64,000 bases of DNA from NCBI GenBank assembly GCA_002256245.1, contig NKIU01000002.1, positions 186,001 through 250,000 on the forward strand. The letters are read 5' to 3'. Origin of the DNA: Pseudorhodobacter sp. PARRP1 (GTDB lineage: Bacteria; Pseudomonadota; Alphaproteobacteria; Rhodobacterales; Rhodobacteraceae). Of this stretch, positions 1-64,000 are shown in pieces. Below the pieces are notes generated by a model that saw nothing but the letters and a program-made list of their open reading frames with translations, was not told the DNA's origin and made no database searches. The translations under genes and the position numbers were made by a program. Position 1 is the stretch's first letter. Each line of letters opens with the position of its first letter.

Positions 1-105
1 AACGGCTGGCTGCACCTTTTCGCGCTGGAGGAGGGCCAGATCGCCGCACGCTACCGGTCGGGCCTGCGCTGGCAAAGCCACGGCAGCAACCGGCAGGCCG
101 CATGA
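1..105 (+). CDS. C-terminal end of an unidentified protein (partial)
   Basis: Frame 1 is open from the window edge to a TGA at 103-105 and encodes 34 residues beginning NGWLHLFALEEG and ending SNRQAA. The sequence looks like ordinary G+C-rich coding DNA, and the tail is rich in Arg and Gln. Too little is present to recognise a family. It converges on the minus-strand VWA gene, whose stop codon is at 180-182; a short inverted repeat (CCTTTC/GAAAGG, about 114-126) between them may help termination. Confidence 0.45.
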   Translation, partial: NGWLHLFALEEGQIAARYRSGLRWQSHGSNRQAA

Positions 106-179
106 CCCTGCCCTTTCAGAAAGGTCTGAGGCACGCAGGTGATTGCCGAAATCGCACGTTGGTTGGCTGGTCGCGATGA

Positions 180-1388
180 CTATTCGACGATGGTTATCAC
201 CTTGCCATAGGGCGGCCTGGGCACCGTGTGGGGCACGGCCCACAGGATCGGGAACGACGGTGCAGGCGGCAGGGGCGCGTCCAGATCGGTGAGAATCACG
301 GCAATCGAGGGGCGGACCACGCGGGCCTTTTCGAACAGATCGTGGAAATCGGTGCCGCCGCCGGTGCGCAGCGGTGCGTCGCGCAGTTGAGCCCATCCGG
401 TCTGATCCAAGCGCGTCTGGGTAAAGACCGTCTCGTCAAATGCCATGAGATGCGCCTCGGCCCCGGTGCGGCGCACGATGGCTTCGGCTTCGCTGGTGAA
501 CAACTGCAACGTCTGCGCGTCGATGGAAGACGAGGTATCAAGGCCGATGACGATGCGGGGTCGGTAATCCAGCCGCTGCCGTCCCGGCTCGAACACCGGA
601 ACCGGGCTGCCCTGCTGTTCGGCATCGGCCATGCGGGCCACCCAACTGCCCGAGGGTCTGCGCCAGCTTGGGCGCGGGCGTTCGGTCAGCGCCAGCGCCA
701 GCAGGCCGCGCAGATGGATTTCCCAAGGCACGGTATCTGGCGCAAGATCGGCCAGAACCGCGCCAAGGCGGCCTATGCCGGTGCCTGCTTTGCGCCCCGC
801 CTCGAACGCACGCAGCACGTGGTTGCGCCAATCCGAGGTGGATTGACCTTTGCCCGCGTCTTCGGGCGCGCCACTGGCAAGATCAACCTCAAACCCTTTG
901 GTCTTGCCCCAGTCGCGCAAGCGCTGGGCGCGTTTGGGGTCACGGTGCAGGGCCATCGCTAGACGGTCCACATCCCATTGTTCCAGCGCGGCAATGGCGC
1001 TTTGCGCGGGCAGCCCGGCTTCGGCCAGCAGCGCGGTCAGGGTCACGGCGGGGCGGGGGATGGCGTGGCCTGCAAGGATCAGTGTCTCATTGATGATGCC
1101 ATCGGCGGCAAGGCCAAAAAGCGAGGGGTCAAATGTCGCGCCAAGTCGTTCGGCCAGACCGGCTTGGCGTGCGGAATGGCGCAGGGCCACGTGCAGCACG
1201 TGATGCGCCACAAGGCCCACCTGCTGGGGCAGGTCCAATGCGTCAAACGCGGGGCCGTAGATGATGACATCGCCCGCCGTGCGCGTGGCCCCGCTGCCGT
1301 CGCGATGCAGGCACCAGAGTGCGAGCACCGCCAGCGTCGCATCGACCTCGCCCAGATGCGCCAGCGCGCGGGCGGCGCGGGTGGTCAT
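180..1388 (-). CDS. VWA-domain protein with metallopeptidase-like N-terminal domain (DUF2201 type)
   Basis: The 402-aa protein has two parts. The N-terminal half matches the putative metallopeptidase domain usually paired with a VWA domain. Its zinc motif region is AHHVLHVALRH at residues 61-71, where family members normally have HExxH, so His replaces the catalytic Glu. The C-terminal VWA-like domain carries a good MIDAS signature, DTSSS at 284-288. Such proteins work with MoxR AAA ATPases, which are thought to act as chaperones that remodel targets or help insert cofactors. The start overlaps the stop of the MoxR gene by ATGA (1385-1388), so the two are translationally coupled. Cytoplasmic; no signal peptide. 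The target is unknown. The missing Glu suggests a binding rather than a peptidase role (inference). Confidence 0.85.
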   Translation of the reverse strand: MTTRAARALAHLGEVDATLAVLALWCLHRDGSGATRTAGDVIIYGPAFDALDLPQQVGLVAHHVLHVALRHSARQAGLAERLGATFDPSLFGLAADGIINETLILAGHAIPRPAVTLTALLAEAGLPAQSAIAALEQWDVDRLAMALHRDPKRAQRLRDWGKTKGFEVDLASGAPEDAGKGQSTSDWRNHVLRAFEAGRKAGTGIGRLGAVLADLAPDTVPWEIHLRGLLALALTERPRPSWRRPSGSWVARMADAEQQGSPVPVFEPGRQRLDYRPRIVIGLDTSSSIDAQTLQLFTSEAEAIVRRTGAEAHLMAFDETVFTQTRLDQTGWAQLRDAPLRTGGGTDFHDLFEKARVVRPSIAVILTDLDAPLPPAPSFPILWAVPHTVPRPPYGKVITIVE

Positions 1389-2488
1389 GGCAGGCCAGCG
1401 GCCCGACGCTCGGCGGCATAAGCGGCATAGGCCTCCGAGCGCGCAAAGGCCTCTTGCCAGCCGTTTTCAAGCGCGCGGGCGATCAACAACTCGAACCCAA
1501 AGCTGGCAAGTTCACTGATAGGCAGCCCGCGCTGCGCCAGACCGCTTTGCCCGCGCAAGTCGGCCAGGATTTCGATGGCGGCGGGCAGCGTGTCTTGCCT
1601 GACTGCGCCGACAAGGCCGTAAACCAGTGCCGTCAGGCCATGCAGGCTGCTTGGGTAAAGCGCGCTTCGTTCAGCGCGGGTGCTGCCCAACATCTGATCA
1701 ATATGGACGGTTGCTGCAATCTCGTCGGCCAGAAGCGCGAATTCGGCAGCGGCAGCGGTGCCTACGGTGCCTGCAATCATCACCTGCCGCAGGGCGCGGT
1801 CTGGCACGCTGCGCATGATCTGGCTTACGCGGGTCCAACTGCGCGGCGTGCAGGCAATCATCTGGCCGCGTCGCAGGCTGGCTTCGGTTGTCTCCAGCAG
1901 GTCTGGGCGGGTGCGGATGAAGGCCGCCACCGATGGATGGATGCCCGCGGGCACCGCATATTGGGTCAGCCAGTCGTCGGCGCTGGCCTGCACGATCATA
2001 TGGATCAGCCGGTCGCTGAGTGCTGTGCCCATATCATAGGCGATGGCACCATCTTCAACCCGGTTGCCCGCCGCCACGATCATCACGTTGGCGGGGAGGC
2101 GGTGCCGCCCGACGCGGCGTTCTTGCAGCAAGCCATAGACCGTGGGCTGAAGCGCGGGGGCGGCGGCGGTCAATTCATCCAGAAACAGGATGGCGGGGGC
2201 GTCGGTATCGGGCAGGTCTTCGGGGCGATACCAGACGGTTTTGCCACGCGCGTGATCGAAATACGGCAAGCCGCGCAGGTCTTGCGGCTCGATCGTGGTC
2301 AGGCGCAGATCGTAAAGTTCGGCACCGATCTGTTGTGCAAGGGTCTGCACCACCTCGGTTTTGCCCACTCCGGGGCGGCCATGCAGCATCCATGACGCTG
2401 TAAGGTCGCCCGCCATTTGCGCGGCCCATCCGGCCCGCAGCACCCGCAACGCTTCGCCCGCCGAAACCGTGGTGGCGTTCACACTCAT
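1385..2488 (-). CDS. MoxR-family AAA+ ATPase
   Basis: The 367-aa protein has a Walker A motif GRPGVGKT at residues 37-44 and a Walker B motif LFLDE at 101-105, within a MoxR/AAA_5-type core. MoxR ATPases form hexamers and act with VWA partners encoded beside them, as here. The upstream gene overlaps its start by ATGA (2485-2488), and its own stop overlaps the VWA start the same way, so the three genes form one translation-coupled operon. The substrate cannot be read from the sequence. The AAA call is secure; the biological role is open. Confidence 0.9.
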   Translation of the reverse strand: MSVNATTVSAGEALRVLRAGWAAQMAGDLTASWMLHGRPGVGKTEVVQTLAQQIGAELYDLRLTTIEPQDLRGLPYFDHARGKTVWYRPEDLPDTDAPAILFLDELTAAAPALQPTVYGLLQERRVGRHRLPANVMIVAAGNRVEDGAIAYDMGTALSDRLIHMIVQASADDWLTQYAVPAGIHPSVAAFIRTRPDLLETTEASLRRGQMIACTPRSWTRVSQIMRSVPDRALRQVMIAGTVGTAAAAEFALLADEIAATVHIDQMLGSTRAERSALYPSSLHGLTALVYGLVGAVRQDTLPAAIEILADLRGQSGLAQRGLPISELASFGFELLIARALENGWQEAFARSEAYAAYAAERRAAGLP

Positions 2489-3174
2489 GCCGTGACCTCG
2501 CGCTGTTCCAGAAATGCCGCAAGCCGGGAATGTGCCGAGACAGCCCGTGTCTCTTGCGCTACGTCGCGCAGATAGGTGTCGTCACGCTGGTTGACCACCA
2601 ACAAGTCGTGTTCGGTGAAATCGGCATCAAAGAGGCTGGTTTGCAGCACAGCGCGATCCTTTGCATCAAGGCTGAGCAAGTGCGGCGCGGGCGCTTCGCT
2701 TTGCACCGAAACGAGTGTCATCGGCGGGAAACGGGCGAGTTCGGATTGTTCGACCACAAGGCGCAATTGCCCCTCGGTCATGTCGTGCAGCGCCGCGATC
2801 CGGCGCAGACAGGCCCTTGCGCGAAATGTCAGCGTATCCAACCGGCGGGCGGCCTCGTCTTCGGTGATCGCGCGGGTGCGGGCGGATTTCGACAGCCGCA
2901 ACACTTTCAATTCGACAAAAGCCACCAAGGCGAGCATCAGGGCTGGCGCCTCCATCACTGGCAGCGCGAGGTCGCGCATAAAGAACGGCGTAAGCGCGAA
3001 CGGCAGCAGCGTCACCAGATACCGCAAAGCCTGAATGTCCACGATCAGCCGCAGCCATTGGCCAAAGCGCGCCCCACGCGGCAACAGCAAAACCCGCCCG
3101 AAGAATTTCTTCGGCAGGCTGCTTGCATCAAGCGCCCCTCGGTTCATGGTAGTCGCCTGCGTGACGATCAGCAT
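2485..3174 (-). CDS. Membrane-anchored protein of unknown function, first gene of the MoxR-VWA operon
   Basis: The start at 3174 (MLIVTQ) is chosen because GGAGAG lies four bases upstream; the frame is open further but without a better site. The 229-aa product has two hydrophobic segments, about residues 50-66 and 74-92, that could form a transmembrane hairpin. A polar, Arg- and Asp-rich C-terminal domain of about 130 residues follows. I do not recognise a family. Its ATGA overlap with the MoxR gene suggests that it is the membrane partner of the MoxR-VWA pair (inference). Confidence 0.7.
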   Translation of the reverse strand: MLIVTQATTMNRGALDASSLPKKFFGRVLLLPRGARFGQWLRLIVDIQALRYLVTLLPFALTPFFMRDLALPVMEAPALMLALVAFVELKVLRLSKSARTRAITEDEAARRLDTLTFRARACLRRIAALHDMTEGQLRLVVEQSELARFPPMTLVSVQSEAPAPHLLSLDAKDRAVLQTSLFDADFTEHDLLVVNQRDDTYLRDVAQETRAVSAHSRLAAFLEQREVTA

Positions 3175-3431
3175 TTTCTCTCCACAACAGCGCCGACATA
3201 GGGCTGTTTCCCGGCATAGCAAACAGCACGGGCTTGAACTGGCCAATCAATTTTTTCGGGCTGCGTTCAAATATCTGGAGCTTTCACGGCGTTATGTCCG
3301 CGCCAACGCAAATCAGCGGTGTGTGACGATCCGAGGGGTGCGCGCCAGCGGCAATGGCCGTCAAGCGCCGAAAGCAGCCTTGCGCGCTTTGGAAGGCGAT
3401 CCATGATCTGACAGCGCGGCTGGCTCATGGA

Positions 3432-5060
3432 TCAGGCTTGGCTGGTTGCGCACAATAGAAGGGCGCGCAGGGATACGATTGGCTGGCTGGCAGCATCCCG
3501 CAGCAGGCTTTTGCGTGGATGCCATGGGACCGCCTGCCGCAGCAGCGAGGCCGGATCGCTGTGCAGGAGGCTGACGATGGTGTCGGCAATGATCTGGCTG
3601 GCGGTCGGGCCGACGCGCCTGCCGTTTTCCAGCACCTGCGCTTCACATAGCAAATACAGCCAAGCGGGGGTTTCATCCAACAGGCCTAAAGCCTCAGCGG
3701 CGGCGGTTGGGTTGGCAAAGCCCTCGCCGGGGGAGTTGCGCTGCGGCATGGCTGCCCGCAGCGCATCGCGGGGCAAAAGCGGCACGCCGCAGGTCTCGGC
3801 CAGCTTTTGGCCAAAGGGCATCCGTCGATGAAAGCCGCGAAGCAGGTTGCGAAACAGGATCGAGCCCTGTTCCAGCATGTTTGCATTGCCCGCGACATTC
3901 AGCATCTCTGGGGCAAAATCAAGGTCGATCCGCTCGGCCCGACCGCTTACGTCGCCCTGTGCCGTGCCCGTCATCCGATCCCAGTCGATCACCCAGTGGT
4001 CGGGCAATTGCCGGTGCGGGCCTGCTTCGTCGCCCATCTTGCGCTTCGATGTGAAGGCAAACAACTGCCCCAGTGTCGCACCCTGTGGGGCGGTCGGGCT
4101 GCCGCGTCCGAAATTCGCGTTGTAATCGTAGGCGCGGCCAACCATCGAATGACCAAAGCGGAATGCGGCGGTGGTGAATTCCATCGGCACAGAGCCCGAA
4201 GGGATGCGGCGGGGCTGCCATTCGGACAGGGGTTTTGCCAGCACAGTCTGCGACAGGATCGCGGGCAGAACATCGTTCAGAATAAGCCAATGGTAGTGCA
4301 GCGTCACCAGCGCCCGCGCTTGGTCGAAAATCTGGTCCGCAGCGACGCCCTTTGCCGACAGGGCTTTGACCGCCTTGTTGTGGAACAGCATGAAGGCCAG
4401 ATGAAGCTGGCTGAGGATCAGGTTGCCATCGTTGCGACGGTCAGCGATCAGGGGTTGGCCATCCTCGCGCGGAATGTCGGGCGCGCCGCTGGCATGGACG
4501 ATCAGATCAGCCGGGGTCTTGTTGTCGTTGAAGGTCTGGTCTGCGGTCACGCTGGTCAGGCCCAAGCGAAACGCCGCCCCGTCATACAGCGCCGCGCTTT
4601 CAGGGTCTGACGGCCCATCCCCGTAAAGGCTGCCAAGCATCATCGGCCGGGCCTGTTCGTTGGCGATGTGGGACAGGATCGTCGCCACATCGGCGCGCCA
4701 GTCCTTGTTCAGCCCGATGGGATCGGCGCTGCCGATGATGCCCACCGGCGGCAAGCTGGCCAGATTTGCCGCGACACTGCCGACCGGGGCCGAGATGTCA
4801 TGGTTCAGGAACTGGCAGAAGTAGGTATAGGCGGCGGGCAGGTCGATGGTCAGTCCCGGCTTGGATGTGTCGGGGTAGGGCAGATGACAGGCGTTCTCGA
4901 AGTCTTTCAGGCGCTGAAGCGTCCCCGCGTCATCGGTGCCGTGAAAGCGCCCTGCCTCGGGGCCATCGGCGAGGTCGGGGAAAAGATACGAATAGCTTGA
5001 CCGCGTCACGGCGGGGGCAGACGTGGTCTGAAGGTCATGCGAACTGGTGAGGCGGGTCAT
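3432..5060 (-). CDS. Animal-type haem peroxidase (peroxidase/cyclooxygenase superfamily)
   Basis: The 542-aa protein carries the hallmarks of the animal haem peroxidase family. The distal His lies in QFLNHDIS (His about residue 87). A conserved Asp/Arg segment ADRRNDGNLILSQLH is near 206-220, and Glu and the proximal His fall in EFTTAAFRFGHSMV (His about 304). There is no signal peptide, so it is predicted to be cytoplasmic, unlike secreted peroxidases. Family members oxidise halides, fatty acids or aromatic groups. The start at 5060 is preferred because AAAGG lies eight bases upstream, and it falls 13 bp after the YcaO stop, so the two genes are very probably one operon. In that context it may oxidatively tailor a peptide (inference). 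It is the last gene of the unit. Confidence 0.85.
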   Translation of the reverse strand: MTRLTSSHDLQTTSAPAVTRSSYSYLFPDLADGPEAGRFHGTDDAGTLQRLKDFENACHLPYPDTSKPGLTIDLPAAYTYFCQFLNHDISAPVGSVAANLASLPPVGIIGSADPIGLNKDWRADVATILSHIANEQARPMMLGSLYGDGPSDPESAALYDGAAFRLGLTSVTADQTFNDNKTPADLIVHASGAPDIPREDGQPLIADRRNDGNLILSQLHLAFMLFHNKAVKALSAKGVAADQIFDQARALVTLHYHWLILNDVLPAILSQTVLAKPLSEWQPRRIPSGSVPMEFTTAAFRFGHSMVGRAYDYNANFGRGSPTAPQGATLGQLFAFTSKRKMGDEAGPHRQLPDHWVIDWDRMTGTAQGDVSGRAERIDLDFAPEMLNVAGNANMLEQGSILFRNLLRGFHRRMPFGQKLAETCGVPLLPRDALRAAMPQRNSPGEGFANPTAAAEALGLLDETPAWLYLLCEAQVLENGRRVGPTASQIIADTIVSLLHSDPASLLRQAVPWHPRKSLLRDAASQPIVSLRALLLCATSQA

Positions 5061-5073
5061 GGCATGGCCTTTG

Positions 5074-6105
5074 TCAATAGGGCTCGGGGAAGGTCGGGCG
5101 GTGGGCGGACGGACACAGTCGGCGAAAGCGGGTGGTGTCGATGGCGCCACCCATGGCGCATAGACCGGGGACCAGAACACGCATCGTGGGCATTGGGTCG
5201 CCCGGCAGGGTCAACTCGACAGCCAGCGCGCGCAGACCCAGATCGGCCAACCGCTGCAAAAGGTTATCTGGCGGGGCAGGCGTCGTCAGCGCCACAGGCC
5301 GGAACTGCGGCTGAACCATGGTCGAGGCGAAGGCGTCCCAAGCCAAGATTTCGGGGTCTTGGACCTGTCGCGCCATCTGCATTGCGACCTCGGTCTGGAT
5401 CATCTCGGTCACGGCGGACAAAGCCGCGTCGGCATGCAGGGGGCGCGCTGCTGTGCCAAGGGCGACATGGCGGCCATCGCGGTCTGAAGACACTGACGCC
5501 ACGACCGGCAGCCCAATGTCGGTGGTCAGATCGTAAAGCGTGGTGTTGCGGTCGCGGGCCTCGAGCCACCAGCACAGCCGTGGTTGGGAACGGTCAATCA
5601 CCTCTAGCGTCAAGGCAGAGGCCGGGGCACCGCCATGCCACCACAGAGCCAGCGCGTCACGTTCGATACATTCCCAAAGTGCCGTCAGCGTTGCGTCTTG
5701 CCGGGTCACGCCGGTGGCGCATCCGGTCGAGGTGGCATCACAGACCAGCGGTTCGCCCAACGCCGCGGCGCAGTCCAGATAGACATGCTGCGCGGAAATC
5801 GCTTCCATCTGTCCGCTCAGAAGATCGCGCGCGCGCACCATGGCAAGGCCCGCCTTGCGCGTCAGATCTGCCAGATGGCTTTGCGCGAGGCTGGCACGCA
5901 ACTCGATCGCCTCTGCACCCGTGGCAACCAAGGCCTGCAAGGCGGTCAGGCCACGCCCCGCAGGCAAACGGGGCCTGAGGCCCGTCACGTCATCACGCAG
6001 GGGCCAAGCGGCCGCCAGAAAGACCGGACAGTCGGCTGCATCTATGGGCACAAGCTGAAAGTCCTGTGCCAAGGCGCGCGTGAGATGGTCAAGGGTCTGT
6101 GTCAT
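5074..6105 (-). CDS. YcaO-domain protein (candidate peptide-backbone modifying ATPase)
   Basis: The 343-aa product shows YcaO signatures. An N-terminal AGRGLTALQALVATGAEAIE segment lies near residues 49-68, STGCATG is at 126-132, and the ATP-binding motif TALWECIERDA is at about 141-151, followed by LWW. The C terminus ends RPTFPEPY, a proline-rich tail reminiscent of the PxPxP end of azoline-forming YcaOs. YcaO enzymes use ATP to activate peptide amides, making azolines, thioamides or amidines. No E1-like/Ocin-ThiF, dehydrogenase or TfuA partner is encoded nearby, so it would act alone or with an unknown partner. Starts at 6105 and 6111 are both possible; 6105 has GGGG eight bases upstream. 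SARP-type repeats lie 70-86 bp upstream. It is followed after 13 bp by the peroxidase. Confidence 0.85.
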   Translation of the reverse strand: MTQTLDHLTRALAQDFQLVPIDAADCPVFLAAAWPLRDDVTGLRPRLPAGRGLTALQALVATGAEAIELRASLAQSHLADLTRKAGLAMVRARDLLSGQMEAISAQHVYLDCAAALGEPLVCDATSTGCATGVTRQDATLTALWECIERDALALWWHGGAPASALTLEVIDRSQPRLCWWLEARDRNTTLYDLTTDIGLPVVASVSSDRDGRHVALGTAARPLHADAALSAVTEMIQTEVAMQMARQVQDPEILAWDAFASTMVQPQFRPVALTTPAPPDNLLQRLADLGLRALAVELTLPGDPMPTMRVLVPGLCAMGGAIDTTRFRRLCPSAHRPTFPEPY

Positions 6106-6174
6106 GGACATGACCCCATAGAAAGCCCGGCACAAGCCGCGATCAAGCGGCGATTGCAGCGTGCGTCCCGGCGT

Positions 6175-6191
6175 TTCACGCTGGGTTCACG
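6175..6191 (-). promoter_or_regulatory. SARP-type heptamer direct repeat upstream of the YcaO gene
   Basis: Read on the minus strand, CGTGAAC and CGTGAAA occur as two direct repeats with an exact 11-bp period (TTCACG on the plus strand at 6175-6180 and 6186-6191). SARP regulators with BTAD domains bind heptamer direct repeats spaced 11 bp apart near the -35 region, and such a regulator is encoded at 6647-8617. The site lies 70-86 bp upstream of the YcaO start and also upstream of the divergent gene at 6254. The binding assignment is inference; the repeat itself is plain in the sequence. Confidence 0.6.
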
Positions 6192-6253
6192 CTGGTCGCA
6201 AATAGTGGCGCCATGGATGCCGAGGAGCGGCGTATAAACAGGAGAGATGCAAG

Positions 6254-6634
6254 ATGGTGGGGTTCTTCAGGCTGAAAAGCGGCGCGCTGGTTGATCAGCG
6301 CAACACCGGCGAAGCGATCATTCGGCTGATGCGCAGCGTGGGCGATGAAAGCGCCGGTTCGGAATGGGCGGCGTTCAAGGCCGATCCGAAAACCTGGCTT
6401 TTCAAGGCCGGATACAGCTATGACGGCCCCGGCGCAGGCCCGAATGGCGAGGTTCCCGCCGATGTCACCTTGATCCCGGTCTGCGACACGGAAGACACGA
6501 TGCATGTCCGCATCCCGTGGAAAGGCGTGCTGGATGTGCCCCACGAGGTGCTGGACGAGCCGACCTATGGCGCGCCGGGGCCGAACCGCTTTCCTGTGCT
6601 TCTGGCGCGGTATTTCATGCGGAAATGCCGCTAG
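6254..6634 (+). CDS. Conserved-looking 126-aa protein of unknown function in the YcaO cluster
   Basis: The gene starts with ATG at 6254 behind a good GGAGAG seven bases upstream, and is transcribed divergently from the YcaO gene across a 148-bp region holding the SARP-like repeats. The product begins MVGFFRLKSG, contains aromatic and Gly/Pro-rich stretches (YSYDGPGAGPNG), and ends YFMRKCR. It has two Cys and no signal peptide or membrane segment. I do not recognise the family. Its position suggests that it belongs to the YcaO system, perhaps as a small partner or leader-binding protein, but nothing in the sequence proves this. It ends 12 bp before the convergent regulator gene. Confidence 0.65.
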   Translation: MVGFFRLKSGALVDQRNTGEAIIRLMRSVGDESAGSEWAAFKADPKTWLFKAGYSYDGPGAGPNGEVPADVTLIPVCDTEDTMHVRIPWKGVLDVPHEVLDEPTYGAPGPNRFPVLLARYFMRKCR

Positions 6635-6646
6635 CCCTTAAACATT

Positions 6647-8617
6647 TCAGGGCGCGCCCGCCATCTGGCGGGCCAGCCTGAGACCCGTCAGAACCTTGTC
6701 GCGCCCTTCGGGCCAGGCGATTGGCAACACATCCAGCAGCCAGTCTTCCAGCGCATCATCATCGGCTGGGCGCGCGCCCTCCCAGCGCGCCGTTGTCAGG
6801 GCTACAAAGTAGCGATAGGCCTCGGCCGCCTCAGAGGGGCGGTCTAGGTGGGCAAAGGCCGCAGCCACCAGCGCCGCGCGATCCGGAAAGCCGTCGCGGC
6901 ATTTCTGGGCAAGTGCGATCATTGCCTGAAGGTCCGAGGCCATGAAATGGATGATGGACAGGTAGTCGGTATAGTATTCGGGATAGATTGGATTGGTGCG
7001 CACCGCTTGCAGGGCAAGGCTGCGGGCATCGTCGATATGGCCCAGCATGGCAAGGCCACAGGCTGCGGCGATCAGCGTCTCGGAATCGTTGGGGTTCAGA
7101 TCAACCGCCATCCGAAAATGCGTGTTCGCCCGCTCGGATGATCGCGCGATCAGCCAGTTCCACGCCACGCTGACGTGACAGCGCGAGTCGTATGGATCTA
7201 GTGCGATGGCCTCTTGGGCGTAACGGAAGGCCGTTGCGCAGTCCTCCTTGCGGTTGGGATAGCCGGGCTGGATCAGCCCCCGCGACGACAGGATTTGCGC
7301 AAGGCTGGACCGACTGCCCGCAAGGCCTGGGTCCAGCGCGATGGCCTGCAGGAACAGGGCCTCGGCTTGGGCATCGGCCTCTACGGTCCACAGGCGCGAG
7401 AGTTGATGGCCGCGCAGCCACAGGTCGTGGGCGGCGCGGTTGCCCGACGTGCTGCGGGCATGGCGCAACAGCGTGATGTGGTTGACCTGTGACGCCAGAT
7501 TGGCCGCCACCGCACCTGCGACCGAAGAACTGATCTCTTGCAAAGCGTCTTCGGCCACCGGGTAAAGGTTTGACCAGACCTCGGACCCATCGCGGCAGTC
7601 GATCAGAGAGACAAACAGCTTGCCCGTGGTGCCGCGCCAATCAAGCACGCAATCGACCGCGAAATCGGCGTCGATGGCACGCCCCATCGCGGCGAAATCC
7701 ACCGCGCTGGCCGAGTCGTATCCAGCCGAGGGCCAGGGAATGACAATCCAGCACCGAAAGCGCGACAGGCAGGTCTTGGCCAGAAAGGCAAAGCCCTCGG
7801 CCAGATAGTCTTTGCTGGCATCGGGATAGCGGGTCAGCGGCGGTCGGATGGTGATCCGGGGTGGGCCGCTGCGCGTGGGCAACGGCGCACGTTGCAGCGC
7901 GACTTCGCCGCCCTTGATCGCCACCAAAAGCGCGTTAGAGGCCTCGCTGGGCTCGCTGTCCAATTCATCGGCCAAAGCCTGTTCCAACTGCGCGAATTGG
8001 CGCAGGGCAGCCGATTGGTCGCCGCGCAGCGCATGAAACCGCATCAGGTATTGATGGGCCAGCTCGTGGCTGGGTTCGATCCGCACCAGTTCGTCCGCAT
8101 AGCGCGTGTCGGGGAAGGCATTGGCCGCGATCAGGTCTTCCAGGCGATCGGTCAGCGCCATGGTCAGAGTTGAGCGAAGATGTGAGCGTTCGATCTGCAA
8201 CCAGGCCTCGAAAACCGGGGCACTGGGTTGGGTGGCACCGAACAGCTCACCCTGCCACAAAGCCGCAGCGGCCAAAGGGTCACCCCCGGCGATCAGGTCG
8301 CGAAACCGCAAGACATCGACGCCAAAGGCGTCACGCCGCAGTCCGACGGTGAAACGGTCGGTCTCGATCAGACGGGCTTCGGACCCCAAGACCTCGCGCA
8401 ATTCCTTCAGGGCTTGACGCAGGCTACTGCGGGCCAGGGCTTCGGGTGCTGGGTCCCACAGCAGCGAGGCCAGTCTTTCGCGGTTCATCTGGAAATTCGG
8501 ACTTAATGCCAATAACCCGAGAAGACAGCGCGCCTTGCGCGTGCGGAAAACCAGCTCCTGGCCCGAGACCAAGTGCACCGCCCGACAGGCGCCCAGCAGC
8601 TCCACTTGGATCAGCAC
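6647..8617 (-). CDS. BTAD/SARP-type transcriptional regulator with TPR C-terminal half
   Basis: A GTG start at 8617 is chosen: AAGG lies eight bases upstream and the product then begins (M)LIQVELLGACRAV, as expected for this family. The 656-aa protein has an OmpR-like winged-helix domain (about 1-85, with the TRKARCLLGLLAL helix) and a BTAD all-helical domain (about 90-240). A middle domain resembles that of CadC/adenylate-cyclase-like regulators, and TPR-like helices fill about 400-640. SARP proteins activate secondary-metabolite genes by binding 11-bp-spaced direct repeats, which are present twice in this cluster. It lies 100 bp downstream of the exporter gene on the same strand, so it is probably part of the peptide-exporter transcript. 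Confidence 0.85.
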   Translation of the reverse strand: MLIQVELLGACRAVHLVSGQELVFRTRKARCLLGLLALSPNFQMNRERLASLLWDPAPEALARSSLRQALKELREVLGSEARLIETDRFTVGLRRDAFGVDVLRFRDLIAGGDPLAAAALWQGELFGATQPSAPVFEAWLQIERSHLRSTLTMALTDRLEDLIAANAFPDTRYADELVRIEPSHELAHQYLMRFHALRGDQSAALRQFAQLEQALADELDSEPSEASNALLVAIKGGEVALQRAPLPTRSGPPRITIRPPLTRYPDASKDYLAEGFAFLAKTCLSRFRCWIVIPWPSAGYDSASAVDFAAMGRAIDADFAVDCVLDWRGTTGKLFVSLIDCRDGSEVWSNLYPVAEDALQEISSSVAGAVAANLASQVNHITLLRHARSTSGNRAAHDLWLRGHQLSRLWTVEADAQAEALFLQAIALDPGLAGSRSSLAQILSSRGLIQPGYPNRKEDCATAFRYAQEAIALDPYDSRCHVSVAWNWLIARSSERANTHFRMAVDLNPNDSETLIAAACGLAMLGHIDDARSLALQAVRTNPIYPEYYTDYLSIIHFMASDLQAMIALAQKCRDGFPDRAALVAAAFAHLDRPSEAAEAYRYFVALTTARWEGARPADDDALEDWLLDVLPIAWPEGRDKVLTGLRLARQMAGAP

Positions 8618-8717
8618 TATCTCTGCCTTGGTCCGTTCCCCAGAAGGCAAAGACTGCACCCGGATCGCCCGTGTTTCAACAAGCGATTGCGGCGCGCATG
8701 GTTTTGCAGAAAGGTTG

Positions 8718-9605
8718 CTAGGCCTTTGCCTGTTTGGCAGGCAGCGCGGGAACTCGGGCCGCCACGGCCACGCTGAGGATGATGAACAACGCCCCCATGC
8801 TGCGCACCGCGTCCAGAGACTCGCCCAGGACGATGGCAGCGAACAGGGCGCCGAAGACCGCCTCGGCGCTGACCAGAATCGCCACCGTGCTGGCCGCCAG
8901 ATGCTGTTGTGCAATGGCCATCAAGACATAGGCCAGCCCTTTTGACACCACCCCGATCATCAGGATTTCGGGCAGGGCAGCAAGAAGCGCGCCCCAAGTG
9001 GGTGGGCTGCTGAACCAAAGGCTGGCAAGGGCGCAGACCCCGCCGCACACGGCCAGTTGGACACAGGTCAACAGGGCCGGGCGATGATAGCGCATGGCAT
9101 AGGCGCCGACGGCGAGCGTCCACATCGCAAAGCCCGCCGCCGACGCCAGCGACAGGATGTCGCCAGACGACAGACCCGCCCAGTTCGCCCCCGCCATCAG
9201 AAAGATGCCGAACAATGTCGCAAGGCTGGCGGGCCAGATCGCCAGCGGCACGCGATGGGCAAGAAACACCCAGCCGAGGATCGGCGTCAGCACCGCCGAG
9301 GTGTTCACCAGGAACCCCGCATTGGCAACCGAGGTCAGCCCATAGCCAAATTGCATGACTGTGCTGGCAAAGGTGAAAAGCGCCGAAACCGCAAAAAGCA
9401 ACGGGCCCGACCCTTGCGCCTGCGGCAGCGGACCGCGCCCCTCGCGCCGCACCAGCGGCAAAAGCACCACGGCCCCGATAAGCGAGGTGATCGCGGTGGC
9501 CTGCCAGCCATCCAGATTTTGCAGAATGGTCTTTTGCGCAACGTTGCCAGAGCCCCAAGCAACGGCCGCCAGAAGCGCAATCGCGGTGGCTTGGTTCGGG
9601 CTCAT
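8718..9605 (-). CDS. EamA/DMT-family membrane transporter
   Basis: The 295-aa protein is almost entirely hydrophobic, with about ten transmembrane segments arranged as two EamA repeats (first half to about residue 140, second about 150-285). It ends in a short basic tail. DMT transporters export small metabolites, amino acids or their derivatives through the inner membrane. The start codon overlaps the stop of the 85-aa peptide gene by ATGA (9602-9605), so peptide and transporter are made together. That coupling makes it a candidate exporter or immunity protein for the product of the cluster (inference); the true substrate is not evident. Confidence 0.88.
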   Translation of the reverse strand: MSPNQATAIALLAAVAWGSGNVAQKTILQNLDGWQATAITSLIGAVVLLPLVRREGRGPLPQAQGSGPLLFAVSALFTFASTVMQFGYGLTSVANAGFLVNTSAVLTPILGWVFLAHRVPLAIWPASLATLFGIFLMAGANWAGLSSGDILSLASAAGFAMWTLAVGAYAMRYHRPALLTCVQLAVCGGVCALASLWFSSPPTWGALLAALPEILMIGVVSKGLAYVLMAIAQQHLAASTVAILVSAEAVFGALFAAIVLGESLDAVRSMGALFIILSVAVAARVPALPAKQAKA

Positions 9606-9859
9606 CCCACCACCCGGTCGGTTGTCGTGGCAAGAGCATGGGGCTGCGGGCCCAAAAGCCCGTGCGGCTCTGCGGAGGCTGTCGCCGTTGATACTGCGTG
9701 CATCGCCGTGCCCAGGTTGCAGCCCGAAACAGGCGTCTGCGTCAGGATGGCCAAGTCGCAGGGCCGTGCCGGGCCAAGGCCTTTGCCTGCAACTTGATCG
9801 GCGGATTTGGCGGCTTGGCGCTGGTCGGTCGCAAATGGGTTTGGGTTATCGTTGGTCAC
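9602..9859 (-). CDS. 85-aa Ser/Thr/Cys-containing peptide, candidate precursor peptide
   Basis: A GTG start at 9859 follows CAGGAG with a six-base spacer, an excellent ribosome site, although the frame is open further upstream. The 85-residue product begins MTNDNPNPFATDQRQAAKS. Its first half is charged and leader-like. Its second half holds two Cys (34 and 47) and many Ser/Thr, including TQTPVSGCNLGT and VSTATAS, then GLLGPQPHALATTTDRVVG. It has no Trp or Tyr and no signal peptide. Cys, Ser and Thr are the residues YcaO cyclodehydratases modify. The stop overlaps the exporter start by ATGA. Together this fits a RiPP precursor, but no family match is known to me and the role is inferred from context. 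Confidence 0.6.
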   Translation of the reverse strand: MTNDNPNPFATDQRQAAKSADQVAGKGLGPARPCDLAILTQTPVSGCNLGTAMHAVSTATASAEPHGLLGPQPHALATTTDRVVG

Positions 9860-9915
9860 GAAAGGCTCCTGTCGGGAAAGGGCATTGAAATGATGCCCCA
9901 GTCTTCGACCACCGC

Positions 9916-9942
9916 CGTGACCGCGCCGTGAGCGCGACGTGA
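9916..9942 (+). promoter_or_regulatory. Triple 11-bp-period direct repeat between peptide and secreted-protein genes
   Basis: CGTGACC, CGTGAGC and CGTGAAA start at 9916, 9927 and 9938, an exact 11-bp period. The core CGTGA is the same as at the YcaO promoter. It lies upstream of both the minus-strand peptide operon and the plus-strand gene at 10107. This is the expected layout for a SARP (BTAD) activator site. Orientation relative to the secreted-protein gene matches that seen at the YcaO promoter. Confidence 0.6.
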
Positions 9943-10003
9943 AACCAACGCCCGGTTTCGGGTCAGCGACCTTCACGCAGCAGCGCTTCAATTTACCGGA
10001 GAC

Positions 10004-10020
10004 TTCACGTCGATCTCACG
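10004..10020 (-). promoter_or_regulatory. Second SARP-type repeat pair upstream of the peptide operon
   Basis: On the minus strand GCGTGAG and ACGTGAA contain CGTGA twice with an 11-bp period (TCACG on the plus strand at 10005-10009 and 10016-10020). Orientation relative to the peptide gene is the same as that of the repeat before the YcaO gene. A single TTCACG also occurs at 9972-9977. It is probably the activator site of the peptide-exporter-regulator operon; binding is inferred. Confidence 0.5.
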
Positions 10021-10106
10021 CAGCGTGCTGATCCTGATGCCAAGCCCCGGATTGCCTCTCAGAAGCCGCGCCGAGGCGATTTTCACTTTTTTCAAAGGTT
10101 CTTGAA

Positions 10107-10409
10107 ATGAATATGAAATCCGCTGTTCTGCTTTGCCTTCTCGCCTCGCCCTGCCTTGGCGATACCATCAACGCCACGACCTGCCCGTTGAGCGGTCCAT
10201 TGAACGAAATGTCGAGTCCAGCGACCAAAGACTGCCAAGTCCATCGCCTCGCCTTTCGCGACGCCCTTCGGGGCTGCATGGATCGCCTTCAGGACCCGGC
10301 CAAACACCGCACCGCTCGACTGCCTGCGGGCAATGCACAAACCAGCCGGTCCCGGTTTCTGATCTGCTATGCCGCGGCGCACAAGTCGATGGATGTCGCA
10401 CCGCATTAA
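10107..10409 (+). CDS. Small secreted Cys-containing protein of unknown function
   Basis: The start at 10107 follows AAAGG with an eight-base spacer. The 100-aa product opens with MNMKSAVLLCLLASPCLG, a clear signal peptide with likely cleavage after residue 18. The mature part of about 82 residues holds four Cys (in TTCPLSG, KDCQVHR, RGCMDRL and LICYAA), so two disulfides are possible in the periplasm. I do not recognise the family. It is divergent from the peptide operon and shares its repeat-bearing control region, so it may be a secreted partner or an immunity factor (inference). A strong hairpin terminator follows directly. Confidence 0.6.
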   Translation: MNMKSAVLLCLLASPCLGDTINATTCPLSGPLNEMSSPATKDCQVHRLAFRDALRGCMDRLQDPAKHRTARLPAGNAQTSRSRFLICYAAAHKSMDVAPH

Positions 10410-10415
10410 GCTGTG

Positions 10416-10440
10416 ACGCAGGGCGCCCGTAGCCCTGCGT
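10416..10440 (+). terminator. Hairpin terminator after the small secreted protein gene
   Basis: A perfect 9-bp stem, ACGCAGGGC (10416-10424) and GCCCTGCGT (10432-10440), encloses a 7-base loop seven bases after the stop codon. Only a weak T-rich stretch (TGCTTCTTGC) follows. Confidence 0.7.
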
Positions 10441-10602
10441 TGCTTCTTGCAGGTTGGTGTCCCCCCGATCTGTTCTTGACCGACGGCTTTGGGCCGGGCG
10501 CGTCGATGCAATTTCTGTCGGTATCAAGGATCGGGGACGCTTGCGCGCATCGGTGGAAGCCGGTCAGACATCGGCGACGCGGAGGAAAAATCCAAAAATC
10601 GG

Positions 10603-10619
10603 TGTAGAAAATATCTACA
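10603..10619. promoter_or_regulatory. Palindrome TGTAGA-N5-TCTACA, operator-like
   Basis: The perfect 6-bp arms TGTAGA (10603-10608) and TCTACA (10614-10619) flank AAATA. The right arm touches the ATG of the weak ORF at 10619. It resembles a dimeric repressor site or a small hairpin; there is no regulator next to it and the target is unclear. Confidence 0.3.
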
Positions 10620-10864
10620 TGACGCCGGCGGATATTGAGGCTTTTCATAAGGGATATGTGACGGTTCCAACCTTGGCGGCAGAGGACGGACAATCGATTC
10701 CGCATACGCGCGCGGCCTTGAAGCGACCGGTTTTACTCGTTTTCTCGCTGGAGGGCCAAGATTTCGGGCGTCTTTTCCTGCGCAAAGATGGTCAGGCGGC
10801 TGCTTTGTTCAAAACTGATCGTCGGCGTAGCGTTGCCCGGAAAAGGTCGATTAAGTGCCAATGA
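10619..10864 (+). CDS. Possible small ORF, 81 aa, unsupported
   Basis: An ATG at 10619 opens an 81-codon frame (MTPADIEAFHKGYVTVPTL, basic C-terminal end). No ribosome site is seen near the ATG, and no family is recognised. The middle (KRPVLLVFSLEGQDFGRLFL) reads like protein, so it may be a decayed gene fragment. It lies in an isolated stretch between the peptide cluster and the cyclitol operon. Confidence 0.22.
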   Translation: MTPADIEAFHKGYVTVPTLAAEDGQSIPHTRAALKRPVLLVFSLEGQDFGRLFLRKDGQAAALFKTDRRRSVARKRSIKCQ

Positions 10865-11468
10865 GGCATAAGACTGCACGCCTGAACATACGGCGTGGAT
10901 GTTGCGCATAAAGTAGCATTATAAAACAATTTCTTAAAGCCTTGAGATGTGAGATCTGACCATAAGCGCGCGCACCAATAGCATAAACGTGCACAGTTAC
11001 TCATTACGTAGGTCCGCTCTGCGGACGAAGCAGCCATTTGCAGGCGCGGCGATCAGCTCTGCAGTGCAATTCCAGGCACCGACCAGAAGGGCGGCAAACA
11101 GCCCTTCGCGGAGAGATATGCTGTGGAAATGAATTTGGCAAAGCTGACGCACGTCATCCTCCCCAAAGGATTTGGCGCGCTGTGCTGGCACGCTTTGCAG
11201 CCAAGTCTATGTTGGATGTGGCCTGCCGATCGAGTGGACCCGCAACGGCTGACTTCGACGAAAAAGTCTGGCTGCCGCCTGCGCTGGGTCAAAACGCGAG
11301 CCGCTTTTTTCAAGACCTTGGCATGGCTGCTTTCCGCTTAGATGTGCATTCGCGCGCGTATCCGGTCTCGCGCATATGGCCAATCCGGGGTGGCTTGCCA
11401 AAGCAGCCTTCCATCAGCTGCAGGCGGCAATGCCAAGACCAAAGGGGGGGCTGTGCCGAGCGGCCCCG
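10865..11468. other. About 600 bp without a supportable gene
   Basis: The first part (10865-11000) is A+T-richer than the surroundings, and the rest has only short frames without ribosome sites or recognisable protein. It separates the terminator-ended YcaO cluster from the 3' end of the cyclitol operon. It may be decayed sequence; I see no tRNA, hairpin array or repeat in it. Confidence 0.5.
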
Positions 11469-12539
11469 TCACAGCAACAGCCGGTGCGAAGTAACCGGCG
11501 AGAGGCGCACCATATCGGCGGTCGGGTGATGCGGGCGCGGGCGGACGGCGATCTTTTGCGGCTGGCCGGTGCGGGCTGCGGTTTCGATGGCGATCAGCGC
11601 CAGCATATCGGCCAGACCTTCTTCGCCATCGGCTTCAGGCGGCTTGCCCGAGGTGATGCAATCGCTGAAATAGGCCATCTGTGCGCCAAAATGATCGGTT
11701 TGCGGAAAGGCGATGTCGCGCGTGACGCCGTTCTGGCGCAGCCGCAATTTCATCGCGCAGTCGGCTTTGAAACCGGGGTCCATCTCGATATCGCCGGTTG
11801 ACCCGATCACCCGGTAATTATCGACGCTGCCCGCGCCAAAGCTGCTGACGAATTGGGCGATGCCACCCGACGGAAAGCGCAATGTGACGGCGATGGTTGC
11901 CTCTATCTCGGCAAAGCGGGGATCGTCTTTGGGCTGGATGACGGTTGCGGTGGCCTCAACGGGTTCTTCGGCAAAGATATGGCGCGCGGCGTTCAGGCTA
12001 TACACCCCAAGATCTTGCAGCGGCCCGCCCCAATGGGCGGCTTTCAGGCGGTGGTTGCCAAGGGTGGTCTGAAAGCTGAACACCGATTGAAAGATCAAAG
12101 CTGTGCCGATGGCGCCGTCGCGGATCAGATCCAGCAGGGCGACGGTGCCGGGTTCGTTATGGAGCCGGTAGGCTGTCATCAGAAAAACTCCGGCCTGATC
12201 AGCAGCGGCGATCATCGCCTCGGCATCCGCGACGGTCGTGGCAAGCGGCTTTTCCACCAGAATATGCTTGCCCGCGCGGGCGGCGCGGATGGTGTAGTCG
12301 GCGTGCATGGAATTGGGCAGCGCGATATAGACCGCGTCAATGCTGTCAGATGCCAGCAGCGCATCGTAATCCTGATAGCTTACCACCTGCGGGATGTTGT
12401 GAAACGCGGCCAGTTTTGCGCCTTTTTCAAGATCGCCCGTGACAATGGCTTCGATGGTGGAATTGCCGCTTTGTGCGGCACCCGGCAGGAAGGATTCCTG
12501 TGAAATCCAACCTGCGCCGACAACTGCGTATCTGATCAT
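11469..12539 (-). CDS. Gfo/Idh/MocA-family NAD(P)-dependent oxidoreductase (first of three)
   Basis: The 356-aa product starts at 12539, since AGGA lies nine bases upstream of that ATG and directly abuts an earlier one. A Rossmann motif VVGAGWIS is at 6-13, and the family EKP signature with the catalytic Lys is at 96-98 (HILVEKPLA). The C-terminal Gfo-type domain includes DLGVYSLNAARH. Such enzymes oxidise sugars and cyclitols at a ring hydroxyl. It is the last gene of a six-gene minus-strand operon (13 bp after the preceding gene), beside iolD/iolE, so a cyclitol or sugar dehydrogenase role is likely. The substrate is unknown. Confidence 0.88.
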   Translation of the reverse strand: MIRYAVVGAGWISQESFLPGAAQSGNSTIEAIVTGDLEKGAKLAAFHNIPQVVSYQDYDALLASDSIDAVYIALPNSMHADYTIRAARAGKHILVEKPLATTVADAEAMIAAADQAGVFLMTAYRLHNEPGTVALLDLIRDGAIGTALIFQSVFSFQTTLGNHRLKAAHWGGPLQDLGVYSLNAARHIFAEEPVEATATVIQPKDDPRFAEIEATIAVTLRFPSGGIAQFVSSFGAGSVDNYRVIGSTGDIEMDPGFKADCAMKLRLRQNGVTRDIAFPQTDHFGAQMAYFSDCITSGKPPEADGEEGLADMLALIAIETAARTGQPQKIAVRPRPHHPTADMVRLSPVTSHRLLL

Positions 12540-12552
12540 TTGAAACATTCCT

Positions 12553-13542
12553 TCAGGCGTAAAGCGCAGGGCGCGGCGGGTAAGTCAGGGTGATGCGGCC
12601 AGCATTGCCCATGCCAGCATTGCCCATGCCAGCGACGATTTGCTCGGCGGTTGACGTGGTGACAAAGCCATCCCAAGCGCTTGCGCCAGTGGTCTGGCCC
12701 GCCCGCGCAGCATCAACCCACGCCTGCATTTGCAAGCGGTAGGCTTCGGTAAAGCGCGGCACCCAGTTGGACGGGAAGCCAAAGCTTTGGGCGGCGGAAA
12801 GGTTGGTCAGAATGCGGGTTGGGGCGGCCATTTCCACCGTGCCCGCGCGGCCCACCAGCTGCGCATGCACGTGATAGCCGTAGGTGGCGTTCATAAAGAC
12901 TTCGGTCGAGACGATCTCGGCCTTGTCGGTCTGCATCGTCACCAGCATCGGATCGCCGCCGGGGGCCGCGGTGACTTGGGCGTTGATCATCTCGGAGCCA
13001 AGCAGCCAGCGCGAAATGTCGATTTCATGCACGAAAGAGTTCGTCACCGCCATCGCCCCGGTGAACCATGCGGGGGCTGCGGCGTTGCGGTGGATGTTGT
13101 GCAGCAGCACGGGGGCGCCGATGTTGCCCGCGATCCGGGCGGCCTGCATTTCGGTATAGGCCGGATCAAAGCGGCGCATGAAGCCGACCGTGACCAGACG
13201 CCGCCCCAGCGCCACTTCGGCCTGCACGATGTCGAGGCCCTCGGCGGCGGTGGCGGCGATGGGCTTTTCGCACAAGCAGGGCTTGCCCGCCGCAAGGCAG
13301 GCCAGCGCGTATTGGGCGTGGGTGGCGTCGGGTGATGCGATGACAACCGCCTGCACCTGATCGGAATTGATCAGCGCAAGGGCGTCGGTAAAAACAGCCG
13401 CTCCTTTCGCCGCAGCGCCGGCGCGGGCTGGGTCGGCGTCACAAACGGCGGCCAGATGCGCGCCGCTGGTGGCGTCACGCAGCAGACGCGCGTGTTCGGC
13501 CCCCATCACGCCGGTGCCGATGACGCCGACGGCAAGGCTCAT
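12553..13542 (-). CDS. Inositol 2-dehydrogenase-like Gfo/Idh/MocA oxidoreductase (second of three)
   Basis: The 329-aa protein has a Rossmann motif GTGVMG at 9-14, EKP at 92-94, and the FVHEIDISRWLLG stretch typical of myo-inositol 2-dehydrogenases (IolG type). That reaction makes 2-keto-myo-inositol, the substrate of the iolE product encoded in this window. Near the C terminus GMGNA is repeated (15-bp tandem repeat at about 12601-12630), where relatives have a single copy, so a slip duplication is likely. The ATG overlaps the preceding gene by four bases. It is the best iolG candidate among the three paralogues, though specificity is not proven. Confidence 0.85.
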   Translation of the reverse strand: MSLAVGVIGTGVMGAEHARLLRDATSGAHLAAVCDADPARAGAAAKGAAVFTDALALINSDQVQAVVIASPDATHAQYALACLAAGKPCLCEKPIAATAAEGLDIVQAEVALGRRLVTVGFMRRFDPAYTEMQAARIAGNIGAPVLLHNIHRNAAAPAWFTGAMAVTNSFVHEIDISRWLLGSEMINAQVTAAPGGDPMLVTMQTDKAEIVSTEVFMNATYGYHVHAQLVGRAGTVEMAAPTRILTNLSAAQSFGFPSNWVPRFTEAYRLQMQAWVDAARAGQTTGASAWDGFVTTSTAEQIVAGMGNAGMGNAGRITLTYPPRPALYA

Positions 13543-14657
13543 TTCACATCCAGCCAGCTTTGCGATTTCGACGAATGTTGGATGGTTTCCACAAGCACCT
13601 GAATCCGCAGGCCAGCGCGGAAGTTGAAGGGTTCCGGTGCTTTGCCTGCGATGGCGTTGATGTAGCCTGCGACCTCGATCGCCTTGAGGTCGTTAAAGCC
13701 GATCTGATGGCCTGCGGCGACGCAGAACAGGCCATAGGGCGCGTGGTCGGGCGAGGCCTCGATCCGGCGGAAGCCTTGGCGGCCTTTGGCATCAGAGGTG
13801 CTGAAGTAGTTGATAACGTTGAAATGTTCCTGACTGAACGCCAAAGCGCCCTTGGTGCCGTAAACTTCAAAATCATGCTGCATCTTGCGGCCTGTGGCGA
13901 TCCAGTTGCCCTCGATTGACCCCGTGGCACCATTTTCAAAGCGCAGGAACGCGCGGCCAATGTCATCCACCGTGACGGCTTTGCGGCCACCGCGCCCATC
14001 CGGGCGTTCAGAAATCATCGTCACGCAATCGCCCATCACGCGGGTGATCGGGCCGCAGAGGAATTCCGCCGTGGCGAGGGCATGGCTGCCAATATCGGCC
14101 AGCGCCCCACCGCCTGCGGGATCGTGGCGGAAGGTGTAGTTGCCCGAAGGATCGGCCATGTAATCTTCGCAATGGATGCCGCGATAACCGCGGATCTCGC
14201 CAAGTTCTCCGGCGGCGATCATGTCACGCGCCAGCGCCAGCATCGGGTTGCAGAGATAGTTGAAACCGACCTGGGTTTTCACGCCCTTAGCCTCGGCGGC
14301 GAGGGTCATTTCCAAGGCATCGGCGGCCATTGGGGCGAGGGGCTTTTCGCAATAGACATGCTTTCCGGCAGCAATCGCCGCCAGCGACATTTCCTTGTGC
14401 AGCGCGTTCGGGGCGGTGATCGAGACCAGATCAATCTCGGGGTTGGCCATGATGGTGCGCCAGTCGGTCGTGGCATGGGCAAAACCCAAAGTCACACGGG
14501 CGCGTTCGGCGGCTTCGGGGGTGATGTCGGCGACGGTGTGCAGTTCCAGATCGAACGGCAGTTCGAACACGCGCGGGGCTGACGTGAAGCCGAACACATG
14601 CGCCTTGCCCATGAAGCCGGTGCCAATCAGGCCGATGCGGAGTTTTGGTTTGCTCAT
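13539..14657 (-). CDS. Gfo/Idh/MocA-family oxidoreductase (third of three)
   Basis: The 372-aa protein begins MSKPKLRIGLIGTGFMGKAH (nucleotide-binding GTGFMG) and carries the EKP motif in VYCEKPLAPMA. The long C-terminal domain includes DIGSHALATAEFLCG and a YGTKGALAFSQEHF segment, as in scyllo-inositol and glucose-type dehydrogenases. It overlaps the downstream gene and the upstream hydroxyacid dehydrogenase gene by ATGA on both sides, so it is fully coupled. Together with its two paralogues it suggests interconversion or oxidation of several cyclitol isomers (inference). Confidence 0.87.
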   Translation of the reverse strand: MSKPKLRIGLIGTGFMGKAHVFGFTSAPRVFELPFDLELHTVADITPEAAERARVTLGFAHATTDWRTIMANPEIDLVSITAPNALHKEMSLAAIAAGKHVYCEKPLAPMAADALEMTLAAEAKGVKTQVGFNYLCNPMLALARDMIAAGELGEIRGYRGIHCEDYMADPSGNYTFRHDPAGGGALADIGSHALATAEFLCGPITRVMGDCVTMISERPDGRGGRKAVTVDDIGRAFLRFENGATGSIEGNWIATGRKMQHDFEVYGTKGALAFSQEHFNVINYFSTSDAKGRQGFRRIEASPDHAPYGLFCVAAGHQIGFNDLKAIEVAGYINAIAGKAPEPFNFRAGLRIQVLVETIQHSSKSQSWLDVK

Positions 14658-15613
14658 TTTAACGCGTCCTTATTGACGATCAAAGCGGGGTCCAATGCCC
14701 CGGCGAAATGGTTCAGCACGTTCTGCACCGAGGCCACGGCCATGCGTTCAGCGGCCTCACGCGTCAGGCCAGCGGTGTGGGGCGTCAGGATAACCTGATC
14801 AAACGCCAGCAGCCGATGGTCGGGGGCTGGCGGTTCGGCATCAAACACGTCCAGACCCGCGCCCGCGATGTGGCCAGAGCGCAGGGCATCGGCCAAAGCC
14901 GCTTCATCGACAATGCCGCCGCGCGCGGTGTTGATGATGAAGGCACCCGGCTTCATCTGCGCGATTTCAGCCGCGCCAAGGATCGGGCCATCGGCTTTGG
15001 GGATATGCACCGAGACGAAATCAGCCTGCGCCAGACCTGCGGCCAGATCGGCCACCTGCGCCACATTGCCCGCAGGCCAGCCGGTTTTGGTCAGATAGGG
15101 GTCATAGGCGGCAAGCTGCATGCCAAAGCCTGCCGCCATTTGCGCCAAGTGCCGCCCAATCCGGCCATAGCCGATGATCAGCAGGCGTTTGCCCGAAACC
15201 TCGCCTTGCTCCAGCTTGTTGCGCCAGCCCCAGGGGCCGGTGCGCACGGCGGCGTCTGACCGGATGATCTGCTTGGCACAGGCCAGAACCATCATCATCG
15301 CATGTTCGGCCACCGACACCGAATTGACATCGCCAACGATGCACAGCGGGATATGCCGCGCGTTCAGCGCCGCCAGATCGACCGCATCATAGCCCACGCC
15401 GTGCCGCGAGACGATTTGCAGCTTGGCGGCCTTGGCTATGGAAGCCGCGCCCATAGGCTGGGTGCGGATCACCACGGCATCGGCTTGGGCCAGATAGGGT
15501 TGATACGAGGCTTCGGAGATTTCCTCGACATGGGTGAAGGTGACGCCTTGGGTGGCTTCCAGCAAGGCAAGGCCAGCCGGATGCAGTTTGCCCGCAATCA
15601 GGATATGCGGCAT
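14654..15613 (-). CDS. D-isomer-specific 2-hydroxyacid dehydrogenase
   Basis: The 319-aa protein has the NAD-binding motif IIGYGRIGRHLA in the middle. The catalytic trio is seen as Arg in NTARGGIVDE, the Glu about 29 residues on (FDAEPP), and His in LTPHTAGL. These enzymes reduce 2-keto acids or oxidise D-2-hydroxyacids with NAD(P). Start and the stop of the aldolase gene overlap by one base (TGATG), and its stop overlaps the next start by ATGA. In this operon it may process a hydroxypyruvate- or tartronate-like cleavage product (inference). Confidence 0.88.
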   Translation of the reverse strand: MPHILIAGKLHPAGLALLEATQGVTFTHVEEISEASYQPYLAQADAVVIRTQPMGAASIAKAAKLQIVSRHGVGYDAVDLAALNARHIPLCIVGDVNSVSVAEHAMMMVLACAKQIIRSDAAVRTGPWGWRNKLEQGEVSGKRLLIIGYGRIGRHLAQMAAGFGMQLAAYDPYLTKTGWPAGNVAQVADLAAGLAQADFVSVHIPKADGPILGAAEIAQMKPGAFIINTARGGIVDEAALADALRSGHIAGAGLDVFDAEPPAPDHRLLAFDQVILTPHTAGLTREAAERMAVASVQNVLNHFAGALDPALIVNKDALK

Positions 15614-16422
15614 CAGTAGGCCCCTTTGGTGGTGGCGTCGCCTGTGGTTTCGGTCAATTTGCGGAAGCCTGCAACGGCGGCCCCGGCAGCCGCGGCCAGA
15701 AAGCGGCTGTCGCCGCCGACCGTGGTCATGTTAAAGCCCCAGCCGATGGCGCGCGCGGCATATTCGGGCGTGCCACAATGCAGGGCGGCGCGGATGTTGT
15801 GCTTTTTACAAGCCGCCACAATGGCTTGCAGCGCTGCGATCATCTCGGGTTCTTCGCGGTCAAAACCGGGGGCGAGGCGGCCTTGGGTGAGGGAAAGTGT
15901 CAGGTCAGCGGGGCCGACGTAGATGCCATCAAGGCCGGGGGTGGCGGCGATGGCGTCAAGGTTGGCCATGCCCTCGGCGGTTTCGATCATCGCGAAGGCC
16001 AGCATGTTGTCGTTGGCCTCGCCTGCGTAATTCGCACCTGCGGCGAAAGAAACCCGCGTCGGGCCAAAGCTGCGCTGACCATGCGGCGGATAGCGCAGGT
16101 AGCTGACAAAGCGGGCGGCTTCCTCGGCCGAGTTCACCATCGGGCAGATGATGCCATAAGCGCCCGCGTCCAGCGCCTTCATGATGATGCCGGGTTCATT
16201 CCACGGCACGCGGGCCATCAGGGTTGCACCGCTTGCCCGCATCGCCTGGAACATCGGCAAGACATTGGAATAATCCAAAGCGCCGTGCTGCATGTCGATG
16301 GTCACGGAATCAAAGCCCTGCGCCGCCATGATCTCGGCGGTGAACGGGTTGCCGATGGAACACCAGCCGTTGATCGTGGGCTTGCCAGCGGCCCACAGCG
16401 CTTTCAGTTTGTTCGCAATCAT
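15613..16422 (-). CDS. HpcH/HpaI-family aldolase
   Basis: The 269-aa product shows the signatures of class II pyruvate aldolases of this family: the general base His in DMQHGALDY, metal-binding Glu in MIETAEG and Asp in YVGPADL. They cleave 4-hydroxy-2-oxo acids such as 2-keto-3-deoxy sugar acids to pyruvate and an aldehyde. The ATG at 16422 overlaps the stop of the dehydrogenase gene by ATGA; a GTG six bases earlier is possible. In this pathway it could replace the IolJ aldolase step, with the aldehyde going to the adjacent semialdehyde dehydrogenase (inference). Confidence 0.88.
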   Translation of the reverse strand: MIANKLKALWAAGKPTINGWCSIGNPFTAEIMAAQGFDSVTIDMQHGALDYSNVLPMFQAMRASGATLMARVPWNEPGIIMKALDAGAYGIICPMVNSAEEAARFVSYLRYPPHGQRSFGPTRVSFAAGANYAGEANDNMLAFAMIETAEGMANLDAIAATPGLDGIYVGPADLTLSLTQGRLAPGFDREEPEMIAALQAIVAACKKHNIRAALHCGTPEYAARAIGWGFNMTTVGGDSRFLAAAAGAAVAGFRKLTETTGDATTKGAY

Positions 16423-17858
16423 GCCCACACCATCTGGCTGGATTTCACATCAAGGTAGTCGCGGATCGCCTCGATCCCGCCTTCGCGGCCCATGCCGGAG
16501 TGGTTGGTGCCGCCGAAGGGGGCCTCGGATGCGGCCATGGCGAAGGAGTTGATGCCGACCATGCCCGCTTTCAACTCGGCCACGGTGCGACGTGCGCGCT
16601 TGGGGCTTTGGGTGAAGGCATAGGCGGACAGGCCCATGTCCGAGGCATTGGCGCGGGCCAGAACCTCGTCATCGGTCGAGAAGCGGGTGATCGCGGCGAT
16701 GGGGCCAAAGTTTTCCTCGACCATCACGGCCATATCATCGCGGCACTCGGTCAAAACCGTGGGCTCAAAGAAGTGTCCGGCGTTGAAGCCCGCCGCCCGC
16801 GCGCCGCCAAGCGCCAAGGTGGCCCCGTCTTTCACAGCGCCCGCGACGATTTTCTCCATCTCGGCCAAGCGGCCCGCGTTGATCAGTGGCCCCATGGTGA
16901 CGGTCGGGTCCATGCCGTCGCCCAGTTTGATGGCGCGGGTGCGGTCGATAAAGCCCGCAACGAAGGCGTCGTGCAGGGATTCGTGGATGTAGAAGCGGTC
17001 CGCCGTCACGCAAACTTGGCCTGCGTTGGCGAATTTCGTTGGCACGGCGGCGTTCAAGGCGGCCTCCAGATCGGCGTCGTCATAGATGATCAGGGGCGCG
17101 TTGCCGCCCAGTTCCATCGACACTTTCTTCAGCGTGGCGGCGGCGTCGCGGATCATCTGCTGACCGACGCGGGTTGATCCGGTCAACGACACCTTGCGCA
17201 CGGCTTTCGAGGCCATGATCGGCGTGTAAGTGGCGTCGGTCGGGCCGACAACCAAGTTGACCGTGCCCGCAGGCAGGTTTCCGGCGCGGCAGCAATCCAC
17301 CATCACCATCGCCACGCCCGGCGTTTGAGACGAGGGGCGGATGATCGACGAACACCCCGCAGCAAGGGCAGGTGCCAGTTTCCGCGCGATCAGGGCTGCG
17401 GGAAAGTTCCAGGCCGTGAAGGCAGCAGCAATGCCCACAGGTTCATGGTGAACCTCAAACCGACCACCCGGCACACGGGATTCGACAATGCGGCCATAGA
17501 TGCGGCGGGCCTCTTCGGCGAACCATCGGAATTGGTCGATCGACAGGCCCCATTCGCGCCCGGCCTGCGCAATCGGCTTGCCGGTTTCCATGCTGATCAT
17601 GGTCGCGGCCTCATCGGTGCGGCGCTTCATCTCATCGGCGATGGCGTGCAGGGCGTCGGCGCGCTCGAAGGCGGATTTCGCGCGCCACGCCACAAAGCCC
17701 GCGTTGGCCGAGGCGATGGCCGCCTCAGTATCCACGACGCTTGCAACCGGAACTTGCCCCAAGGCCCGCTCGGTCACCGGGCTGAACACCGGGGCGGTGT
17801 TGCCCGCGCTGGCGGCGGTCCAGCCTCCGTCGATGAAAAGCCCAAAATTGTCATACAT
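16419..17858 (-). CDS. NAD(P)-dependent succinate-semialdehyde dehydrogenase-like aldehyde dehydrogenase
   Basis: The 479-aa protein starts at 17858 (MYDNFGLFIDGGW), with AAAAGG nine bases upstream; the open frame beyond this has no ribosome site. Catalytic Glu lies in MELGGNAPLI and catalytic Cys in NAGQVCVTADRFYIH; the C-terminal half includes NSFAMAASEAPFGGTNHSG. It is the first gene of the minus-strand operon and diverges from iolD. It probably oxidises the aldehyde left by the aldolase (succinate-, malonate- or tartronate-semialdehyde); it lacks the CoA-dependent MmsA/IolA look. Confidence 0.88.
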   Translation of the reverse strand: MYDNFGLFIDGGWTAASAGNTAPVFSPVTERALGQVPVASVVDTEAAIASANAGFVAWRAKSAFERADALHAIADEMKRRTDEAATMISMETGKPIAQAGREWGLSIDQFRWFAEEARRIYGRIVESRVPGGRFEVHHEPVGIAAAFTAWNFPAALIARKLAPALAAGCSSIIRPSSQTPGVAMVMVDCCRAGNLPAGTVNLVVGPTDATYTPIMASKAVRKVSLTGSTRVGQQMIRDAAATLKKVSMELGGNAPLIIYDDADLEAALNAAVPTKFANAGQVCVTADRFYIHESLHDAFVAGFIDRTRAIKLGDGMDPTVTMGPLINAGRLAEMEKIVAGAVKDGATLALGGARAAGFNAGHFFEPTVLTECRDDMAVMVEENFGPIAAITRFSTDDEVLARANASDMGLSAYAFTQSPKRARRTVAELKAGMVGINSFAMAASEAPFGGTNHSGMGREGGIEAIRDYLDVKSSQMVWA

Positions 17859-17952
17859 ATCGGCCAACCTTTTTCGATGGCGGTGCCGGAACGACACAGG
17901 ACAAGCCCTTGCTTGCCCAAACCTTGCCTGCTCCAGAATCCCCCCGTGATCC

Positions 17953-17962
17953 GTTGCGCAAC
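17953..17962. promoter_or_regulatory. Palindromic operator GTTGCGCAAC at the iolD promoter
   Basis: The same perfect 10-bp palindrome occurs again at 22636-22645 in the transporter promoter. It lies between the divergent operons, just upstream of the predicted iolD -35 box. The RpiR-family regulator encoded at 21625-22497 is the obvious candidate to bind both copies (inference). Confidence 0.55.
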
Positions 17963-17967
17963 TATCG

Positions 17968-17996
17968 TTGCAGAAGATTGCTATTGTCAATATTCA
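17968..17996 (+). promoter_or_regulatory. Predicted sigma-70 promoter of iolD operon
   Basis: A TTGCAG box (17968-17973) and a TATTCA box (17991-17996) are separated by 17 bp, in a stretch noticeably A+T-richer than the surrounding genes. The GTTGCGCAAC palindrome lies just upstream of the -35 box. A minus-strand promoter for the semialdehyde dehydrogenase operon must also lie in 17859-18039, but I cannot place it. Confidence 0.45.
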
Positions 17997-18039
17997 ATGT
18001 TTTCGAATAATGTCCAGCCAGTTTCAGGGAGGACATCAC

Positions 18040-19899
18040 ATGGGCCAATCCACGATTCGGCTGACAATGGCGCAGGCACTGGTGCGTTATCTGTGCAGCC
18101 AATTTACCGAAATTGATGGCGCGCGGGTGCCGTTGTTCGCCGGGGTGTTTGGCATCTTTGGCCATGGCAATGTGACCTGCCTGTCAGAGGCGCTAGAGGC
18201 CGTGCAGGACCGCTTGCCAACTTGGCGCGGCCAGAATGAGCAATCGATGGCGCTGGCAGCGATTGCCTTTGCCAAGGCCAAGCGCCGCCGTCAGATCATG
18301 GTCGCGACCTCAAGCATCGGCCCCGGCGCGCTGAATATGGTGACGGCGGCGGGCACGGCGCATGCCAACCGCTTGCCGGTGCTGCTGATCGCGGGCGATA
18401 CGTTCAACAATCGCCTGCCCGATCCGGTGTTGCAGCAGGTTGAACATTTCAACAACCCCACCACGACGGTGAACGATGCGTTCAAAGCCGTGACGCGCTA
18501 TTGGGATCGCATCACGCATCCGGCGCAGATCATCCAGTCTTTGCCGCAAGCGATTGCCGCCATGCTCGATCCCGCCGACTGCGGCCCGGCCTTTATCGGC
18601 CTGCCGCAGGACACGCAGGAAATTGCCTTTGATTACCCGGAAGTGTTCTTTGAAGAACGGGTCTGGGCCATTCCGCGCCCGCGCGCAGACCGCGATGCGC
18701 TGGCGAAGGCGATTGCGGCGTTGAAGGCGGCAAAGAAGCCGCTGATCATCGCAGGCGGCGGCGTGCGCTATTCTGGCGCGGAAAATGCTGTTGCTGATTT
18801 TGCAGCCGCGCGCGGGATTCCTGTGGTGGAAACCATCGCCGGCAAGGGCGGGTTGACGCATTTCCATCCGGTGCATTGCGGCCCGATTGGCATTGTGGGG
18901 TCAACCAGCGCCAACGCTTTGGCCGCCGAGGCCGACGTGATTTTGGCCATCGGCACGCGGTTGCAGGATTTCACCACCGGATCGTGGACCGCCTTTTCAC
19001 CCGCGGCGCAGTTCATTTCCATCAACGCCGCGCGCTTTGATGCCATCAAGCACCGCGCGATTGCCGTCGTGGGCGATGCGTTGGAAACCGTGACAGAGCT
19101 GGACGCAGGCCTTGCCGACTGGCGCGCGCCTGCCGCCCTGTTGCCCCATGCCAAGGCGCTGTTTGCCGAATGGAATGCGCTGCTCGACAGCCATCAGGCG
19201 ATCACCAACGCACCGATCCCATCCTATGCGCAAGTCATTGGCGTGATGAACAAAACCGCAAAACCCAACGATACTCTTATCGGGGCTGCGGGCGGCACTC
19301 CGGGCGAGATCACCAAGGGCTGGCGCGTCAAAGACCCCAACACCTTTGACTGCGAATTCGGCTTTTCCTGCATGGGCTATGAGATCGCCGCAGGCTGGGG
19401 CCATGCGATGGCGAAGGGCGGGGAAGGCACGCCAATCGTCATGCTGGGCGACGGCACCTATATGATGATGAACTCAGACATCTATTCCACCGTGCTGACC
19501 GGGCATAAGATGATCGTCGTGGTCTGCGATAACGGCGGCTATGCGGTGATTTCGCGTCTGCAACAATTCAAGGGTGTGCCGGGGTTCAACAATCTGCTGA
19601 AGGATTGCCGCATCACCGACAAGGCCAACCCGCTGCATGTGGATTTCGTCAAACACGCGGAATCAATGGGCGCGCTTGCGCGGCATTGCGAAAGCCTTGC
19701 CGATCTGGAAAATGCGCTGAACTGGGCGCAAACCACCGATCGCACCACGGTGATCAGCATCACCTCGGACGCCTACGCTTGGGTGCCCGGCGATGCCGAT
19801 TGGGATGTGGGTGTGCCCGAAGTATCCACCCGCGACAGCGTCAATGCGGCGCGGGAAAGCCAAATTGCAATTCGCGCCAAGCAGCGCGTAGGAGTCTGA
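18040..19899 (+). CDS. iolD: 3D-(3,5/4)-trihydroxycyclohexane-1,2-dione hydrolase (IolD)
   Basis: The start at 18040 (MGQSTIRLTMAQALVRYL) follows GGGAGG at seven bases; the frame opens earlier without a site. The 619-aa enzyme is a thiamine-diphosphate protein. The cofactor-activating Glu is in RNEQSMALAAIAFAKA, and the ThDP/Mg motif runs GDGTYMMMNSDIY to VVCDNGGY. IolD opens the cyclohexanedione ring made by IolE to give 5-deoxyglucuronic acid. It heads the plus-strand operon with iolE (one base between stop and next ATG) and an SDR gene. Confidence 0.95.
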   Translation: MGQSTIRLTMAQALVRYLCSQFTEIDGARVPLFAGVFGIFGHGNVTCLSEALEAVQDRLPTWRGQNEQSMALAAIAFAKAKRRRQIMVATSSIGPGALNMVTAAGTAHANRLPVLLIAGDTFNNRLPDPVLQQVEHFNNPTTTVNDAFKAVTRYWDRITHPAQIIQSLPQAIAAMLDPADCGPAFIGLPQDTQEIAFDYPEVFFEERVWAIPRPRADRDALAKAIAALKAAKKPLIIAGGGVRYSGAENAVADFAAARGIPVVETIAGKGGLTHFHPVHCGPIGIVGSTSANALAAEADVILAIGTRLQDFTTGSWTAFSPAAQFISINAARFDAIKHRAIAVVGDALETVTELDAGLADWRAPAALLPHAKALFAEWNALLDSHQAITNAPIPSYAQVIGVMNKTAKPNDTLIGAAGGTPGEITKGWRVKDPNTFDCEFGFSCMGYEIAAGWGHAMAKGGEGTPIVMLGDGTYMMMNSDIYSTVLTGHKMIVVVCDNGGYAVISRLQQFKGVPGFNNLLKDCRITDKANPLHVDFVKHAESMGALARHCESLADLENALNWAQTTDRTTVISITSDAYAWVPGDADWDVGVPEVSTRDSVNAARESQIAIRAKQRVGV

Positions 19900-19900
19900 T

Positions 19901-20794
19901 ATGAAAGCGAAATTGGGTATCGCGCCGATTGCGTGGTGGAACGACGATCTGGCAGAATTGTCGGATGATGTAAGCCTGGAGGAATGCTTGCGTCAGGCAT
20001 CTGTCGCGGGCTTTACCGGCATGGAGACCGGACGCCGCTTTCCGATGGACATGGCAGAGCTTGGGCCGATCCTGAAGAAATACGGCATTTCGGTCTGTGG
20101 CGGCTGGTTTTCCGGACTGCTGCTCGACGGCGATCTTGAGGTCGAGAAAGACCGCGTGGCCGCCCAGCACGCCTTCTTCAAGGCCGCAGGTGCGCCCTGC
20201 ATCGTTTACGGTGAAACCGCGCGCTCGGTGCAGGGGGTGAAATCCGCGCCCTTGGCGACCAAGCCGAAACTGACCGAGGCCGAAATGGCCGTCTATGGCC
20301 GCAAAGTCAGCGATTTCGCTGACTGGTGCGCGGCCAATGGCATGCCGATCAGCTATCACCACCACATGGCGGCGGCGGTGGAAACCGAAGCCGAGCTTGA
20401 CCTGCTCATGAAGCATTCGACCGTGCCGTTGCTGTTCGATGCCGGCCACATGGCCTTTGCGGGCGGCGATGTTTTGCGGGTGCTGGACAACCATCACAAG
20501 CGCATCACCCATGTCCACACCAAGGACATCCGCCGCGGTGTGGTGGACGGGCTGGATCGCACGAAGGACTCCTTCCTTGATGCCGTGGTGAAGGGGGCGT
20601 TTACCGTGCCCGGCGACGGGTCTTTGGATTTCGAAGCCATCGTCAAGGCCTGCGCCAACTACGGTTATGAAGGTTGGTTCGTGGTTGAAGCCGAGCAAGA
20701 CCCAAAGGCAAACCCTCCGCTTCTGATGGCGCAGAAAGGCCACAAGGAATTGCTGCGCGTCATGGCGGCGGCAGGCTATGAGGTCGTGCAATGA
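19901..20794 (+). CDS. iolE: Myo-inosose-2 dehydratase (IolE)
   Basis: The 297-aa protein is a TIM-barrel dehydratase of the xylose-isomerase-like superfamily, opening KAKLGIAPIAWWNDDL, a stretch well conserved in IolE. Metal ligands are seen in SYHHHMAAAVETEAE, LLFDAGHMAF and HVHTKDIRR. It removes water from 2-keto-myo-inositol to give the trihydroxycyclohexanedione used by IolD. The ATG follows the iolD stop after one base with GTAGGAG upstream, and its stop overlaps the SDR start by ATGA. Confidence 0.95.
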   Translation: MKAKLGIAPIAWWNDDLAELSDDVSLEECLRQASVAGFTGMETGRRFPMDMAELGPILKKYGISVCGGWFSGLLLDGDLEVEKDRVAAQHAFFKAAGAPCIVYGETARSVQGVKSAPLATKPKLTEAEMAVYGRKVSDFADWCAANGMPISYHHHMAAAVETEAELDLLMKHSTVPLLFDAGHMAFAGGDVLRVLDNHHKRITHVHTKDIRRGVVDGLDRTKDSFLDAVVKGAFTVPGDGSLDFEAIVKACANYGYEGWFVVEAEQDPKANPPLLMAQKGHKELLRVMAAAGYEVVQ

Positions 20795-21606
20795 CCTTCA
20801 CCGGCAACCGCATGGATGGCAAGGTCTGCGTCGTCACCGGTGCCACCCAAGGTCTGGGGGCGGCTATCGCCCGCAGGCTGGCCGATGCGGGGGCTGCAGG
20901 CGTTGTCATCATGGGGCGCAATGCGGCCAAGGGGCAGGCGGTGGCGGGCAGCCTGTCCTGCCCTGGGCTGTTCGTGCAGGCCGATTTTGGCAATGTCGAG
21001 GATTGTCAGCGGGTGATCGCGCAGGCGGACGCGCGTTTTGGCCGCGTTGATGTGCTGGTGAATGCGGGTGCATCAACCGCGCGCGGCACGATTGTGGATA
21101 CCACGCCGGAAACCTTCGACGCGCTGTTTGCAACCAATGTGCGGGGTCCGTATTTTCTGATGCAGGCGGCGATCAGGCTGATGATTGCAAAGGATATTCA
21201 GGGCGCGATCTGCAACATCGGATCAATCTCGGCCCTGTCGGGGCAGCCGTTTATCAACGCCTATTGCGCCAGCAAGGGGGCGCTGACGACGCTGACCGCC
21301 AACACTGCATTTTCGGTGATGGCCAACCGTATCCGCGTCAATCAGTTGAACGTCGGCTGGATGGCATCGGACAACGAGCGCGCGCTGCAAGAGGCGGAAG
21401 GCGGCGCGGATTGGGAGGCAAAGGCCACAGCCAACCTGCCATTCGGTCGTCTGGTTGACCCGGATGAAGCCGCCCGCGCGGTCAACTTTCTGGTGTCAGA
21501 CGATGCGGGCCTGATGACGGGCGCAATCGTCAATTTTGACCAATCGGTCTGGGGTGCGGTTGCGGGCGGGATGCCGGTGCCCGATGGCCCGATGCGGCTG
21601 GCCTAA
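20791..21606 (+). CDS. SDR-family oxidoreductase
   Basis: The 271-aa protein has the classical short-chain dehydrogenase signatures: TGATQGLG near residue 17 for NAD(P) binding, NAGAS, catalytic Ser in NIGSISALSG and the YCASK motif. The C terminus (MTGAIVNFDQSVWG) is typical of sugar and cyclitol SDRs. It overlaps iolE by ATGA, so its role is tied to cyclitol breakdown, perhaps as an alternative inositol or keto-inositol dehydrogenase (inference). It ends shortly before a bidirectional hairpin shared with the convergent regulator gene. Confidence 0.88.
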   Translation: MTFTGNRMDGKVCVVTGATQGLGAAIARRLADAGAAGVVIMGRNAAKGQAVAGSLSCPGLFVQADFGNVEDCQRVIAQADARFGRVDVLVNAGASTARGTIVDTTPETFDALFATNVRGPYFLMQAAIRLMIAKDIQGAICNIGSISALSGQPFINAYCASKGALTTLTANTAFSVMANRIRVNQLNVGWMASDNERALQEAEGGADWEAKATANLPFGRLVDPDEAARAVNFLVSDDAGLMTGAIVNFDQSVWGAVAGGMPVPDGPMRLA

Positions 21607-21612
21607 GCCACA

Positions 21613-21637
21613 GACGGGGCCGCTTTAAGGCCCCGTC
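21613..21637. terminator. Bidirectional hairpin terminator
   Basis: A perfect 9-bp stem, GACGGGGCC (21613-21621) and GGCCCCGTC (21629-21637), with loop GCTTTAA, sits between the SDR gene and the convergent RpiR gene, whose stop codon lies in the loop. Confidence 0.7.
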
Positions 21638-22497
21638 ACCACCGGAATTCGCGGGCTTTCGCGGTCTTTCTGCAACCGCGCCGCCAGCGCCACGGTCAGC
21701 GCCTGCGCCAGACACATCGGTGCCGCCAGACTGCGCGAGAAGGTGTATTCGTGTTCGGGGATCGCAAACAGCACCCGCGCCGACTTCGCCAAGGGCGATA
21801 AGGTGCTGTCGGAAATGGCCACCACCGGCACACCGCGCGCGGCCACGTCCTCGACGATGTTCACCACCTCGTTGGCATAAAACCGGAACGACACCGCAAA
21901 CAGCAGGTCGCGCGGCTGCACAGCTTTGGCCATATGCGTGGCCAGGCCGCCACTCGCATCCAGCAGCACCGTGCGTTTTCCCAGCATCGTCAGCATATAG
22001 CGCAACAGTTCTGCCACCGGGGCCGAGCGAAGCTGGCCCAGCAGATAGATCGTATCCGCCGCCTCCATCATATCGGCTGCGGTTGCGATCTGCTCGGCAG
22101 AGGTGCTGGCCAGAAGATCCTGCAACGACGACAGATCGCGCACCACCAGATCACGCAGAAAGCCCAGATCGCTGCGGTCTTCCTTTTCGCCCAACTCATC
22201 CTCCAGCGCGCGGATGCGAGCATCAAAACCCGGCGCTGCGGTGGTCAGCCGCCGCTGAAAAACCGCCTGCAATTCCTTGAACCCGGCGAAGCCAAGCGAC
22301 TGCGCATAGCGCACGAAGCTGGAGGCATGGATTCCGGTCTTTTCCCCGATGGCGTTCACCGAAGTGACGGCCACGTCATTCGGATTCTGCGTCAGAAAAA
22401 CCGCGATCTTCTGATAGGTCTTGCTCATCGCGTCATAGCGATCATGGATCACCCGGATCAGGTCTTCATAGCTTTTCGGAGGGAAGGCATCGGTCAT
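21625..22497 (-). CDS. MurR/RpiR-family transcriptional regulator
   Basis: The start at 22497 (MTDAFPPKSYEDLIRVIHDR) is preferred over one 12 codons earlier. The 290-aa protein has an N-terminal RpiR helix-turn-helix domain (about 5-80, with AIGEKTGIHASSFVRYAQSLG). A C-terminal SIS sugar-phosphate-binding domain (about 120-260) includes YLLGQLRSAPVAE and AVSFRFYANEV. Regulators of this type control inositol genes in related bacteria and usually repress until an intermediate binds. It lies between the iolDE operon and the transporter operon, both of which carry the GTTGCGCAAC palindrome, its likely binding site. Confidence 0.88.
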   Translation of the reverse strand: MTDAFPPKSYEDLIRVIHDRYDAMSKTYQKIAVFLTQNPNDVAVTSVNAIGEKTGIHASSFVRYAQSLGFAGFKELQAVFQRRLTTAAPGFDARIRALEDELGEKEDRSDLGFLRDLVVRDLSSLQDLLASTSAEQIATAADMMEAADTIYLLGQLRSAPVAELLRYMLTMLGKRTVLLDASGGLATHMAKAVQPRDLLFAVSFRFYANEVVNIVEDVAARGVPVVAISDSTLSPLAKSARVLFAIPEHEYTFSRSLAAPMCLAQALTVALAARLQKDRESPRIPVVTGP

Positions 22498-22607
22498 GAT
22501 CTTGGTCCGCTTGGGATTTTCCCAAGCATGCAATCAATGCAGCCGCACCGCAATCGCAATTTTCCTTGCAAAACGGCGCGGCGCAGCGGGCTTTTCCAGA
22601 ATTTATG

Positions 22608-22636
22608 TTGACAAAATGCGCACATCGCAATTTATG
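22608..22636 (+). promoter_or_regulatory. Predicted promoter of the inositol-type ABC transporter
   Basis: A consensus TTGACA box (22608-22613) is followed after 17 bp by TTTATG (22631-22636). The 11-base sequence AATTTATGTTG is repeated at 22600-22610 and 22629-22639, so each promoter element sits in one copy. The operator palindrome begins at the last base of the -10 box. Confidence 0.6.
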
Positions 22637-22645
22637 TTGCGCAAC
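22636..22645. promoter_or_regulatory. Palindromic operator GTTGCGCAAC at the transporter promoter
   Basis: This is identical to the site at 17953-17962. It overlaps and follows the predicted -10 box, a position where a bound protein would block transcription, which fits a repressor such as the adjacent RpiR regulator (inference). Confidence 0.6.
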
Positions 22646-22800
22646 AAGTATTGCGGATTCTATTTTTGCGCATGTTGACGTGCAACGCGATCAGGCTTCG
22701 TCAGGACCACCCGACAAAGTTTGGCCGATACGATTACCGCTCAAACGGGCGGTCCGGTGGGAGAGCAAGGTGGGCCGGACACCATCAGTGGAGGAAGAAC

Positions 22801-23745
22801 ATGAAAAAGACCCTTATCATCGCTGGCTTTGCGGCCCTTTTGGGCACCAGCGCCATCGCGCAGGACGTTGGCGTGTCGATGGCGAAATTCGACGACAACT
22901 TTCTGACCGTGCTGCGCAACGGACTTATCGATTACAGCAAGACCTTGCCGGGTGTGAACCTGCAGGTCGAAGATGCGCAAAACGATGTGGCCAAGCAGTT
23001 GGATCAGATCAACAACTTCATCGCCTCGGGCGTCAAGGCGATCATCGTGAACCCGGTCGATACTTCGGCCACGCAAGCAATGTCTGACGCTGCCGCCGCA
23101 GCCGGTGTGCCGCTGGTTTATGTCAACCGCGAGCCGATCAACATTGACACGCTGCCCGACAACCAGGCCTTCGTGGCATCGAATGAAATGGACTCCGGCA
23201 CGCTTGAGACGCTGGAAGTCTGCCGCCTGCTGAAAGAAGCGGGCAAGACCGAAGCCTCGGCTTATGTCATCATGGGCGAGTTGTCGAACCAGGCTGCCGT
23301 GATGCGCACCAAGGACATCCACGACGTGATTGGCGGGCCGGATTGCGGCGTCAAGATCACCATTCTGGACGAGCAAACCTCGAACTGGAGCCGTGACGAG
23401 GCGCAGAACCTGATGACCAACTGGATGTCAACCGGCACGCCGTTTGATGCCGTGATCGCCAACAACGACGAATCCGCCATCGGTGCGATTCAGGCGATGA
23501 AGGCGGGTAATGTCGATATGAAATCGGTCGTTGTCGGCGGCGTTGATGCAACCCAAGACGCCTTGGCCGCGATGCAGGCCGGTGATCTGGACGCGACGGT
23601 TTTCCAGGACGCGGCTGGTCAGGGCAAAGGCTCGCTTGACGCCGCATTGGCGCTGGCAGATGGCAAGGCCGTCGATCAGAAGGTCTATATCCCGTTCCAA
23701 TTGGTGACCCCGGCCAATATCGGCGACTTCCTGAGCAAGAACTAA
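22801..23745 (+). CDS. Sugar/cyclitol ABC transporter periplasmic binding protein
   Basis: The start at 22801 follows GGAGGAAGAAC. The 314-aa protein begins with the signal peptide MKKTLIIAGFAALLGTSAIA, cleaved before QDVGVSMAKFDD, and has the periplasmic-binding fold of the ribose/inositol class (peripla_BP_4). Recognisable blocks are DQINNFIASGVKAIIVNPVD, PLVYVNREP and ANNDESAIGAIQAMKAG. It delivers the substrate to the permease encoded 157 bp downstream. Given the flanking iol genes and shared operator, inositol or a related cyclitol is the likely ligand. Confidence 0.9.
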   Translation: MKKTLIIAGFAALLGTSAIAQDVGVSMAKFDDNFLTVLRNGLIDYSKTLPGVNLQVEDAQNDVAKQLDQINNFIASGVKAIIVNPVDTSATQAMSDAAAAAGVPLVYVNREPINIDTLPDNQAFVASNEMDSGTLETLEVCRLLKEAGKTEASAYVIMGELSNQAAVMRTKDIHDVIGGPDCGVKITILDEQTSNWSRDEAQNLMTNWMSTGTPFDAVIANNDESAIGAIQAMKAGNVDMKSVVVGGVDATQDALAAMQAGDLDATVFQDAAGQGKGSLDAALALADGKAVDQKVYIPFQLVTPANIGDFLSKN

Positions 23746-23902
23746 GCAGACAGGCTGGGTGGCCGGACGTGTTGTTCGGCCACATTCCAGCACGCGGACC
23801 ACTGCACGACAGAAAGGGTGGCTTCGAACGTGCCGCCCTTTTCTTTCATGCGCTGTCAAATGCCCGCAATACCAAGTCAATCACGATCGGAGGAGGAACA
23901 CG

Positions 23903-24979
23903 GTGGCTCAACCCAATGCAACGCATGGTCTTGGCGGGTTAAAATATGACCCATCGAAAAAGGCGCGCCCGCAGGAACTCAACGTCTTCATCGCCTTTGT
24001 CGCGATCGTGGTGGCGTTCGAGCTTCTGGGCCGATTGATCATGGGTGAAAGCTTTCTGTTCAACACCCGCGAAGGCACCGAGGGGCTGTTCAACACGCAG
24101 CGCCTTTCCATCATCATCCTGCAAGTCTCGACCGTCGGCATCATTGCCATCGGTGTGACGCAAGTGATCATCTCGGGCGGGATCGACCTTTCGTCCGGGT
24201 CGGTTGTGGGCGCGACTGCGATGGTCGCGATGAGTTTTGCGCAGACCGCGCTGGTCAACGGCAATCCGAACCCGAAAGCCATCTTCGGCGATTGGGCGAT
24301 GGATTTGCCAGTGCTGCTGCCGATCCTGATTGGCCTTGGTGTCGGACTGATTGCGGGTTTGGTGAACGGCGCGCTGATCGCCTACACGCGCATTCCGCCG
24401 TTTATCGCGACCTTGGGCATGATGGTTTCTGCCCGTGGTTTTGCCCGCTGGTGGTCCACCGGCAACCCGATTTCCTTTCCGACCGAAAGCTACAACGCCA
24501 TCGGCACAGGCATGAATCCGGTGTTTGTTTTCATCGTTCTGGCGGTGCTGTTCCACCTGATCATGACCTACACCAAATACGGCAAGCACAATTATGCCAT
24601 CGGCTCGAACGAGCAGGCAACGCGGATGTCGGGTATCAACGTCGATCGTCACAAGATGCTGGTCTATGTCATCGCAGGCATGCTGGCATCGGTCGCGGCC
24701 ATCGTGGTGTCTTCCAAGGGGCAGACTGCGCAGGCCAACATGGGCGTCATGTATGAGTTGGACGCCATTGCAATGGCGGTCATCGGCGGCGTTTCGTTGC
24801 AAGGCGGGCGCGGGTCGATCATTGGCACTGTAATCGGTGCCTTGATTTTCGGGGTGATCATCAGTGGCTTCACCTTCCTGAAACTGGACGCCTACTATCA
24901 GGAAATGGTCAAAGGCGCGATTATCGTCGGCGCTGTGGTGATGGACCAATGGCGGCAGCGCGCGCGGACAAGGGGATAA
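23903..24979 (+). CDS. Sugar/cyclitol ABC transporter permease
   Basis: A GTG start at 23903 lies six bases after GGAGG, giving 358 aa (MAQPNATHGLGGLKYDP); the earlier open frame has no site. The cytoplasmic N-terminal 35 residues are followed by about nine to ten membrane segments. The family block GGIDLSSGSVVGATAM and the C-terminal GGVSLQGGRGSIIGTVIGAL coupling region are those of RbsC-like permeases. It forms the channel with the ATPase whose start lies three bases beyond the stop codon. Confidence 0.9.
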   Translation: MAQPNATHGLGGLKYDPSKKARPQELNVFIAFVAIVVAFELLGRLIMGESFLFNTREGTEGLFNTQRLSIIILQVSTVGIIAIGVTQVIISGGIDLSSGSVVGATAMVAMSFAQTALVNGNPNPKAIFGDWAMDLPVLLPILIGLGVGLIAGLVNGALIAYTRIPPFIATLGMMVSARGFARWWSTGNPISFPTESYNAIGTGMNPVFVFIVLAVLFHLIMTYTKYGKHNYAIGSNEQATRMSGINVDRHKMLVYVIAGMLASVAAIVVSSKGQTAQANMGVMYELDAIAMAVIGGVSLQGGRGSIIGTVIGALIFGVIISGFTFLKLDAYYQEMVKGAIIVGAVVMDQWRQRARTRG

Positions 24980-24982
24980 AAC

Positions 24983-25747
24983 ATGAGCAACTTCATTCTT
25001 GAAACCCGCGGTCTGACCAAGCATTACGGCGGCGTTCACGCGCTGGATGACGCGAATTTCGTGCTGTCTCCGGGTGAACATGTGGCCGTTGTGGGCGACA
25101 ACGGTGCTGGCAAATCGACCTTCGTGCGCCAAATCACGGGCGTCGAGCAGCGCACCTCGGGGCAGATCTTTTTTGATGGCCATGCTGTTGAACATGCAGG
25201 CCCCCTTGAGGCGCGCGAGGCCGGTATAGAAACCGTGTTCCAGACCCTTGCGCTTGCCGATGATCTTGACGTGCCATCGAACCTGTTTTTGGGGCGTGAG
25301 TTGTTCAAGTTTCGCCTTGGGCCGTTCTCGATCCTTGACCGCAAAGCCATGCGCGAGCGCACGATGGAGGCTTTGAAGACCACGGCGGTGAAAATCCCCA
25401 ACGTCGATAACCCGATCCGCAACATGTCAGGCGGCCAGCGGCAATGCGTGGCAATTGCGCGCACGGCGGCGTTTGCGTCGAAACTGGTGATCATGGACGA
25501 GCCGACAGCTGCCTTGGGGGTGCAGGAAACCGCACAGGTGGAAAACATCATCCGCGGTCTGAAAGAGCGTGGCGTGCCGTTGATCCTTGTCAGCCACAAC
25601 CTGCGGCAGGTGTTCGATTTGGTCGATCGGATCGTGGTGTTCCGCCGGGGCCGCATCGTCGCCTCGCTGCGCAAGGATGAAACCGATGGCAACGACATCG
25701 TCAGCTACATTACCGGGGTCAAGGGCAGCGAAGAAGCCGCCGCGTGA
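24983..25747 (+). CDS. Sugar/cyclitol ABC transporter ATP-binding protein, single domain
   Basis: The 254-aa protein carries one ABC domain: Walker A GDNGAGKST at 38-46, signature MSGGQRQCVAIAR, Walker B LVIMDEPTAALG and switch His in LILVSHNLRQ. Many RbsA-like sugar ATPases have two fused domains of about 500 aa; this one has one, as in fructose/inositol-type systems of alphaproteobacteria, and so must dimerise. It is the last gene of the transporter operon. The unrelated island remnant begins directly after it. Confidence 0.9.
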   Translation: MSNFILETRGLTKHYGGVHALDDANFVLSPGEHVAVVGDNGAGKSTFVRQITGVEQRTSGQIFFDGHAVEHAGPLEAREAGIETVFQTLALADDLDVPSNLFLGRELFKFRLGPFSILDRKAMRERTMEALKTTAVKIPNVDNPIRNMSGGQRQCVAIARTAAFASKLVIMDEPTAALGVQETAQVENIIRGLKERGVPLILVSHNLRQVFDLVDRIVVFRRGRIVASLRKDETDGNDIVSYITGVKGSEEAAA

Positions 25748-25835
25748 CGGGGTCAGGCGGCGAAAAGGCACCCAAGCTCGTTTGACGCAGGCCGAATGAA
25801 TCGCCCCAGTTTTGCTGGAGACCAATTGGTGCGTG

Positions 25836-26169
25836 TCACGCGACCATACCGAGTGTGATCAAGTTTGAATAGAAGGCCCCCTCTGCTTCAGCCGGTGGGA
25901 TGTTCCCGATAGGTTCAAGCAAGCGGCGGTTGTTGAACCTATCGACCTGTTAGCCGGTAGGCGATGCCTGCATCGCCGTAACGCCATTTGAGTGTTTCCA
26001 GTTCGACCTCGTCCATGGTTTTCCATGAACTACGCCGCAGAATGACTTCGGTTTTGTAGGGGCCGTTTATGGTTTCGGCCAAAGCATTGTCATAGGCGTC
26101 GCCGACGCTGCCAACGGATGGTTCGATGCCCGCTTTTGCCAGACGTTCGGTGTATCGGATGGACACGTA
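25836..26169 (-). pseudogene. IS3-family transposase (OrfB) C-terminal remnant, frameshifted
   Basis: The minus strand encodes YVSIRYTERLAKAGIEPS and SVGDAYDNALAETINGPYK, then WKTMDEVELETLKW, all hallmark OrfB integrase-core sequence including the last catalytic Glu. After LKW, 37 extra bases break the frame. The rest, VDRFNNRRLLEPIGNIPP and a TGA at 25836, continues in another frame, with Arg for the usual Trp of VDWFNN. Everything upstream of the DRGSQY block is missing. It is a dead fragment. Confidence 0.85.
25947..25983. other. 37-bp insertion with perfect hairpin inside the IS3 remnant
   Basis: Compared with the usual IS3 OrfB reading LKWVDWFNN, 37 bp are inserted between the Trp and Val codons. 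The insert contains the perfect hairpin GGCGATG-CCTG-CATCGCC. It causes the frameshift of the transposase. Its origin (excision scar, small repeat, or error-prone repair) is not clear. Confidence 0.5.
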
Positions 26170-26352
26170 CACTCCTGCACGAAAGCCTGTTGAACTCAAC
26201 GCCTGCGTTTGGACAGAGCTCTTGCGTTTTCGTCCAGCGCAGATACCACCGTTTTTGACCACGTAGTTCTGGCCAGGGGTTTTTAACGCCTCGACCGTCG
26301 GTTATGCGGACCTAGCTGCCATTCAAGAAACATTCCGATAGACTGCAAAGCT

Positions 26353-26799
26353 ATGAAACATAGCAAGCTCCATGGCGTCGCTCATAATTTCGCAGACTCG
26401 CTCGCGGGTGGCCTGAGTTTTGTCGTTCCGGGCTACGTGCTTCACACCGCTATTTATGCTGAAGCTGCTGTAACCGAAGCAGGGGTTTTGGTTGTCAACC
26501 TTCTCGATGGAACAACCACGGGTGCCTATCCCGACGGAGAGATCGAATTCGCGGCCCCATTGTTCAGAAACGCATTTCCCGCCTTTTGCGCAAAACACGG
26601 TGTCGATCATTCGGAATACCGCGCGTGCATCGTCCACTTTGTCGCTGGCCTCGGAGGTAACAGCTACATCGTCACGGTGGAGGATCGAGCAGGAAGGCGG
26701 ACGTCCAGGGAATATGTGGGCAGGCAGGGCAAGCGCTCCAAAGCGATGGACGAACGCGGCAGGCTGCGAGCGAAGCAGGTCGTTCCTCCCGACAATTGA
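26353..26799 (+). CDS. Hypothetical protein, 148 aa, in the island remnant
   Basis: An ATG at 26353 opens a 148-codon frame (MKHSKLHGVAHNFADSLAGG). The product has a plausible globular composition with a central VVNLLDGTTTGAYPDGEIEF segment and a basic C-terminal 40 residues. No strong ribosome site is seen and no family is recognised. The lower G+C than neighbouring housekeeping genes fits island origin. It may be a real cargo gene or another remnant. Confidence 0.5.
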   Translation: MKHSKLHGVAHNFADSLAGGLSFVVPGYVLHTAIYAEAAVTEAGVLVVNLLDGTTTGAYPDGEIEFAAPLFRNAFPAFCAKHGVDHSEYRACIVHFVAGLGGNSYIVTVEDRAGRRTSREYVGRQGKRSKAMDERGRLRAKQVVPPDN

Positions 26800-26885
26800 A
26801 TCTACCTCAATGCTGGTTGCGCAGCCGCTTCCATTGGCAGCTATGGGCTCTTAGCGACGGGCAGCTATGCGGACAAAGCTGTCCC

Positions 26886-27356
26886 TCAATCTGCAAGTCT
26901 GTTGGGGATGAGTTCAGCCTTCATCCAATGCACCTCCGACTGGACATGTCCCTCCCTGACGTATTTCCCCACGCTTTGTGGCATGGCCGTTTCTGGGAAT
27001 GCGTCAGCTACTCTAGCAACAAAACCTTCTTGCATACTTAGGTCGAGCGACTTTGCGAGATCATCAAACAGACCATCCCGGTAAGGGCCGCGATATAATC
27101 TAGGGACGGGGCGGATACCCAGTTCCTCAAACCGAGCCAAGGTCAAATCCCATGCCTGCACTTCGTCATCGATGATCCATGCAAAGCCAAGAAAGTATGA
27201 GGGCAACGCGTCGTAGGCGACAGCGTGACGGGCATAGAGATTTTCCCCCACGATACGCTCGCCCTCGCTGAGGTAAGGCGCGACACCTGCCGCGAATGCT
27301 TTGAGCCAATCGCGGGAAGGATGATAGCGGCTAACGTCCTTCGTGGTTCGTTTCAT
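26886..27356 (-). pseudogene. RNA ligase family protein, N-terminally truncated
   Basis: From about 27336 downward the minus strand matches the C-terminal two thirds of Rnl2-like RNA ligases: RYHPSRDWLKAF, GENLYARHAVAYDALPSYFL (motif III area), WDLTLARFEELGI, QEGFVARVADAF (motif IV) and KYVREGHVQ (motif V). The N-terminal part with motif I (the KxDG nucleotidyl Lys) is absent. Upstream sequence is unrelated, so the protein cannot adenylate itself. The junction lies close to the truncated integrase gene and suggests a deletion that joined the two. Confidence 0.8.
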
Positions 27357-27397
27357 CCGCTGCGGCACTCTGGCGGTGGCGGGGCAGGGAGGGGGTT

Positions 27398-27925
27398 CTA
27401 AAGCGCAGCGGCAAAGTCGCCTGGTGCCACTTTGGTTTGCATGACGCAATCGCACAAGAGGGTCAGCGCCTGATTGTCGAGAGAACCCTCTGAAATGAAA
27501 CCTGCGCGCCCGGCACGGTTCCTACCACTAGAGCTGACCTGATGCAGAGTGATGGCATATTCTGCGTCGATCTCGGCCTTGCTTGGAAACTGTTCGCGGG
27601 TGGCGTCGTCGGTTGCCAGCGTAGCCGTGTAACGCTGCCAGACCGCGCGCCCCAAGTCTACGGTGGTTATTGGGGTGCGTAGTGATGCGGACTTGAGCGG
27701 AGGCGGATTCGCTAGGTTAGCCTTTTGCTCTGCCAACGCGATTTCTTGCTGCAACTTCGCGACAGCCGCAGGATGCAGGCGCAACGCAACACGCCGATCA
27801 CCACCCAACGGCTCTATAAGTTCGCCGCGCGGGTTGTCCAAGAATGGACGCAGCCGCGCCGGGACCGCGATACGCGCCCAGAACCTACCATCTTTTTCTT
27901 TCCAGTAACGCAGTTTTCCAGCCAT
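27398..27925 (-). pseudogene. Tyrosine recombinase/phage integrase, truncated to the N-terminal part
   Basis: The 175-aa product starts MAGKLRYWKEKDGRFWARIA and holds the N-terminal domain seen in integrases of this group (DUF6538-like, PARLRPFLDNPRGELIEPLGG), then a helical stretch. Integrases of the type are more than twice as long; the catalytic domain with the R-H-R-Y residues is missing. Its start lies 91 bp from the tRNA 3' end and on the same strand, the usual place for an element integrated there. Confidence 0.7.
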
Positions 27926-28016
27926 CGCTCACTCCGATTCTGGCACCAGTTTTGGCACTAAAAGCGGCACAACCAACCGTAAAGCAAGGGTTTTGTTTGA
28001 GATCAATGGGATGCGG

Positions 28017-28092
28017 TGGTAGGACCGGAGGGACTCGAACCCCCAACCAAGGCGTTATGAGCGCCCGGCTCTAACCATTGAGCTACAGTCCC
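28017..28092 (-). tRNA. tRNA with anticodon CAT (probably Ile2, lysidine type; Met not excluded)
   Basis: The minus strand folds into a full cloverleaf of 76 nt with encoded CCA. The acceptor stem GGGACTG pairs with CGGTCCT (terminal G-U), the D arm is AGCTCAATGGTTAGAGC, the anticodon stem GGCG/CGCC encloses loop CTCATAA, and the T arm contains GGTTCGAGTCCC. The anticodon is CAT. The short D loop (AATGGTTAG) resembles tRNA-Ile2 read after lysidine modification rather than elongator tRNA-Met. It is the apparent attachment site of the adjacent island remnant. Confidence 0.88.
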
Positions 28093-28223
28093 ACGCAGGC
28101 TTTGCCTATCAGATGCGGGGGCGGGGTCAAGCGTTGTGGTGACAAAACCGCAAGCCCGCGTTGCGTGGGCGTGCGGGATGGCTTATGGGGGCGGAAATGC
28201 CTTTCAGCTTGGGGAATCTGCGC

Positions 28224-29285
28224 ATGACCACCGGACAAGATGCCACGGGGCACAATGGCTTGACCTATGCCGATGCGGGCGTGGATATTGATGCGGGCAA
28301 TGCTTTGGTCGAACGGATCAAGCCGGCTGCCAAGCGCACGCAGCGGCCGGGCACGATGTCAGGCTTGGGTGGGTTTGGCGCTTTGTTTGATCTGAAGGCG
28401 GCCGGGTATAAAGACCCGATTTTGGTCGCGGCGACGGATGGCGTCGGCACCAAGCTGCGGATTGCGATTGATACCGGTAATGTGGACACCATCGGCGTTG
28501 ATCTGGTGGCGATGTGCGTCAATGATCTGGTCTGCCAAGGCGCCGAGCCGTTGTTGTTTCTGGATTATTTCGCCACCGGCAAGCTGGATGTCGATGAGGC
28601 CACGCGGATCATCAACGGCATTGCGGCGGGGTGCGAGGCGAGCGGTTGTGCGTTGATCGGCGGCGAGACGGCCGAGATGCCGGGGATGTATCACAAGGGC
28701 GATTTCGATCTTGCGGGCTTTGCCGTGGGCGCGATGGAGCGCGGGGCGGATTTGCCATCGGGCGTGGTTGAGGGCGATGTGCTGCTGGGGCTGGCCTCGA
28801 ACGGGGTGCATTCCAACGGCTATTCGTTCGTGCGCAAGGTGGTGGAACTGTCGGGGCTGGCTTGGGATGCGGCCTCGCCGTTCTCGGAAGGCAGCTTGGG
28901 CGAGGCTTTGCTGGCCCCGACGCGGCTTTATGTGAAGCAGGCTTTGGCTGCGGTGCGGGCGGGCGGCGTGCATGCGCTGGCGCATATCACTGGCGGCGGT
29001 TTGACGGAAAATCCGCCGCGGGTGATCCCGGAAGGGCTGGCTTGCGCGATTGATCTGTCGGCTTGGCAATTGCCGCCGGTGTTCCGTTGGCTGGCAACGA
29101 CCGCCAATATGAGCCAGCCGGAACTGCTGAAGACATTCAACTGCGGCATCGGGATGATTGCGGTGGTGGCGGCGGACCGGGCCGAGGCTTTGGCTGACCT
29201 TCTGCGCGCCGAGGGCGAGACGGTGGTCAATCTGGGCCGCGTGGTGGCGGGCGAGGGTGTGATCTACGAAGGTCGTCTGCTGTGA
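28224..29285 (+). CDS. purM: Phosphoribosylformylglycinamidine cyclo-ligase (PurM)
   Basis: The start at 28224 ([20 protein letters not shown]) follows GGGGAA; an earlier open frame lacks a site. The 353-aa enzyme catalyses the ATP-dependent closure of the imidazole ring to AIR, step five of purine synthesis. Family blocks are [57 protein letters not shown] and [11 protein letters not shown]. It overlaps purN by ATGA, the usual purMN pair in alphaproteobacteria. Confidence 0.97.
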
Positions 29286-29869
29286 AGCGGGTTGCCGTCC
29301 TGATTTCGGGCGGCGGGTCGAATATGCTCGCGTTGCTGCGCGATATGGTGGGCGATCATCCGGGGCGGGCGGTGTTTGTGGGATCAAACGACCCTGCGGC
29401 GCTGGGGCTGGTGCGCGCGGCAGAGATGGGGGTTGCGGTGGCGGCGGTGGATCATCGCCCGTTTGGCCGGGATCGGGCGGCGTTTGAGGCGGCACTGTTG
29501 GAGCCGATTTTGGCATCCGAGCCGGATATTCTGTGCCTTGCCGGGTTCATGCGCGTGTTGACGCCGGCGTTTGTGCGCCGGTTTGAGGGGCGGATGTTGA
29601 ACATTCACCCGTCGCTGTTGCCGAAATATCCGGGCCTGCATACCCATGCGCGGGCTTTGGCTGCGGGCGATGCCGAGGCCGGTTGCACGGTGCATGAGGT
29701 GACGGCGGAGTTGGATGCGGGGCCGATTTTGGGGCAGGCGCGGGTGCCGGTTTTGCCGGGGGACACCGAGGCTGCGTTGTCGGCGCGGGTGTTGGGCCTT
29801 GAGCATCGGTTGTATCCGGCGGTGTTGCGGCGGTTTGCGGCAGGGGATCGCAGCCGGTTGGACCTGTGA
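29282..29869 (+). CDS. purN: Phosphoribosylglycinamide formyltransferase (PurN)
   Basis: The 195-aa protein transfers the formyl group of 10-formyl-THF to GAR, step three of purine synthesis. The conserved start [18 protein letters not shown], the catalytic block [20 protein letters not shown] and the final Asp/Gly region [19 protein letters not shown] are all present. It is translated from an ATG overlapping the purM stop. A GGGGGC hairpin follows the stop codon. Confidence 0.96.
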
Positions 29870-29880
29870 GGGGGGGCCTT

Positions 29881-29901
29881 CTCGGGGGGCATCGAGCCCC
29901 C
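29881..29901. terminator. Hairpin repeat after purN
   Basis: The segment contains GGGGGC-ATCGA-GCCCCC and acts as a likely terminator 12 bases after the purN stop. The inverted copy CTCGATGCCCCCCGAG-type sequence at 60078-60098 shares all 21 bases (reverse complement), so this is a dispersed hairpin element. Confidence 0.55.
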
Positions 29902-29972
29902 GCTTGAAGGCTTTGGCGCGGGTGGCGCTGGCGGAGGGGTTCTGCAAATCCGGGCTTGAGGGTGCTGTTGAT

Positions 29973-30004
29973 GCCTCCGGCGGGAGTATTTGGGCCAAGA
30001 TGAA
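29973..30004 (+). repeat. Dispersed intergenic repeat (GAGTATTTGGGCCAAGAT type), copy 1
   Basis: A 32-bp sequence, with core GAGTATTTGGGCCAAGAT, recurs at 48385-48416 and, in altered form and in both orientations, at 56668-56729. It is known as a frequent intergenic sequence in Rhodobacteraceae. Here it lies between purN and rnd. Confidence 0.8.
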
Positions 30005-30087
30005 GGCAGCGGGGCTTTTCTTGTGCCGCATTGCTGCCTATAGCGAAGATGCGGGATACCCCCGTATGCCCTTTGCGAAAGACGCCC

Positions 30088-31245
30088 ATGCGCACGATCA
30101 CCACCACCGAAGACCTTGCCGCTTTCTGCTCTGCTGCCAAGACCAAGGCCTATGTCACCATCGACACCGAATTTCTGCGCGAGCGGACCTATTGGTCGAA
30201 GCTGTGCCTGATCCAGATGGCGCTGCCGGGTAAGGACGGCGATGCGGTGTTGGTGGACCCGATTGTGGGCGAGGCGATGTCGCTGGAGCCGCTGTATGAT
30301 CTGTTCCGCCACGAGGCGACGGTGAAGGTGTTTCACGCAGCCCGGCAGGATCTGGAGATCTTTTTCGTCGAAGGCAAAGTGTTTCCGAAGCCGCTGTTTG
30401 ACACGCAGGTGGCGGCGATGGTCTGCGGCTTTGGTGAGCAGGTGGGCTATGAGACTTTGGTGAAGAAGATCGCCAAGGAAAACCTCGACAAGACCTCGCG
30501 CTTTACCGATTGGTCGCGCCGCCCGCTGACCTCGGCGCAAAGCGAATACGCGTTGGCGGATGTGACGCATCTGCGGGTGATTTACGAATTTCTGGCGAGC
30601 CAACTGGCCAAGAACGGGCGGCAGGCCTGGGTGGAGGAAGAGCTTTCGGTGCTGACCGATCCGGCCACCTATACCGTGCATCCCGATGAGGCCTGGTTGC
30701 GGGTGAAGACGCGCACCACCTCGGGGCGGTTTCTGGGGGTGGTCAAGGAACTGGCGCGGTTCCGCGAGGAATATGCGCAGGGCAACAATGTGCCGCGCAG
30801 TCGGGTGATGAAGGACGACGCGCTGCTTGAGTTGGCCTCGACCCGGCCCACCAATGTCGAAGAACTCGGGCGGTCGCGGTTGCTTTTGCGTGAGGGGCGC
30901 AAGTCGGAGATTGCCGAGGGGATTCTGGCGGCGATCAAGGCAGGGATGGAGATGCGGCAGGAAGATTTGCCGAAACCGGATTTGTCGAAGGATCAGATGC
31001 AGGTCAATCCGGCGCTGGCGGATTTGCTGCGGGTGCTGCTGAAGGCGAAGTCGGAAAGTCTGGGCGTGGCCCCGCGTCTGATCGCCTCGGCTTCTGACCT
31101 TGATGCGATTGCGGCCGGAGAGCGCAATCTGGAAACCCTGAAGGGCTGGCGCGCCGAGGCGTTTGGCGATGATGCGATGCGGCTTTGCCGGGGCGAAATT
31201 GCGCTGTCGGCCAAGGGCAATGACGTGCGGGTGGTGCGGCTTTGA
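30088..31245 (+). CDS. rnd: Ribonuclease D
   Basis: The start at 30088 (MRTITTTEDLAAFC) matches the usual N terminus of the family. The 385-aa 3'-5' exoribonuclease trims tRNA precursors. DEDD motifs are visible: Exo I in YVTIDTEFLRERTYW, Exo II near HAARQDLEIF, Exo III with Tyr in YALADVTHLRVIYEFL. The HRDC domain lies in the C-terminal third (about 210-290). The length agrees with alphaproteobacterial RNase D. It stands alone and converges on a lipoprotein gene. Confidence 0.95.
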   Translation: MRTITTTEDLAAFCSAAKTKAYVTIDTEFLRERTYWSKLCLIQMALPGKDGDAVLVDPIVGEAMSLEPLYDLFRHEATVKVFHAARQDLEIFFVEGKVFPKPLFDTQVAAMVCGFGEQVGYETLVKKIAKENLDKTSRFTDWSRRPLTSAQSEYALADVTHLRVIYEFLASQLAKNGRQAWVEEELSVLTDPATYTVHPDEAWLRVKTRTTSGRFLGVVKELARFREEYAQGNNVPRSRVMKDDALLELASTRPTNVEELGRSRLLLREGRKSEIAEGILAAIKAGMEMRQEDLPKPDLSKDQMQVNPALADLLRVLLKAKSESLGVAPRLIASASDLDAIAAGERNLETLKGWRAEAFGDDAMRLCRGEIALSAKGNDVRVVRL

Positions 31246-31266
31246 GGCCGGATTTGACGGCATAAT

Positions 31267-31286
31267 TTTGTCCCCGCGGGGACAAA
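31267..31286. terminator. Perfect palindrome between convergent genes, probable terminator
   Basis: TTTGTCCCCGCGGGGACAAA is a 20-bp perfect palindrome between the rnd stop and the convergent lipoprotein gene, with T and A runs at its ends, so it could end transcription from both sides. Confidence 0.5.
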
Positions 31287-31343
31287 GTTAGATATGTGGT
31301 GATTGGGCGATTTTGTGCCGCAATATGTGGTATCGGCTAGGCT

Positions 31344-31793
31344 TTAGCGGCTGCTGGAGCGGGCGTTGCTGCCACCTTGCACCACGATCTGATTGATCTG
31401 TTGCAGCTTTATGTCTGACAGGTTGTAGGCCACGGTGATCTCGCGCGATTGCTGGTTGACCACGGCGGCACCACCTGCGGGCGGGAAGACGTGGAATTCA
31501 AGCACCAGGGTGCCTTTTTCATCGACCGGGCGCGGCACCAGCTCGGCGCTCCAATAGCCTTGGGTCGGCGGCAGGCCGGTGGCGCGCACGATGGCCCCGC
31601 CGGGGTAGGATTCGATCTGCATCGACAGCACCGTGTTGACCAGCGGGCGCGGGTCGGCAGGGGTCTCGACGCTGACCACAGCCGCCGGGGCCGAACGCTT
31701 GAACCATTTGAACGGGTTCAACCGGCTTGAGAAGCCGCCGCAGGCGGTCATGGCGGTCAAGGCGAGGATGGCGATGGGCAGGCGAAAGCGCAT
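31344..31793 (-). CDS. Putative lipoprotein
   Basis: The start at 31793 has AAAGGGA seven bases upstream. The 149-aa product begins MRFRLPIAILALTAMTAC, a lipoprotein signal with lipobox ending at Cys18 followed by GG, so it is probably anchored to a membrane in the periplasm. The mature part includes AELVPRPVDEKGTLVLEFHV and ends in a Ser/Arg-rich tail. Similar short lipoproteins of unknown role are common in Rhodobacteraceae. It is divergent from sufE. Confidence 0.8.
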   Translation of the reverse strand: MRFRLPIAILALTAMTACGGFSSRLNPFKWFKRSAPAAVVSVETPADPRPLVNTVLSMQIESYPGGAIVRATGLPPTQGYWSAELVPRPVDEKGTLVLEFHVFPPAGGAAVVNQQSREITVAYNLSDIKLQQINQIVVQGGSNARSSSR

Positions 31794-31911
31794 GTGAAAA
31801 TCCCTTTGGCGGTGTAAGATCGGTAGCCGATTGAGGGCGGTTTGAAAAGCCCGCTTGGGCTGGACGTTTGGGCCGTGACGCACTAGCTGCACAGCAATGA
31901 TGGAGAGAGCC

Positions 31912-32328
31912 ATGGCCACGCCTGCGTTTGAAGACCTTGCCGAGACATTCGCGTTTCTGGACGATTGGGAAGACCGCTATCGGCATGTGATTGATCTGGG
32001 GCGCGCGATGCCGCCGCTGGACGACAGTTTCAAGGTGCCGGCGCTGAAGGTGGATGGCTGTGCGTCGCAGGTTTGGTTGCGGCCGATGATCTCTGAGGGC
32101 CGGTTCGAGTTTCAGGGCGAGTCGGATGCGATGATCGTGCGCGGGCTGATCGCGGTGCTGCATGCGCTTTATGCAGGGCTGCCGGTGGCCGAGGTGGTCC
32201 GGGTGGATGCGCCGGCGGAACTGGGGCGGCTGGGGCTGAACGAGCATCTGTCCTCGCAACGCTCGAACGGGTTGCGCGCGATGGTGGAGCGTATCCGGCA
32301 GACGGCGGCGGCTGCGGCGCAGGGTTAG
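31912..32328 (+). CDS. sufE: Cysteine desulfuration protein SufE
   Basis: The start at 31912 lies behind GGAGAG. The 138-aa protein accepts sulfur from the SufS cysteine desulfurase and passes it to the SufBCD scaffold. The sulfur-carrying Cys is in KVDGCASQVWL, and family sequence FLDDWEDRYRHVIDLGR precedes it. The suf operon itself is not in this window, which is common for stand-alone sufE in this group. Confidence 0.93.
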   Translation: MATPAFEDLAETFAFLDDWEDRYRHVIDLGRAMPPLDDSFKVPALKVDGCASQVWLRPMISEGRFEFQGESDAMIVRGLIAVLHALYAGLPVAEVVRVDAPAELGRLGLNEHLSSQRSNGLRAMVERIRQTAAAAAQG

Positions 32329-32357
32329 GGGCGACTGGGGTTTCCGATGCGCGTCTT

Positions 32358-32565
32358 GGCGAGGGCCATTGCCTTCGCCACGCGGTTTAGGTGCCGCTGG
32401 AGCCGCCGGGCCTTTATGGCCCGGCCAGCGCCCGACCCGCCCATGGCGGGCGCTTCTCGCCCGCCGGGTCGGGCGCTGGCCTCAGCGGGTTTTTCGTTGA
32501 ACCGACTATAGGGTGAAACCGCCCACGCGGGCGGGGAAACGCCGGGCGTTTCCTGTTTCCGCCCG
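32358..32565 (-). repeat. About 210-bp dispersed element, copy 1 (minus orientation)
   Basis: Its reverse complement aligns with 51135-51343: the outer end CGGGCGGAAACAGGAAACG is identical and the inner end CCGCGTGGCGAAGGC is shared. The translated frame is also conserved: EKPAEASARPGGREAP here, EKPHEASVRPGGREAP there, followed by GAGRA and RVAKAMA in both. It contains GC-rich inverted repeats. It may be a mobile or regulatory element rather than a gene, since no ribosome site or consistent start codon is seen. It fills most of the gap between sufE and the DUF427 gene. Confidence 0.65.
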
Positions 32566-32602
32566 AAACTGGCCGCACGCAAGCCATGCGCGTCAGCCCA
32601 CC

Positions 32603-32935
32603 TTAGGCCAGCGTCACCTTGTTGGGGTAAAAGGCCAGAAAACCGGCAATCGGGGCTGCGGCGTCAATCGGGGCCTCGTAAGACCACACGGCATTTTCCA
32701 ACAGGCCGGCGTCGGTCTGGATCGAGTAATAGCTGCACAGACCCTTATGCGGGCAGGTGGTTTGACGCGCGGTTTTGGTCAGATGCTGCATCGCGATATC
32801 ATCGCGGGGGATGTAGAGCACGGGTGGATAGCTGCCCTCACGCAGCTCCAGCGCGCCGGTGGTTTGGCCCAGTTTCGTGCCGCCCGCTGTGATGGAAAGC
32901 GGGGCAGGGTGTGGGGTGATGGTGATATAGGCCAT
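32603..32935 (-). CDS. DUF427 domain protein
   Basis: The 110-aa protein has the DUF427 beta-rich fold signature: PPVLYIPRDDIAMQHL, the TCPHKGLCSYYSI stretch and a C-terminal IAGFLAFYPNKVTLA. The start (MAYITITPHPAP) follows GGAAG. The function of the family is not known; some fungal and bacterial members bind small ligands. It is a single gene between two repeats. Confidence 0.88.
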   Translation of the reverse strand: MAYITITPHPAPLSITAGGTKLGQTTGALELREGSYPPVLYIPRDDIAMQHLTKTARQTTCPHKGLCSYYSIQTDAGLLENAVWSYEAPIDAAAPIAGFLAFYPNKVTLA

Positions 32936-33007
32936 GGCAGCTTCCTTTCAGCGCGGTGACACAGCCTGAAAGTAGCGCAGGGAAACGGCTTTGCCACCCA
33001 TCTCTAC

Positions 33008-33076
33008 GCCGCCCCGGACTTGATCCGGGGCCTCCTACCGAAACACCATGAGGCCCCGGATCAAGTCCGGGGCGGC
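33008..33076. repeat. 27-bp perfect inverted repeat (CCCCGGACTTGATCCGGGG family)
   Basis: The arms 33008-33034 and 33050-33076 are exact reverse complements around a 15-base loop. Each arm itself contains the near-palindrome CCCCGGACTTGATCCGGGG, a well-known dispersed sequence of alphaproteobacteria. It lies 22 bp beyond the 3' end of the aminopeptidase gene and may end its transcription. Confidence 0.85.
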
Positions 33077-33097
33077 GAAGCGCGTATATTTGGGCGG

Positions 33098-34903
33098 TCA
33101 GATCGGCGCGCAGGCGGCTTGGCACCAACTCAGAGCCTCTGCCGACAGGCGGGGCGTCAGTTTTGCCAGCACCTCGGCGTGGTAGTCGTTCAACCACGCG
33201 CGATCTGCCGCCGAAAGCTGATCGGCCAGAACCAAGCGGCGGTCAAACGGCACGAAGGTCAGGGTTTCAAAGCAGAGCTGATTGCGCTCGGGGTCGCCGC
33301 CTTCAAGGTGGGGGGCGGGTTGCACCACGATCAGGTTTTCCAGCCGGATGCCGAATTCGCCCTCGCGGTAATAGCCCGGCTCGTTCGACAGGATCATGCC
33401 TTGTTGCAGCGGCACCTCTGAGATGCGACTGATGCGCTGCGGGCCTTCATGCACCGACAGGAAGGCCCCGACACCGTGGCCAGTGCCGTGGTTGAAGTCT
33501 TGCCCCGCCATCCACAACGCCGCGCGCGCCAGCGGATCAAGGTCGCGGCCCGACAGGCCTGCGGGCCAGCGCACGCGGCTGATCGCGATGGTGCCTTGCA
33601 GAACCCGGGTAAAGCAGGCGCGGGCGTAATGGCCGGGGTCGCCCACCGCCATGGTGCGGGTGATGTCGGTGGTGCCATCGCGGTATTGCGCGCCCGAGTC
33701 CACCAGCAGTAGTTCATTGCGGCCAATCGCGCGGTTCGACGCTTCGGTGACACGGTAGTGCATGATCGCACCGTTGGGTCCTGATCCGCAGATGGTGTCA
33801 AAGCTGATGTCGTGCAGCACGTTGGTGGCGCGGCGGAAACCTTCCAGCGCGCGCACCACGTCAATCTCGGAGAGGCCGCCCTTGGGTGTCTGGCTGTCCA
33901 GCCAACACAGAAACTCGACCATCGCTGCGCCGTCGCGCAGATGCGCCTCTCGGGTGGCCGCGATTTCGGCGGCGTTTTTACAGGCCTTGGGCAGACGGCA
34001 GGGATCATCCCCCCAAGCCACGGTGATCGCGGCTTCGGTCAGTTCGGTGGAAACCGCGAGCGGGGCGGTGCCACGATCAACCCGCACAGCCCCTTGCAAG
34101 GTGCGCAAGGCGGGCACAAAGGCCGAGACTGGGCGCAGCAGCACATCGGGGCCCAAATGCGCGCGGGTGGCGTCGTCGAATTTCGCGGCATCGGCAAACA
34201 GGGTGACATGGGCGTTTTCATGCAGGATGGCAAAGCCGTGCAGCACCGGGTTGCGTGGCACATCGGCACCCCGGATGTTCAAAAGCCAGCACAGGCTGTC
34301 GGGCAGGGTGATCACCGCCGCCGATTGGCCTTGCGCGTGCAAGGCGGCGGCAAGGCGGGTGCGCTTGTCTGCGCTGGTCTCGCCCGCAAGGCTGTCGGGA
34401 TGGGCAAAGGCAAGGCCCATCGGGGCTGCGGGCTGGTCGGGCCAGATGCGGTCAATCTGGTTGGCGATAGGTTGCAGGATGATGCCGGTGCCTTCGACGG
34501 CGGTCTCAAGCTTGGCGATCTCATCTGCGGTGTGCAGCCAAGGATCAAACCCCACCACGCCCTGCGGCAGGTGCTGCTTCAGCCAAGCGCCCGCGCTGAC
34601 CTCGGGCCACGGCACCGGCGTGAAATGCGCAAGGTCAACCTGACCCTTGACTTGCGTGCGGTAGCGCCCGTCGATGAACACGCCCGCGATCGTGGGCAAC
34701 ACGATGCAGAACCCTGCCGACCCGGTAAACCCCGTCAACCACTGCAACCGCTCATCCCGGGCGGCGACGTATTCGCCCTGATGCGCATCGGCGCGCGGTA
34801 TCAGAAAACCCGACACCCCCTCGGCGGCCAGAACCTGCCGCAGCGCCGCCAATCGCGCAGGGCCTTGGGCAGGATCGGCATGGGTGTCAAAGCTTTGAAA
34901 CAT
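33098..34903 (-). CDS. pepP: Xaa-Pro aminopeptidase (M24, aminopeptidase P type)
   Basis: The ATG at 34903 is preferred, as AGAGG directly abuts the earlier ATG at 34909. The 601-aa enzyme has two creatinase-like N-terminal domains and the C-terminal pita-bread domain. Metal ligands are visible: Asp in LLLVDSGAQY and DGTTDITRT, His in GHGTGHGVGAFLSVHEGP, Glu in SNEPGYY and LENLIVV. The length and C-terminal extension match the long eukaryote-like aminopeptidase P of alphaproteobacteria. It removes N-terminal residues before Pro in the cytoplasm. Confidence 0.93.
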   Translation of the reverse strand: MFQSFDTHADPAQGPARLAALRQVLAAEGVSGFLIPRADAHQGEYVAARDERLQWLTGFTGSAGFCIVLPTIAGVFIDGRYRTQVKGQVDLAHFTPVPWPEVSAGAWLKQHLPQGVVGFDPWLHTADEIAKLETAVEGTGIILQPIANQIDRIWPDQPAAPMGLAFAHPDSLAGETSADKRTRLAAALHAQGQSAAVITLPDSLCWLLNIRGADVPRNPVLHGFAILHENAHVTLFADAAKFDDATRAHLGPDVLLRPVSAFVPALRTLQGAVRVDRGTAPLAVSTELTEAAITVAWGDDPCRLPKACKNAAEIAATREAHLRDGAAMVEFLCWLDSQTPKGGLSEIDVVRALEGFRRATNVLHDISFDTICGSGPNGAIMHYRVTEASNRAIGRNELLLVDSGAQYRDGTTDITRTMAVGDPGHYARACFTRVLQGTIAISRVRWPAGLSGRDLDPLARAALWMAGQDFNHGTGHGVGAFLSVHEGPQRISRISEVPLQQGMILSNEPGYYREGEFGIRLENLIVVQPAPHLEGGDPERNQLCFETLTFVPFDRRLVLADQLSAADRAWLNDYHAEVLAKLTPRLSAEALSWCQAACAPI

Positions 34904-34950
34904 GGTCATCCTCTCTGCTCAAATATCCTCGGGGTGAGCGCGGCACGCGC

Positions 34951-34968
34951 GAGGGGGCGAGCCCCCTC
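34951..34968 (-). terminator. Hairpin after cobT
   Basis: GAGGGGGC (34951-34958) and GCCCCCTC (34961-34968) form an 8-bp perfect stem with a two-base loop, reaching into the last base of the cobT stop codon. A G+C-rich hairpin without T run. Confidence 0.5.
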
Positions 34969-36839
34969 TACCCGGCCTTCCGCATTCCCAAGGCCTTGGC
35001 GCGTTTGCGCGGATCAACCTCGAACAGACCGGCGAGTTGCTCTGTCATCGCACCCGCAAGTTGTTCGACATCGGTGATGGTGACAGCGCGCTGGTAATAG
35101 CGGGTCACATCATGGCCGATGCCGATGGCGATCAGTTCCACGGCCTTCTTGCGTTCGACCATCGCGATCACGTCACGCAGGTGTTTTTCAAGGAAATTCG
35201 CGGGGTTGACCGACAGGGTGGAATCATCAACCGGCGCGCCGTCGGAGATTACCATCAGGATGCGGCGGGCTTCGGGGCGGGCGGTCATGCGGCGGTGCGC
35301 CCATTCCAAGGCCTCGCCGTCGATGTTTTCCTTCAAAAGGCCCTCTTTCATCATCAGGCCCAGATTGGGGCGCACGCGACGCCAGGGCGCGTCGGCGGAT
35401 TTGTAGATGATGTGGCGCAGATCGTTCAGGCGGCCCGGTTGCTGGACGCGGCCTTGGGCCAGCCAGCGTTCGCGGCTTTGCCCACCCTTCCACGCGCGGG
35501 TGGTGAAGCCGAGGATTTCGACCTTGACCGAGCAGCGTTCCAGCGTGCGCGCCAGCACATCGGCGCAGATGGCGGCGATGGAGATCGGGCGGCCGCGCAT
35601 GGAGCCGGAGTTGTCGATCAGCAGCGTCACGCAAGTGTCGCGGAATTCGGTGTCTTTTTCCTGTTTGAAGCTGAGCGGTGTGGTCGGGTTGGCGATGACG
35701 CGGGCGAGGCGGCCTGCGTCCAGCGTGCCTTCTTCCAGATCGAACAGCCACGAGCGGTTTTGCTGGGCCTGCAAGCGGCGTTGCAGCTTGTTGGCAAGGC
35801 GGCTGACCGCGCCTTTCAGCGGTTCCAACTGCTGATCGAGATAGGCGCGCAGGCGTTCCAACTCAGCCGGTTCGGCGAGGTCTTCGGCTTTGATTTCTTC
35901 ATCAAAATCCGTGGTATAGACGGTATAGTTCGGATCGGCGTCGGAATAGGGCGCGGGCGGGGGCGGGTCCAGCGGAGCCTCGCCCTCGGGCAGTTCGGCC
36001 TCGTCGCCCTGCTCCATATCCGCCGAGTCTTCCATGGTGACTTGGGCTTGGGATTGGTCTTGCTGGTCTTCTTGGCTTTGCTCGGGCGAGGCCTCGGACT
36101 CCTCGGAATCCTGCTCATCAGAGCCTTCGCTGTCGGGCGCGTCTTGGTCTTCTTGCGCTTCGTCGCCAGAGTCGTCTTCATCGGGCAGATCAGGGTCGTC
36201 GCCCAACTGGTCGCCATAGCCAAGGTCCGAGATCACCTTGCGGGCAAGGCGGGCGAAAGCGGCCTGATTGTCGAGCACATCATCAAGGCTGTCGAGCGTG
36301 CCCGCGGCCTGGCCCTCGATGAAATCGCGCCACATCTCCATGACGTTGGCGGCGCCTTTCGGCATGTCGCGGCCTGTCGCGAGATGGCGGACAAGGTAGC
36401 CTGCGGCGACGGATAGCGGCGCATCTTCGCGCTTGGTGATGCTGGAATAGCCTTTGCGATCCGCCTCATAGGCGATTTTGGCATCAATGTTGCCTGCGGT
36501 GCCGGGCATGGCGCGGGCACCCACAGCCTCACACCGGGCGGTTTCCATCGCGTCATAGATTTCACGCGCAAGCGGGCCAGTGGGGGCGTATTTCGTCGCG
36601 GTGGATTCGTTGTGGAACTTGCGGCGCAACGCAAAGGCGTCTGCGGTGCCACGGGCCAGCAACACCTCATCCCGGGTCATTCGGCGGCTGACTTGCGGCA
36701 GGCGGATGCCTTCCTTGTTCATGCCCGCCGGATCGACCGAATAGGTCACCGTCATTTCGGGATCGTTCGCCATGGTCTTGGTGGCCTCGGCGAGGGCCTT
36801 TTTGAACGGATCGGCGGGGTTGTCGGTGGGTTTGGTCAT
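34968..36839 (-). CDS. cobT: Aerobic cobaltochelatase subunit CobT
   Basis: The 623-aa protein opens [20 protein letters not shown]. It has a helical N-terminal region, a long very acidic linker (about residues 210-300, rich in Asp, Glu, Ser and Gln), and a C-terminal VWA domain with [14 protein letters not shown] near 420. CobT forms a complex with the AAA ATPase CobS, and together with CobN they insert cobalt into hydrogenobyrinate diamide. In this genome cobS lies upstream on the same strand but is separated by the opposite-facing hicAB genes, so cobT needs its own promoter in 36840-36905 or read-through across hicAB. Confidence 0.95.
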
Positions 36840-36905
36840 TTATGCGATCCGGTCTTGACGAAGGCGATTTTTTCGCCATTTATATACACACGAAAGCGGG
36901 GTGCT

Positions 36906-37106
36906 ATGGCCATTCTTACCAACAGCCGTGACATCATCCGCAGGCTTGAGGCCGAAGGTTGGGTGCTGGTTGGATCGAAGGGTTCGCATCACAAATTCCG
37001 CAAAGACGGGCAGAACGTGATTGTTCCGCACCCGAAGAAAGACTTGCCACTTGGCACTGCGCGCAGCATCGCCCGCGTTGCAGGCTGGCTAAAGGAGATG
37101 CCATGA
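36906..37106 (+). CDS. hicA: HicA-family mRNA interferase toxin
   Basis: The 66-aa protein is a typical HicA: MAILTNSRDIIRRLEAEGW, then the catalytic His region GSKGSHHKFRKDG and VPHPKKDLPLGTARSIAR, a double-stranded-RNA-binding-like fold. Type II HicA toxins cleave mRNA. It overlaps hicB by ATGA, so toxin and antitoxin are co-translated. The start lies 67 bp from the divergent cobT start, so a shared A+T-rich region (36840-36905) must serve both. Confidence 0.92.
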   Translation: MAILTNSRDIIRRLEAEGWVLVGSKGSHHKFRKDGQNVIVPHPKKDLPLGTARSIARVAGWLKEMP

Positions 37107-37495
37107 AAACCTATCTTGCACTGGTTCACAAGGACGCGGGAAGCGCTTACGGTCTGAGTTTCCCGGATTTGCCGGGATGCTTTGCTGCGGCGGACAGCGA
37201 AAGCGATATTCTGCGGGCGGGTGTTGAGGCGTTGGAGTTGTGGTTTGAGGATGAAGATGCCGTTGACCCGCGCGGGCCGGAGGCGATCGCGCGCGAAGTG
37301 GCGGGTGATCTGGCGGCTGGAGCATTCTTGATCGCGGTGCCGTTGGTGCAACCGCAAAGCCGTCAGAAGCGGGTGAATATCAGCTTGGATGCAGGCACTT
37401 TGAGCGCCATCGACAGCGCCGCAGACGGGCTGGGACTGACCCGATCCGGCTATCTTGCCATGGCCGCGCTGAATGAAATCAGGGGCGGGCATTAG
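37103..37495 (+). CDS. hicB: HicB-family antitoxin
   Basis: The 130-aa protein has the N-terminal HicB fold (YLALVHKDAGSAYGLSFPDL, PGCFAAADSESDIL, EALELWFED). A C-terminal ribbon-helix-helix DNA-binding part follows (KRVNISLDAGTLSAIDSAAD, then GYLAMAALNEI). It neutralises HicA and probably represses the operon. AGGAG lies before its ATG inside hicA. It converges on cobS, whose stop is 68 bp away. Confidence 0.92.
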   Translation: MKTYLALVHKDAGSAYGLSFPDLPGCFAAADSESDILRAGVEALELWFEDEDAVDPRGPEAIAREVAGDLAAGAFLIAVPLVQPQSRQKRVNISLDAGTLSAIDSAADGLGLTRSGYLAMAALNEIRGGH

Positions 37496-37563
37496 CGGGG
37501 GACGGTTGGTTTGGTCATGATCTGTCCGGTTCTGGGGAAGGTGCGTGAAATCGCGCACCCTAC

Positions 37564-38538
37564 CTATTTCATCGCCATGCTCGCCGCAGACTCGGGCAGT
37601 TCTTCCGCAAAACAGCGCTGGTAGAATTCGGCGACGGTCTGACGCTCCAATTCATCGCATTTGTTCAGGAACGACAGGCGGAAGGCGTATCCGACGTTGC
37701 GGAAGATCTCGGCGTTTTCGGCCCAGTTCAGCACGGTGCGGGGCGACATCACGGTGGAGAGATCGCCGTTCATGAACGCTGTGCGGGTGAGGTCAGCCAC
37801 CGTCACCATCTGGCTGATCTTCTTGCGGCCCTCGGCGGTGTTGTAATGTGGGCGCTTGGCCAGAACGATGGCGGCTTCGGCGTTGTGGCTGAGGTAGTTC
37901 AGGGTAGCCACAAGGCTCCAACGGTCCATCTGGGCCTGGTTGATCTGCTGGGTGCCGTGGTAAAGACCGGTGGTGTCGCCCAAGCCCACGGTGTTGGCGG
38001 TGGCGAACAGGCGGAAGGACGGGTGCGGGGTGATGATCTCGTTCTGATCGAGCAGGGTCAGCTTGCCGTCATGCTCCAGCACGCGCTGGATCACGAACAT
38101 CACATCGGCGCGGCCTGCGTCGTATTCATCGAACACGATGGCAACAGGGTTGCGCAGCGCCCACGGCAGGATGCCTTCGTGGAATTCGGTGACTTGCTTG
38201 CCGTCGCGCAGCTTGATCGCATCCTTGCCGATCAGGTCGATCCGGCTGATGTGGCTATCAAGGTTCACGCGGACGGTCGGCCAGTTCAGCCGCGCGCCAA
38301 CCTGTTCGATATGCGTCGATTTGCCCGTGCCGTGATAGCCTTGGATCATCACGCGGCGGTTGTAGGCATAGCCTGCCAGAATCGCCAGAGTGGTGTCGGG
38401 GTCGAATTTATAGGTGGGATCAATCGCGGGCACGCGGTCGGTGGCTTCGGCGAACCCCTTCACCTTCATATCGGTGTCGATCCCGAAGACCTCGCGGACC
38501 GAGATTTCTTCGGTGGGTTTCATAATCATATCTGCCAT
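37564..38538 (-). CDS. cobS: Aerobic cobaltochelatase subunit CobS (AAA+ ATPase)
   Basis: The 324-aa protein starts [20 protein letters not shown]. It has a Walker A motif GYHGTGKST, Walker [11 protein letters not shown] and the sensor-like [20 protein letters not shown], all highly conserved in CobS. It powers cobalt insertion with CobT and CobN in aerobic B12 synthesis. Usually cobT follows directly; here hicAB lies between. I see no B12 riboswitch in the short region upstream (38539-38734). Confidence 0.96.
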
Positions 38539-38734
38539 TGCCCGTCGCCCATATCAAACTGGCGGGCCAACACTGTCCGTTGGGGCCCGCGATCCTATCT
38601 GTTTGTGGAACATAACGGGCAGGGCTGCAAGGGCAAGGGACGACACGAAAGGACGTATCTGCGCCTTGGTGAAACTTATCGCCACGCCCTTGCGTTGTTA
38701 GGATACAATGACCGGACCTGATAGGAGAAACGCC

Positions 38735-39190
38735 ATGCGCCGCCGCAGTTTTCTAGGCTCTGTTGCCCTGCTTGCCTTTGCGCCGCCGTTGCGGGCCGAG
38801 ACGTTTGAAGTCAAGCTGACCGAGGCCGAATGGCGCGCCAAGCTGAGCGATGCCGCCTACGCCGTGCTGCGCGAGGAGGATACCGAGCGGGCAGGCTCCA
38901 GCCCGCTGAACGACGAGCATCGCCGCGGCACCTTCCTGTGCGCGGGCTGTGATTTGCCGGTTTACGCGTCAGAGACCAAGTTTGACAGCGGCACCGGCTG
39001 GCCATCGTTCTATGAGCCGATCAAGGGCGCGATTGGCACCAAAGAGGACAACACGCTGTTTTCCACCCGGACGGAAGTGCATTGCCGCCGCTGTGGCGGC
39101 CATTTGGGGCATGTGTTCAACGATGGCCCGCCGCCCACGGGGCTGGGCTATTGCATGAATGGGGTGGCGCTAAAGTTTGTTCCGGCTTGA
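38735..39190 (+). CDS. msrB: Peptide-methionine (R)-S-oxide reductase MsrB, exported
   Basis: The start at 38735 has AGGAG seven bases upstream. The 151-aa protein begins MRRRSFLGSVALLAFAPPLRA, a twin-arginine-like signal peptide, so it probably works in the periplasm. The MsrB domain has zinc Cys pairs (LCAGCDLPVY, CRRCGGHLGH), the substrate loop GTGWPSFYEPI and the catalytic Cys in YCMNGVALKF (relatives have CMNS/CINS, here Gly follows Asn). It reduces oxidised Met residues. Confidence 0.93.
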   Translation: MRRRSFLGSVALLAFAPPLRAETFEVKLTEAEWRAKLSDAAYAVLREEDTERAGSSPLNDEHRRGTFLCAGCDLPVYASETKFDSGTGWPSFYEPIKGAIGTKEDNTLFSTRTEVHCRRCGGHLGHVFNDGPPPTGLGYCMNGVALKFVPA

Positions 39191-39276
39191 TGCAGGCGGG
39201 ATAGACAGGCGATTGCCGCAGGTTTACCGATAGGGCCAAGCGGGAACATGCCCGTGCCTTGTTCGGAGTGCCTGCA

Positions 39277-40080
39277 GTGGCCAAACCCGCCTCGCCTTTG
39301 ACGATTTCCGCTACCGCTGCCCTGCAACGGCTGCTGGACGGCCCGCCCGATGTGGCAAGGTTAGAGCAGGCGTTCCGGCATTTGGCCAAATGGCGATCCG
39401 AGTTGATTTCCAACACTTTGGCCGAACGCTCGGGCACCAAGGTTTTGTCGGGGCCATTCAAGGGGATGGATTATCCGGTGCGGGCCTCGGAAGGTTCGCG
39501 GTCGGCGCGGCTGTTGGGGGCCTATGAGGCCGGGCTTGCGCCGGTGATCGAGGAAATCGTGACCAGGGCCTATCCGGTGGTGATCGACGTGGGCTCGGCC
39601 GAGGGGTATTACGCGGTGGGTCTGGCGCGGCGGTTGCCGAAAGCGCGGGTGCTGGCGCGCGATGCCAACCCGCGGGCGCAGGCTTTGTGTGCGGCGCTGG
39701 CGGCGGCGAATGGCGTGGCCGATCGGGTGGAGATTGGCGGGCTGATGGCGCATGCCGATTTCGATCTGTGCAGTGCGCAGAAAACGCTGGTGGTTTGCGA
39801 TATCGAGGGGGCCGAGGCCGAGTTGCTGGACCCGGTGCGCGCGCCCGGTCTGCGCGCGGCGGATATTCTGGTCGAGGCACATGATTGTATGCACCACGGC
39901 CTGAGCCATACGCTGGTCGAGCGGTTCAAGGCGACGCATCGCATCCGGGTGATCGGGCGGCATCTGGACGATTCCGGCCTGCCCGACTGGATGGAGGCTT
40001 TGTCTGATCTCGATCGGCTGGTGGCCTTGTGGGAATGGCGCACTGGCCCGACGCCGTGGCTGTGGATGGTGAAGAAATGA
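39277..40080 (+). CDS. SAM-dependent methyltransferase-like protein, paired with a glycosyltransferase
   Basis: A GTG start at 39277 is chosen for GGAG eight bases upstream (a TTG at 39259 is open too). The 267-aa protein has a Rossmann methyltransferase motif I, VIDVGSAEGYYAVGLARRL, and a later acidic motif VVCDIEGAEAELLDP typical of FkbM-like enzymes. The C-terminal part is variable. Its stop overlaps the next glycosyltransferase start by ATGA, so both probably act on a surface glycan or glycolipid. Confidence 0.75.
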   Translation: MAKPASPLTISATAALQRLLDGPPDVARLEQAFRHLAKWRSELISNTLAERSGTKVLSGPFKGMDYPVRASEGSRSARLLGAYEAGLAPVIEEIVTRAYPVVIDVGSAEGYYAVGLARRLPKARVLARDANPRAQALCAALAAANGVADRVEIGGLMAHADFDLCSAQKTLVVCDIEGAEAELLDPVRAPGLRAADILVEAHDCMHHGLSHTLVERFKATHRIRVIGRHLDDSGLPDWMEALSDLDRLVALWEWRTGPTPWLWMVKK

Positions 40081-41741
40081 GCGCAGAACGCAACGCGGCA
40101 ATCTGGTATGCGCAGGATGGTTTTGATCCGGCGGCCAAGGGGATCAATGGCCGCAGGGTGGCCGGAGAGTCGTTTCTGAAGGGTTTTCTGCGCCACGCTG
40201 ATGTAGAGGAATTCGTGCTGTTGTCGCATGGCGCGGGCGAAATTGAGCCGGTGAAGGCCTTGGCCGCCGAATTGCGCCCCGGCAAGCCGGTGCGTCACGC
40301 GCCCCTGCTGCGGCCCCATACGATTGCACCGCTGCAAACCGTGTTTTTCCCCAGCCCGAACTACATTCAGGAAAGCTGGCGGCGCGCGCCCTACGGCACC
40401 GGGGCGTGGTCGATTTGCGGTATCACCCACACCACCTCGACCCATGCGGTGATGCAGGGGTTTTTCGATCTGCGCATGGCCCCGGTGACGGAATGGGATG
40501 CGGTGATCTGCACCAGCCAATCGGTGCTGGCCTCGGTCAGCTATCAGATGGACCGGATTGACGCGCATATCAGCGGCCATCTGAAAGCCACGCCGCCGCC
40601 GCGCCCGATGCTGCCGGTGATCCCGCTGGGGGTGCATTGTGCCGATTTCGCGCCGGAGGCCGAGAAGGGTGCGGCGCTGCGGGCGCGGCTGGGGGCAGGG
40701 CCGGATGACGTGGTGTTCACCACCATCGCGCGGCTGACCCCGCATGAAAAATTCGATCCGCTGCCGATTTATCTGGCGATGCAGGCGGCCCAGCGGCAAC
40801 TGCCGGGGCAAAAGCTGTTCGTGGCGTTCTGCGGCCAGTTCCGCGACGACTATTCGCGCAAGGTCTTCACCGAGGGCGCGGCCAAGCTGATGCCGGATGT
40901 GGGGTTTGCGCTATTGGACGGGGCCTCGGCGGATGATCGCAAGGCGGCGCTGTCGGGCGCGGATGTGTTCATGTTTCTGATTGATAACATTCAGGAAACC
41001 TTTGGTTTGGCTCCGCTGGAGGGCATGGCTGCGGGTCTGCCTTTGCTGGTGTCAGACTGGGACGGGATGCGCGACACGGTGTCCGAAGATGTCGGTTTCC
41101 GCATCACCACCCGCACGCTGCCGGGGCAATACTACGCACAAGAGGCGCTGCGCTATCAGGGCGGCACTGACAGTTACGTGCAGTATTGCGCGGCGACCTC
41201 GGCGCTGACCGAGTTGGATTTGCCGGAACTGACGGCGCGGATTTTGCAGCTTTCGCGCGACCCTGATCTGCGCCGCCGTATGGGGGCGGCGGGGCGTGCG
41301 CGGGTGCAGGCGCTTTATGATTGGGCGCAGGTGGTGCCGCAGATGCAGGCGCTGTGGGCCGAGCAAGACGCGCGCCGCAAGGCTTCGGTCGCAGCGTCGC
41401 GGCGCTATATGGCCGATGCCTTGCCGATTGCGCCCTCGCCGATGCATCTGTTTGGCAGTTATCCGACCGAGCAGGTGACTTTCGCGAAATCCCGGCTGGT
41501 GCTGGCCGACCCCACCGGACGCCCCAGCCTTGCCGATGTGCTGGCGGCGCGCAACTATCAGGGGTTGAAACGGATGTTCGCAGCCCCGGATCATATCGCC
41601 CAAGTGCTGCGCGCGATTATCGCGGCGGGCGCTGCGGGCTGCGATCTGGCCCAGCTTGAGGCGGCATCGGGGCTAAAGGGTGCCCCGGTCGAGCGGATTG
41701 CGATCTGGCTGCTGAAATATGGCTTCGTGCGGCGGGCGTGA
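40077..41741 (+). CDS. Glycosyltransferase, GT4-like
   Basis: The 554-aa product starts with the ATG overlapping the methyltransferase stop (MSAERNAAIWYAQDGF). The C-terminal Rossmann half shows the GT4 pattern: FTTIARLTPHEKFDPL, then the nucleotide-sugar-binding EX7E motif ETFGLAPLEGMAAGLPLLVSD. After it comes a 150-residue helical extension that includes SPMHLFGSYP. It transfers a sugar in synthesis of a surface polymer; the acceptor is unknown. Confidence 0.85.
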   Translation: MSAERNAAIWYAQDGFDPAAKGINGRRVAGESFLKGFLRHADVEEFVLLSHGAGEIEPVKALAAELRPGKPVRHAPLLRPHTIAPLQTVFFPSPNYIQESWRRAPYGTGAWSICGITHTTSTHAVMQGFFDLRMAPVTEWDAVICTSQSVLASVSYQMDRIDAHISGHLKATPPPRPMLPVIPLGVHCADFAPEAEKGAALRARLGAGPDDVVFTTIARLTPHEKFDPLPIYLAMQAAQRQLPGQKLFVAFCGQFRDDYSRKVFTEGAAKLMPDVGFALLDGASADDRKAALSGADVFMFLIDNIQETFGLAPLEGMAAGLPLLVSDWDGMRDTVSEDVGFRITTRTLPGQYYAQEALRYQGGTDSYVQYCAATSALTELDLPELTARILQLSRDPDLRRRMGAAGRARVQALYDWAQVVPQMQALWAEQDARRKASVAASRRYMADALPIAPSPMHLFGSYPTEQVTFAKSRLVLADPTGRPSLADVLAARNYQGLKRMFAAPDHIAQVLRAIIAAGAAGCDLAQLEAASGLKGAPVERIAIWLLKYGFVRRA

Positions 41742-41747
41742 GGCCGC

Positions 41748-42380
41748 CTATTCCTTGAAGTAGCGGCTGTCCTTGATCTGATCCCAGGCCCAGACAACCT
41801 CTTGCAAACGGTCCTCGTCCGAGCGGTCGCCGCCGTTCATATCCGGGTGAAGATCTTTCACCAGGCTTTTGTATTGCTTGCGAATTTCGGCTTTTGTCCA
41901 AGTGTCGCGGGCATCCAGAATCTCAACCGCCTTGCGCTCGGTCGCGGGCAGTTTGCGGGTGGCGTTCGAGGTGGGCTTGCCGGGGTTGCGCGTGGCGTTT
42001 TCGCCCAGCAGCGACAGCGGATCATCAACCCCCAAACGGTGCCACGCGTTGCCGTCATCCTTGCGGCTGAAGGGCTTGGTCTCACGTTCCCACAGGCGGT
42101 CTTTTTCCAGCAGTTTCTGGAATTCTTCATCGGTGGCATTGCCGAAGAAATTCCACTTCAGGTTGTATTCGCGGATATGGTCGCGGCAGAACCAGAAATA
42201 TTCGTCCAGATGATCGGGGGACTTTGGCGCGCGGTATGCGCCCTTTTCCTTGCAGCCGGGATAGTCGCAGGCCTTGTTCGAGGTTTCAAACGCCCCCGAC
42301 ATGCCGCGCCGGGTGGTTTTGCGCTTGGCCTTGTCAGACGAGACGCGGATATCAAACTCAAAGGGGGGACGCGTGGACAT
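41748..42380 (-). CDS. DnaJ-domain protein
   Basis: The 210-aa protein starts at 42380 (MSTRPPFEFDIRVSSDKAKR). The N-terminal part has Cys pairs (ACDYPGCKEKGAY and FWFCRDH) that may bind zinc. The J domain lies at the very C terminus (about 150-210), with the HPD tripeptide in VKDLHPDMNGGD. It is found next to bolA and the cob genes in many Rhodobacteraceae. It probably stimulates a DnaK-type chaperone; the client is unknown. It is divergent from bolA. Confidence 0.88.
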   Translation of the reverse strand: MSTRPPFEFDIRVSSDKAKRKTTRRGMSGAFETSNKACDYPGCKEKGAYRAPKSPDHLDEYFWFCRDHIREYNLKWNFFGNATDEEFQKLLEKDRLWERETKPFSRKDDGNAWHRLGVDDPLSLLGENATRNPGKPTSNATRKLPATERKAVEILDARDTWTKAEIRKQYKSLVKDLHPDMNGGDRSDEDRLQEVVWAWDQIKDSRYFKE

Positions 42381-42452
42381 GCAGAGGCCTTTCCGAACTG
42401 AAGGCAAGACATTATAGATTTGAACGGCAGTGAGAAGGGGCAAAGGTCAAAA

Positions 42453-42704
42453 ATGAGCATTGAGAACGAGTTGATTGCGTGCCTGACGATCACTTTTTCA
42501 CCAACGCGGCTGGAGGTGGTCAATGAAAGCCACAAACACGCGGGCCACAGCGGCGATGATGGCACGGGCGAGAGCCATTTTTCGGTGCTGATCCGCTCGG
42601 AAGCCTTGGCCGCGATGAGCCGGGTGGCGCGGCACCGGGCCGTGCATAAGGCGCTTGGCGATTTGAACCAGCGCATCCACGCGCTGGCGCTGGATGTGGC
42701 GTGA
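42453..42704 (+). CDS. bolA: BolA family protein
   Basis: The 83-aa protein begins MSIENELIACLTITFSPTRL and contains the BolA core: VVNESHKHAGH, then ESHFSVLIRSEAL and RHRAVHKALGDL. BolA proteins bind monothiol glutaredoxins and iron-sulfur clusters and influence cell shape and stress response. The gene is divergent from the DnaJ-domain gene over 72 bp and is followed by a structured intergenic region with a terminator. Confidence 0.93.
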   Translation: MSIENELIACLTITFSPTRLEVVNESHKHAGHSGDDGTGESHFSVLIRSEALAAMSRVARHRAVHKALGDLNQRIHALALDVA

Positions 42705-42738
42705 CGCGAAAAGTCTTGAGAAAACGCTGGTCAGTTTG

Positions 42739-42792
42739 CCCGATTTGTCCCGCGACAAATCGGGCCGCGCCTGCCTGCCCATAGGCAGGCGC
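42739..42792. repeat. Two consecutive strong hairpins between bolA and glcB
   Basis: The first hairpin is CCCGATTTGTC (42739-42749) with GACAAATCGGG (42754-42764), an 11-bp perfect stem. The second is GCGCCTGCC (42767-42775) with GGCAGGCGC (42784-42792). They follow the bolA stop by 34 bp. They look like dispersed palindromic elements; no open frame of note lies here. Confidence 0.6.
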
Positions 42793-42895
42793 GTTCCCGC
42801 GCCCGCCCGGTCAGGCGCGCCCCGATTTACCTTGCGGTGCGATTGGCACCACGCCCCTTGCTCAACGGCGTTCCGCCTTATGAGCAACGAAGCGC

Positions 42896-42920
42896 AAAAC
42901 GCTGCCCCGCAGCGTTTTTT
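42896..42920. terminator. Bidirectional rho-independent terminator between bolA and glcB
   Basis: AAAACGCTG (42896-42904) and CAGCGTTTT (42910-42918) form a 9-bp stem with T run on the plus strand and, read in reverse, a T run on the minus strand. It fits termination of both bolA and the convergent glcB. Confidence 0.7.
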
Positions 42921-42974
42921 CGCGCTTCGGGCCAATCGCTCAAAGTCATTGCTCAGCGGAACTGAAGCGCCGCC

Positions 42975-45122
42975 TTACCCCCGTGCCTTCAGTTGCAGCC
43001 GCCGTGCGTGCAGCACGGGTTCGGTGTAACCCGACGGCTGCACGCGGCCCTTGAACACCAGATCGCAGGCGGCCTGATAGGCGATGCCGTCAAAGCCGGG
43101 GGCCATCGCGCGGTAGGCCGGATCGCCCGCGTTCTGGCGATCCACCACCGCCGCCATCTTGCGCAGCGCGGCATCGACCTGGGCCTCGGACACAATGCCG
43201 TGGTGCAGCCAGTTGGCGATATGCTGGGCAGAAATCCGGCAGGTGGCGCGGTCTTCCATCAAGCCTATATCATTGATATCGGGCACTTTTGAGCAACCCA
43301 CGCCCTGATCAATCCAGCGCACCACATAGCCAAGGATACCTTGCGCGTTGTTCTCGACCTCACGCAAAACCTGCGCTTCGGTCCATTTCTGATAGGTCGC
43401 AAGCGGGATTTCCAGCACGGTTTCGACATAACCGCGCCGCCCGCCTGCTTTCAGTTTCGCCTGCACCGCCGCCACGTCGATCTTGTGATAATGCAGCACA
43501 TGCAGGGTCGCGGCGGTGGGCGATGGCACCCAAGCACAGCTTGCACCGGCCTTGGGGTGTTCGATCTTCTGCTCCAGCATCGCGGCCATCAGATCGGGCG
43601 CGGCCCACATGCCCTTGCCGATTTGCGCGCGGCCCTGCAGGCCACATTCAAGGCCAATATCGACGTTTTGCGTCTCATACGCGCCGATCCACGCCTTGCG
43701 CTTGATGAAATCCTTGCGGCTGAACGGGCCTGCCTCCATCGAGGTGTGAATCTCATCGCCGGTGCGATCCAGAAAGCCGGTGTTGATGAAGGCCAGGCGG
43801 TGGCGGGCGGCGTGGATGCAGGCTTTCAGATTGACGCTCGTGCGGCGTTCTTCGTCCATCACCCCCAGTTTCACGGTGTTGGCGGGCAGGCCAAGGATGG
43901 CTTCCACCTTGCCAAACACCTGATCGGCAAAGGCGACTTCCTCGGGCCCGTGCATCTTGGGCTTGACGACATAGACCGAGCCGGTTTGCGAATTGCGCAG
44001 GCCAGAGGTTTTCTTCAGATCGTGCATGGCGATCAGGCTGGTGATCAGCGCATCCATCAGGCCTTCAAAGATTTCCGAGCCATCGGGCAACAGGATCGCC
44101 GGGTTGGTCATCAGATGGCCGACATTGCGCACCCAGAGCAGCGCCCGGCCCTTGACGGTCAGCGTGCTGCCATCGGGGGCGGTAAAGCTGCGGTCGGGGT
44201 TCAGGGCACGGGTGATCTTGCGACCGCCTTTGCTCAGGTCGGCGGTCAAATCGCCCTGCATCAGGCCAAGCCAGTTGGCATAGGCAAGGGTCTTATCCTC
44301 GCCATCAACGCAGGCCACCGAATCCTCGCAATCCATGATCGCCGACAGCGCCGATTCCAGCACCACATCGGCCAGCAGCGCCTGATCGCGGCTGCCAATC
44401 GGGTGGGCGCGGTCGAATACCAGTTCGACATGCAGGCCATTGTTGACCAGCAGCACCGAATCCGGTGCCTTGGGGTTGCCGCGGTAGCCTGCGAATTTTG
44501 CGGGCGTCACCAAGGGCAGGTCATCGACCAGCAGCGCGCCATTGGCGACGTAATAGCGCCGCGCATCGGCGTGGCTGGTGCCGGCAATCGGAAACGCCTC
44601 GTCCAGAAACACCCGCGCGCGGGCGACGACGCGCGCGCCGCGACCGCGTTCATAGCCGCCCGCCGGGGCAGGGCTGCCCATCGCATCGGTGCCGTAAAGC
44701 GCATCATAAAGGCTGCCCCAACGCGCATTGGCGGCGTTCAGCGCGTAGCGGGCGTTGGTGATCGGCACCACCAGTTGCGGGCCTGCGATGGTTGCAATCT
44801 CGGGGTCAACGTTGGTGGTGTCGATCTGGAAATCGGCAGGCTCTGGCAGCAAGTAGCCGATTTCGCTTACGAAATCCTTGTAGGCCACCGGATCATGTGC
44901 GGCGTTGCGGTGGTTTTTGTGCCAGGTGTCGATCTGGGTTTGCAGATCGTCGCGCTTGGCCAGCAGGGCTGCGTTGCGCGCGCCCTCGGTCTGCGCCAGA
45001 TCGGCCATGCCTGCCCAGAACCTATCGGCGGCAACGCCAGTGCCGGGCAGGGCTTGCGCCTCGATGAAATCTGCCAGCACCTGATCCACCTGCAAACCGT
45101 GCCGTGTGACGCGCGTAACCAT
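42975..45122 (-). CDS. glcB: Malate synthase G
   Basis: The 715-aa protein matches the long G isoform: residues [13 protein letters not shown], the substrate region [52 protein letters not shown] and [20 protein letters not shown]. The catalytic Asp is in the C-terminal [19 protein letters not shown] block. It condenses glyoxylate with acetyl-CoA to malate, as used in the glyoxylate or glycolate route. No isocitrate lyase gene is near. It is a single gene. Confidence 0.97.
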
Positions 45123-45260
45123 CGGACCCTCGCTGTTTGGCTTTGCTCAGGCGATAGCAGAATTGCGCGGGCTGCGAAAGTTTTGAAGCAGCGGATTTTC
45201 TCGGAAAAGACGAAAGCACTTTTTGGGGATTCTTGATGATGGCGGGAATTGGCTGAATAG

Positions 45261-45276
45261 TTAGCGGATATGCTAA
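45261..45276. promoter_or_regulatory. ArsR-type operator, site 1
   Basis: TTAGCGGATATGCTAA is an imperfect palindrome with TTAGC/GCTAA arms 42 bp upstream of the arsR-like start. A second version lies over the start codon. Two such sites in front of a self-regulating ArsR-family gene are typical (inference). Confidence 0.6.
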
Positions 45277-45309
45277 GTTTCTGTTGGCTCGAATCTGGAA
45301 GGCTGTTAC

Positions 45310-45325
45310 TTAGCGATATGGCTAA
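45310..45325. promoter_or_regulatory. ArsR-type operator, site 2, overlapping the start codon
   Basis: TTAGCGATATGGCTAA has the same TTAGC/GCTAA arms as site 1 and contains the ATG of the regulator gene at 45318. The centres are 49 bp apart, near five helical turns if 10 bp per turn is used. Confidence 0.6.
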
Positions 45326-45653
45326 ATATGACCCCGACCTTTCGCTGATCTTTCAGGCTTTGTCTGACCCGACCCGGCGCGCGATGCTGGCGCGGATTGG
45401 GCTGGGGGCGGTGCCGGTTTCGGAACTGGCGCGGCCCACCGGATTGGCGCTGCCGACGGTGATGCGCCACCTTGCGGTGCTGGAAGATGCGGCCTTGATC
45501 AGCACCGAGAAAACCGGGCGCACGCGGATCTGCCATGCGCGCCCCGAAACTTTGGCCGCCACCGCCGACTGGTTGGGCGAACAGCGCGCGATCTGGGAAG
45601 CGCGCACCGACCGTTTAGAAGCTTATGTTGCGCAATTGATGAAGGAGCCCTGA
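45318..45653 (+). CDS. ArsR-family transcriptional regulator
   Basis: The 111-aa protein begins MAKYDPDLSLIFQALSDPTR and contains the winged helix-turn-helix PVSELARPTGLALPTVMRHL and the wing SEKTGRTRICH-like segment (STEKTGRTRICHARP). It lacks metal-binding Cys, so it belongs to the non-metal ArsR group usually linked to SRPBCC proteins. It is the first gene of a three-gene operon (2 bp before the next ATG) and probably represses itself through two TTAGC/GCTAA palindromes. Confidence 0.88.
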   Translation: MAKYDPDLSLIFQALSDPTRRAMLARIGLGAVPVSELARPTGLALPTVMRHLAVLEDAALISTEKTGRTRICHARPETLAATADWLGEQRAIWEARTDRLEAYVAQLMKEP

Positions 45654-45655
45654 AG

Positions 45656-46129
45656 ATGAGCCTCGATCTGAACCCCGAAACCGATCTGGTGTTGACGCGC
45701 GAGATCAACGCGCCGCGTGAAATCCTGTATAAATGCTGGACCACGCCCGCGCATCTGGTGCATTGGTTCGTGCCCAAGCCGCATAAGGTGACGGCCTGCG
45801 AACTGGATGTGCGGCCCGGTGGCAAGTGCAACACCACGTTCGAGGTGGACGGTGTGGAGATGCCGAACAACGGGGTTTATCTTGAGGTGGTCCCGAACGA
45901 AAAACTGGTGTTTACCGACACTTACACCGAAGGCTGGAAGCCCAATCCCGAGCCTTTCATGACCGCGATCCTGACCTTTGAGGACATTGGCAATGGCCGC
46001 ACCCGCTATACCGCCATCGCGCGGCACCGCAGCAAGGAAACCGCGGAAAGCCACAAGCAGATGGGGTTCTATGACGGTTGGGGCACGGTGGTTACTCAGT
46101 TGGAGGAATATGCGCAGGGGCTGAAATGA
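45656..46129 (+). CDS. SRPBCC (AHSA1-like) protein 1
   Basis: The 157-aa protein has the Bet v1-like fold sequence: REINAPREILYKCWTTPAHL near the start, WFVPKPHKVTACELDVRPGG, and the C-terminal MGFYDGWGTVVTQLEEYA helix. These proteins bind hydrophobic ligands; AHSA1-like members with an ArsR partner are widespread and of unknown ligand. Its stop overlaps the next start by ATGA. Confidence 0.88.
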   Translation: MSLDLNPETDLVLTREINAPREILYKCWTTPAHLVHWFVPKPHKVTACELDVRPGGKCNTTFEVDGVEMPNNGVYLEVVPNEKLVFTDTYTEGWKPNPEPFMTAILTFEDIGNGRTRYTAIARHRSKETAESHKQMGFYDGWGTVVTQLEEYAQGLK

Positions 46130-46572
46130 TGGCTGATCGCACCATGATCATGGAGCGGGTGATCAAGGCGCCGCGCGCTGTGGTGTGGGGGGCTTGGGTC
46201 AACCCTGTCAGCCTGCCGCAATGGTGGGGGCCGGATGGGTTTTCCTGCCGCACCAGCCGGATTGATCTGCGCACCGGCGGCGAGTGGTTGTTCGACATGA
46301 TCGGCCCCGACGGCAAAGTCTATCCCAACCATCACCTTTACGTGCTGATCCAGCCGCAAAGTCGGATCGAATACACGCTGCTGTGGGGCGAGAACGGGCC
46401 GAAACACGCCGATGCCGCGGTTGATCTGACCGAGGAGGGCGGCCACACCAAAGTGACGATGCGGATGGTGTTTATCACGCCGGAAGAATGTGCGCAGGCC
46501 AAAGGCTTTGGGGCCGAGGCGCTGGGGGTGCAGACCTTGGGCAAGCTCGCCAAAGCCATCGGCGCGGATTAA
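46126..46572 (+). CDS. SRPBCC (AHSA1-like) protein 2
   Basis: The 148-aa product begins MMADRTMIMERVIKAPRAVV and shares the fold and motif order of the preceding protein: WVNPVSLPQWWGPDGFSC, then RTGGEWLFDMIGPDG and a C-terminal FGAEALGVQTLGKLAKAI helix. It is thus a tandem paralogue. The ATG overlaps the previous stop; a second ATG follows directly. The gene converges on the small DUF2256 gene, with a four-base overlap of the stop regions. Confidence 0.87.
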   Translation: MMADRTMIMERVIKAPRAVVWGAWVNPVSLPQWWGPDGFSCRTSRIDLRTGGEWLFDMIGPDGKVYPNHHLYVLIQPQSRIEYTLLWGENGPKHADAAVDLTEEGGHTKVTMRMVFITPEECAQAKGFGAEALGVQTLGKLAKAIGAD

Positions 46573-46739
46573 TCGGTGTTGGGGGCGGCGCTGCGGCCCC
46601 CTTTGCCTTTGCGGCAGGCGTCAGAGCAGTATTTTACCTGCTCCCACGTTTTCTCCCAAGCCTTGCGCCAGACCATCGGGCGGCCACAGGCGGCGCAGGT
46701 TTTGACGGGCAGGTCGGATTTCTTGCGCATTTTCGCCAT
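46569..46739 (-). CDS. DUF2256 small zinc-ribbon-like protein
   Basis: The 56-aa protein reads MAKMRKKSDLPVKTCAACGR, then PMVWRKAWEKTWEQVKYCSD and a basic tail. It has two CxxC-type Cys pairs (CAAC and CSDAC), so it probably binds zinc. It starts inside the photolyase stop codon (TAATG), so it is translationally coupled to the photolyase gene. DUF2256 genes are often found next to cryptochrome/photolyase genes. The function is unknown; it may assist the photolyase. Confidence 0.88.
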   Translation of the reverse strand: MAKMRKKSDLPVKTCAACGRPMVWRKAWEKTWEQVKYCSDACRKGKGGRSAAPNTD

Positions 46740-48208
46740 TACAGATCCAGACTGAGTTGGCCATGGCTGGGCTGCGGACGTTTGGGCGGGCGGGAGGCTT
46801 GACGCTCGATCACCTCGGCGGCCGCGGGGCGGGGGGCGGGTTTGCTGCGCAGGCCCCAGACAGCCTCGCGCGCGTCACGTTGGGCGGTGGTGACGTCGAC
46901 GATGGGTTCGGGATAGCGGCGGCCCAGCACGCGGCCGGCACCTGACCACCGCCACGGCGCTTGCAGGTAAGCGTCTGGCACGGCTTGCAATTCGGGTATC
47001 CAGCGCCGGGTGAAGCTGCCGGTTGGGTCTTGGTCCAGCCCCTGTTTCACCGGGTTGTAGATGCGCGGCACATGGCTGCCGGTGGTGCCCGATTGCATCT
47101 GCACCTGCGGCCAGTGGATGCCGGGTTCATAATCGGTAAAGCGGCGGGCCAGCACCGCGCCCGTCACCCGCCAATCCAGCCACAGATGGTAGGACGCGCA
47201 GGCCATCACCATGGCGCGGGCGCGAAAGTTCAGCCAGCCCGTCGCCGCCAGATAGCGCAGGCAGGCGTCCAGAAACGGCAGGCCGGTTTCGCCCTGCGTC
47301 CAGGCGTGCAGGCGGGCGGGGTCGCTGCTGCGGCGCAAAAGCTCAGCCGAGGATTGCAGGCAGCGGGTTTCGATGGCGGGCTGATCTTCAAGCTTCTGGA
47401 TGAAGTGATCGCGCCAGGCGAGGCGGCTTTGGAAACTGGCCAAAGCGCCCGCCCAGCCGCCGCCGGGATGCGTATCCGTGCGGGTTTGGGCGGCCTGCAC
47501 CACCTCACGCAAAGACAGCGCGCCCAAGGCAAGATGCGGGGAAAGCCGCGAGCATGCCCGCTCGGCCGTCAGCGGCGACGACATCGCCGAACGGTAGGGC
47601 GCGCCGCGTTGGGTCAGGAAACTGTCCAGCAGATCAAGCCCTTTGCCGCGCCCGCCGTGCTGGCGGTGGGCACATGTATCCTCGGCCAGCCGCAACGCGC
47701 GGGCGGTGGGGATCAGGCCGGGTTCAAGGCTGGGAATGGCGTTCAGCGCGGGGGCGTCAAGCTGTGGGGCGGCCATGAAGCTGTCGCGCTGGCCTTGCCA
47801 TTGGCTGCGGCTGGCGGGGCCGCGGCGCACGCCCGATTGGGGCAACTCGTCCCACAGGATGCCCGCATCCTGCGCCCAAGCGGCGACGCGGCGGTCGCGG
47901 GCGTAGGTGAAGGCGTTGCCGGTTTCTTCGTGGCTGACGATGCGGGTGATGTTGTGCTGGCGGCACAAACGCGCAAGCACCGCCTGCGCCTCGCCCACGC
48001 GGATCACCAGCGGCGCGCCAAGCTGGCCGCGCAGATCCTCCAGACATTCGGCGGTGAACGCCCATTGCCGGGCCGAGGTATCGGGCAGCGCCCAGTAATC
48101 GGGTTCCACGATATAAAGCGGCAAAACCGCGCCAAGCCCTGCCGCATGGGTCAGCGCCGCATGGTCATGGGCGCGCAGATCGCGTTTGAACCAAATGAGA
48201 ACATTCAT
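46739..48208 (-). CDS. Cryptochrome/DNA photolyase family protein
   Basis: The 489-aa protein begins MNVLIWFKRDLRAHDHAAL. The N-terminal alpha/beta antenna domain includes HEETGNAFTYARDRRVAAW. The FAD-binding helical domain contains RLSPHLALGALSLREV, FQSRLAWRDHFIQKLED and the conserved TGWLNFRARAMVMACASYHLW and PGIHWPQVQMQSG stretches. The family repairs UV pyrimidine dimers with blue light or acts as a light sensor; which applies here cannot be told. A basic proline-rich tail ends the protein. It is co-translated with the DUF2256 gene. Confidence 0.9.
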   Translation of the reverse strand: MNVLIWFKRDLRAHDHAALTHAAGLGAVLPLYIVEPDYWALPDTSARQWAFTAECLEDLRGQLGAPLVIRVGEAQAVLARLCRQHNITRIVSHEETGNAFTYARDRRVAAWAQDAGILWDELPQSGVRRGPASRSQWQGQRDSFMAAPQLDAPALNAIPSLEPGLIPTARALRLAEDTCAHRQHGGRGKGLDLLDSFLTQRGAPYRSAMSSPLTAERACSRLSPHLALGALSLREVVQAAQTRTDTHPGGGWAGALASFQSRLAWRDHFIQKLEDQPAIETRCLQSSAELLRRSSDPARLHAWTQGETGLPFLDACLRYLAATGWLNFRARAMVMACASYHLWLDWRVTGAVLARRFTDYEPGIHWPQVQMQSGTTGSHVPRIYNPVKQGLDQDPTGSFTRRWIPELQAVPDAYLQAPWRWSGAGRVLGRRYPEPIVDVTTAQRDAREAVWGLRSKPAPRPAAAEVIERQASRPPKRPQPSHGQLSLDL

Positions 48209-48384
48209 GGAACATAGAGATAGCGGCGGATTTGGGGCTGTAAAGGGCGGATGATGGCAAGTGCTGGCGTGGCGCGGGCGAAACGCTTGGATTACTGGGA
48301 TTTTTGGCGGCCGGTTTTTCTGCGCCGTGGTGCGTGATTGCGGGATCGGCTGGCAGATGGCGGCGAATCGGGGTGGCGGGGGGA

Positions 48385-48416
48385 GCCTCCGGCGGGAGTA
48401 TTTGGGCCAAGATGAA
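48385..48416 (+). repeat. Dispersed intergenic repeat (GAGTATTTGGGCCAAGAT type), copy 2
   Basis: All 32 bases are identical to 29973-30004. It lies in the 278-bp region between the divergent photolyase gene and pepN, about 70 bp upstream of the pepN start. Confidence 0.8.
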
Positions 48417-48486
48417 TGGCGCGCGCGGCGCTTGGGGCTTGCGGAGTGCAGGGGATTGCGAAAGCTTGGGCCAAAAGGAGACCGCC

Positions 48487-51096
48487 ATGAGCCTTGCTGA
48501 TCCGCGCACCATCCGACTGGCCGATTACCAGCCCTACAGCCATCTGGTCGAGCGGGTGGAGTTGACGTTTCGGCTGCATCCGACGGCGACGCGGGTTCTT
48601 GCCCGGCTGCATCTGGCCGCCAACCCGGCGGCGCGGGCGGGCCAGGATTTGCGGCTGGATGGCGAGGGGCTGCGGCTGATCGCTTGCACGCTGGACGGGC
48701 GGGCGGTGCAGCCGCGGGTGGACGCGACGGGGATGACGCTGGCGGCGCAGGTGTTGCCTGCGCAGCCGTTCGTGCTGGAAACCGAGGTGGAGATCGCGCC
48801 CGAAGGCAACACCGCGCTGGAGGGGCTTTACATGTCGAACGGCATGTATTGTACGCAATGCGAGGCAGAAGGGTTTCGCAAGATCACTTATTATCCTGAT
48901 CGCCCCGATGTCATGGCGCGGTTTCATGTGCGCATTGAGGCCCCCGCTGATATCCCTGTGCTGCTCTCCAATGGCAACTGGGAAAGCGCCGGCGATGATG
49001 GCGAAATTGATTATGGTTTCCTAGGGCGGGATGCTCACTATTCTGAATGGTATGATCCTTGGCCCAAGCCCAGCTATCTGTTCGCCCTCGTTGCTGGCGA
49101 TCTCGTAGCTCATCGCAGCCACTTTAATCGCAAGAGCGATGGGAATGAGATCAGCCTGAATATCTGGGTGCGGCCCGGCGATGAAGACCGCTGTGACTGG
49201 GCGATGAAGTCGCTCAAGAAAGCAATGAGATGGGACGAGGATGTGTATGGGAGGGAATACGATCTGCACATCTTCAATATCGTCGCCGTTGATGACTTCA
49301 ATATGGGCGCGATGGAGAACAAGGGGTTGAACATCTTCAACTCCAAGGCTGTTTTGGCCAGTTCGGAAACAGCGACGGATGATGACTTTGCCCGCGTGGA
49401 AGCGATCATCGCGCATGAGTATTTTCACAACTGGACAGGCAATCGCATCACCTGCCGCGATTGATTTCAGCTGTGCCTGAAGGAAGGGCTGACGGTGTTT
49501 CGCGATCAGCAATTCTCGGGCGATTTGCGGTCACATGCGGTGAAGCGGATCGAGGATGTGCTGATGCTGCGGGCGCGGCAGTTTCGCGAGGATGGCGGGC
49601 CGCTGGCGCATGCGGTGCGGCCTGACAGCTTTGTCGAGATCAACAATTTCTACACCGCGACCGTTTATGAAAAGGGCGCGGAAGTGATCGGGATGCTGAA
49701 GCGGCTGGTGGGGGATGCCGATTATGCCCGCGCGCTGGATCTGTATTTCGCGCGCCACGACGGGCAGGCGGCGACGATTGAGGATTGGCTGCGGGTGTTT
49801 GAAGACACCACGGGCCGCGATCTGACCCAGTTCAAGCGCTGGTACACCGAGGCTGGCACGCCGCGCCTGTCGGTGGCCGAGGATTGGGCGGATGGCGTGT
49901 TCACGCTGACCTTTACGCAAGTGAACCCGCCGACGCCGGGGCAGCCGCAGAAGGGGGCCAAGGTTATTCCGGTGGCGGTGGGCCTATTGAACCCGAATGG
50001 CGATGAGGTGGTGCCGACGACGGTGCTTGAGGTGACGGAAGCCCGCCAAAGCTTTGCGTTTACCGGACTGGCGACGCGGCCTGTGGCGTCCATCCTGCGC
50101 GGGTTTTCGGCCCCGGTGCTGCTGGAACGGTCGGTGCCTGCGGCGGAGCGCGCTTTCCTGCTGGCGCATGATACCGATCCGTTCAACCGATGGGAGGCGG
50201 GGCGCAGTCTGGCCAAGGAAGTGTTGGCGCGGATGATCCTGGACGGGGCGGCACCAAGCGCCGATTTGCTGGATGGCTTGCGCCGGATCGCCTTTGATGG
50301 CGGCCTCGACCCAGCCTTCCGCGCGCTGGCTTTGCGCCTGCCGGGGGAGGACGATATGGCCGCCACCTTGCACGCGGCGGGGCATGTGCCGGACCCGGCG
50401 CGGATTTACGCGGCGCGACGGGCCTTGCAACAGGCTTTGGCCGCGCATCTGGCGGCGGGCTTGCCTGCGTTGGAGGCTGCGTGCCGCGTGCCGGGGGCGT
50501 TTTCGCCTGATGCCGCTGCTGCAGGCAAGCGGGCGCTGCGGCTGGCGGCGCTCTCGCTGCTCGCACGGTTGGACGGCGGTGTGGCGGCGCGGGCGGCCTA
50601 TGCGGCGGCGGACAATATGACCGAGAGTTTCGGCAGCTTGGCCATCCTACTGGATATTGGCGCAGGCGACGCGGAACTGGCCGATTTTGCCGCGAAATGG
50701 CAGCAAGACCGGCTGGTGCTGGACAAGTGGTTTGCGGTGCAGGTTGCGGCCTCCGCCCCCGACAAGGCGGCGGATGTGGTGCGGCACCTGACGCAGCGGG
50801 CGGATTTTGATTGGAAGAACCCCAACCGATTCCGCGCGGTGATCGGGGCGCTGTCGGGCAACCACGCGGGGTTTCACCATGCCTCGGGCGAGGGCTATGC
50901 GCTGCTGGCCGATTGGCTGATCACGCTGGACCCGAAAAACCCGCAGACGGCGGCGCGGATGTCCACCGCGTTTGAATCCTGGCCGCGATATGATGCCGAC
51001 CGTCAGGCGATGATGCGGGGCGCGTTGCAGCGGATTTTGGCCGCACCGGGGCTAAGCCGCGATCTGTCGGAAATGGCGGGGCGGATGCTGGGGTAG
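48487..51096 (+). pseudogene. pepN: Aminopeptidase N (PepN) gene with an in-frame stop codon
   Basis: The gene starts at 48487 behind AAGGAG and would encode about 869 aa, the length of E. coli PepN, but TGA at 49462-49464 stops it after 325 codons. Before the stop are GAMEN (FNMGAMENKG) and the zinc motif HEYFHNWTGNR. After it the same frame continues FQLCLKEGLTVFRDQQFSGD, where relatives have CRDWFQLCLKEGLTV, so a Trp codon TGG became TGA. The third zinc ligand (Glu of LKEGLT) lies beyond the stop, so the truncated product should be inactive. The stop falls in a low-G+C patch (about 49000-49475). A sequencing error, a true mutation or a chimeric assembly are all possible. Confidence 0.88.
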
Positions 51097-51134
51097 GGTG
51101 GATCGATTTTCACGCGGTTGGGGGCGGCCAAACG

Positions 51135-51343
51135 CGGGCGGAAACAGGAAACGCATCGCGTTTCCCCGGCCGTGCGTGCGGTTAGCCACTGAAGTCAGGT
51201 GAGCGAGAAACCCCATGAGGCCAGCGTCCGACCCGGCGGGCGAGAAGCGCCCGCCGAGGGCGGGGCGGGCGCTGGCCGAGCCTTTGGGGCCCGGCGGTTC
51301 CGGCTGCATCGGGACCGCGTGGCGAAGGCGATGGCCTTCGCCA
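51135..51343 (+). repeat. About 210-bp dispersed element, copy 2 (plus orientation)
   Basis: This is the inverted partner of 32358-32565. Reading frame +1 gives SEKPHEASVRPGGREAP, then GAGRAF and RVAKAMAFA, conserved with copy 1 although the DNA differs at many positions. It fills most of the 361-bp stretch 51097-51457 between pepN and the lysozyme-like gene; the rest of that stretch holds nothing I can name. Confidence 0.65.
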
Positions 51344-51457
51344 GATTGAAGGTAGTTCCGCGAAAATCTTTCCCCGCGGGGGGGGGCTTGTGGAAATGGG
51401 CTGTTGAGGCGGCTGTTTCCACAAGATGTTGTGGGCGTGCTGCCGTTTGCGCTGCTG

Positions 51458-52033
51458 TCAGCCTGCGCAATAGGCCTGCTTGGCCGTCCACGCTGCGATA
51501 TCGGCGCGGACGCGGGATTTGCTCATCGGGCCCCAATCACGCGCCACGCCGCGGTTGCCCTTGCCCGAAACCATGCCATCCCGGCCCACCTGCCGCGCGA
51601 TGATCTTCACGGCGCAATCAAGGTTGGCCGCACCGCTTTTCAATTCGGACCCGGTGTTGGCCTCGCAAGCGTAGGCGTTGGCGGTCTGGGTGGATATCTG
51701 CATCAGGCCATAGTAGCGGCCAGCCCCTGCGGCGCGGGCGTTGTAGCCGCTTTCATACTTGGCCACCGCCGACATCACCCCCACCCAGAAGGCGCGGCGA
51801 TCATCCATCGAGGCGGTCTTGTAGCCGGGGCACCAGGTTTCGATATCGCCCGGCACGCGGGCCGCAAGTTTGCTGTCGTATTTTTCCACCGAGACGAGGG
51901 CTGCGTTGGTCCAGTTTGCCGCCTCTGGCACATGATCCCAGCGCATTTTGGGCAAAACTTCGGCCATTGCTGCCGGAACCAAGCCAAGAAAGAACACCGA
52001 GAAGGCCGCGCCGAGAAGGAAAGTAACCCGCAT
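51458..52033 (-). CDS. Lytic transglycosylase/lysozyme-like (SLT) protein, secreted
   Basis: The 191-aa protein opens with signal peptide MRVTFLLGAAFSVFFLG, cleaved after LVPAAMA. The SLT-like core has the catalytic Glu in AVAKYESGYNARAAG and the following YYGLMQIST motif of goose-type lysozyme folds. Four Cys could form two disulfides in the periplasm. It would cleave peptidoglycan. It is divergent from gatB. Confidence 0.87.
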   Translation of the reverse strand: MRVTFLLGAAFSVFFLGLVPAAMAEVLPKMRWDHVPEAANWTNAALVSVEKYDSKLAARVPGDIETWCPGYKTASMDDRRAFWVGVMSAVAKYESGYNARAAGAGRYYGLMQISTQTANAYACEANTGSELKSGAANLDCAVKIIARQVGRDGMVSGKGNRGVARDWGPMSKSRVRADIAAWTAKQAYCAG

Positions 52034-52213
52034 TGATCCGTCACAAGTTGCGCCGCACCTGCATGGCGACAGGCCCGCGTATCAGGGCGAATCGGCAATC
52101 GGGCAAGTTTGGCGGCCCCGCGCGCGCCAATATAGGCAGCTTTCCGCCCGCACCGCCCTTGCAGCAATCGCGCCGCCTGCCTAAACAGGGGGCGAAAACC
52201 ACGGAGTGCCGCC

Positions 52214-53725
52214 ATGCTTGATCTGACCTATGAAGCGCCCAAACCCAAGGTGATTGCTGGCGTCAAGCACGACTGGGAACTGGTGATCGGCATGGAAATT
52301 CATGCGCAGGTCTCGTCGAATTCCAAGCTGTTCTCGGGCGCATCGACGCAAGTGGGTGCCGAGCCGAACGCCAACGTGGCCTTTGTGGATGCCGCGATGC
52401 CGGGGATGCTGCCGGTGATCAATGAGTATTGCATCGCACAAGCCGTGCGCTCGGGGCTTGGGCTGAAGGCGCAGATCAACCTGCGCTCGGCCTTTGATCG
52501 CAAGAACTATTTCTACCCCGATCTGCCGCAGGGTTATCAGATTTCGCAGCTTTATCACCCCATCGTCGGCGAGGGCGAGGTGCTGGTGGAACTGTCCCCC
52601 GGCGTGGCGCGCCTTGTGCGGGTGGAGCGTATCCATCTGGAGCAGGACGCCGGCAAAAGCATTCACGACATGGACCCGACGATGTCTTTCGTCGATTTCA
52701 ACCGCACCGGCGTGGCGCTGATGGAGATCGTCAGCCGCCCCGATATTCGCGGGCCAGAGGAGGCTGCCGCCTATGTCGTCAAACTGCGCCAGATCCTGCG
52801 TTACTTGGGCACCTGCGACGGCAACATGCAGAACGGCAACTTGCGCGCGGATGTGAACGTCTCGGTCTGCCGGGTGGGGCAGTATGAGAAATATCAGGCC
52901 AGCCAAGACTTTAGCCATCTTGGCACCCGGTGCGAGATCAAGAACATGAACTCGATGAAGTTCATCCAGATGGCGATTGACTATGAGGCGCGGCGTCAGA
53001 TCGCCATTCTGGAAGATGGCGGAACGGTCACGCAGGAAACGCGCCTCTATGACCCCGACAAGAACGAAACCCGTTCGATGCGCTCGAAAGAAGAAGCGCA
53101 TGACTACCGCTATTTCCCGTGCCCCGATCTGTTGCCGCTGGAGATTGAACAGGCTTGGGTCGATGACATTGCAGCGTCCATGCCGGAACTGCCCGATGCC
53201 AAAAAGGCCCGCTTCATGGGCGATTTCGGCCTGACCGACTATGACGCCAATGTGCTGACCGCCGATCTCGAATCCGCCGCCTTCTTTGAGGCTGTCGCGC
53301 AGGGTCGTGATGGCAAGCAGGCGGCGAACTGGGTGATCAACGAGCTGTTCGGGCGGCTGAACAAAGAGGGCAAGTCGATTGCCGACAGCCCGGTATCGGC
53401 AGGGCAGTTGGGCGGCGTGCTGGATCTGATCGCCAAGGGCACGATCACCGGCAAGATGGCCAAGGATCTGTTCGAGATCATCTGGAATGAAGGCGGCGAT
53501 CCCGCAGAAGTCGCCGCCGCGCGCGGGATGCAGCAGGTCACCGACACTGGCGCGATTGAGGCCGCTTTGGATGCGCTGATCGCGGCGAACCCCGATCAGG
53601 TGGAAAAGGCCAAGGTCAACGCCAAGCTGGCGGGCTGGTTCACCGGCCAAGTGCTGAAATCCACCGGCGGCAAGGCCAATCCGGCGGTTGTCGGCGCGAT
53701 GGTGGCGCAAAAGCTGGGCCTGTAA
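52214..53725 (+). CDS. gatB: Aspartyl/glutamyl-tRNA amidotransferase subunit B
   Basis: The 503-aa protein carries the GatB signatures: [19 protein letters not shown], the [19 protein letters not shown] block, [14 protein letters not shown], and the C-terminal YqeY-like domain (about 350-500) with [16 protein letters not shown]. It is the kinase/tRNA-binding subunit of the GatCAB complex that makes Gln- and Asn-tRNA from mischarged tRNA. gatA and gatC are not in this window. It is a single gene. Confidence 0.97.
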
Positions 53726-53796
53726 GCCAGCCAAGCAAAGAATCGCCCCTTTGCGCGCCGAGGGGGCTTTTTCTATCGACATTTCCAGTCTCGAAC

Positions 53797-53813
53797 TTAC
53801 ATTGATATCAATG
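53797..53813. promoter_or_regulatory. Operator-like palindrome CATTGATATCAATG upstream of the GST gene
   Basis: The perfect 14-bp palindrome at 53800-53813 ends eight bases before the GGAGG ribosome site of the GST gene. The 15-base sequence TTACATTGATATCAA (53797-53811) occurs identically before the VOC gene (60890-60904, minus strand), which suggests a common regulator. Confidence 0.6.
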
Positions 53814-53829
53814 CAAATCGGAGGCTGCC

Positions 53830-54480
53830 ATGACGGCGACGCTGTATTACTCGCGCAACCCCAACCCGCGCCTTGCGGTGGCCGTGGCGCGGCATCTGGG
53901 ACCGGATGTGACGTTTGAATATGCGACACCGTTTCACCCGAAATACCGCGAAAAATTCCGCGCGCTGAACCCCTCGGGGCGGATTCCGATATTGGTTCAG
54001 GATGGCCGCGCGCTGTGGGAAACCGATGCCATCGCCTGCCGGTTGTCGATGGAGGCTGGGTCGGATTTCTGGCGGATGGGGGCCGAGATGCCCGAGATGA
54101 TCCGCTGGATTTCCTGGGGCAATGCGTATTTCGTGCGGGCCTGCGACACGGTGCATTTTGAACGCGGCACCAAGCAGCGCTATGGTTTTGGCCCGGTTGA
54201 CGAAGGCGTGGTGGCGCGCGGCTTGGCGGATTTTCGCGAAAACGCCGCACAGTTGGACGCGCATCTGGCGGGGCGCGATTACCTGCTCGACAGCGGCCTC
54301 AGCTATGCCGATTTTCGCATGGCCAGCTATCTCGCGTTCAATGATGCGGCCTGTCTGCCCATCGCAGATTATCCGCAGATCGACGCATGGTATGGGCGGA
54401 TTGCCGCGCGCCCGGCGTGGGCTGATCCATTCGCAGGGCTGAACACGCCCGCTTTGCCGCCGATTGCGGGCAAGGTCTAG
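53830..54480 (+). CDS. Glutathione S-transferase family protein
   Basis: The 216-aa protein starts MTATLYYSRNPNPRLAVAVA, a thioredoxin-like N domain (Ser/Tyr region at 7-9, cis-Pro in GRIPILVQDG, then WETDAIACRL). An all-helical C domain follows with LDSGLSYADFRMASYLAFND. Such enzymes conjugate glutathione to electrophiles. It probably shares a regulator with the VOC-domain gene, since both have the TTACATTGATATCAA element. Confidence 0.88.
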   Translation: MTATLYYSRNPNPRLAVAVARHLGPDVTFEYATPFHPKYREKFRALNPSGRIPILVQDGRALWETDAIACRLSMEAGSDFWRMGAEMPEMIRWISWGNAYFVRACDTVHFERGTKQRYGFGPVDEGVVARGLADFRENAAQLDAHLAGRDYLLDSGLSYADFRMASYLAFNDAACLPIADYPQIDAWYGRIAARPAWADPFAGLNTPALPPIAGKV

Positions 54481-54612
54481 CGCTGACGGCTTGGCCAGAT
54501 ACCCTATCTTGCGCTGTGGCGAAATCCGCGCGGGATTTGTCGAAAATCCTTTCTGTGATTGGCCTTATCGGGCGTTCTTCGTATTATGCGCCAAAGTTTC
54601 AGGAGCGACCCG

Positions 54613-55008
54613 ATGCAGCGTTACGAATACAAAGTGATTCCGGCCCCGCGTAAGGGCGAGAAATCGCGCGGGGTGAAGACCATCGAAGACCGCTTTGCGC
54701 TGGCTTTGACCGTGGTGATGAACGATCTGGGCCGCGACGGTTGGGAATACATCCGCGCCGACACGCTTCCGGTCGATGAACGCGCGGGATTTACCGGTGG
54801 GGTCAAAACCAGCTTTCAGAACATGCTGGTGTTTCGCCGGGTGATCGAGGCCGAGGCGGGTGCCGCGCCGAAATTGCTCGCGGTCGAGGACGCGCCCGCT
54901 TTGCCGCGTCTGGGGCCTGCGGAAGTGCCTGCCGGTGTCGCCCCGGCTGTGGGGCCGGCCAATCCGGTCGCCCCGGCAGTCAATAGCCCGAGTGTGGCGG
55001 CGGAATAG
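54613..55008 (+). CDS. DUF4177 domain protein
   Basis: The start at 54613 follows AGGAG at seven bases. The 131-aa protein begins MQRYEYKVIPAPRKGEKSRG and has the DUF4177 core DRFALALTVVMNDLGRDGWE followed by YIRADTLPVDERAGF and NMLVFRRV. The last 45 residues are low-complexity Ala/Pro/Val. Function unknown. It converges on the aminotransferase gene, whose stop is adjacent (55009). Confidence 0.85.
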   Translation: MQRYEYKVIPAPRKGEKSRGVKTIEDRFALALTVVMNDLGRDGWEYIRADTLPVDERAGFTGGVKTSFQNMLVFRRVIEAEAGAAPKLLAVEDAPALPRLGPAEVPAGVAPAVGPANPVAPAVNSPSVAAE

Positions 55009-56112
55009 CTATCCTGCGGCCTTCAGGGCGTCGGGCAGGGCGGCCTCAAACGCGGCAAGTGCCGCCTCGTCGCCCAGACTGACGCGGATGCAACGATCGA
55101 GCGGGGCCACCCCCGGCATCCGCACGAAGATGCCGCGCGCCAGCAGTTCGGCAAGAACCCGGCGGGCGTAGTCGCCGTCGCGGGTGCAATCCATGGTGAT
55201 GAAATTGGTGGCCGAGGCCAGCGGGATCAGGCCGTTCGCGCGGGCAATGCCGGACAGGCGGGTGCGGGCGAGGGCGGTTTTGGCGCGGATTTCTGTAAGG
55301 TAGCTCTGATCCTGCAAGGCTGCCAAGGCTCCGGCTTGCGCGATGCGGCCCAGGCCGAAATGGTTGCGCACCTTGTCAAATGCCTGCGCGAGTGGGGCCG
55401 CGGTGATGGCATAGCCGACCCGCAGGCCCGCAAGGCCGTGGGCTTTGGAGAACGTGCGGAAGCGGATCAGGTTCGGGGTATCGGGGCTGATCTCGGGTGC
55501 GGTGCCTGCGGGGGCAAGGTCGATATAGGCCTCGTCCAGCACCAGCAGGGTTTGCTCGGGCAGGTTTGACAGCAGGTCTTGGATAACCGCCCCCGGATGA
55601 TGGCTGCCCATCGGGTTGTCGGGGTTGGCGAGGTAGAGCATGCGGGCTTGGGTCTGCTGGGCGAGGGCCAGCAGGGCGGCTGGGTCTTCATGGTCGCCCT
55701 TGTAGGGCGCGCGGTGCAGGGTGCCGCCGTAGCCTGCGACGTGGAAGTTGAAGGTGGGGTAGGCACCGTTGCTGGTCACCACAGGTGTGCCGGGCTCAAC
55801 GATCAGGCGGGCCAGGTAGCCCAGAAGGCCGTCGATGCCTTCGCCGACGACGATGTTTTCGGGGGTGCAGCCGTGATGCTGGGCGAGGGCGGCTTTCAGG
55901 GTGTGCACCTCGGGGTCGCCATACATCCAGGCCTGCCCGGCGGCGGTTTGCATGGCTTGGATCGCGGCGGGAGAGGGGCCGAAGATGCTCTCATTGGCCC
56001 CCAATCGGGCGATGAAGGGGTGGCCTTGGCGGCGCTCTTGCGTCTCGGGCCCGGTGAAGGGGACGGTGGCGGGCAGGGAGGCTGCGAGCGGGGTGAGGAT
56101 GGGGGCTTTCAT
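55009..56112 (-). CDS. Histidinol-phosphate aminotransferase-like PLP enzyme
   Basis: The 367-aa protein is a fold-type I aminotransferase of the HisC group. Visible features are LGANESIFGPSPAAIQAM near the N terminus, YLANPDNPMGSHH, VLDEAYIDLAP, and the PLP-binding Lys in RTFSKAHGLAGLRVGYA. The C-terminal Arg is in RVSLGDEAALAAFEAAL. It may use histidinol phosphate or an aromatic amino acid; a second true hisC may exist elsewhere in the genome. It is a single gene. Confidence 0.88.
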   Translation of the reverse strand: MKAPILTPLAASLPATVPFTGPETQERRQGHPFIARLGANESIFGPSPAAIQAMQTAAGQAWMYGDPEVHTLKAALAQHHGCTPENIVVGEGIDGLLGYLARLIVEPGTPVVTSNGAYPTFNFHVAGYGGTLHRAPYKGDHEDPAALLALAQQTQARMLYLANPDNPMGSHHPGAVIQDLLSNLPEQTLLVLDEAYIDLAPAGTAPEISPDTPNLIRFRTFSKAHGLAGLRVGYAITAAPLAQAFDKVRNHFGLGRIAQAGALAALQDQSYLTEIRAKTALARTRLSGIARANGLIPLASATNFITMDCTRDGDYARRVLAELLARGIFVRMPGVAPLDRCIRVSLGDEAALAAFEAALPDALKAAG

Positions 56113-56255
56113 AGCCGGGATTTAGGGCGGATTTTTGCGGGCTGGCAAGGGGGATTTGGCGTGGTCCCAACTCGGGACCAAAAAAGATGTTGCGTTATCA
56201 AGGGGATGGCATGGGTGATTTAAGGAATTTTTAACACTTTGCCGCGCAGGCCCCC

Positions 56256-56585
56256 TCAGCGCAGAAACTTGCGGCGGGCTTCTTCGGCGATGGCTTGGCG
56301 CATCTCAAGCTGTGCCAGTTTCGCCATGGCATCCTTGCGCGCGGCCTCATCGGTCAGGCTGGCCAGATGCGCGCGCTGCGCGGCGGCCTGCTTTTTCAGC
56401 GTGATTTCTTCGGGCAGCACGCCTGCCTCTGCCATGATGCGGAAGCCCACGGCATCGCCTGCGGACACAAAGGCGTCGCCGGGGCGGTCGCGCAGCGGTT
56501 GGCCTTCGCCTTTCAGGCCCTGCAATTCGCCCTTGGCGCGAGCGCGGGCGATTTGGCGTTCAGCGAGTTTGTTCAGCCAGGACAT
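56256..56585 (-). CDS. DUF1992 protein (DnaJ homologue subfamily C member 28 type)
   Basis: The start at 56585 follows GGAGG. The 109-aa protein begins MSWLNKLAERQIARARAKGE, then LQGLKGEGQPLRDRPGDAF and AVGFRIMAEAGVLPEEITL, as in the DUF1992 family. A charged helical C terminus follows. The role is unknown; the family occurs with or without a J domain, which is absent here. Confidence 0.88.
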   Translation of the reverse strand: MSWLNKLAERQIARARAKGELQGLKGEGQPLRDRPGDAFVSAGDAVGFRIMAEAGVLPEEITLKKQAAAQRAHLASLTDEAARKDAMAKLAQLEMRQAIAEEARRKFLR

Positions 56586-56667
56586 CGCAGCCTCCTGCGG
56601 GAAATGTAGGTGCTTGTGGCGGCTGTGGAAAGGGGGCTGTCTGCCCCCACGCCCGTTCCGGGCTCCC

Positions 56668-56729
56668 CCGAGAGTATTTGGGCCAAGATGAAGCGGCTTC
56701 ATCTTGGTAAAAATACTCCCGCCGGAGGC
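56668..56729. terminator. Inverted pair of dispersed repeats forming a long hairpin after valS
   Basis: GAGTATTTGGGCCAAGATG on the plus strand (56672-56690) is followed at once by its diverged reverse complement, CATCTTGGTAAAAATACTC (about 56700-56718), giving a long hairpin just beyond the valS stop codon. It is a head-to-head copy of the repeat at 29973 and 48385 and probably ends valS transcription. Confidence 0.65.
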
Positions 56730-56755
56730 ATCCGACAGATCGGCCGGGTGCCACC

Positions 56756-59700
56756 TTAGCCGAGTTCTGCCAGCCGTTTCAGCGCGGTTTGCAGTTTGGC
56801 GGCTTCATCCTCGCGGGCTTCCAGATTGCTGCGCGCTTCCATCACCACGTCTTCCGGGGCTGAGGCCGCGAAGTTGGGGTTGTTGAGACGACCTTTCAGG
56901 CCGCCGATTTCTTTCGCCAGCTTGTCCATGGTCTTGGTCAGGCGGGCTTTTTCCTCGGCAATGTCGATCAGACCCGCCAGCGGGATGGCGAAGGAAGCGC
57001 CCTCCAGTGCCACGATGATCGAGCCTTTGGGGGCGGTACCTTCGCTGAAAGCTTCGATGCGGGCCATGCGTTTGATCAGGGCCTCATTCCGCTGCCACGC
57101 GGTGCGGGCGGCGGGGGACAGTTCGGTCGCGACCAGATCGCATTTCAGGCCGACGGGGACGTGGACTTGCGCGCGGGCCGAGCGGATTTCTTCGATCAGG
57201 GTGGTGACGAAGGTCATCTCGGAGGCGGCGTCGGCGTTGATCAGATCGCTGCCATAGGTCGGCCAGTCGGTGTGAACCAGCAGTTTCGTGCGGGTGCCGG
57301 TGGTGCCCCAGAGGTCTTCGGTGATGAAGGGCATCATCGGGTGGAGGAGGATCATGCTCTGGTCGAGCACCCATGCCATCGTTGCCCGTGTCTCGGGGGC
57401 GTCGGGGCCGTCGAACAGGGGTTTGGCGAATTCGACATACCAGTCGCAGACTTTGCCCCAGACGAATTTGTAAAGCGCGTCGGCGGCGTTGTCGAAACGG
57501 TAGTCTTTCAGGGCGGCGTTAACCTCGGCCAAGGCTTTGGCGGTTTCGCCAATGATCCAGCGGTTTGCAGTGGCGGTGGCCTTCGGTGGGCCTGCGTGGG
57601 TCGCATGACCCTCCCACACGCCGTTCATTTCTGCAAAGCGGCAGGCGTTCCACAGTTTGGTGCCGAAGTTGCGGTAGCCTGCGATGCGGGCGGTGTCGAG
57701 TTTCAGAACGCCACCGAGGGACGCCATCGCGGCGTTGGAAAAGCGCAGGGCGTCGGCGCCGAATTCGTCGATGATTTCCAGCGGGTCGATGACGTTGCCG
57801 AGGGATTTCGACATTTTCTTGCCCTTGGCGTCGCGGACGAGCCCGTGCAGATAGACGGTTTTGAACGGGACTTCATCCACCACGGCCAGCTGCATCATCA
57901 TCATGCGAGCGACCCAGAAGAAGATGATATCGGCCCCGGTGATCAGGGTCGAGGTGGGGAAATACTTTTGCAGTTCAGGCGTTTGCTCGGGCCAGCCAAG
58001 GGTGCCGATCGGCCAGAGGCCGGAGGAGAACCATGTGTCTAGGACGTCGGGGTCGCGCCAAAGTGGCATGGCTTGGATGGTTTCAAATGCATTTGCCTTG
58101 TCGGCCACGTCGCGGAAATCGTAGGCTGTCGCGGTTCCAGATTCGAACCGAGCATAGTATTCTTGGGCGATTTTCGCAGCAGAACCAAAGTCTGGTGCGC
58201 AGAAAGATACAGGGTTATCAAAATCGTAGGCCCAATCAGCTTTGGTGATCGGCCCTTGCAGCTCATTTTTGTTTAGATCGACAAGGCGCGGCCCATACCA
58301 AACCGGAATCTGATGGCCCCACCAGAGTTGGCGCGAGATGCACCAAGGCTCGATATTCTCCAGCCAGTGGAAATAGGTCTTCTCGCCCGATTCCGGGATG
58401 ATCTTGGTGGCACCAGAGCGCACGGCATCCAGCGCGGGGCCGACGATTTTGGCGGTATCGACGAACCATTGGTCGGTCAGCATCGGCTCGATCACCACCT
58501 TGGAGCGGTCACCGAACGGCTGCATGATCTTTTTCGCCTCGACAAACGGCTCGCGCGTCAGGTGTTCAGAGCCGGTCTCGGGGTCGATTTCGGAGTGCAG
58601 GGTCGAGACGCACAGGCCAAGCGCGTTGATGTCGGCGATGACCTGTTTGCGGGCCTCAAACCGATCCAAGCCCCGGTATTTTTCGGGCACGAGGTTGAGG
58701 GCATCGACTTCGTTTTCGTCCGTGGGCGACCCGGACGCGATCTCGCGGGCGCGCTGCACCGCGTCGGCATAGGGGGCACCGTCGGCGCGCATCTGGGCGC
58801 GGGTGTCCATCAGGCGATACATCGGCAGGTTGTTGCGCTTGGCAACCTGATAGTCGTTGAAATCATGCGCGCCGGTGATTTTCACCGCACCCGAGCCAAA
58901 GGTCGGATCGGGGTATTCGTCGGCGATGATCGGGATCAGACGGTCGCACAAAGGCAGGTGGACCATCTTGCCGATGATCGACTGGTAGCGCGCGTCAGAG
59001 GGATGCACGGCAACCGCGCCATCGCCCAGCATGGTTTCGGGCCGCGTGGTGGCGATGGAGATGTAGTTGCGCGTCTCGCGCAGGGTCACATTGCCGTCTT
59101 CATCTTTCTCAATATATTCATAGGTTTGCTTGTCGGCCAGAATATATTTGAAATGCCACATATGGCCTGCGACTTCGATATTCTCGACTTCGAGATCTGA
59201 GATCGCGGTTTCAAAATGCGGGTCCCAGTTGACCAGACGCTTGCCGCGATAGATCAGGCCCTTGTTGTACATATCCACGAAGACCTTGATCACGGCGTCG
59301 TGGAAGTTGCCGTCCTCACCCGCAGGGGCACCGGGGGCGCCGGACATGGTGAAGGCTTCACGGTCCCAATCGCAGGAGGCCCCAAGGCGCTGCAACTGGC
59401 CGATGATGGTGCCGCGCGATTTGACCTTTTGCTGCCAGACGCGGGCGAGGAACTTCTCGCGCCCCATCTCACGCCGGTTCGGTTCCTGATGCTGGGCCAT
59501 GTCACGCTCGGTCACCATTTGGGTGGCGATGCCGGCGTGGTCGGTGCCAACTTGCCAAAGCGTGTCGTGGCCCTGCATGCGGTGCCAGCGGATCAGAATA
59601 TCCTGCAGCGTGTTGTTGAAGGCATGGCCCATGTGCAGGCTGCCCGTGACGTTCGGCGGCGGGATCATGATGGAGAACGCCTCGGCCCCCGCCCGCGCAT

Positions 59701-59791
59701 TCGCGCCCGCAGCGCCGACCTTCCGGTCGATCCACAGCTGAGAAATCCGGGCCTCGGCCTCGGCGGGAGAGAAGGTCTTTTCCATCGGCAT
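56756..59791 (-). CDS. valS: Valyl-tRNA synthetase
   Basis: The start at 59791 ([20 protein letters not shown]) has AAGG nine bases upstream; ATG codons at 59800 and 59785 are alternatives. The 1011-aa class I synthetase has HMGH in [14 protein letters not shown], the editing domain with [20 protein letters not shown], the KMSKS loop [17 protein letters not shown], and a C-terminal coiled coil ([20 protein letters not shown]). A low-G+C patch at about 58100-58300 lies within the intact frame, between the editing and catalytic blocks. Confidence 0.97.
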
Positions 59792-59827
59792 ATCAGGCAT
59801 CCTTGCAGCGTTGGCTTGTCCTAACCA

Positions 59828-60049
59828 ATGACGCGGGCAAGGCCAAGCGCCAGATGGCTGGCTGGCGTGGAAAATCGCGGATGCCATGGTTTCGCCGCGG
59901 GGGTGGTCGGGATGATCCTTGCCGTGGGGGCTGCGGTTTGCTTCTGGCTGGCCTATGACGGGCTGCTGCAACGGGCGCAGGCCAGCACCGGCGCGCAGAT
60001 GCCCCGCCCGAAGGCGCGGCTGCGGCGGGTCTATCTGCGCCGCCCCTGA
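59828..60049 (+). CDS. Possible small membrane protein, 73 aa
   Basis: An ATG at 59828 opens a frame with one transmembrane segment (about residues 23-45, [20 protein letters not shown]) and a basic C-terminal tail ([14 protein letters not shown]). No strong ribosome site is seen; an ATG at 59912 would leave a 45-aa protein. It is divergent from valS and has no recognised family. The shape (one helix, basic tail) suggests a real small protein, but the support is modest. Confidence 0.4.
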
Positions 60050-60077
60050 TCGAGCATGCCCGGCAGCGCGGCTGAGT

Positions 60078-60098
60078 GGGGGCTCGATGCCCCCCGAG
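60078..60098. terminator. Hairpin repeat, inverted copy of the element after purN
   Basis: GGGGGC-TCGAT-GCCCCC with flanks is the exact reverse complement of 29881-29901. It stands between the small plus-strand ORF and the 3' end of the VOC gene, as a terminator would. Confidence 0.5.
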
Positions 60099-60111
60099 GC
60101 CGCACTTGGTT

Positions 60112-60870
60112 TCAGGCAGGACCGGTCAGCGCGAAGGCGGCGCCGCCGGGGTCGGTGCAGTGGATGATGAACGCGCCGCCGGGCACTTCGGCGGGGTCGT
60201 GCAGCACCGTGCCGCCTGCGGCTTTGACCGTCTCGACCGCGTCCTTGATGGAAGGCGCGCCGAAATACACCGTCCATGATGCGGCGGCCTTCCCCGCTTC
60301 GGTGAAGATGCCGCCGATGTCCTGACCCTCGCGGTTGATCACGGTATAGACCATGTCCGGCCCCATCTGCATCGCGCGGGTCACAGCCCAGCCAAACAGC
60401 GCGCCATAGAAGGCCAGCGCTGCGGCGGTGTCGGGGGTGGCAAGGTCATGCCAGTTGCCGTGGCCGGATTTTTGCTGATTGAACGCCCCGCCCGCCGTGC
60501 CATCCGCCATCGGCAGGGGCTGGAGGATGCCAAACACCGCGCCTTGCGGATCAATCAACACCGAGAACCGCCCCGTGCCGGGAATATCGGTGGGCGGCAC
60601 GACAATGGTTGCGCCAAGGTCTTTCGCCTTCGCCGCTGTGGCATCAGCGTCATCGACGGCGGTGTAGTTGGTCCAAGCCACCGGCATGCCGGGGTCAGGC
60701 GCAAACAGCCCCGCCACCATATCGTCGCCAGCCTTGGCCAGCAGATAGGTCATGCTTGGCATACCGCTATCGGCCCAAGTCCAGCCCAGCATGCCCGCGT
60801 AAAAGGTTTTGACCTTCTCAAGATCGGGGCTGGCGAGTTCATACCAGCAGGGCAGACCGTGATGGGACAT
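60112..60870 (-). CDS. VOC-family (glyoxalase-like) protein with two domains
   Basis: The start at 60870 follows GGAGG at five bases. The 252-aa protein has two vicinal-oxygen-chelate domains: [20 protein letters not shown] to about residue 120, and [20 protein letters not shown] onward. Each ends with a conserved [11 protein letters not shown] or DPGGAAFAL block. VOC proteins act as dioxygenases, glyoxalases or resistance proteins, sometimes with glutathione; a ligand is not evident. The TTACATTGATATCAA element upstream matches that of the GST gene. Confidence 0.9.
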
Positions 60871-60889
60871 CGGAACCTCCGTTGATTGT

Positions 60890-60904
60890 TTGATATCAAT
60901 GTAA
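60890..60904. promoter_or_regulatory. Operator-like motif TTGATATCAA upstream of the VOC gene
   Basis: On the minus strand TTACATTGATATCAA begins 34 bases before the VOC start. It is identical over 15 bases to 53797-53811 in front of the GST gene. The 10-base core is a perfect palindrome. The binding protein is unknown. Confidence 0.6.
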
Positions 60905-61054
60905 ATACATTCACCACTTTGTTGCAATGTAATTCCCTGTATCGGCTGACGAATGCTCGGAAAGCTGCCAACCCAAACCGGCGGCGATTGTTCTGGCGGG
61001 CTGTAGGGGCGTGGCTTAGGTTGTGATCAATCCGGCTGGGATTGGACAAGAGAC

Positions 61055-61804
61055 GTGGTGCTGGGTTTGCCCAAGACGGATGTGGAGCGTTTGCGGCGAC
61101 GGTTCAGTTTGCTGAAGTCAGGCTTGTTTGGCGTGGCGGTCTTGGCTGTGACGGTGTTTCTGACCGCTACCGATGTGGTCCATGATCTGCGATCAGGCTG
61201 GGCGTTACAATTTAACGGTGAGGACGTCAGCGGGCAGGTCACGGGGCTAAGGACGGAAACAAAAATTTGTGAAGGCCGGTTTGGACGCCGACCATGCCGT
61301 GACTTGTTTGTTGCCTATGCGTTTAACATAGAAGGGCAGCGTTTTAGCGGTGAGAGTTTGGTGGCTGATACTCTGTTTCAGTCTTTGTCTAAGGGAGACG
61401 CCATTGTGCTGCGTTATGCCAACGATGATCCGCGTCTTTCCACAATCACTATTTTCGGCCCGCACCGTGGGCTTCGCGCGCTTGGATATTGTGTTTTTTT
61501 ATTGGTGGCTTCGGTGCTGTTGCTCGCGGCACTTTCCAGCAAAATAGAGGCTTGGTATCGCATAACCTATCTACTCAAGGTCGGGATGCGACGCTCTGCT
61601 GAGGTGACCCGCTATGCCAATGCGACATACGTTTCTGATGGGAGCCTATCGAGCATCCTTTGGCAAGATGAGACAGGTGCAACTGGTCAAAGCCGGATGA
61701 TGGCCGCAGCCCGCTTGCCCGATCTTGGCGCAAAGATTACCGTTTATGCCGATCCCGAGGCGAAACTGCCCACCATATGGGAGGGCGAGGTTGGCAAGGG
61801 TTAA
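61055..61804 (+). CDS. DUF3592-like membrane protein
   Basis: A GTG start at 61055 gives a 249-aa product. A first transmembrane segment (about 22-42, SGLFGVAVLAVTVFLTATDV) is followed by an extracytoplasmic domain with a Cys pair (KICEGRFGRRPC). A second segment comes at about 145-165 (YCVFLLVASVLLLAALSS), then a C-terminal domain. The layout matches DUF3592 proteins, whose function is unknown. The G+C content is lower than in neighbours, so it may be acquired. Its stop overlaps that of the convergent Lrp gene. Confidence 0.65.
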   Translation: MVLGLPKTDVERLRRRFSLLKSGLFGVAVLAVTVFLTATDVVHDLRSGWALQFNGEDVSGQVTGLRTETKICEGRFGRRPCRDLFVAYAFNIEGQRFSGESLVADTLFQSLSKGDAIVLRYANDDPRLSTITIFGPHRGLRALGYCVFLLVASVLLLAALSSKIEAWYRITYLLKVGMRRSAEVTRYANATYVSDGSLSSILWQDETGATGQSRMMAAARLPDLGAKITVYADPEAKLPTIWEGEVGKG

Positions 61805-62232
61805 ACCGCCCGGTCCAGCCGTGTGCTCAGATGGATCAGGCTTTCCGAGGATTTCACGCCGGTCAGCGCGCCGATCTGGTCGAGCACTTGATCGAGAAGT
61901 TGCGTGTTGCTGGCTGCGATTTGCAAAAGCAGATCGAAGCGGCCCGAGGTGGTGAAGACGCGTTCCACCTCGGTGATGCCTTTCAGGCGGGTCAGGATGG
62001 CGGCCTGGCTGCGCGGCTCGATCGTCAGCAGAACAGAGGCGCGCAGGCGGCCTTGACGGGCGGCTTCGCCCAGCTTCAGCGTGTAGCCCGCGATGACTCC
62101 AGAGGTCTCCAACCGCTCCAGCCGGGCCTGAATGGTCGAGCGTGCCACCTTCAAACGCCGTGCCAAAGTCGCCACCGACATGCGTGCATCCGCCCCCAGC
62201 AGCGTCAGAATGTTGCGATCCAGTTCATCCAT
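61801..62232 (-). CDS. Lrp/AsnC-family transcriptional regulator
   Basis: The 143-aa protein has the N-terminal helix-turn-helix (MDELDRNILTLLGADARMSV, then RRLKVARSTIQARLERLE) and the C-terminal RAM ligand-binding domain with VERVFTTSGRFDLLLQI. Lrp-type regulators sense amino acids. It is divergent from the ornithine decarboxylase gene, so regulation of that gene and its own is likely (inference). Confidence 0.9.
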   Translation of the reverse strand: MDELDRNILTLLGADARMSVATLARRLKVARSTIQARLERLETSGVIAGYTLKLGEAARQGRLRASVLLTIEPRSQAAILTRLKGITEVERVFTTSGRFDLLLQIAASNTQLLDQVLDQIGALTGVKSSESLIHLSTRLDRAV

Positions 62233-62249
62233 GCAAAATGTATCCTTTT

Positions 62250-62266
62250 TTCGTCATTATAACGAA
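62250..62266. promoter_or_regulatory. Inverted repeat TTCGT-N7-ACGAA between the Lrp and decarboxylase genes
   Basis: TTCGT (62250-62254) and ACGAA (62262-62266) flank a 7-base A+T-rich spacer, 18 bases upstream of the Lrp start. The A+T-rich stretch around it (to about 62295) differs from the surrounding DNA. It is a plausible Lrp site for autoregulation. Confidence 0.4.
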
Positions 62267-62455
62267 GAAATCCGGCAGTTATATAGTTTTGTTCGGTGAA
62301 GTTGTAGCCCATATGCGGCATTCTATCGTTGCAGGAAAAGGGCGGCCCATACGCACCTGGCCTGGTTGGAAAACCGTGCTGGTCCTCTGAGCCATCGTTG
62401 CCTTTTCGGGCTGCGAAAGGGGACTCGCATCTTGTTGGCAGAAAGGAATACGCCG

Positions 62456-63601
62456 ATGGGACTGTCCAAAACAATCTGGACCAATCCGACCGAATATCTG
62501 CGCAATCAGCAGCCGGAAAATCCGGTGCTGTTTTTTGCACCGCAGGCCGTCCAATCGGTTGCCCGTAAATTTCTTGATGGATTTCCGGGGCTTGTGACCT
62601 ATGCGGTCAAATCGAACCCCGGTGAGGAAGTTGTCGAAAACCTGATCGCCGCGGGCGTGAAGGGGTTTGACTGCGCCTCGCCGTTTGAGATTGATCTGAT
62701 CCGGCGCCTGGCCCCGGATGCGGCGATCCACTACAACAACCCGGTGCGCTCGCGTGCGGAAATCGCGCATTCGGTGGCGCGCAAGGTGAAATCCTACTCG
62801 GTGGATTCGCACAGCGAACTGGCCAAGCTGATCGAGATGGTTCCGGCGCAGAACTGCGAGATTTCGGTGCGCTTCAAGCTGCCGGTGGCGGGGGCTGCGT
62901 ATAACTTCGGGGCCAAGTTTGGCGCGACCGAAGATGTGGCGGTTGAGTTGCTGAAGGAAGTGGCTGCGGCGGGCTATATCGCCTCAATCACCTTCCACCC
63001 CGGCACGCAATGCACCGATCCGGCGGCCTGGGCGTCGTATATCCGCGAAGCTGCGGTGATTGCGCGCCGTGCGGGTGTCAAGATCGCGCGGCTGAACGTC
63101 GGCGGCGGTTTCCCGAACCACCGCGCCGTGGGCGTCGAGCCCCAGCTGGAGGCGACCTTTGCCACCATCGACCGCGTTGCAACCGAGGCCTTCGGGGCGG
63201 ACCGTCCGGCGCTGGTGTGCGAGCCGGGGCGTGCGATGTGCGGCGATGCGTTCACGCTGGCCGCCCGCGTCAAGGCCGTGCGCGACGACATGCATGTGTT
63301 CCTGAACGATGGCGTCTATGGCTCGCTGTTCGAATTGGGCCAGATCGGCATCATCGACCGGATCGAAGTGATCTCGCCAGAAGGTGTGCGCCGCACGGGT
63401 GCCATCCTGCCGCGCATCTGCTTCGGCCCGACCTGCGATTCGGTGGACCGTCTGCCCGGCGACGTGCCGTTCCCGGCCGATATTGCCGAGGGCGATTATG
63501 TCATCGTGCATGGCATGGGGGCCTATTCGACCGTGACCAACAGCCGTTTCAACGGTTTTGGCGAGTTGGGCATGGTGACGGTGCTGTCACAAAAGCTTTA
63601 A
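62456..63601 (+). CDS. Type III PLP-dependent decarboxylase (ornithine/lysine decarboxylase)
   Basis: The start at 62456 lies seven bases after AAAGGAA. The 381-aa protein is an alanine-racemase-fold decarboxylase: PLP Lys in VTYAVKSNPGEEV, the SVDSHSELAKL block, GTQCTDP, NVGGGFPNH, CEPGRAMCGDA and the active-site Cys in CFGPTCDSVDR, as in eukaryotic-type ornithine decarboxylases. It makes putrescine (or cadaverine) for polyamine synthesis. It is followed by a strong terminator and is divergent from an Lrp-type regulator. Confidence 0.93.
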   Translation: MGLSKTIWTNPTEYLRNQQPENPVLFFAPQAVQSVARKFLDGFPGLVTYAVKSNPGEEVVENLIAAGVKGFDCASPFEIDLIRRLAPDAAIHYNNPVRSRAEIAHSVARKVKSYSVDSHSELAKLIEMVPAQNCEISVRFKLPVAGAAYNFGAKFGATEDVAVELLKEVAAAGYIASITFHPGTQCTDPAAWASYIREAAVIARRAGVKIARLNVGGGFPNHRAVGVEPQLEATFATIDRVATEAFGADRPALVCEPGRAMCGDAFTLAARVKAVRDDMHVFLNDGVYGSLFELGQIGIIDRIEVISPEGVRRTGAILPRICFGPTCDSVDRLPGDVPFPADIAEGDYVIVHGMGAYSTVTNSRFNGFGELGMVTVLSQKL

Positions 63602-63626
63602 CTTCACCGTAATCTGGTTAACCTAC

Positions 63627-63664
63627 GCTCTTGGCAGGGAAACTTGCCAAGAGCGTTTTGGTTT
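63627..63664 (+). terminator. Rho-independent terminator after the decarboxylase gene
   Basis: A 10-bp perfect stem, GCTCTTGGCA (63627-63636) and TGCCAAGAGC (63645-63654), is followed by GTTTTGGTTT. It lies 25 bp after the stop codon. Confidence 0.85.
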
Positions 63665-63677
63665 ACAGGAGGCGGCG

Positions 63678-64000
63678 CTGGCGCTGTTCAGCCGGATCAG
63701 ACAATGGTGGCGCGGTCAGCCGACCGTCGAAGCCGAAACCGCCGCACCGCCGATGCCGGGGCGCAAGCGGGGCGTGGTCGATCATGTGATCATTCTGGAC
63801 GGCACGCTTTCAACGCTGACCACCGGGCAAGAGGGCAACTGCGGGCTGATCTACAAATTGCTGACGGCAGAGGGGCGCTCGGCGCATCGCACGGTGTATT
63901 ACGAGCCGGGGCTGCAATGGCAGGGCTGGCGCAAGGGGATGAACCTTGTGCAGGGGCGCGGGATCAACAGCCAGATCCGGCGGGCCTATGGTTGGCTTGC
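63678..64000 (+). CDS. DUF2235 (alpha/beta hydrolase-like) protein, N-terminal part
   Basis: The frame runs off the window. It encodes VVDHVIILDGTLSTLTTG, with the DGT triad typical of DUF2235, then EGNCGLIYKLLTAEG, TVYYEPGLQW and GRGINSQIRRAYGWL. DUF2235 resembles phospholipase-type effector and hydrolase folds. AGGAGG at 63667-63672 is followed after five bases by CTG (LALFSRIRQWW); no ATG, GTG or TTG lies in frame nearby. The first ATG is at 63753 and has no ribosome site, so a CTG start at 63678 is proposed. Confidence 0.7.
   Translation, partial: MALFSRIRQWWRGQPTVEAETAAPPMPGRKRGVVDHVIILDGTLSTLTTGQEGNCGLIYKLLTAEGRSAHRTVYYEPGLQWQGWRKGMNLVQGRGINSQIRRAYGWL

Follow-up and report, generated by a model that had tools for sequence, protein, structure and literature searches.

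NHLP-type TOMM clusters, as described in sections of two papers (Haft et al. 2010, PMC2887384; Cox et al. 2015, PMC4603692), combine a nitrile-hydratase-like leader peptide with a YcaO cyclodehydratase. The locus considered here lies in a window of 64,000 nucleotides (the whole stretch of DNA that was analyzed) and appears to represent a mode of protein-tail modification that has not been described. We know of no animal-type haem peroxidase in a characterized RiPP class, and a search of the literature found no paper on the pairing of YcaO with a haem peroxidase; the claim of a sequence-only reading of this DNA, that the pairing is new, holds as far as the searchable literature goes, and the pair proves to be conserved together with a BTAD- or cyclase-type TPR regulator. 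On balance, it seems rather probable that these genes encode a dedicated protein-tail modification system, in which a small protein is a RiPP precursor and the YcaO enzyme, followed by the haem peroxidase, acts on its tail.

The inventory drawn up in that reading (YcaO and haem peroxidase genes 13 bp apart, a BTAD regulator, an unrecognized 126-aa gene, a secreted Cys protein, and common repeats in two control regions) was borne out. The animal-type peroxidase (542 aa; 3432..5060, minus strand; PF03098 [An_peroxidase] 1.5e-13) lies downstream of a stand-alone YcaO on the same strand (5074..6111, minus strand; PF02624 6.7e-36), whose 345 aa are counted from an ATG; an alternative upstream TTG start would carry the gene to 6135. 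Across an intergenic region with a SARP-type direct repeat of 11-bp period (6175..6191, minus strand) is the gene for the 126-aa small protein (6254..6634, plus strand), tail to tail with that for a BTAD (SARP-like)/Trans_reg_C/TPR regulator of 656 aa (6647..8617, minus strand; PF03704 3.8e-14, TPR). Then follow an accessory EamA-type transporter (8718..9605, minus strand; PF00892 2.9e-27), an 85-aa ORF of 258 bp that overlaps it at ATGA (9602..9859, minus strand), and an accessory small secreted Cys protein of 100 aa, the start of which resembles a signal peptide by eye (10107..10409, plus strand).

The set of YcaO, peroxidase, small Cys-ended protein and BTAD/cyclase-TPR regulator occurs in 25 genomes, all of them Alphaproteobacteria, where most of the searching was done. 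It is spread over several families, and gene order and strand differ between the groups (A to D) while the set itself is preserved, and this speaks against passive linkage. In the loci of groups B and C that were read, the peroxidase adjoins the small-protein gene; the two are fused in one genome (G130), the fused small-protein part being 30-38% identical to seven free ones (E down to 8e-25), and in one genome the YcaO is located away from the rest of the set. Profiles of the small proteins found one match in each of five linked peroxidase loci and a match in 1 of 33 loci counted as unlinked. That locus, G234 (L049), holds a regulator, a group-C small protein, a peroxidase and a divergent YcaO, and adjoins group C in the peroxidase tree, where it is labelled unlinked; the trees, group-C alignment and 24-tail table treat it as outside the set. 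When families within about 7 kb were clustered around 20 loci (leaving out L057, L062, L112, L170 and L171), those of the regulator, the peroxidase and the YcaO were the only widespread ones; none beyond the set was common to more than five, the next commonest being ABC-transporter ATPases (5/20). The same clustering identified no RRE or E1-like partner, and neither an FMN dehydrogenase nor the E1-like/docking partner of a TOMM (BCD) cluster was among the shared families; nor did the loci show a conserved exporter or protease. Loci L002, L057, L062 and L112 were read by tblastn or as stop-to-stop frames, the gene caller having chosen the wrong strand. In MAG contigs, the frames of the L007 YcaO and regulator and of the L003 regulator are broken into pieces. 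Among the 20 YcaO records listed (of 45) and the 39 peroxidase records in a plasmid collection, Rhodobacteraceae QY30 is the only one with both genes close, and a Paracoccus denitrificans record carries the two far apart. Matches to PADLOC numbered zero for seven window proteins, and an anti-phage defence system was dropped as a candidate.

Both enzymes retain the residues expected of their families. The YcaO belongs to its superfamily by PF02624 and by the ExxE, ExxERD and ExxQ motifs, which bind ATP and Mg through their acidic residues and are invariant in all 10 proteins aligned; it is the one match to PF02624 in the source genome. Against the PDB, the YcaO group profile, which includes two group-D members that lean towards fused azoline formers, is nearest to azoline-forming TruD, LynD and MusD (2e-69 to 3e-64), with a far weaker match to MJ1094 (6e-32). 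A YcaO clade uniting groups A, B and C is weakly supported (0.605), and group D falls outside it; the L007 YcaO was omitted from the alignments, its longer piece being used in the tree. The window peroxidase matches PF03098 and has the distal and proximal His of the animal haem peroxidases: Q83, H87, R209 and H304 are invariant in 12 of 12 aligned members, drawn from groups A and B only, and align to the matching residues of solved lacto- and eosinophil peroxidases. These are the distal Gln/His, the catalytic Arg and the proximal His of such enzymes. The fused G130 peroxidase is just below the Pfam cut-off (24.3 vs 25). Since the set-linked peroxidases do not form one clade in their tree, we claim no single origin for the pairing.

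The likely substrate of the YcaO, judged from sequence, is the 126-aa protein and not the 85-aa ORF. The 126-aa gene is conserved in 7/7 close relatives, with a gene-caller coding score of 27.7 and a dN/dS of 0.17 (window vs L002). Its product has no curated NHLP, Pfam or PDB match; TIGR03793 does not match the window protein, and the best of 10 relatives reaches 12.3 bits (E 0.12, cut-off 50.9). In profile comparisons, group A resembled NHLP leaders more closely than shuffled controls did (above all 60 column shuffles, over only 23 columns), as did group D (above all 40) and, weakly, group C, but not group B, whose small proteins give no match above shuffles. The NHLP-like stretch of the window protein comprises codons 66-88, EVPADVTLIPVCDTEDTMHVRIP (6449..6517, plus strand; hhalign Prob 84), and scores 36.8 in hhalign, against a maximum of 16.0 among 60 shuffles. 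Since group B lacks an NHLP match and profile comparisons of A with C, A with D and B with C score no better than shuffles, a shared origin of all four small-protein groups is unsupported, and a common ancestor was dropped. The window protein ends in LLARYFMRKCR, within which we propose a mini-core, FMRKCR (6614..6631, plus strand; Cys125 codon 6626-6628). The small proteins span 123-183 aa with a conserved tail of 6-8 residues; those of other groups are 14-21% identical to the window protein (10 compared), and the tail is the most constrained part. All 25 tails end in [AG]-x6-C-x(0-3), an ending found in 22 of 405 called genes, 17 of these 22 being small proteins or the fusion; by itself the motif is unspecific in GC-rich DNA, and a closed frame of at least 90 codons bears it in 12 of 33 "unlinked" peroxidase loci, 11 of which have no small-protein profile match. 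The tails lack a Gly-Gly site followed by a hypervariable core: RY, TI, DY, HH or similar stands there, and the tail is conserved.

A homologue of the regulator is present in all 20 gene-called loci compared, and those of groups B and D bear a class III cyclase-type domain (Pfam, one of each). Direct repeats spaced by 11 bp are typical of SARPs. GTGA-N7-GTGA lies between YcaO and the 126-aa gene in 8/8 close loci, and the 4.35-Mb genome has three copies of the exact 17-bp pattern, each of them at this locus. GTGA/TCAC pairs with the 11-bp period begin at 6176, 9917, 9928 and 10005, and a fifth such pair is found farther along the window, at 20494. The intergenic region that separates the EamA operon from the secreted Cys protein contains three 11-bp-spaced copies (9917..9943, plus strand) and a second repeat pair (10004..10020, minus strand); among the loci with the secreted protein, the window, L002 and L003 show clear repeats beside it, L007 has imperfect ones (spacing 22 and 37), and L005 has none. 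The repeats are probable regulator sites, and their position in the promoters suggests that the same regulator controls EamA and the secreted Cys protein in the loci that have them. Neither was retained as a core component: EamA is found in the window, L002, L003 and L007 (3/7 close relatives) and was not detected in L004-L006 or G191, and the secreted protein (dN/dS 0.55), missed by the gene caller in the window, is supported by homologues in four of the seven (L002, L003, L005, L007).

From these features we infer a substrate role for the small protein, a thiazoline at its tail Cys and an oxidation by haem. The NHLP-like body would dock the YcaO, which would form a thiazoline by ATP-dependent activation of the backbone amide that precedes the tail Cys (FMRK-C-R in the window); the haem peroxidase would then oxidize the tail with H2O2, in place of the FMN dehydrogenase of a classical TOMM. 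Acting at the 11-bp direct repeats, the BTAD regulator would turn on the 126-aa gene, the accessory genes and the operon of YcaO and peroxidase. Since the tails have no Gly-Gly and no exporter or protease is common to the loci, most carriers, if not all, probably keep the modified protein inside the cell. The C-terminal Cys could instead bind metal. We also entertain, as a tentative speculation, that the small protein is never released and that its YcaO-modified Cys tail is an intracellular, peptide-derived redox group made or used by the peroxidase; the fusion of peroxidase and precursor would then be a one-protein form, a protein-borne cofactor made by RiPP chemistry.

The fusion, like the adjacency of peroxidase and small-protein genes in groups B and C, would also suit a small protein that is an adaptor, its Cys tail docking in the YcaO or the peroxidase while the target of the YcaO is the peroxidase or some other protein of the cell. 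YcaO enzymes that act on large proteins exist, as in the thioamidation of methanogen McrA, and MJ1094 is a distant match to our YcaO profile. We nevertheless think an adaptor fairly unlikely, since across groups otherwise so divergent it is the tail that is most constrained, groups A and D resemble NHLP leaders, which are known YcaO substrates, and 12 aligned peroxidases have no comparable shared tail. Thioamidation, or another non-cyclizing YcaO reaction at the tail, with the peroxidase consuming H2O2 or acting on sulfur and not on an azoline, is suggested by the fact that some stand-alone YcaO enzymes lacking an E1-like partner form thioamides. We judge it distinctly unlikely: the YcaO profile is nearest to azoline formers, the best model for the window YcaO alone is SagD-type TOMM (1.4e-30) over McrA-thioamidation (1.8e-14), and a TfuA-like family, the mark of YcaO-TfuA thioamide RiPPs, was neither among those shared in the neighborhoods of the 20 loci nor matched by the seven window proteins.

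The sequence-only reading had assigned the precursor role to the 85-aa ORF; this was not borne out, and the role passes to the 126-aa gene. The frame is open, ATGA-coupled to EamA and contains Ser, Thr and Cys, and the DNA around it can still be aligned to L002, but its coding score is weak (7.8, where the 126-aa gene has 27.7) and the sequence shows no conservation. Its dN/dS is 0.99 over 72 aligned codons (window vs L002), the syntenic L002 ORF has no Cys, and tblastn found no convincing homologue in L002-L007, the sole match (L007; 26 aa, E 0.40) being at chance level inside the YcaO region. An APC-type permease ORF is ATGA-coupled to EamA in L003, and the last codons of the 85-aa ORF match the end of that permease (93.5% over 31 nt across the junction). 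By these sequence comparisons the ORF is an eroded permease relic, and it is highly improbable as a precursor. Chance clustering of unrelated genes has next to no probability; animal-type haem peroxidases are common in the family (43/295 genomes), but the set recurs in 25 genomes from several families, with its genes reordered, two of them fused in one case, and with promoter repeats of its own, and this excludes chance.

If the protein-tail modification system is real, haem-peroxidase chemistry joins YcaO-based peptide modification, and a long precursor is used whose core measures just 6-8 residues, with neither an exporter nor a protease conserved. E. coli could serve as a host in which to reconstruct such a compact system, of two enzymes and one substrate, which also poses the question of RiPP chemistry inside the cell instead of for secreted compounds. 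The family was missed by the curated precursor models tested; the small-protein profiles found G234, which the YcaO search had overlooked, and YcaO with PF03098 and a small ORF ending in [AG]-x6-C offers a search rule.

The nearest described systems each share a part of this design. Like NHLP-type TOMM clusters, as the sections cited at the outset present them, the locus has a long precursor next to a YcaO, and an NHLP-like stretch ending in a beta-strand-like run and Pro occurs in groups A and D; unlike them, it has conserved tails of 6-8 residues without Gly-Gly or a hypervariable core, and a haem peroxidase, and the loci do not share a conserved E1/docking partner, FMN dehydrogenase or ABC/HlyD exporter. 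With SARP/BTAD regulators the locus shares BTAD plus TPR and direct repeats of 11-bp period at likely target promoters, here in Alphaproteobacteria and, in groups B and D, with a class III cyclase-type domain. The cyanobactin heterocyclases TruD and LynD are the closest solved relatives of the YcaO profile and, in the alignments, are alike in their ATP-site motifs; their chains, which include an E1-like half, measure 775-781 aa, whereas the fully read linked YcaO proteins have 345-476 aa (336 aa in G234; that of L108 is truncated by the contig end). Lactoperoxidase, myeloperoxidase and peroxinectin have the distal Gln/His, catalytic Arg and proximal His of the window peroxidase, which differs from them in having no signal peptide (by eye) and in its linkage to YcaO.

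All of the genes named in the sequence-only reading are present at the locus. A haem peroxidase gene (3432-5060, minus strand) is followed by the YcaO gene (5074-6111, minus), 13 bp upstream of it, a gene for a 126-aa small protein (6254-6634, plus), a BTAD-TPR regulator (6647-8617, minus), EamA (8718-9605, minus), an 85-aa ORF (9602-9859, minus) ATGA-coupled to EamA, and a secreted Cys protein (10107-10409, plus). This YcaO is the only one in the 4.35-Mb genome by a PF02624 search. Three minus-strand genes adjoin the locus at 180-3174; by sequence they resemble genes for a VWA protein, an ATPase of the MoxR type and a small membrane protein, and none of the three fell into a cluster with a gene from another compared locus. 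The neighbors at 11469-21606 look as though they serve sugar or inositol catabolism, resembling genes for Gfo/Idh oxidoreductases and for IolD- and IolE-like proteins.

The proposed pairing of YcaO with a haem peroxidase recurs, together with the small protein and the regulator, in 25 genomes when all samples and close loci are counted; this four-gene family is real, and it is undescribed in the literature searched. A scan with the window's YcaO yielded six close loci in the Rhodobacterales (L002-L007), all six with regulator, 126-aa gene, YcaO and peroxidase in identical arrangement, and genome G191 is a seventh close relative with the quartet. On the MAG contig L007, the frames of YcaO and regulator are broken (9674-10800), through sequencing error or decay. 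The secreted Cys protein occurs in L002, L003, L005 and L007 among these seven relatives, and EamA in L002, L003 and L007.

The 85-aa ORF, originally put forward as the modified peptide, was rejected as a precursor. Its dN/dS between the window and L002 is 0.99, against 0.17 for both the 126-aa gene and YcaO, 0.15 for both the peroxidase and EamA, and 0.55 for the secreted Cys protein. The peptide frame is not kept in relatives: the ORF at the equivalent place in L002 has 73 aa and no Cys, and in L003 a 497-aa permease, APC-type by eye, shares an ATGA overlap with EamA and has the C-terminus AATDRVAG, where the window ORF ends TTTDRVVG (junction DNA 93.5% identical over 31 nt). The 85-aa ORF is a relic.

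In a sample of 295 genomes from the window's family, YcaO matched in 16 and the peroxidase in 43, and nine carry the quartet (G000, G191, G204, G275, G137, G138, G031, G130 and G234). The quartet was not seen in 15-20 kb of sequence from each of G228, G245, G247 and G029, nor in YcaO with 1.5-kb flanks from G059, G078, G209 and G227. In the class sample (YcaO in 45 of 385 genomes), 8 of 44 YcaO genomes tested have the peroxidase, which lies beside YcaO in five (G386, G389, G523, G565, G641); in the phylum sample (YcaO in 21 of 299), 9 of 20 tested have it, linked in four (G916, G904, G863, G848). None of five non-alphaproteobacterial genomes tested had a linked pair. In G916 (L165:3295-10857), two different haem peroxidases flank one small protein, regulator and YcaO. 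G927 (L170 and L169), from the phylum sample, keeps peroxidase, small protein and regulator together, its group-C-like YcaO being 1.3 Mb distant, so the quartet may be able to work split.

In distant quartets a small ORF of 123-183 aa adjoins the peroxidase, YcaO or the regulator. The ten distant proteins compared are only 14-21% identical to the window's, and the small proteins fall into four groups, the window and its close relatives forming group A. All 24, and that of G234, have a Cys within the last four residues and an Ala or Gly seven places ahead; the tails read LLARYFMRKCR (group A), YLLATIFLNRCQ (B), RIGDYTISFCA (C), LMLAHHLIRSCASC (D) and FRVGDYTLNYCR (G234). The small protein of group D (L110, L111) has two or three tail cysteines. 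Among 405 called genes of quartet loci the motif occurs in 22, of which 17 are small proteins or a fusion and five are others; it is no rarity in raw frames, where 82 of the 2641 stop-to-stop frames with 70 or more codons in 21 of the loci carry it, real ones included. For comparison, the four group profiles were searched against every frame of 33 peroxidase loci where no YcaO linkage was known. Twelve of these have a closed frame of at least 90 codons with the motif, 11 of them without a profile match, and the single locus matched, L049 of G234 (1.3e-12), then proved to be a carrier; the same scan recovered the small protein in five of five linked loci. The G234 quartet (L171:4616-10958) has a divergent YcaO that was passed over by the YcaO search, matching the YcaO profile at 1.9e-18. 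In G130 (L064:12421-14448), a single ORF encodes both peroxidase and small protein (a frame of 675 codons, giving 663 aa from its ATG). The peroxidase domain, recognized only by reading the locus, has diverged strongly and scores 24.3 bits with PF03098, slightly below the cut-off of 25; the small-protein part matches seven of eight other group-C proteins (30-38% identity, best E 8e-25), the eighth, that of G389, reaching no better than E 0.25. The searches used can overlook such carriers, and the G234 example hints that more exist.

YcaO retains its acidic ATP-site motifs, and the peroxidases of groups A and B retain the distal Gln/His, Arg and proximal His. The nearest PDB entries to the YcaO profile of groups A-D are the azoline formers TruD (2e-69), LynD (5e-68) and MusD (3e-64), with MJ1094 next at 6e-32; the window's YcaO alone scores highest with the SagD-type model of TOMM, a known YcaO-based cluster type, yet under the model cut-off. 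In a tree of 60 YcaO sequences, one clade with support 0.605 unites groups A, B and C and the displaced copy of G927 (A with B 0.919, C with the G927 copy 0.995). Because the YcaO of group D falls outside this clade and the quartet peroxidases are scattered over several places in their own tree, the pairing may have arisen more than once. The group D loci adjoin genes that we take to be lpt/rpoN.

All eight close loci have GTGA-N7-GTGA, with an 11-bp period, in the stretch that separates YcaO from the 126-aa gene; of the remaining periods between 8 and 25, just one, 23, is seen, in a single region. An 11-bp period is known for SARP sites. The pattern CGTGANNNNNNCGTGAA has three copies in the whole genome, at window positions 6175, 9927 and 10004, and its reversed control none; a looser GTGA/TCAC pair has one further copy in another part of the window, at 20494. 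Three TCAC copies with the 11-bp period flank the secreted Cys protein gene, also in L002 and L003, not clean in L007 and absent from L005. The regulator would presumably bind at these repeats, and since promoter-type repeats lie beside both, EamA and the secreted Cys protein probably belong to the regulon in this genome, outside the core. The regulators of groups B and D (L056-L060, L110, L111) have a class III cyclase-type domain at their start, seen with Pfam for L060 and L110 and judged by eye for the others, which hints at a different input signal.

The loci share a conserved set of genes, a conserved tail Cys and intact catalytic residues, and in the window's genome the promoter repeats are confined to this locus. 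We propose that the small protein is the substrate, that YcaO would cyclize at its tail Cys, and that the peroxidase would oxidize the cyclized product. The modified protein would remain in the cell, since within about 7 kb either side of 20 loci no family beyond the quartet is common to more than five (generic ABC-transporter ATPases in five; EamA-type, by that count, in three).

The literature searched, which left out most subscription papers and preprint servers, showed among the papers listed, by title or opening of the abstract, no pairing of YcaO with a haem peroxidase, no peroxidase with an NHLP (nitrile-hydratase-like leader peptide) or RiPP precursor, and no animal haem peroxidase in alphaproteobacterial gene clusters. 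In the accessible portions of three sources, an Acetobacteraceae survey (PMC8776678) reports a YcaO cluster and, apart from it, a Dyp-type peroxidase, and the word "peroxidase" is absent from a TOMM survey (PMC4603692) and an NHLP paper (PMC2887384).

Compared with ten NHLP leaders from G326 and G368, with column shuffles as controls, the group A profile aligned EVPADVTLIPVCDTEDTMHVRIP to EIPSAVSVTVVEDSPTHLHIVLP (score 36.8 against 16.0 for the best of 60 shuffles) and that of group D aligned over 71 columns (42.1 against 15.2); because these scores beat the shuffled controls, groups A and D are NHLP-like. Group C scored more weakly (20.2 against 15.4, above 40 of 40 shuffles), group B did not exceed its shuffles, and against the curated NHLP model the window's 126-aa protein and its relatives fall short of a match. 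Between groups, A-B exceeded 40 shuffles (22.0 against 19.2, 11 columns), D-C was level with the best shuffle, and A-C, A-D and B-C were not above theirs; common descent of the four groups is likely from gene context, sequence alone being insufficient. Where Gly-Gly is usual in NHLP, the small proteins have RY, TI, DY, HH or similar, and they conserve a tail of 6-8 residues after the NHLP cleavage register. A YcaO is described in PMC12455567 as recognizing NHLP by a protein-protein mode, which would fit a folded small protein as substrate. The family is, in short, a variation on YcaO/NHLP-type systems.
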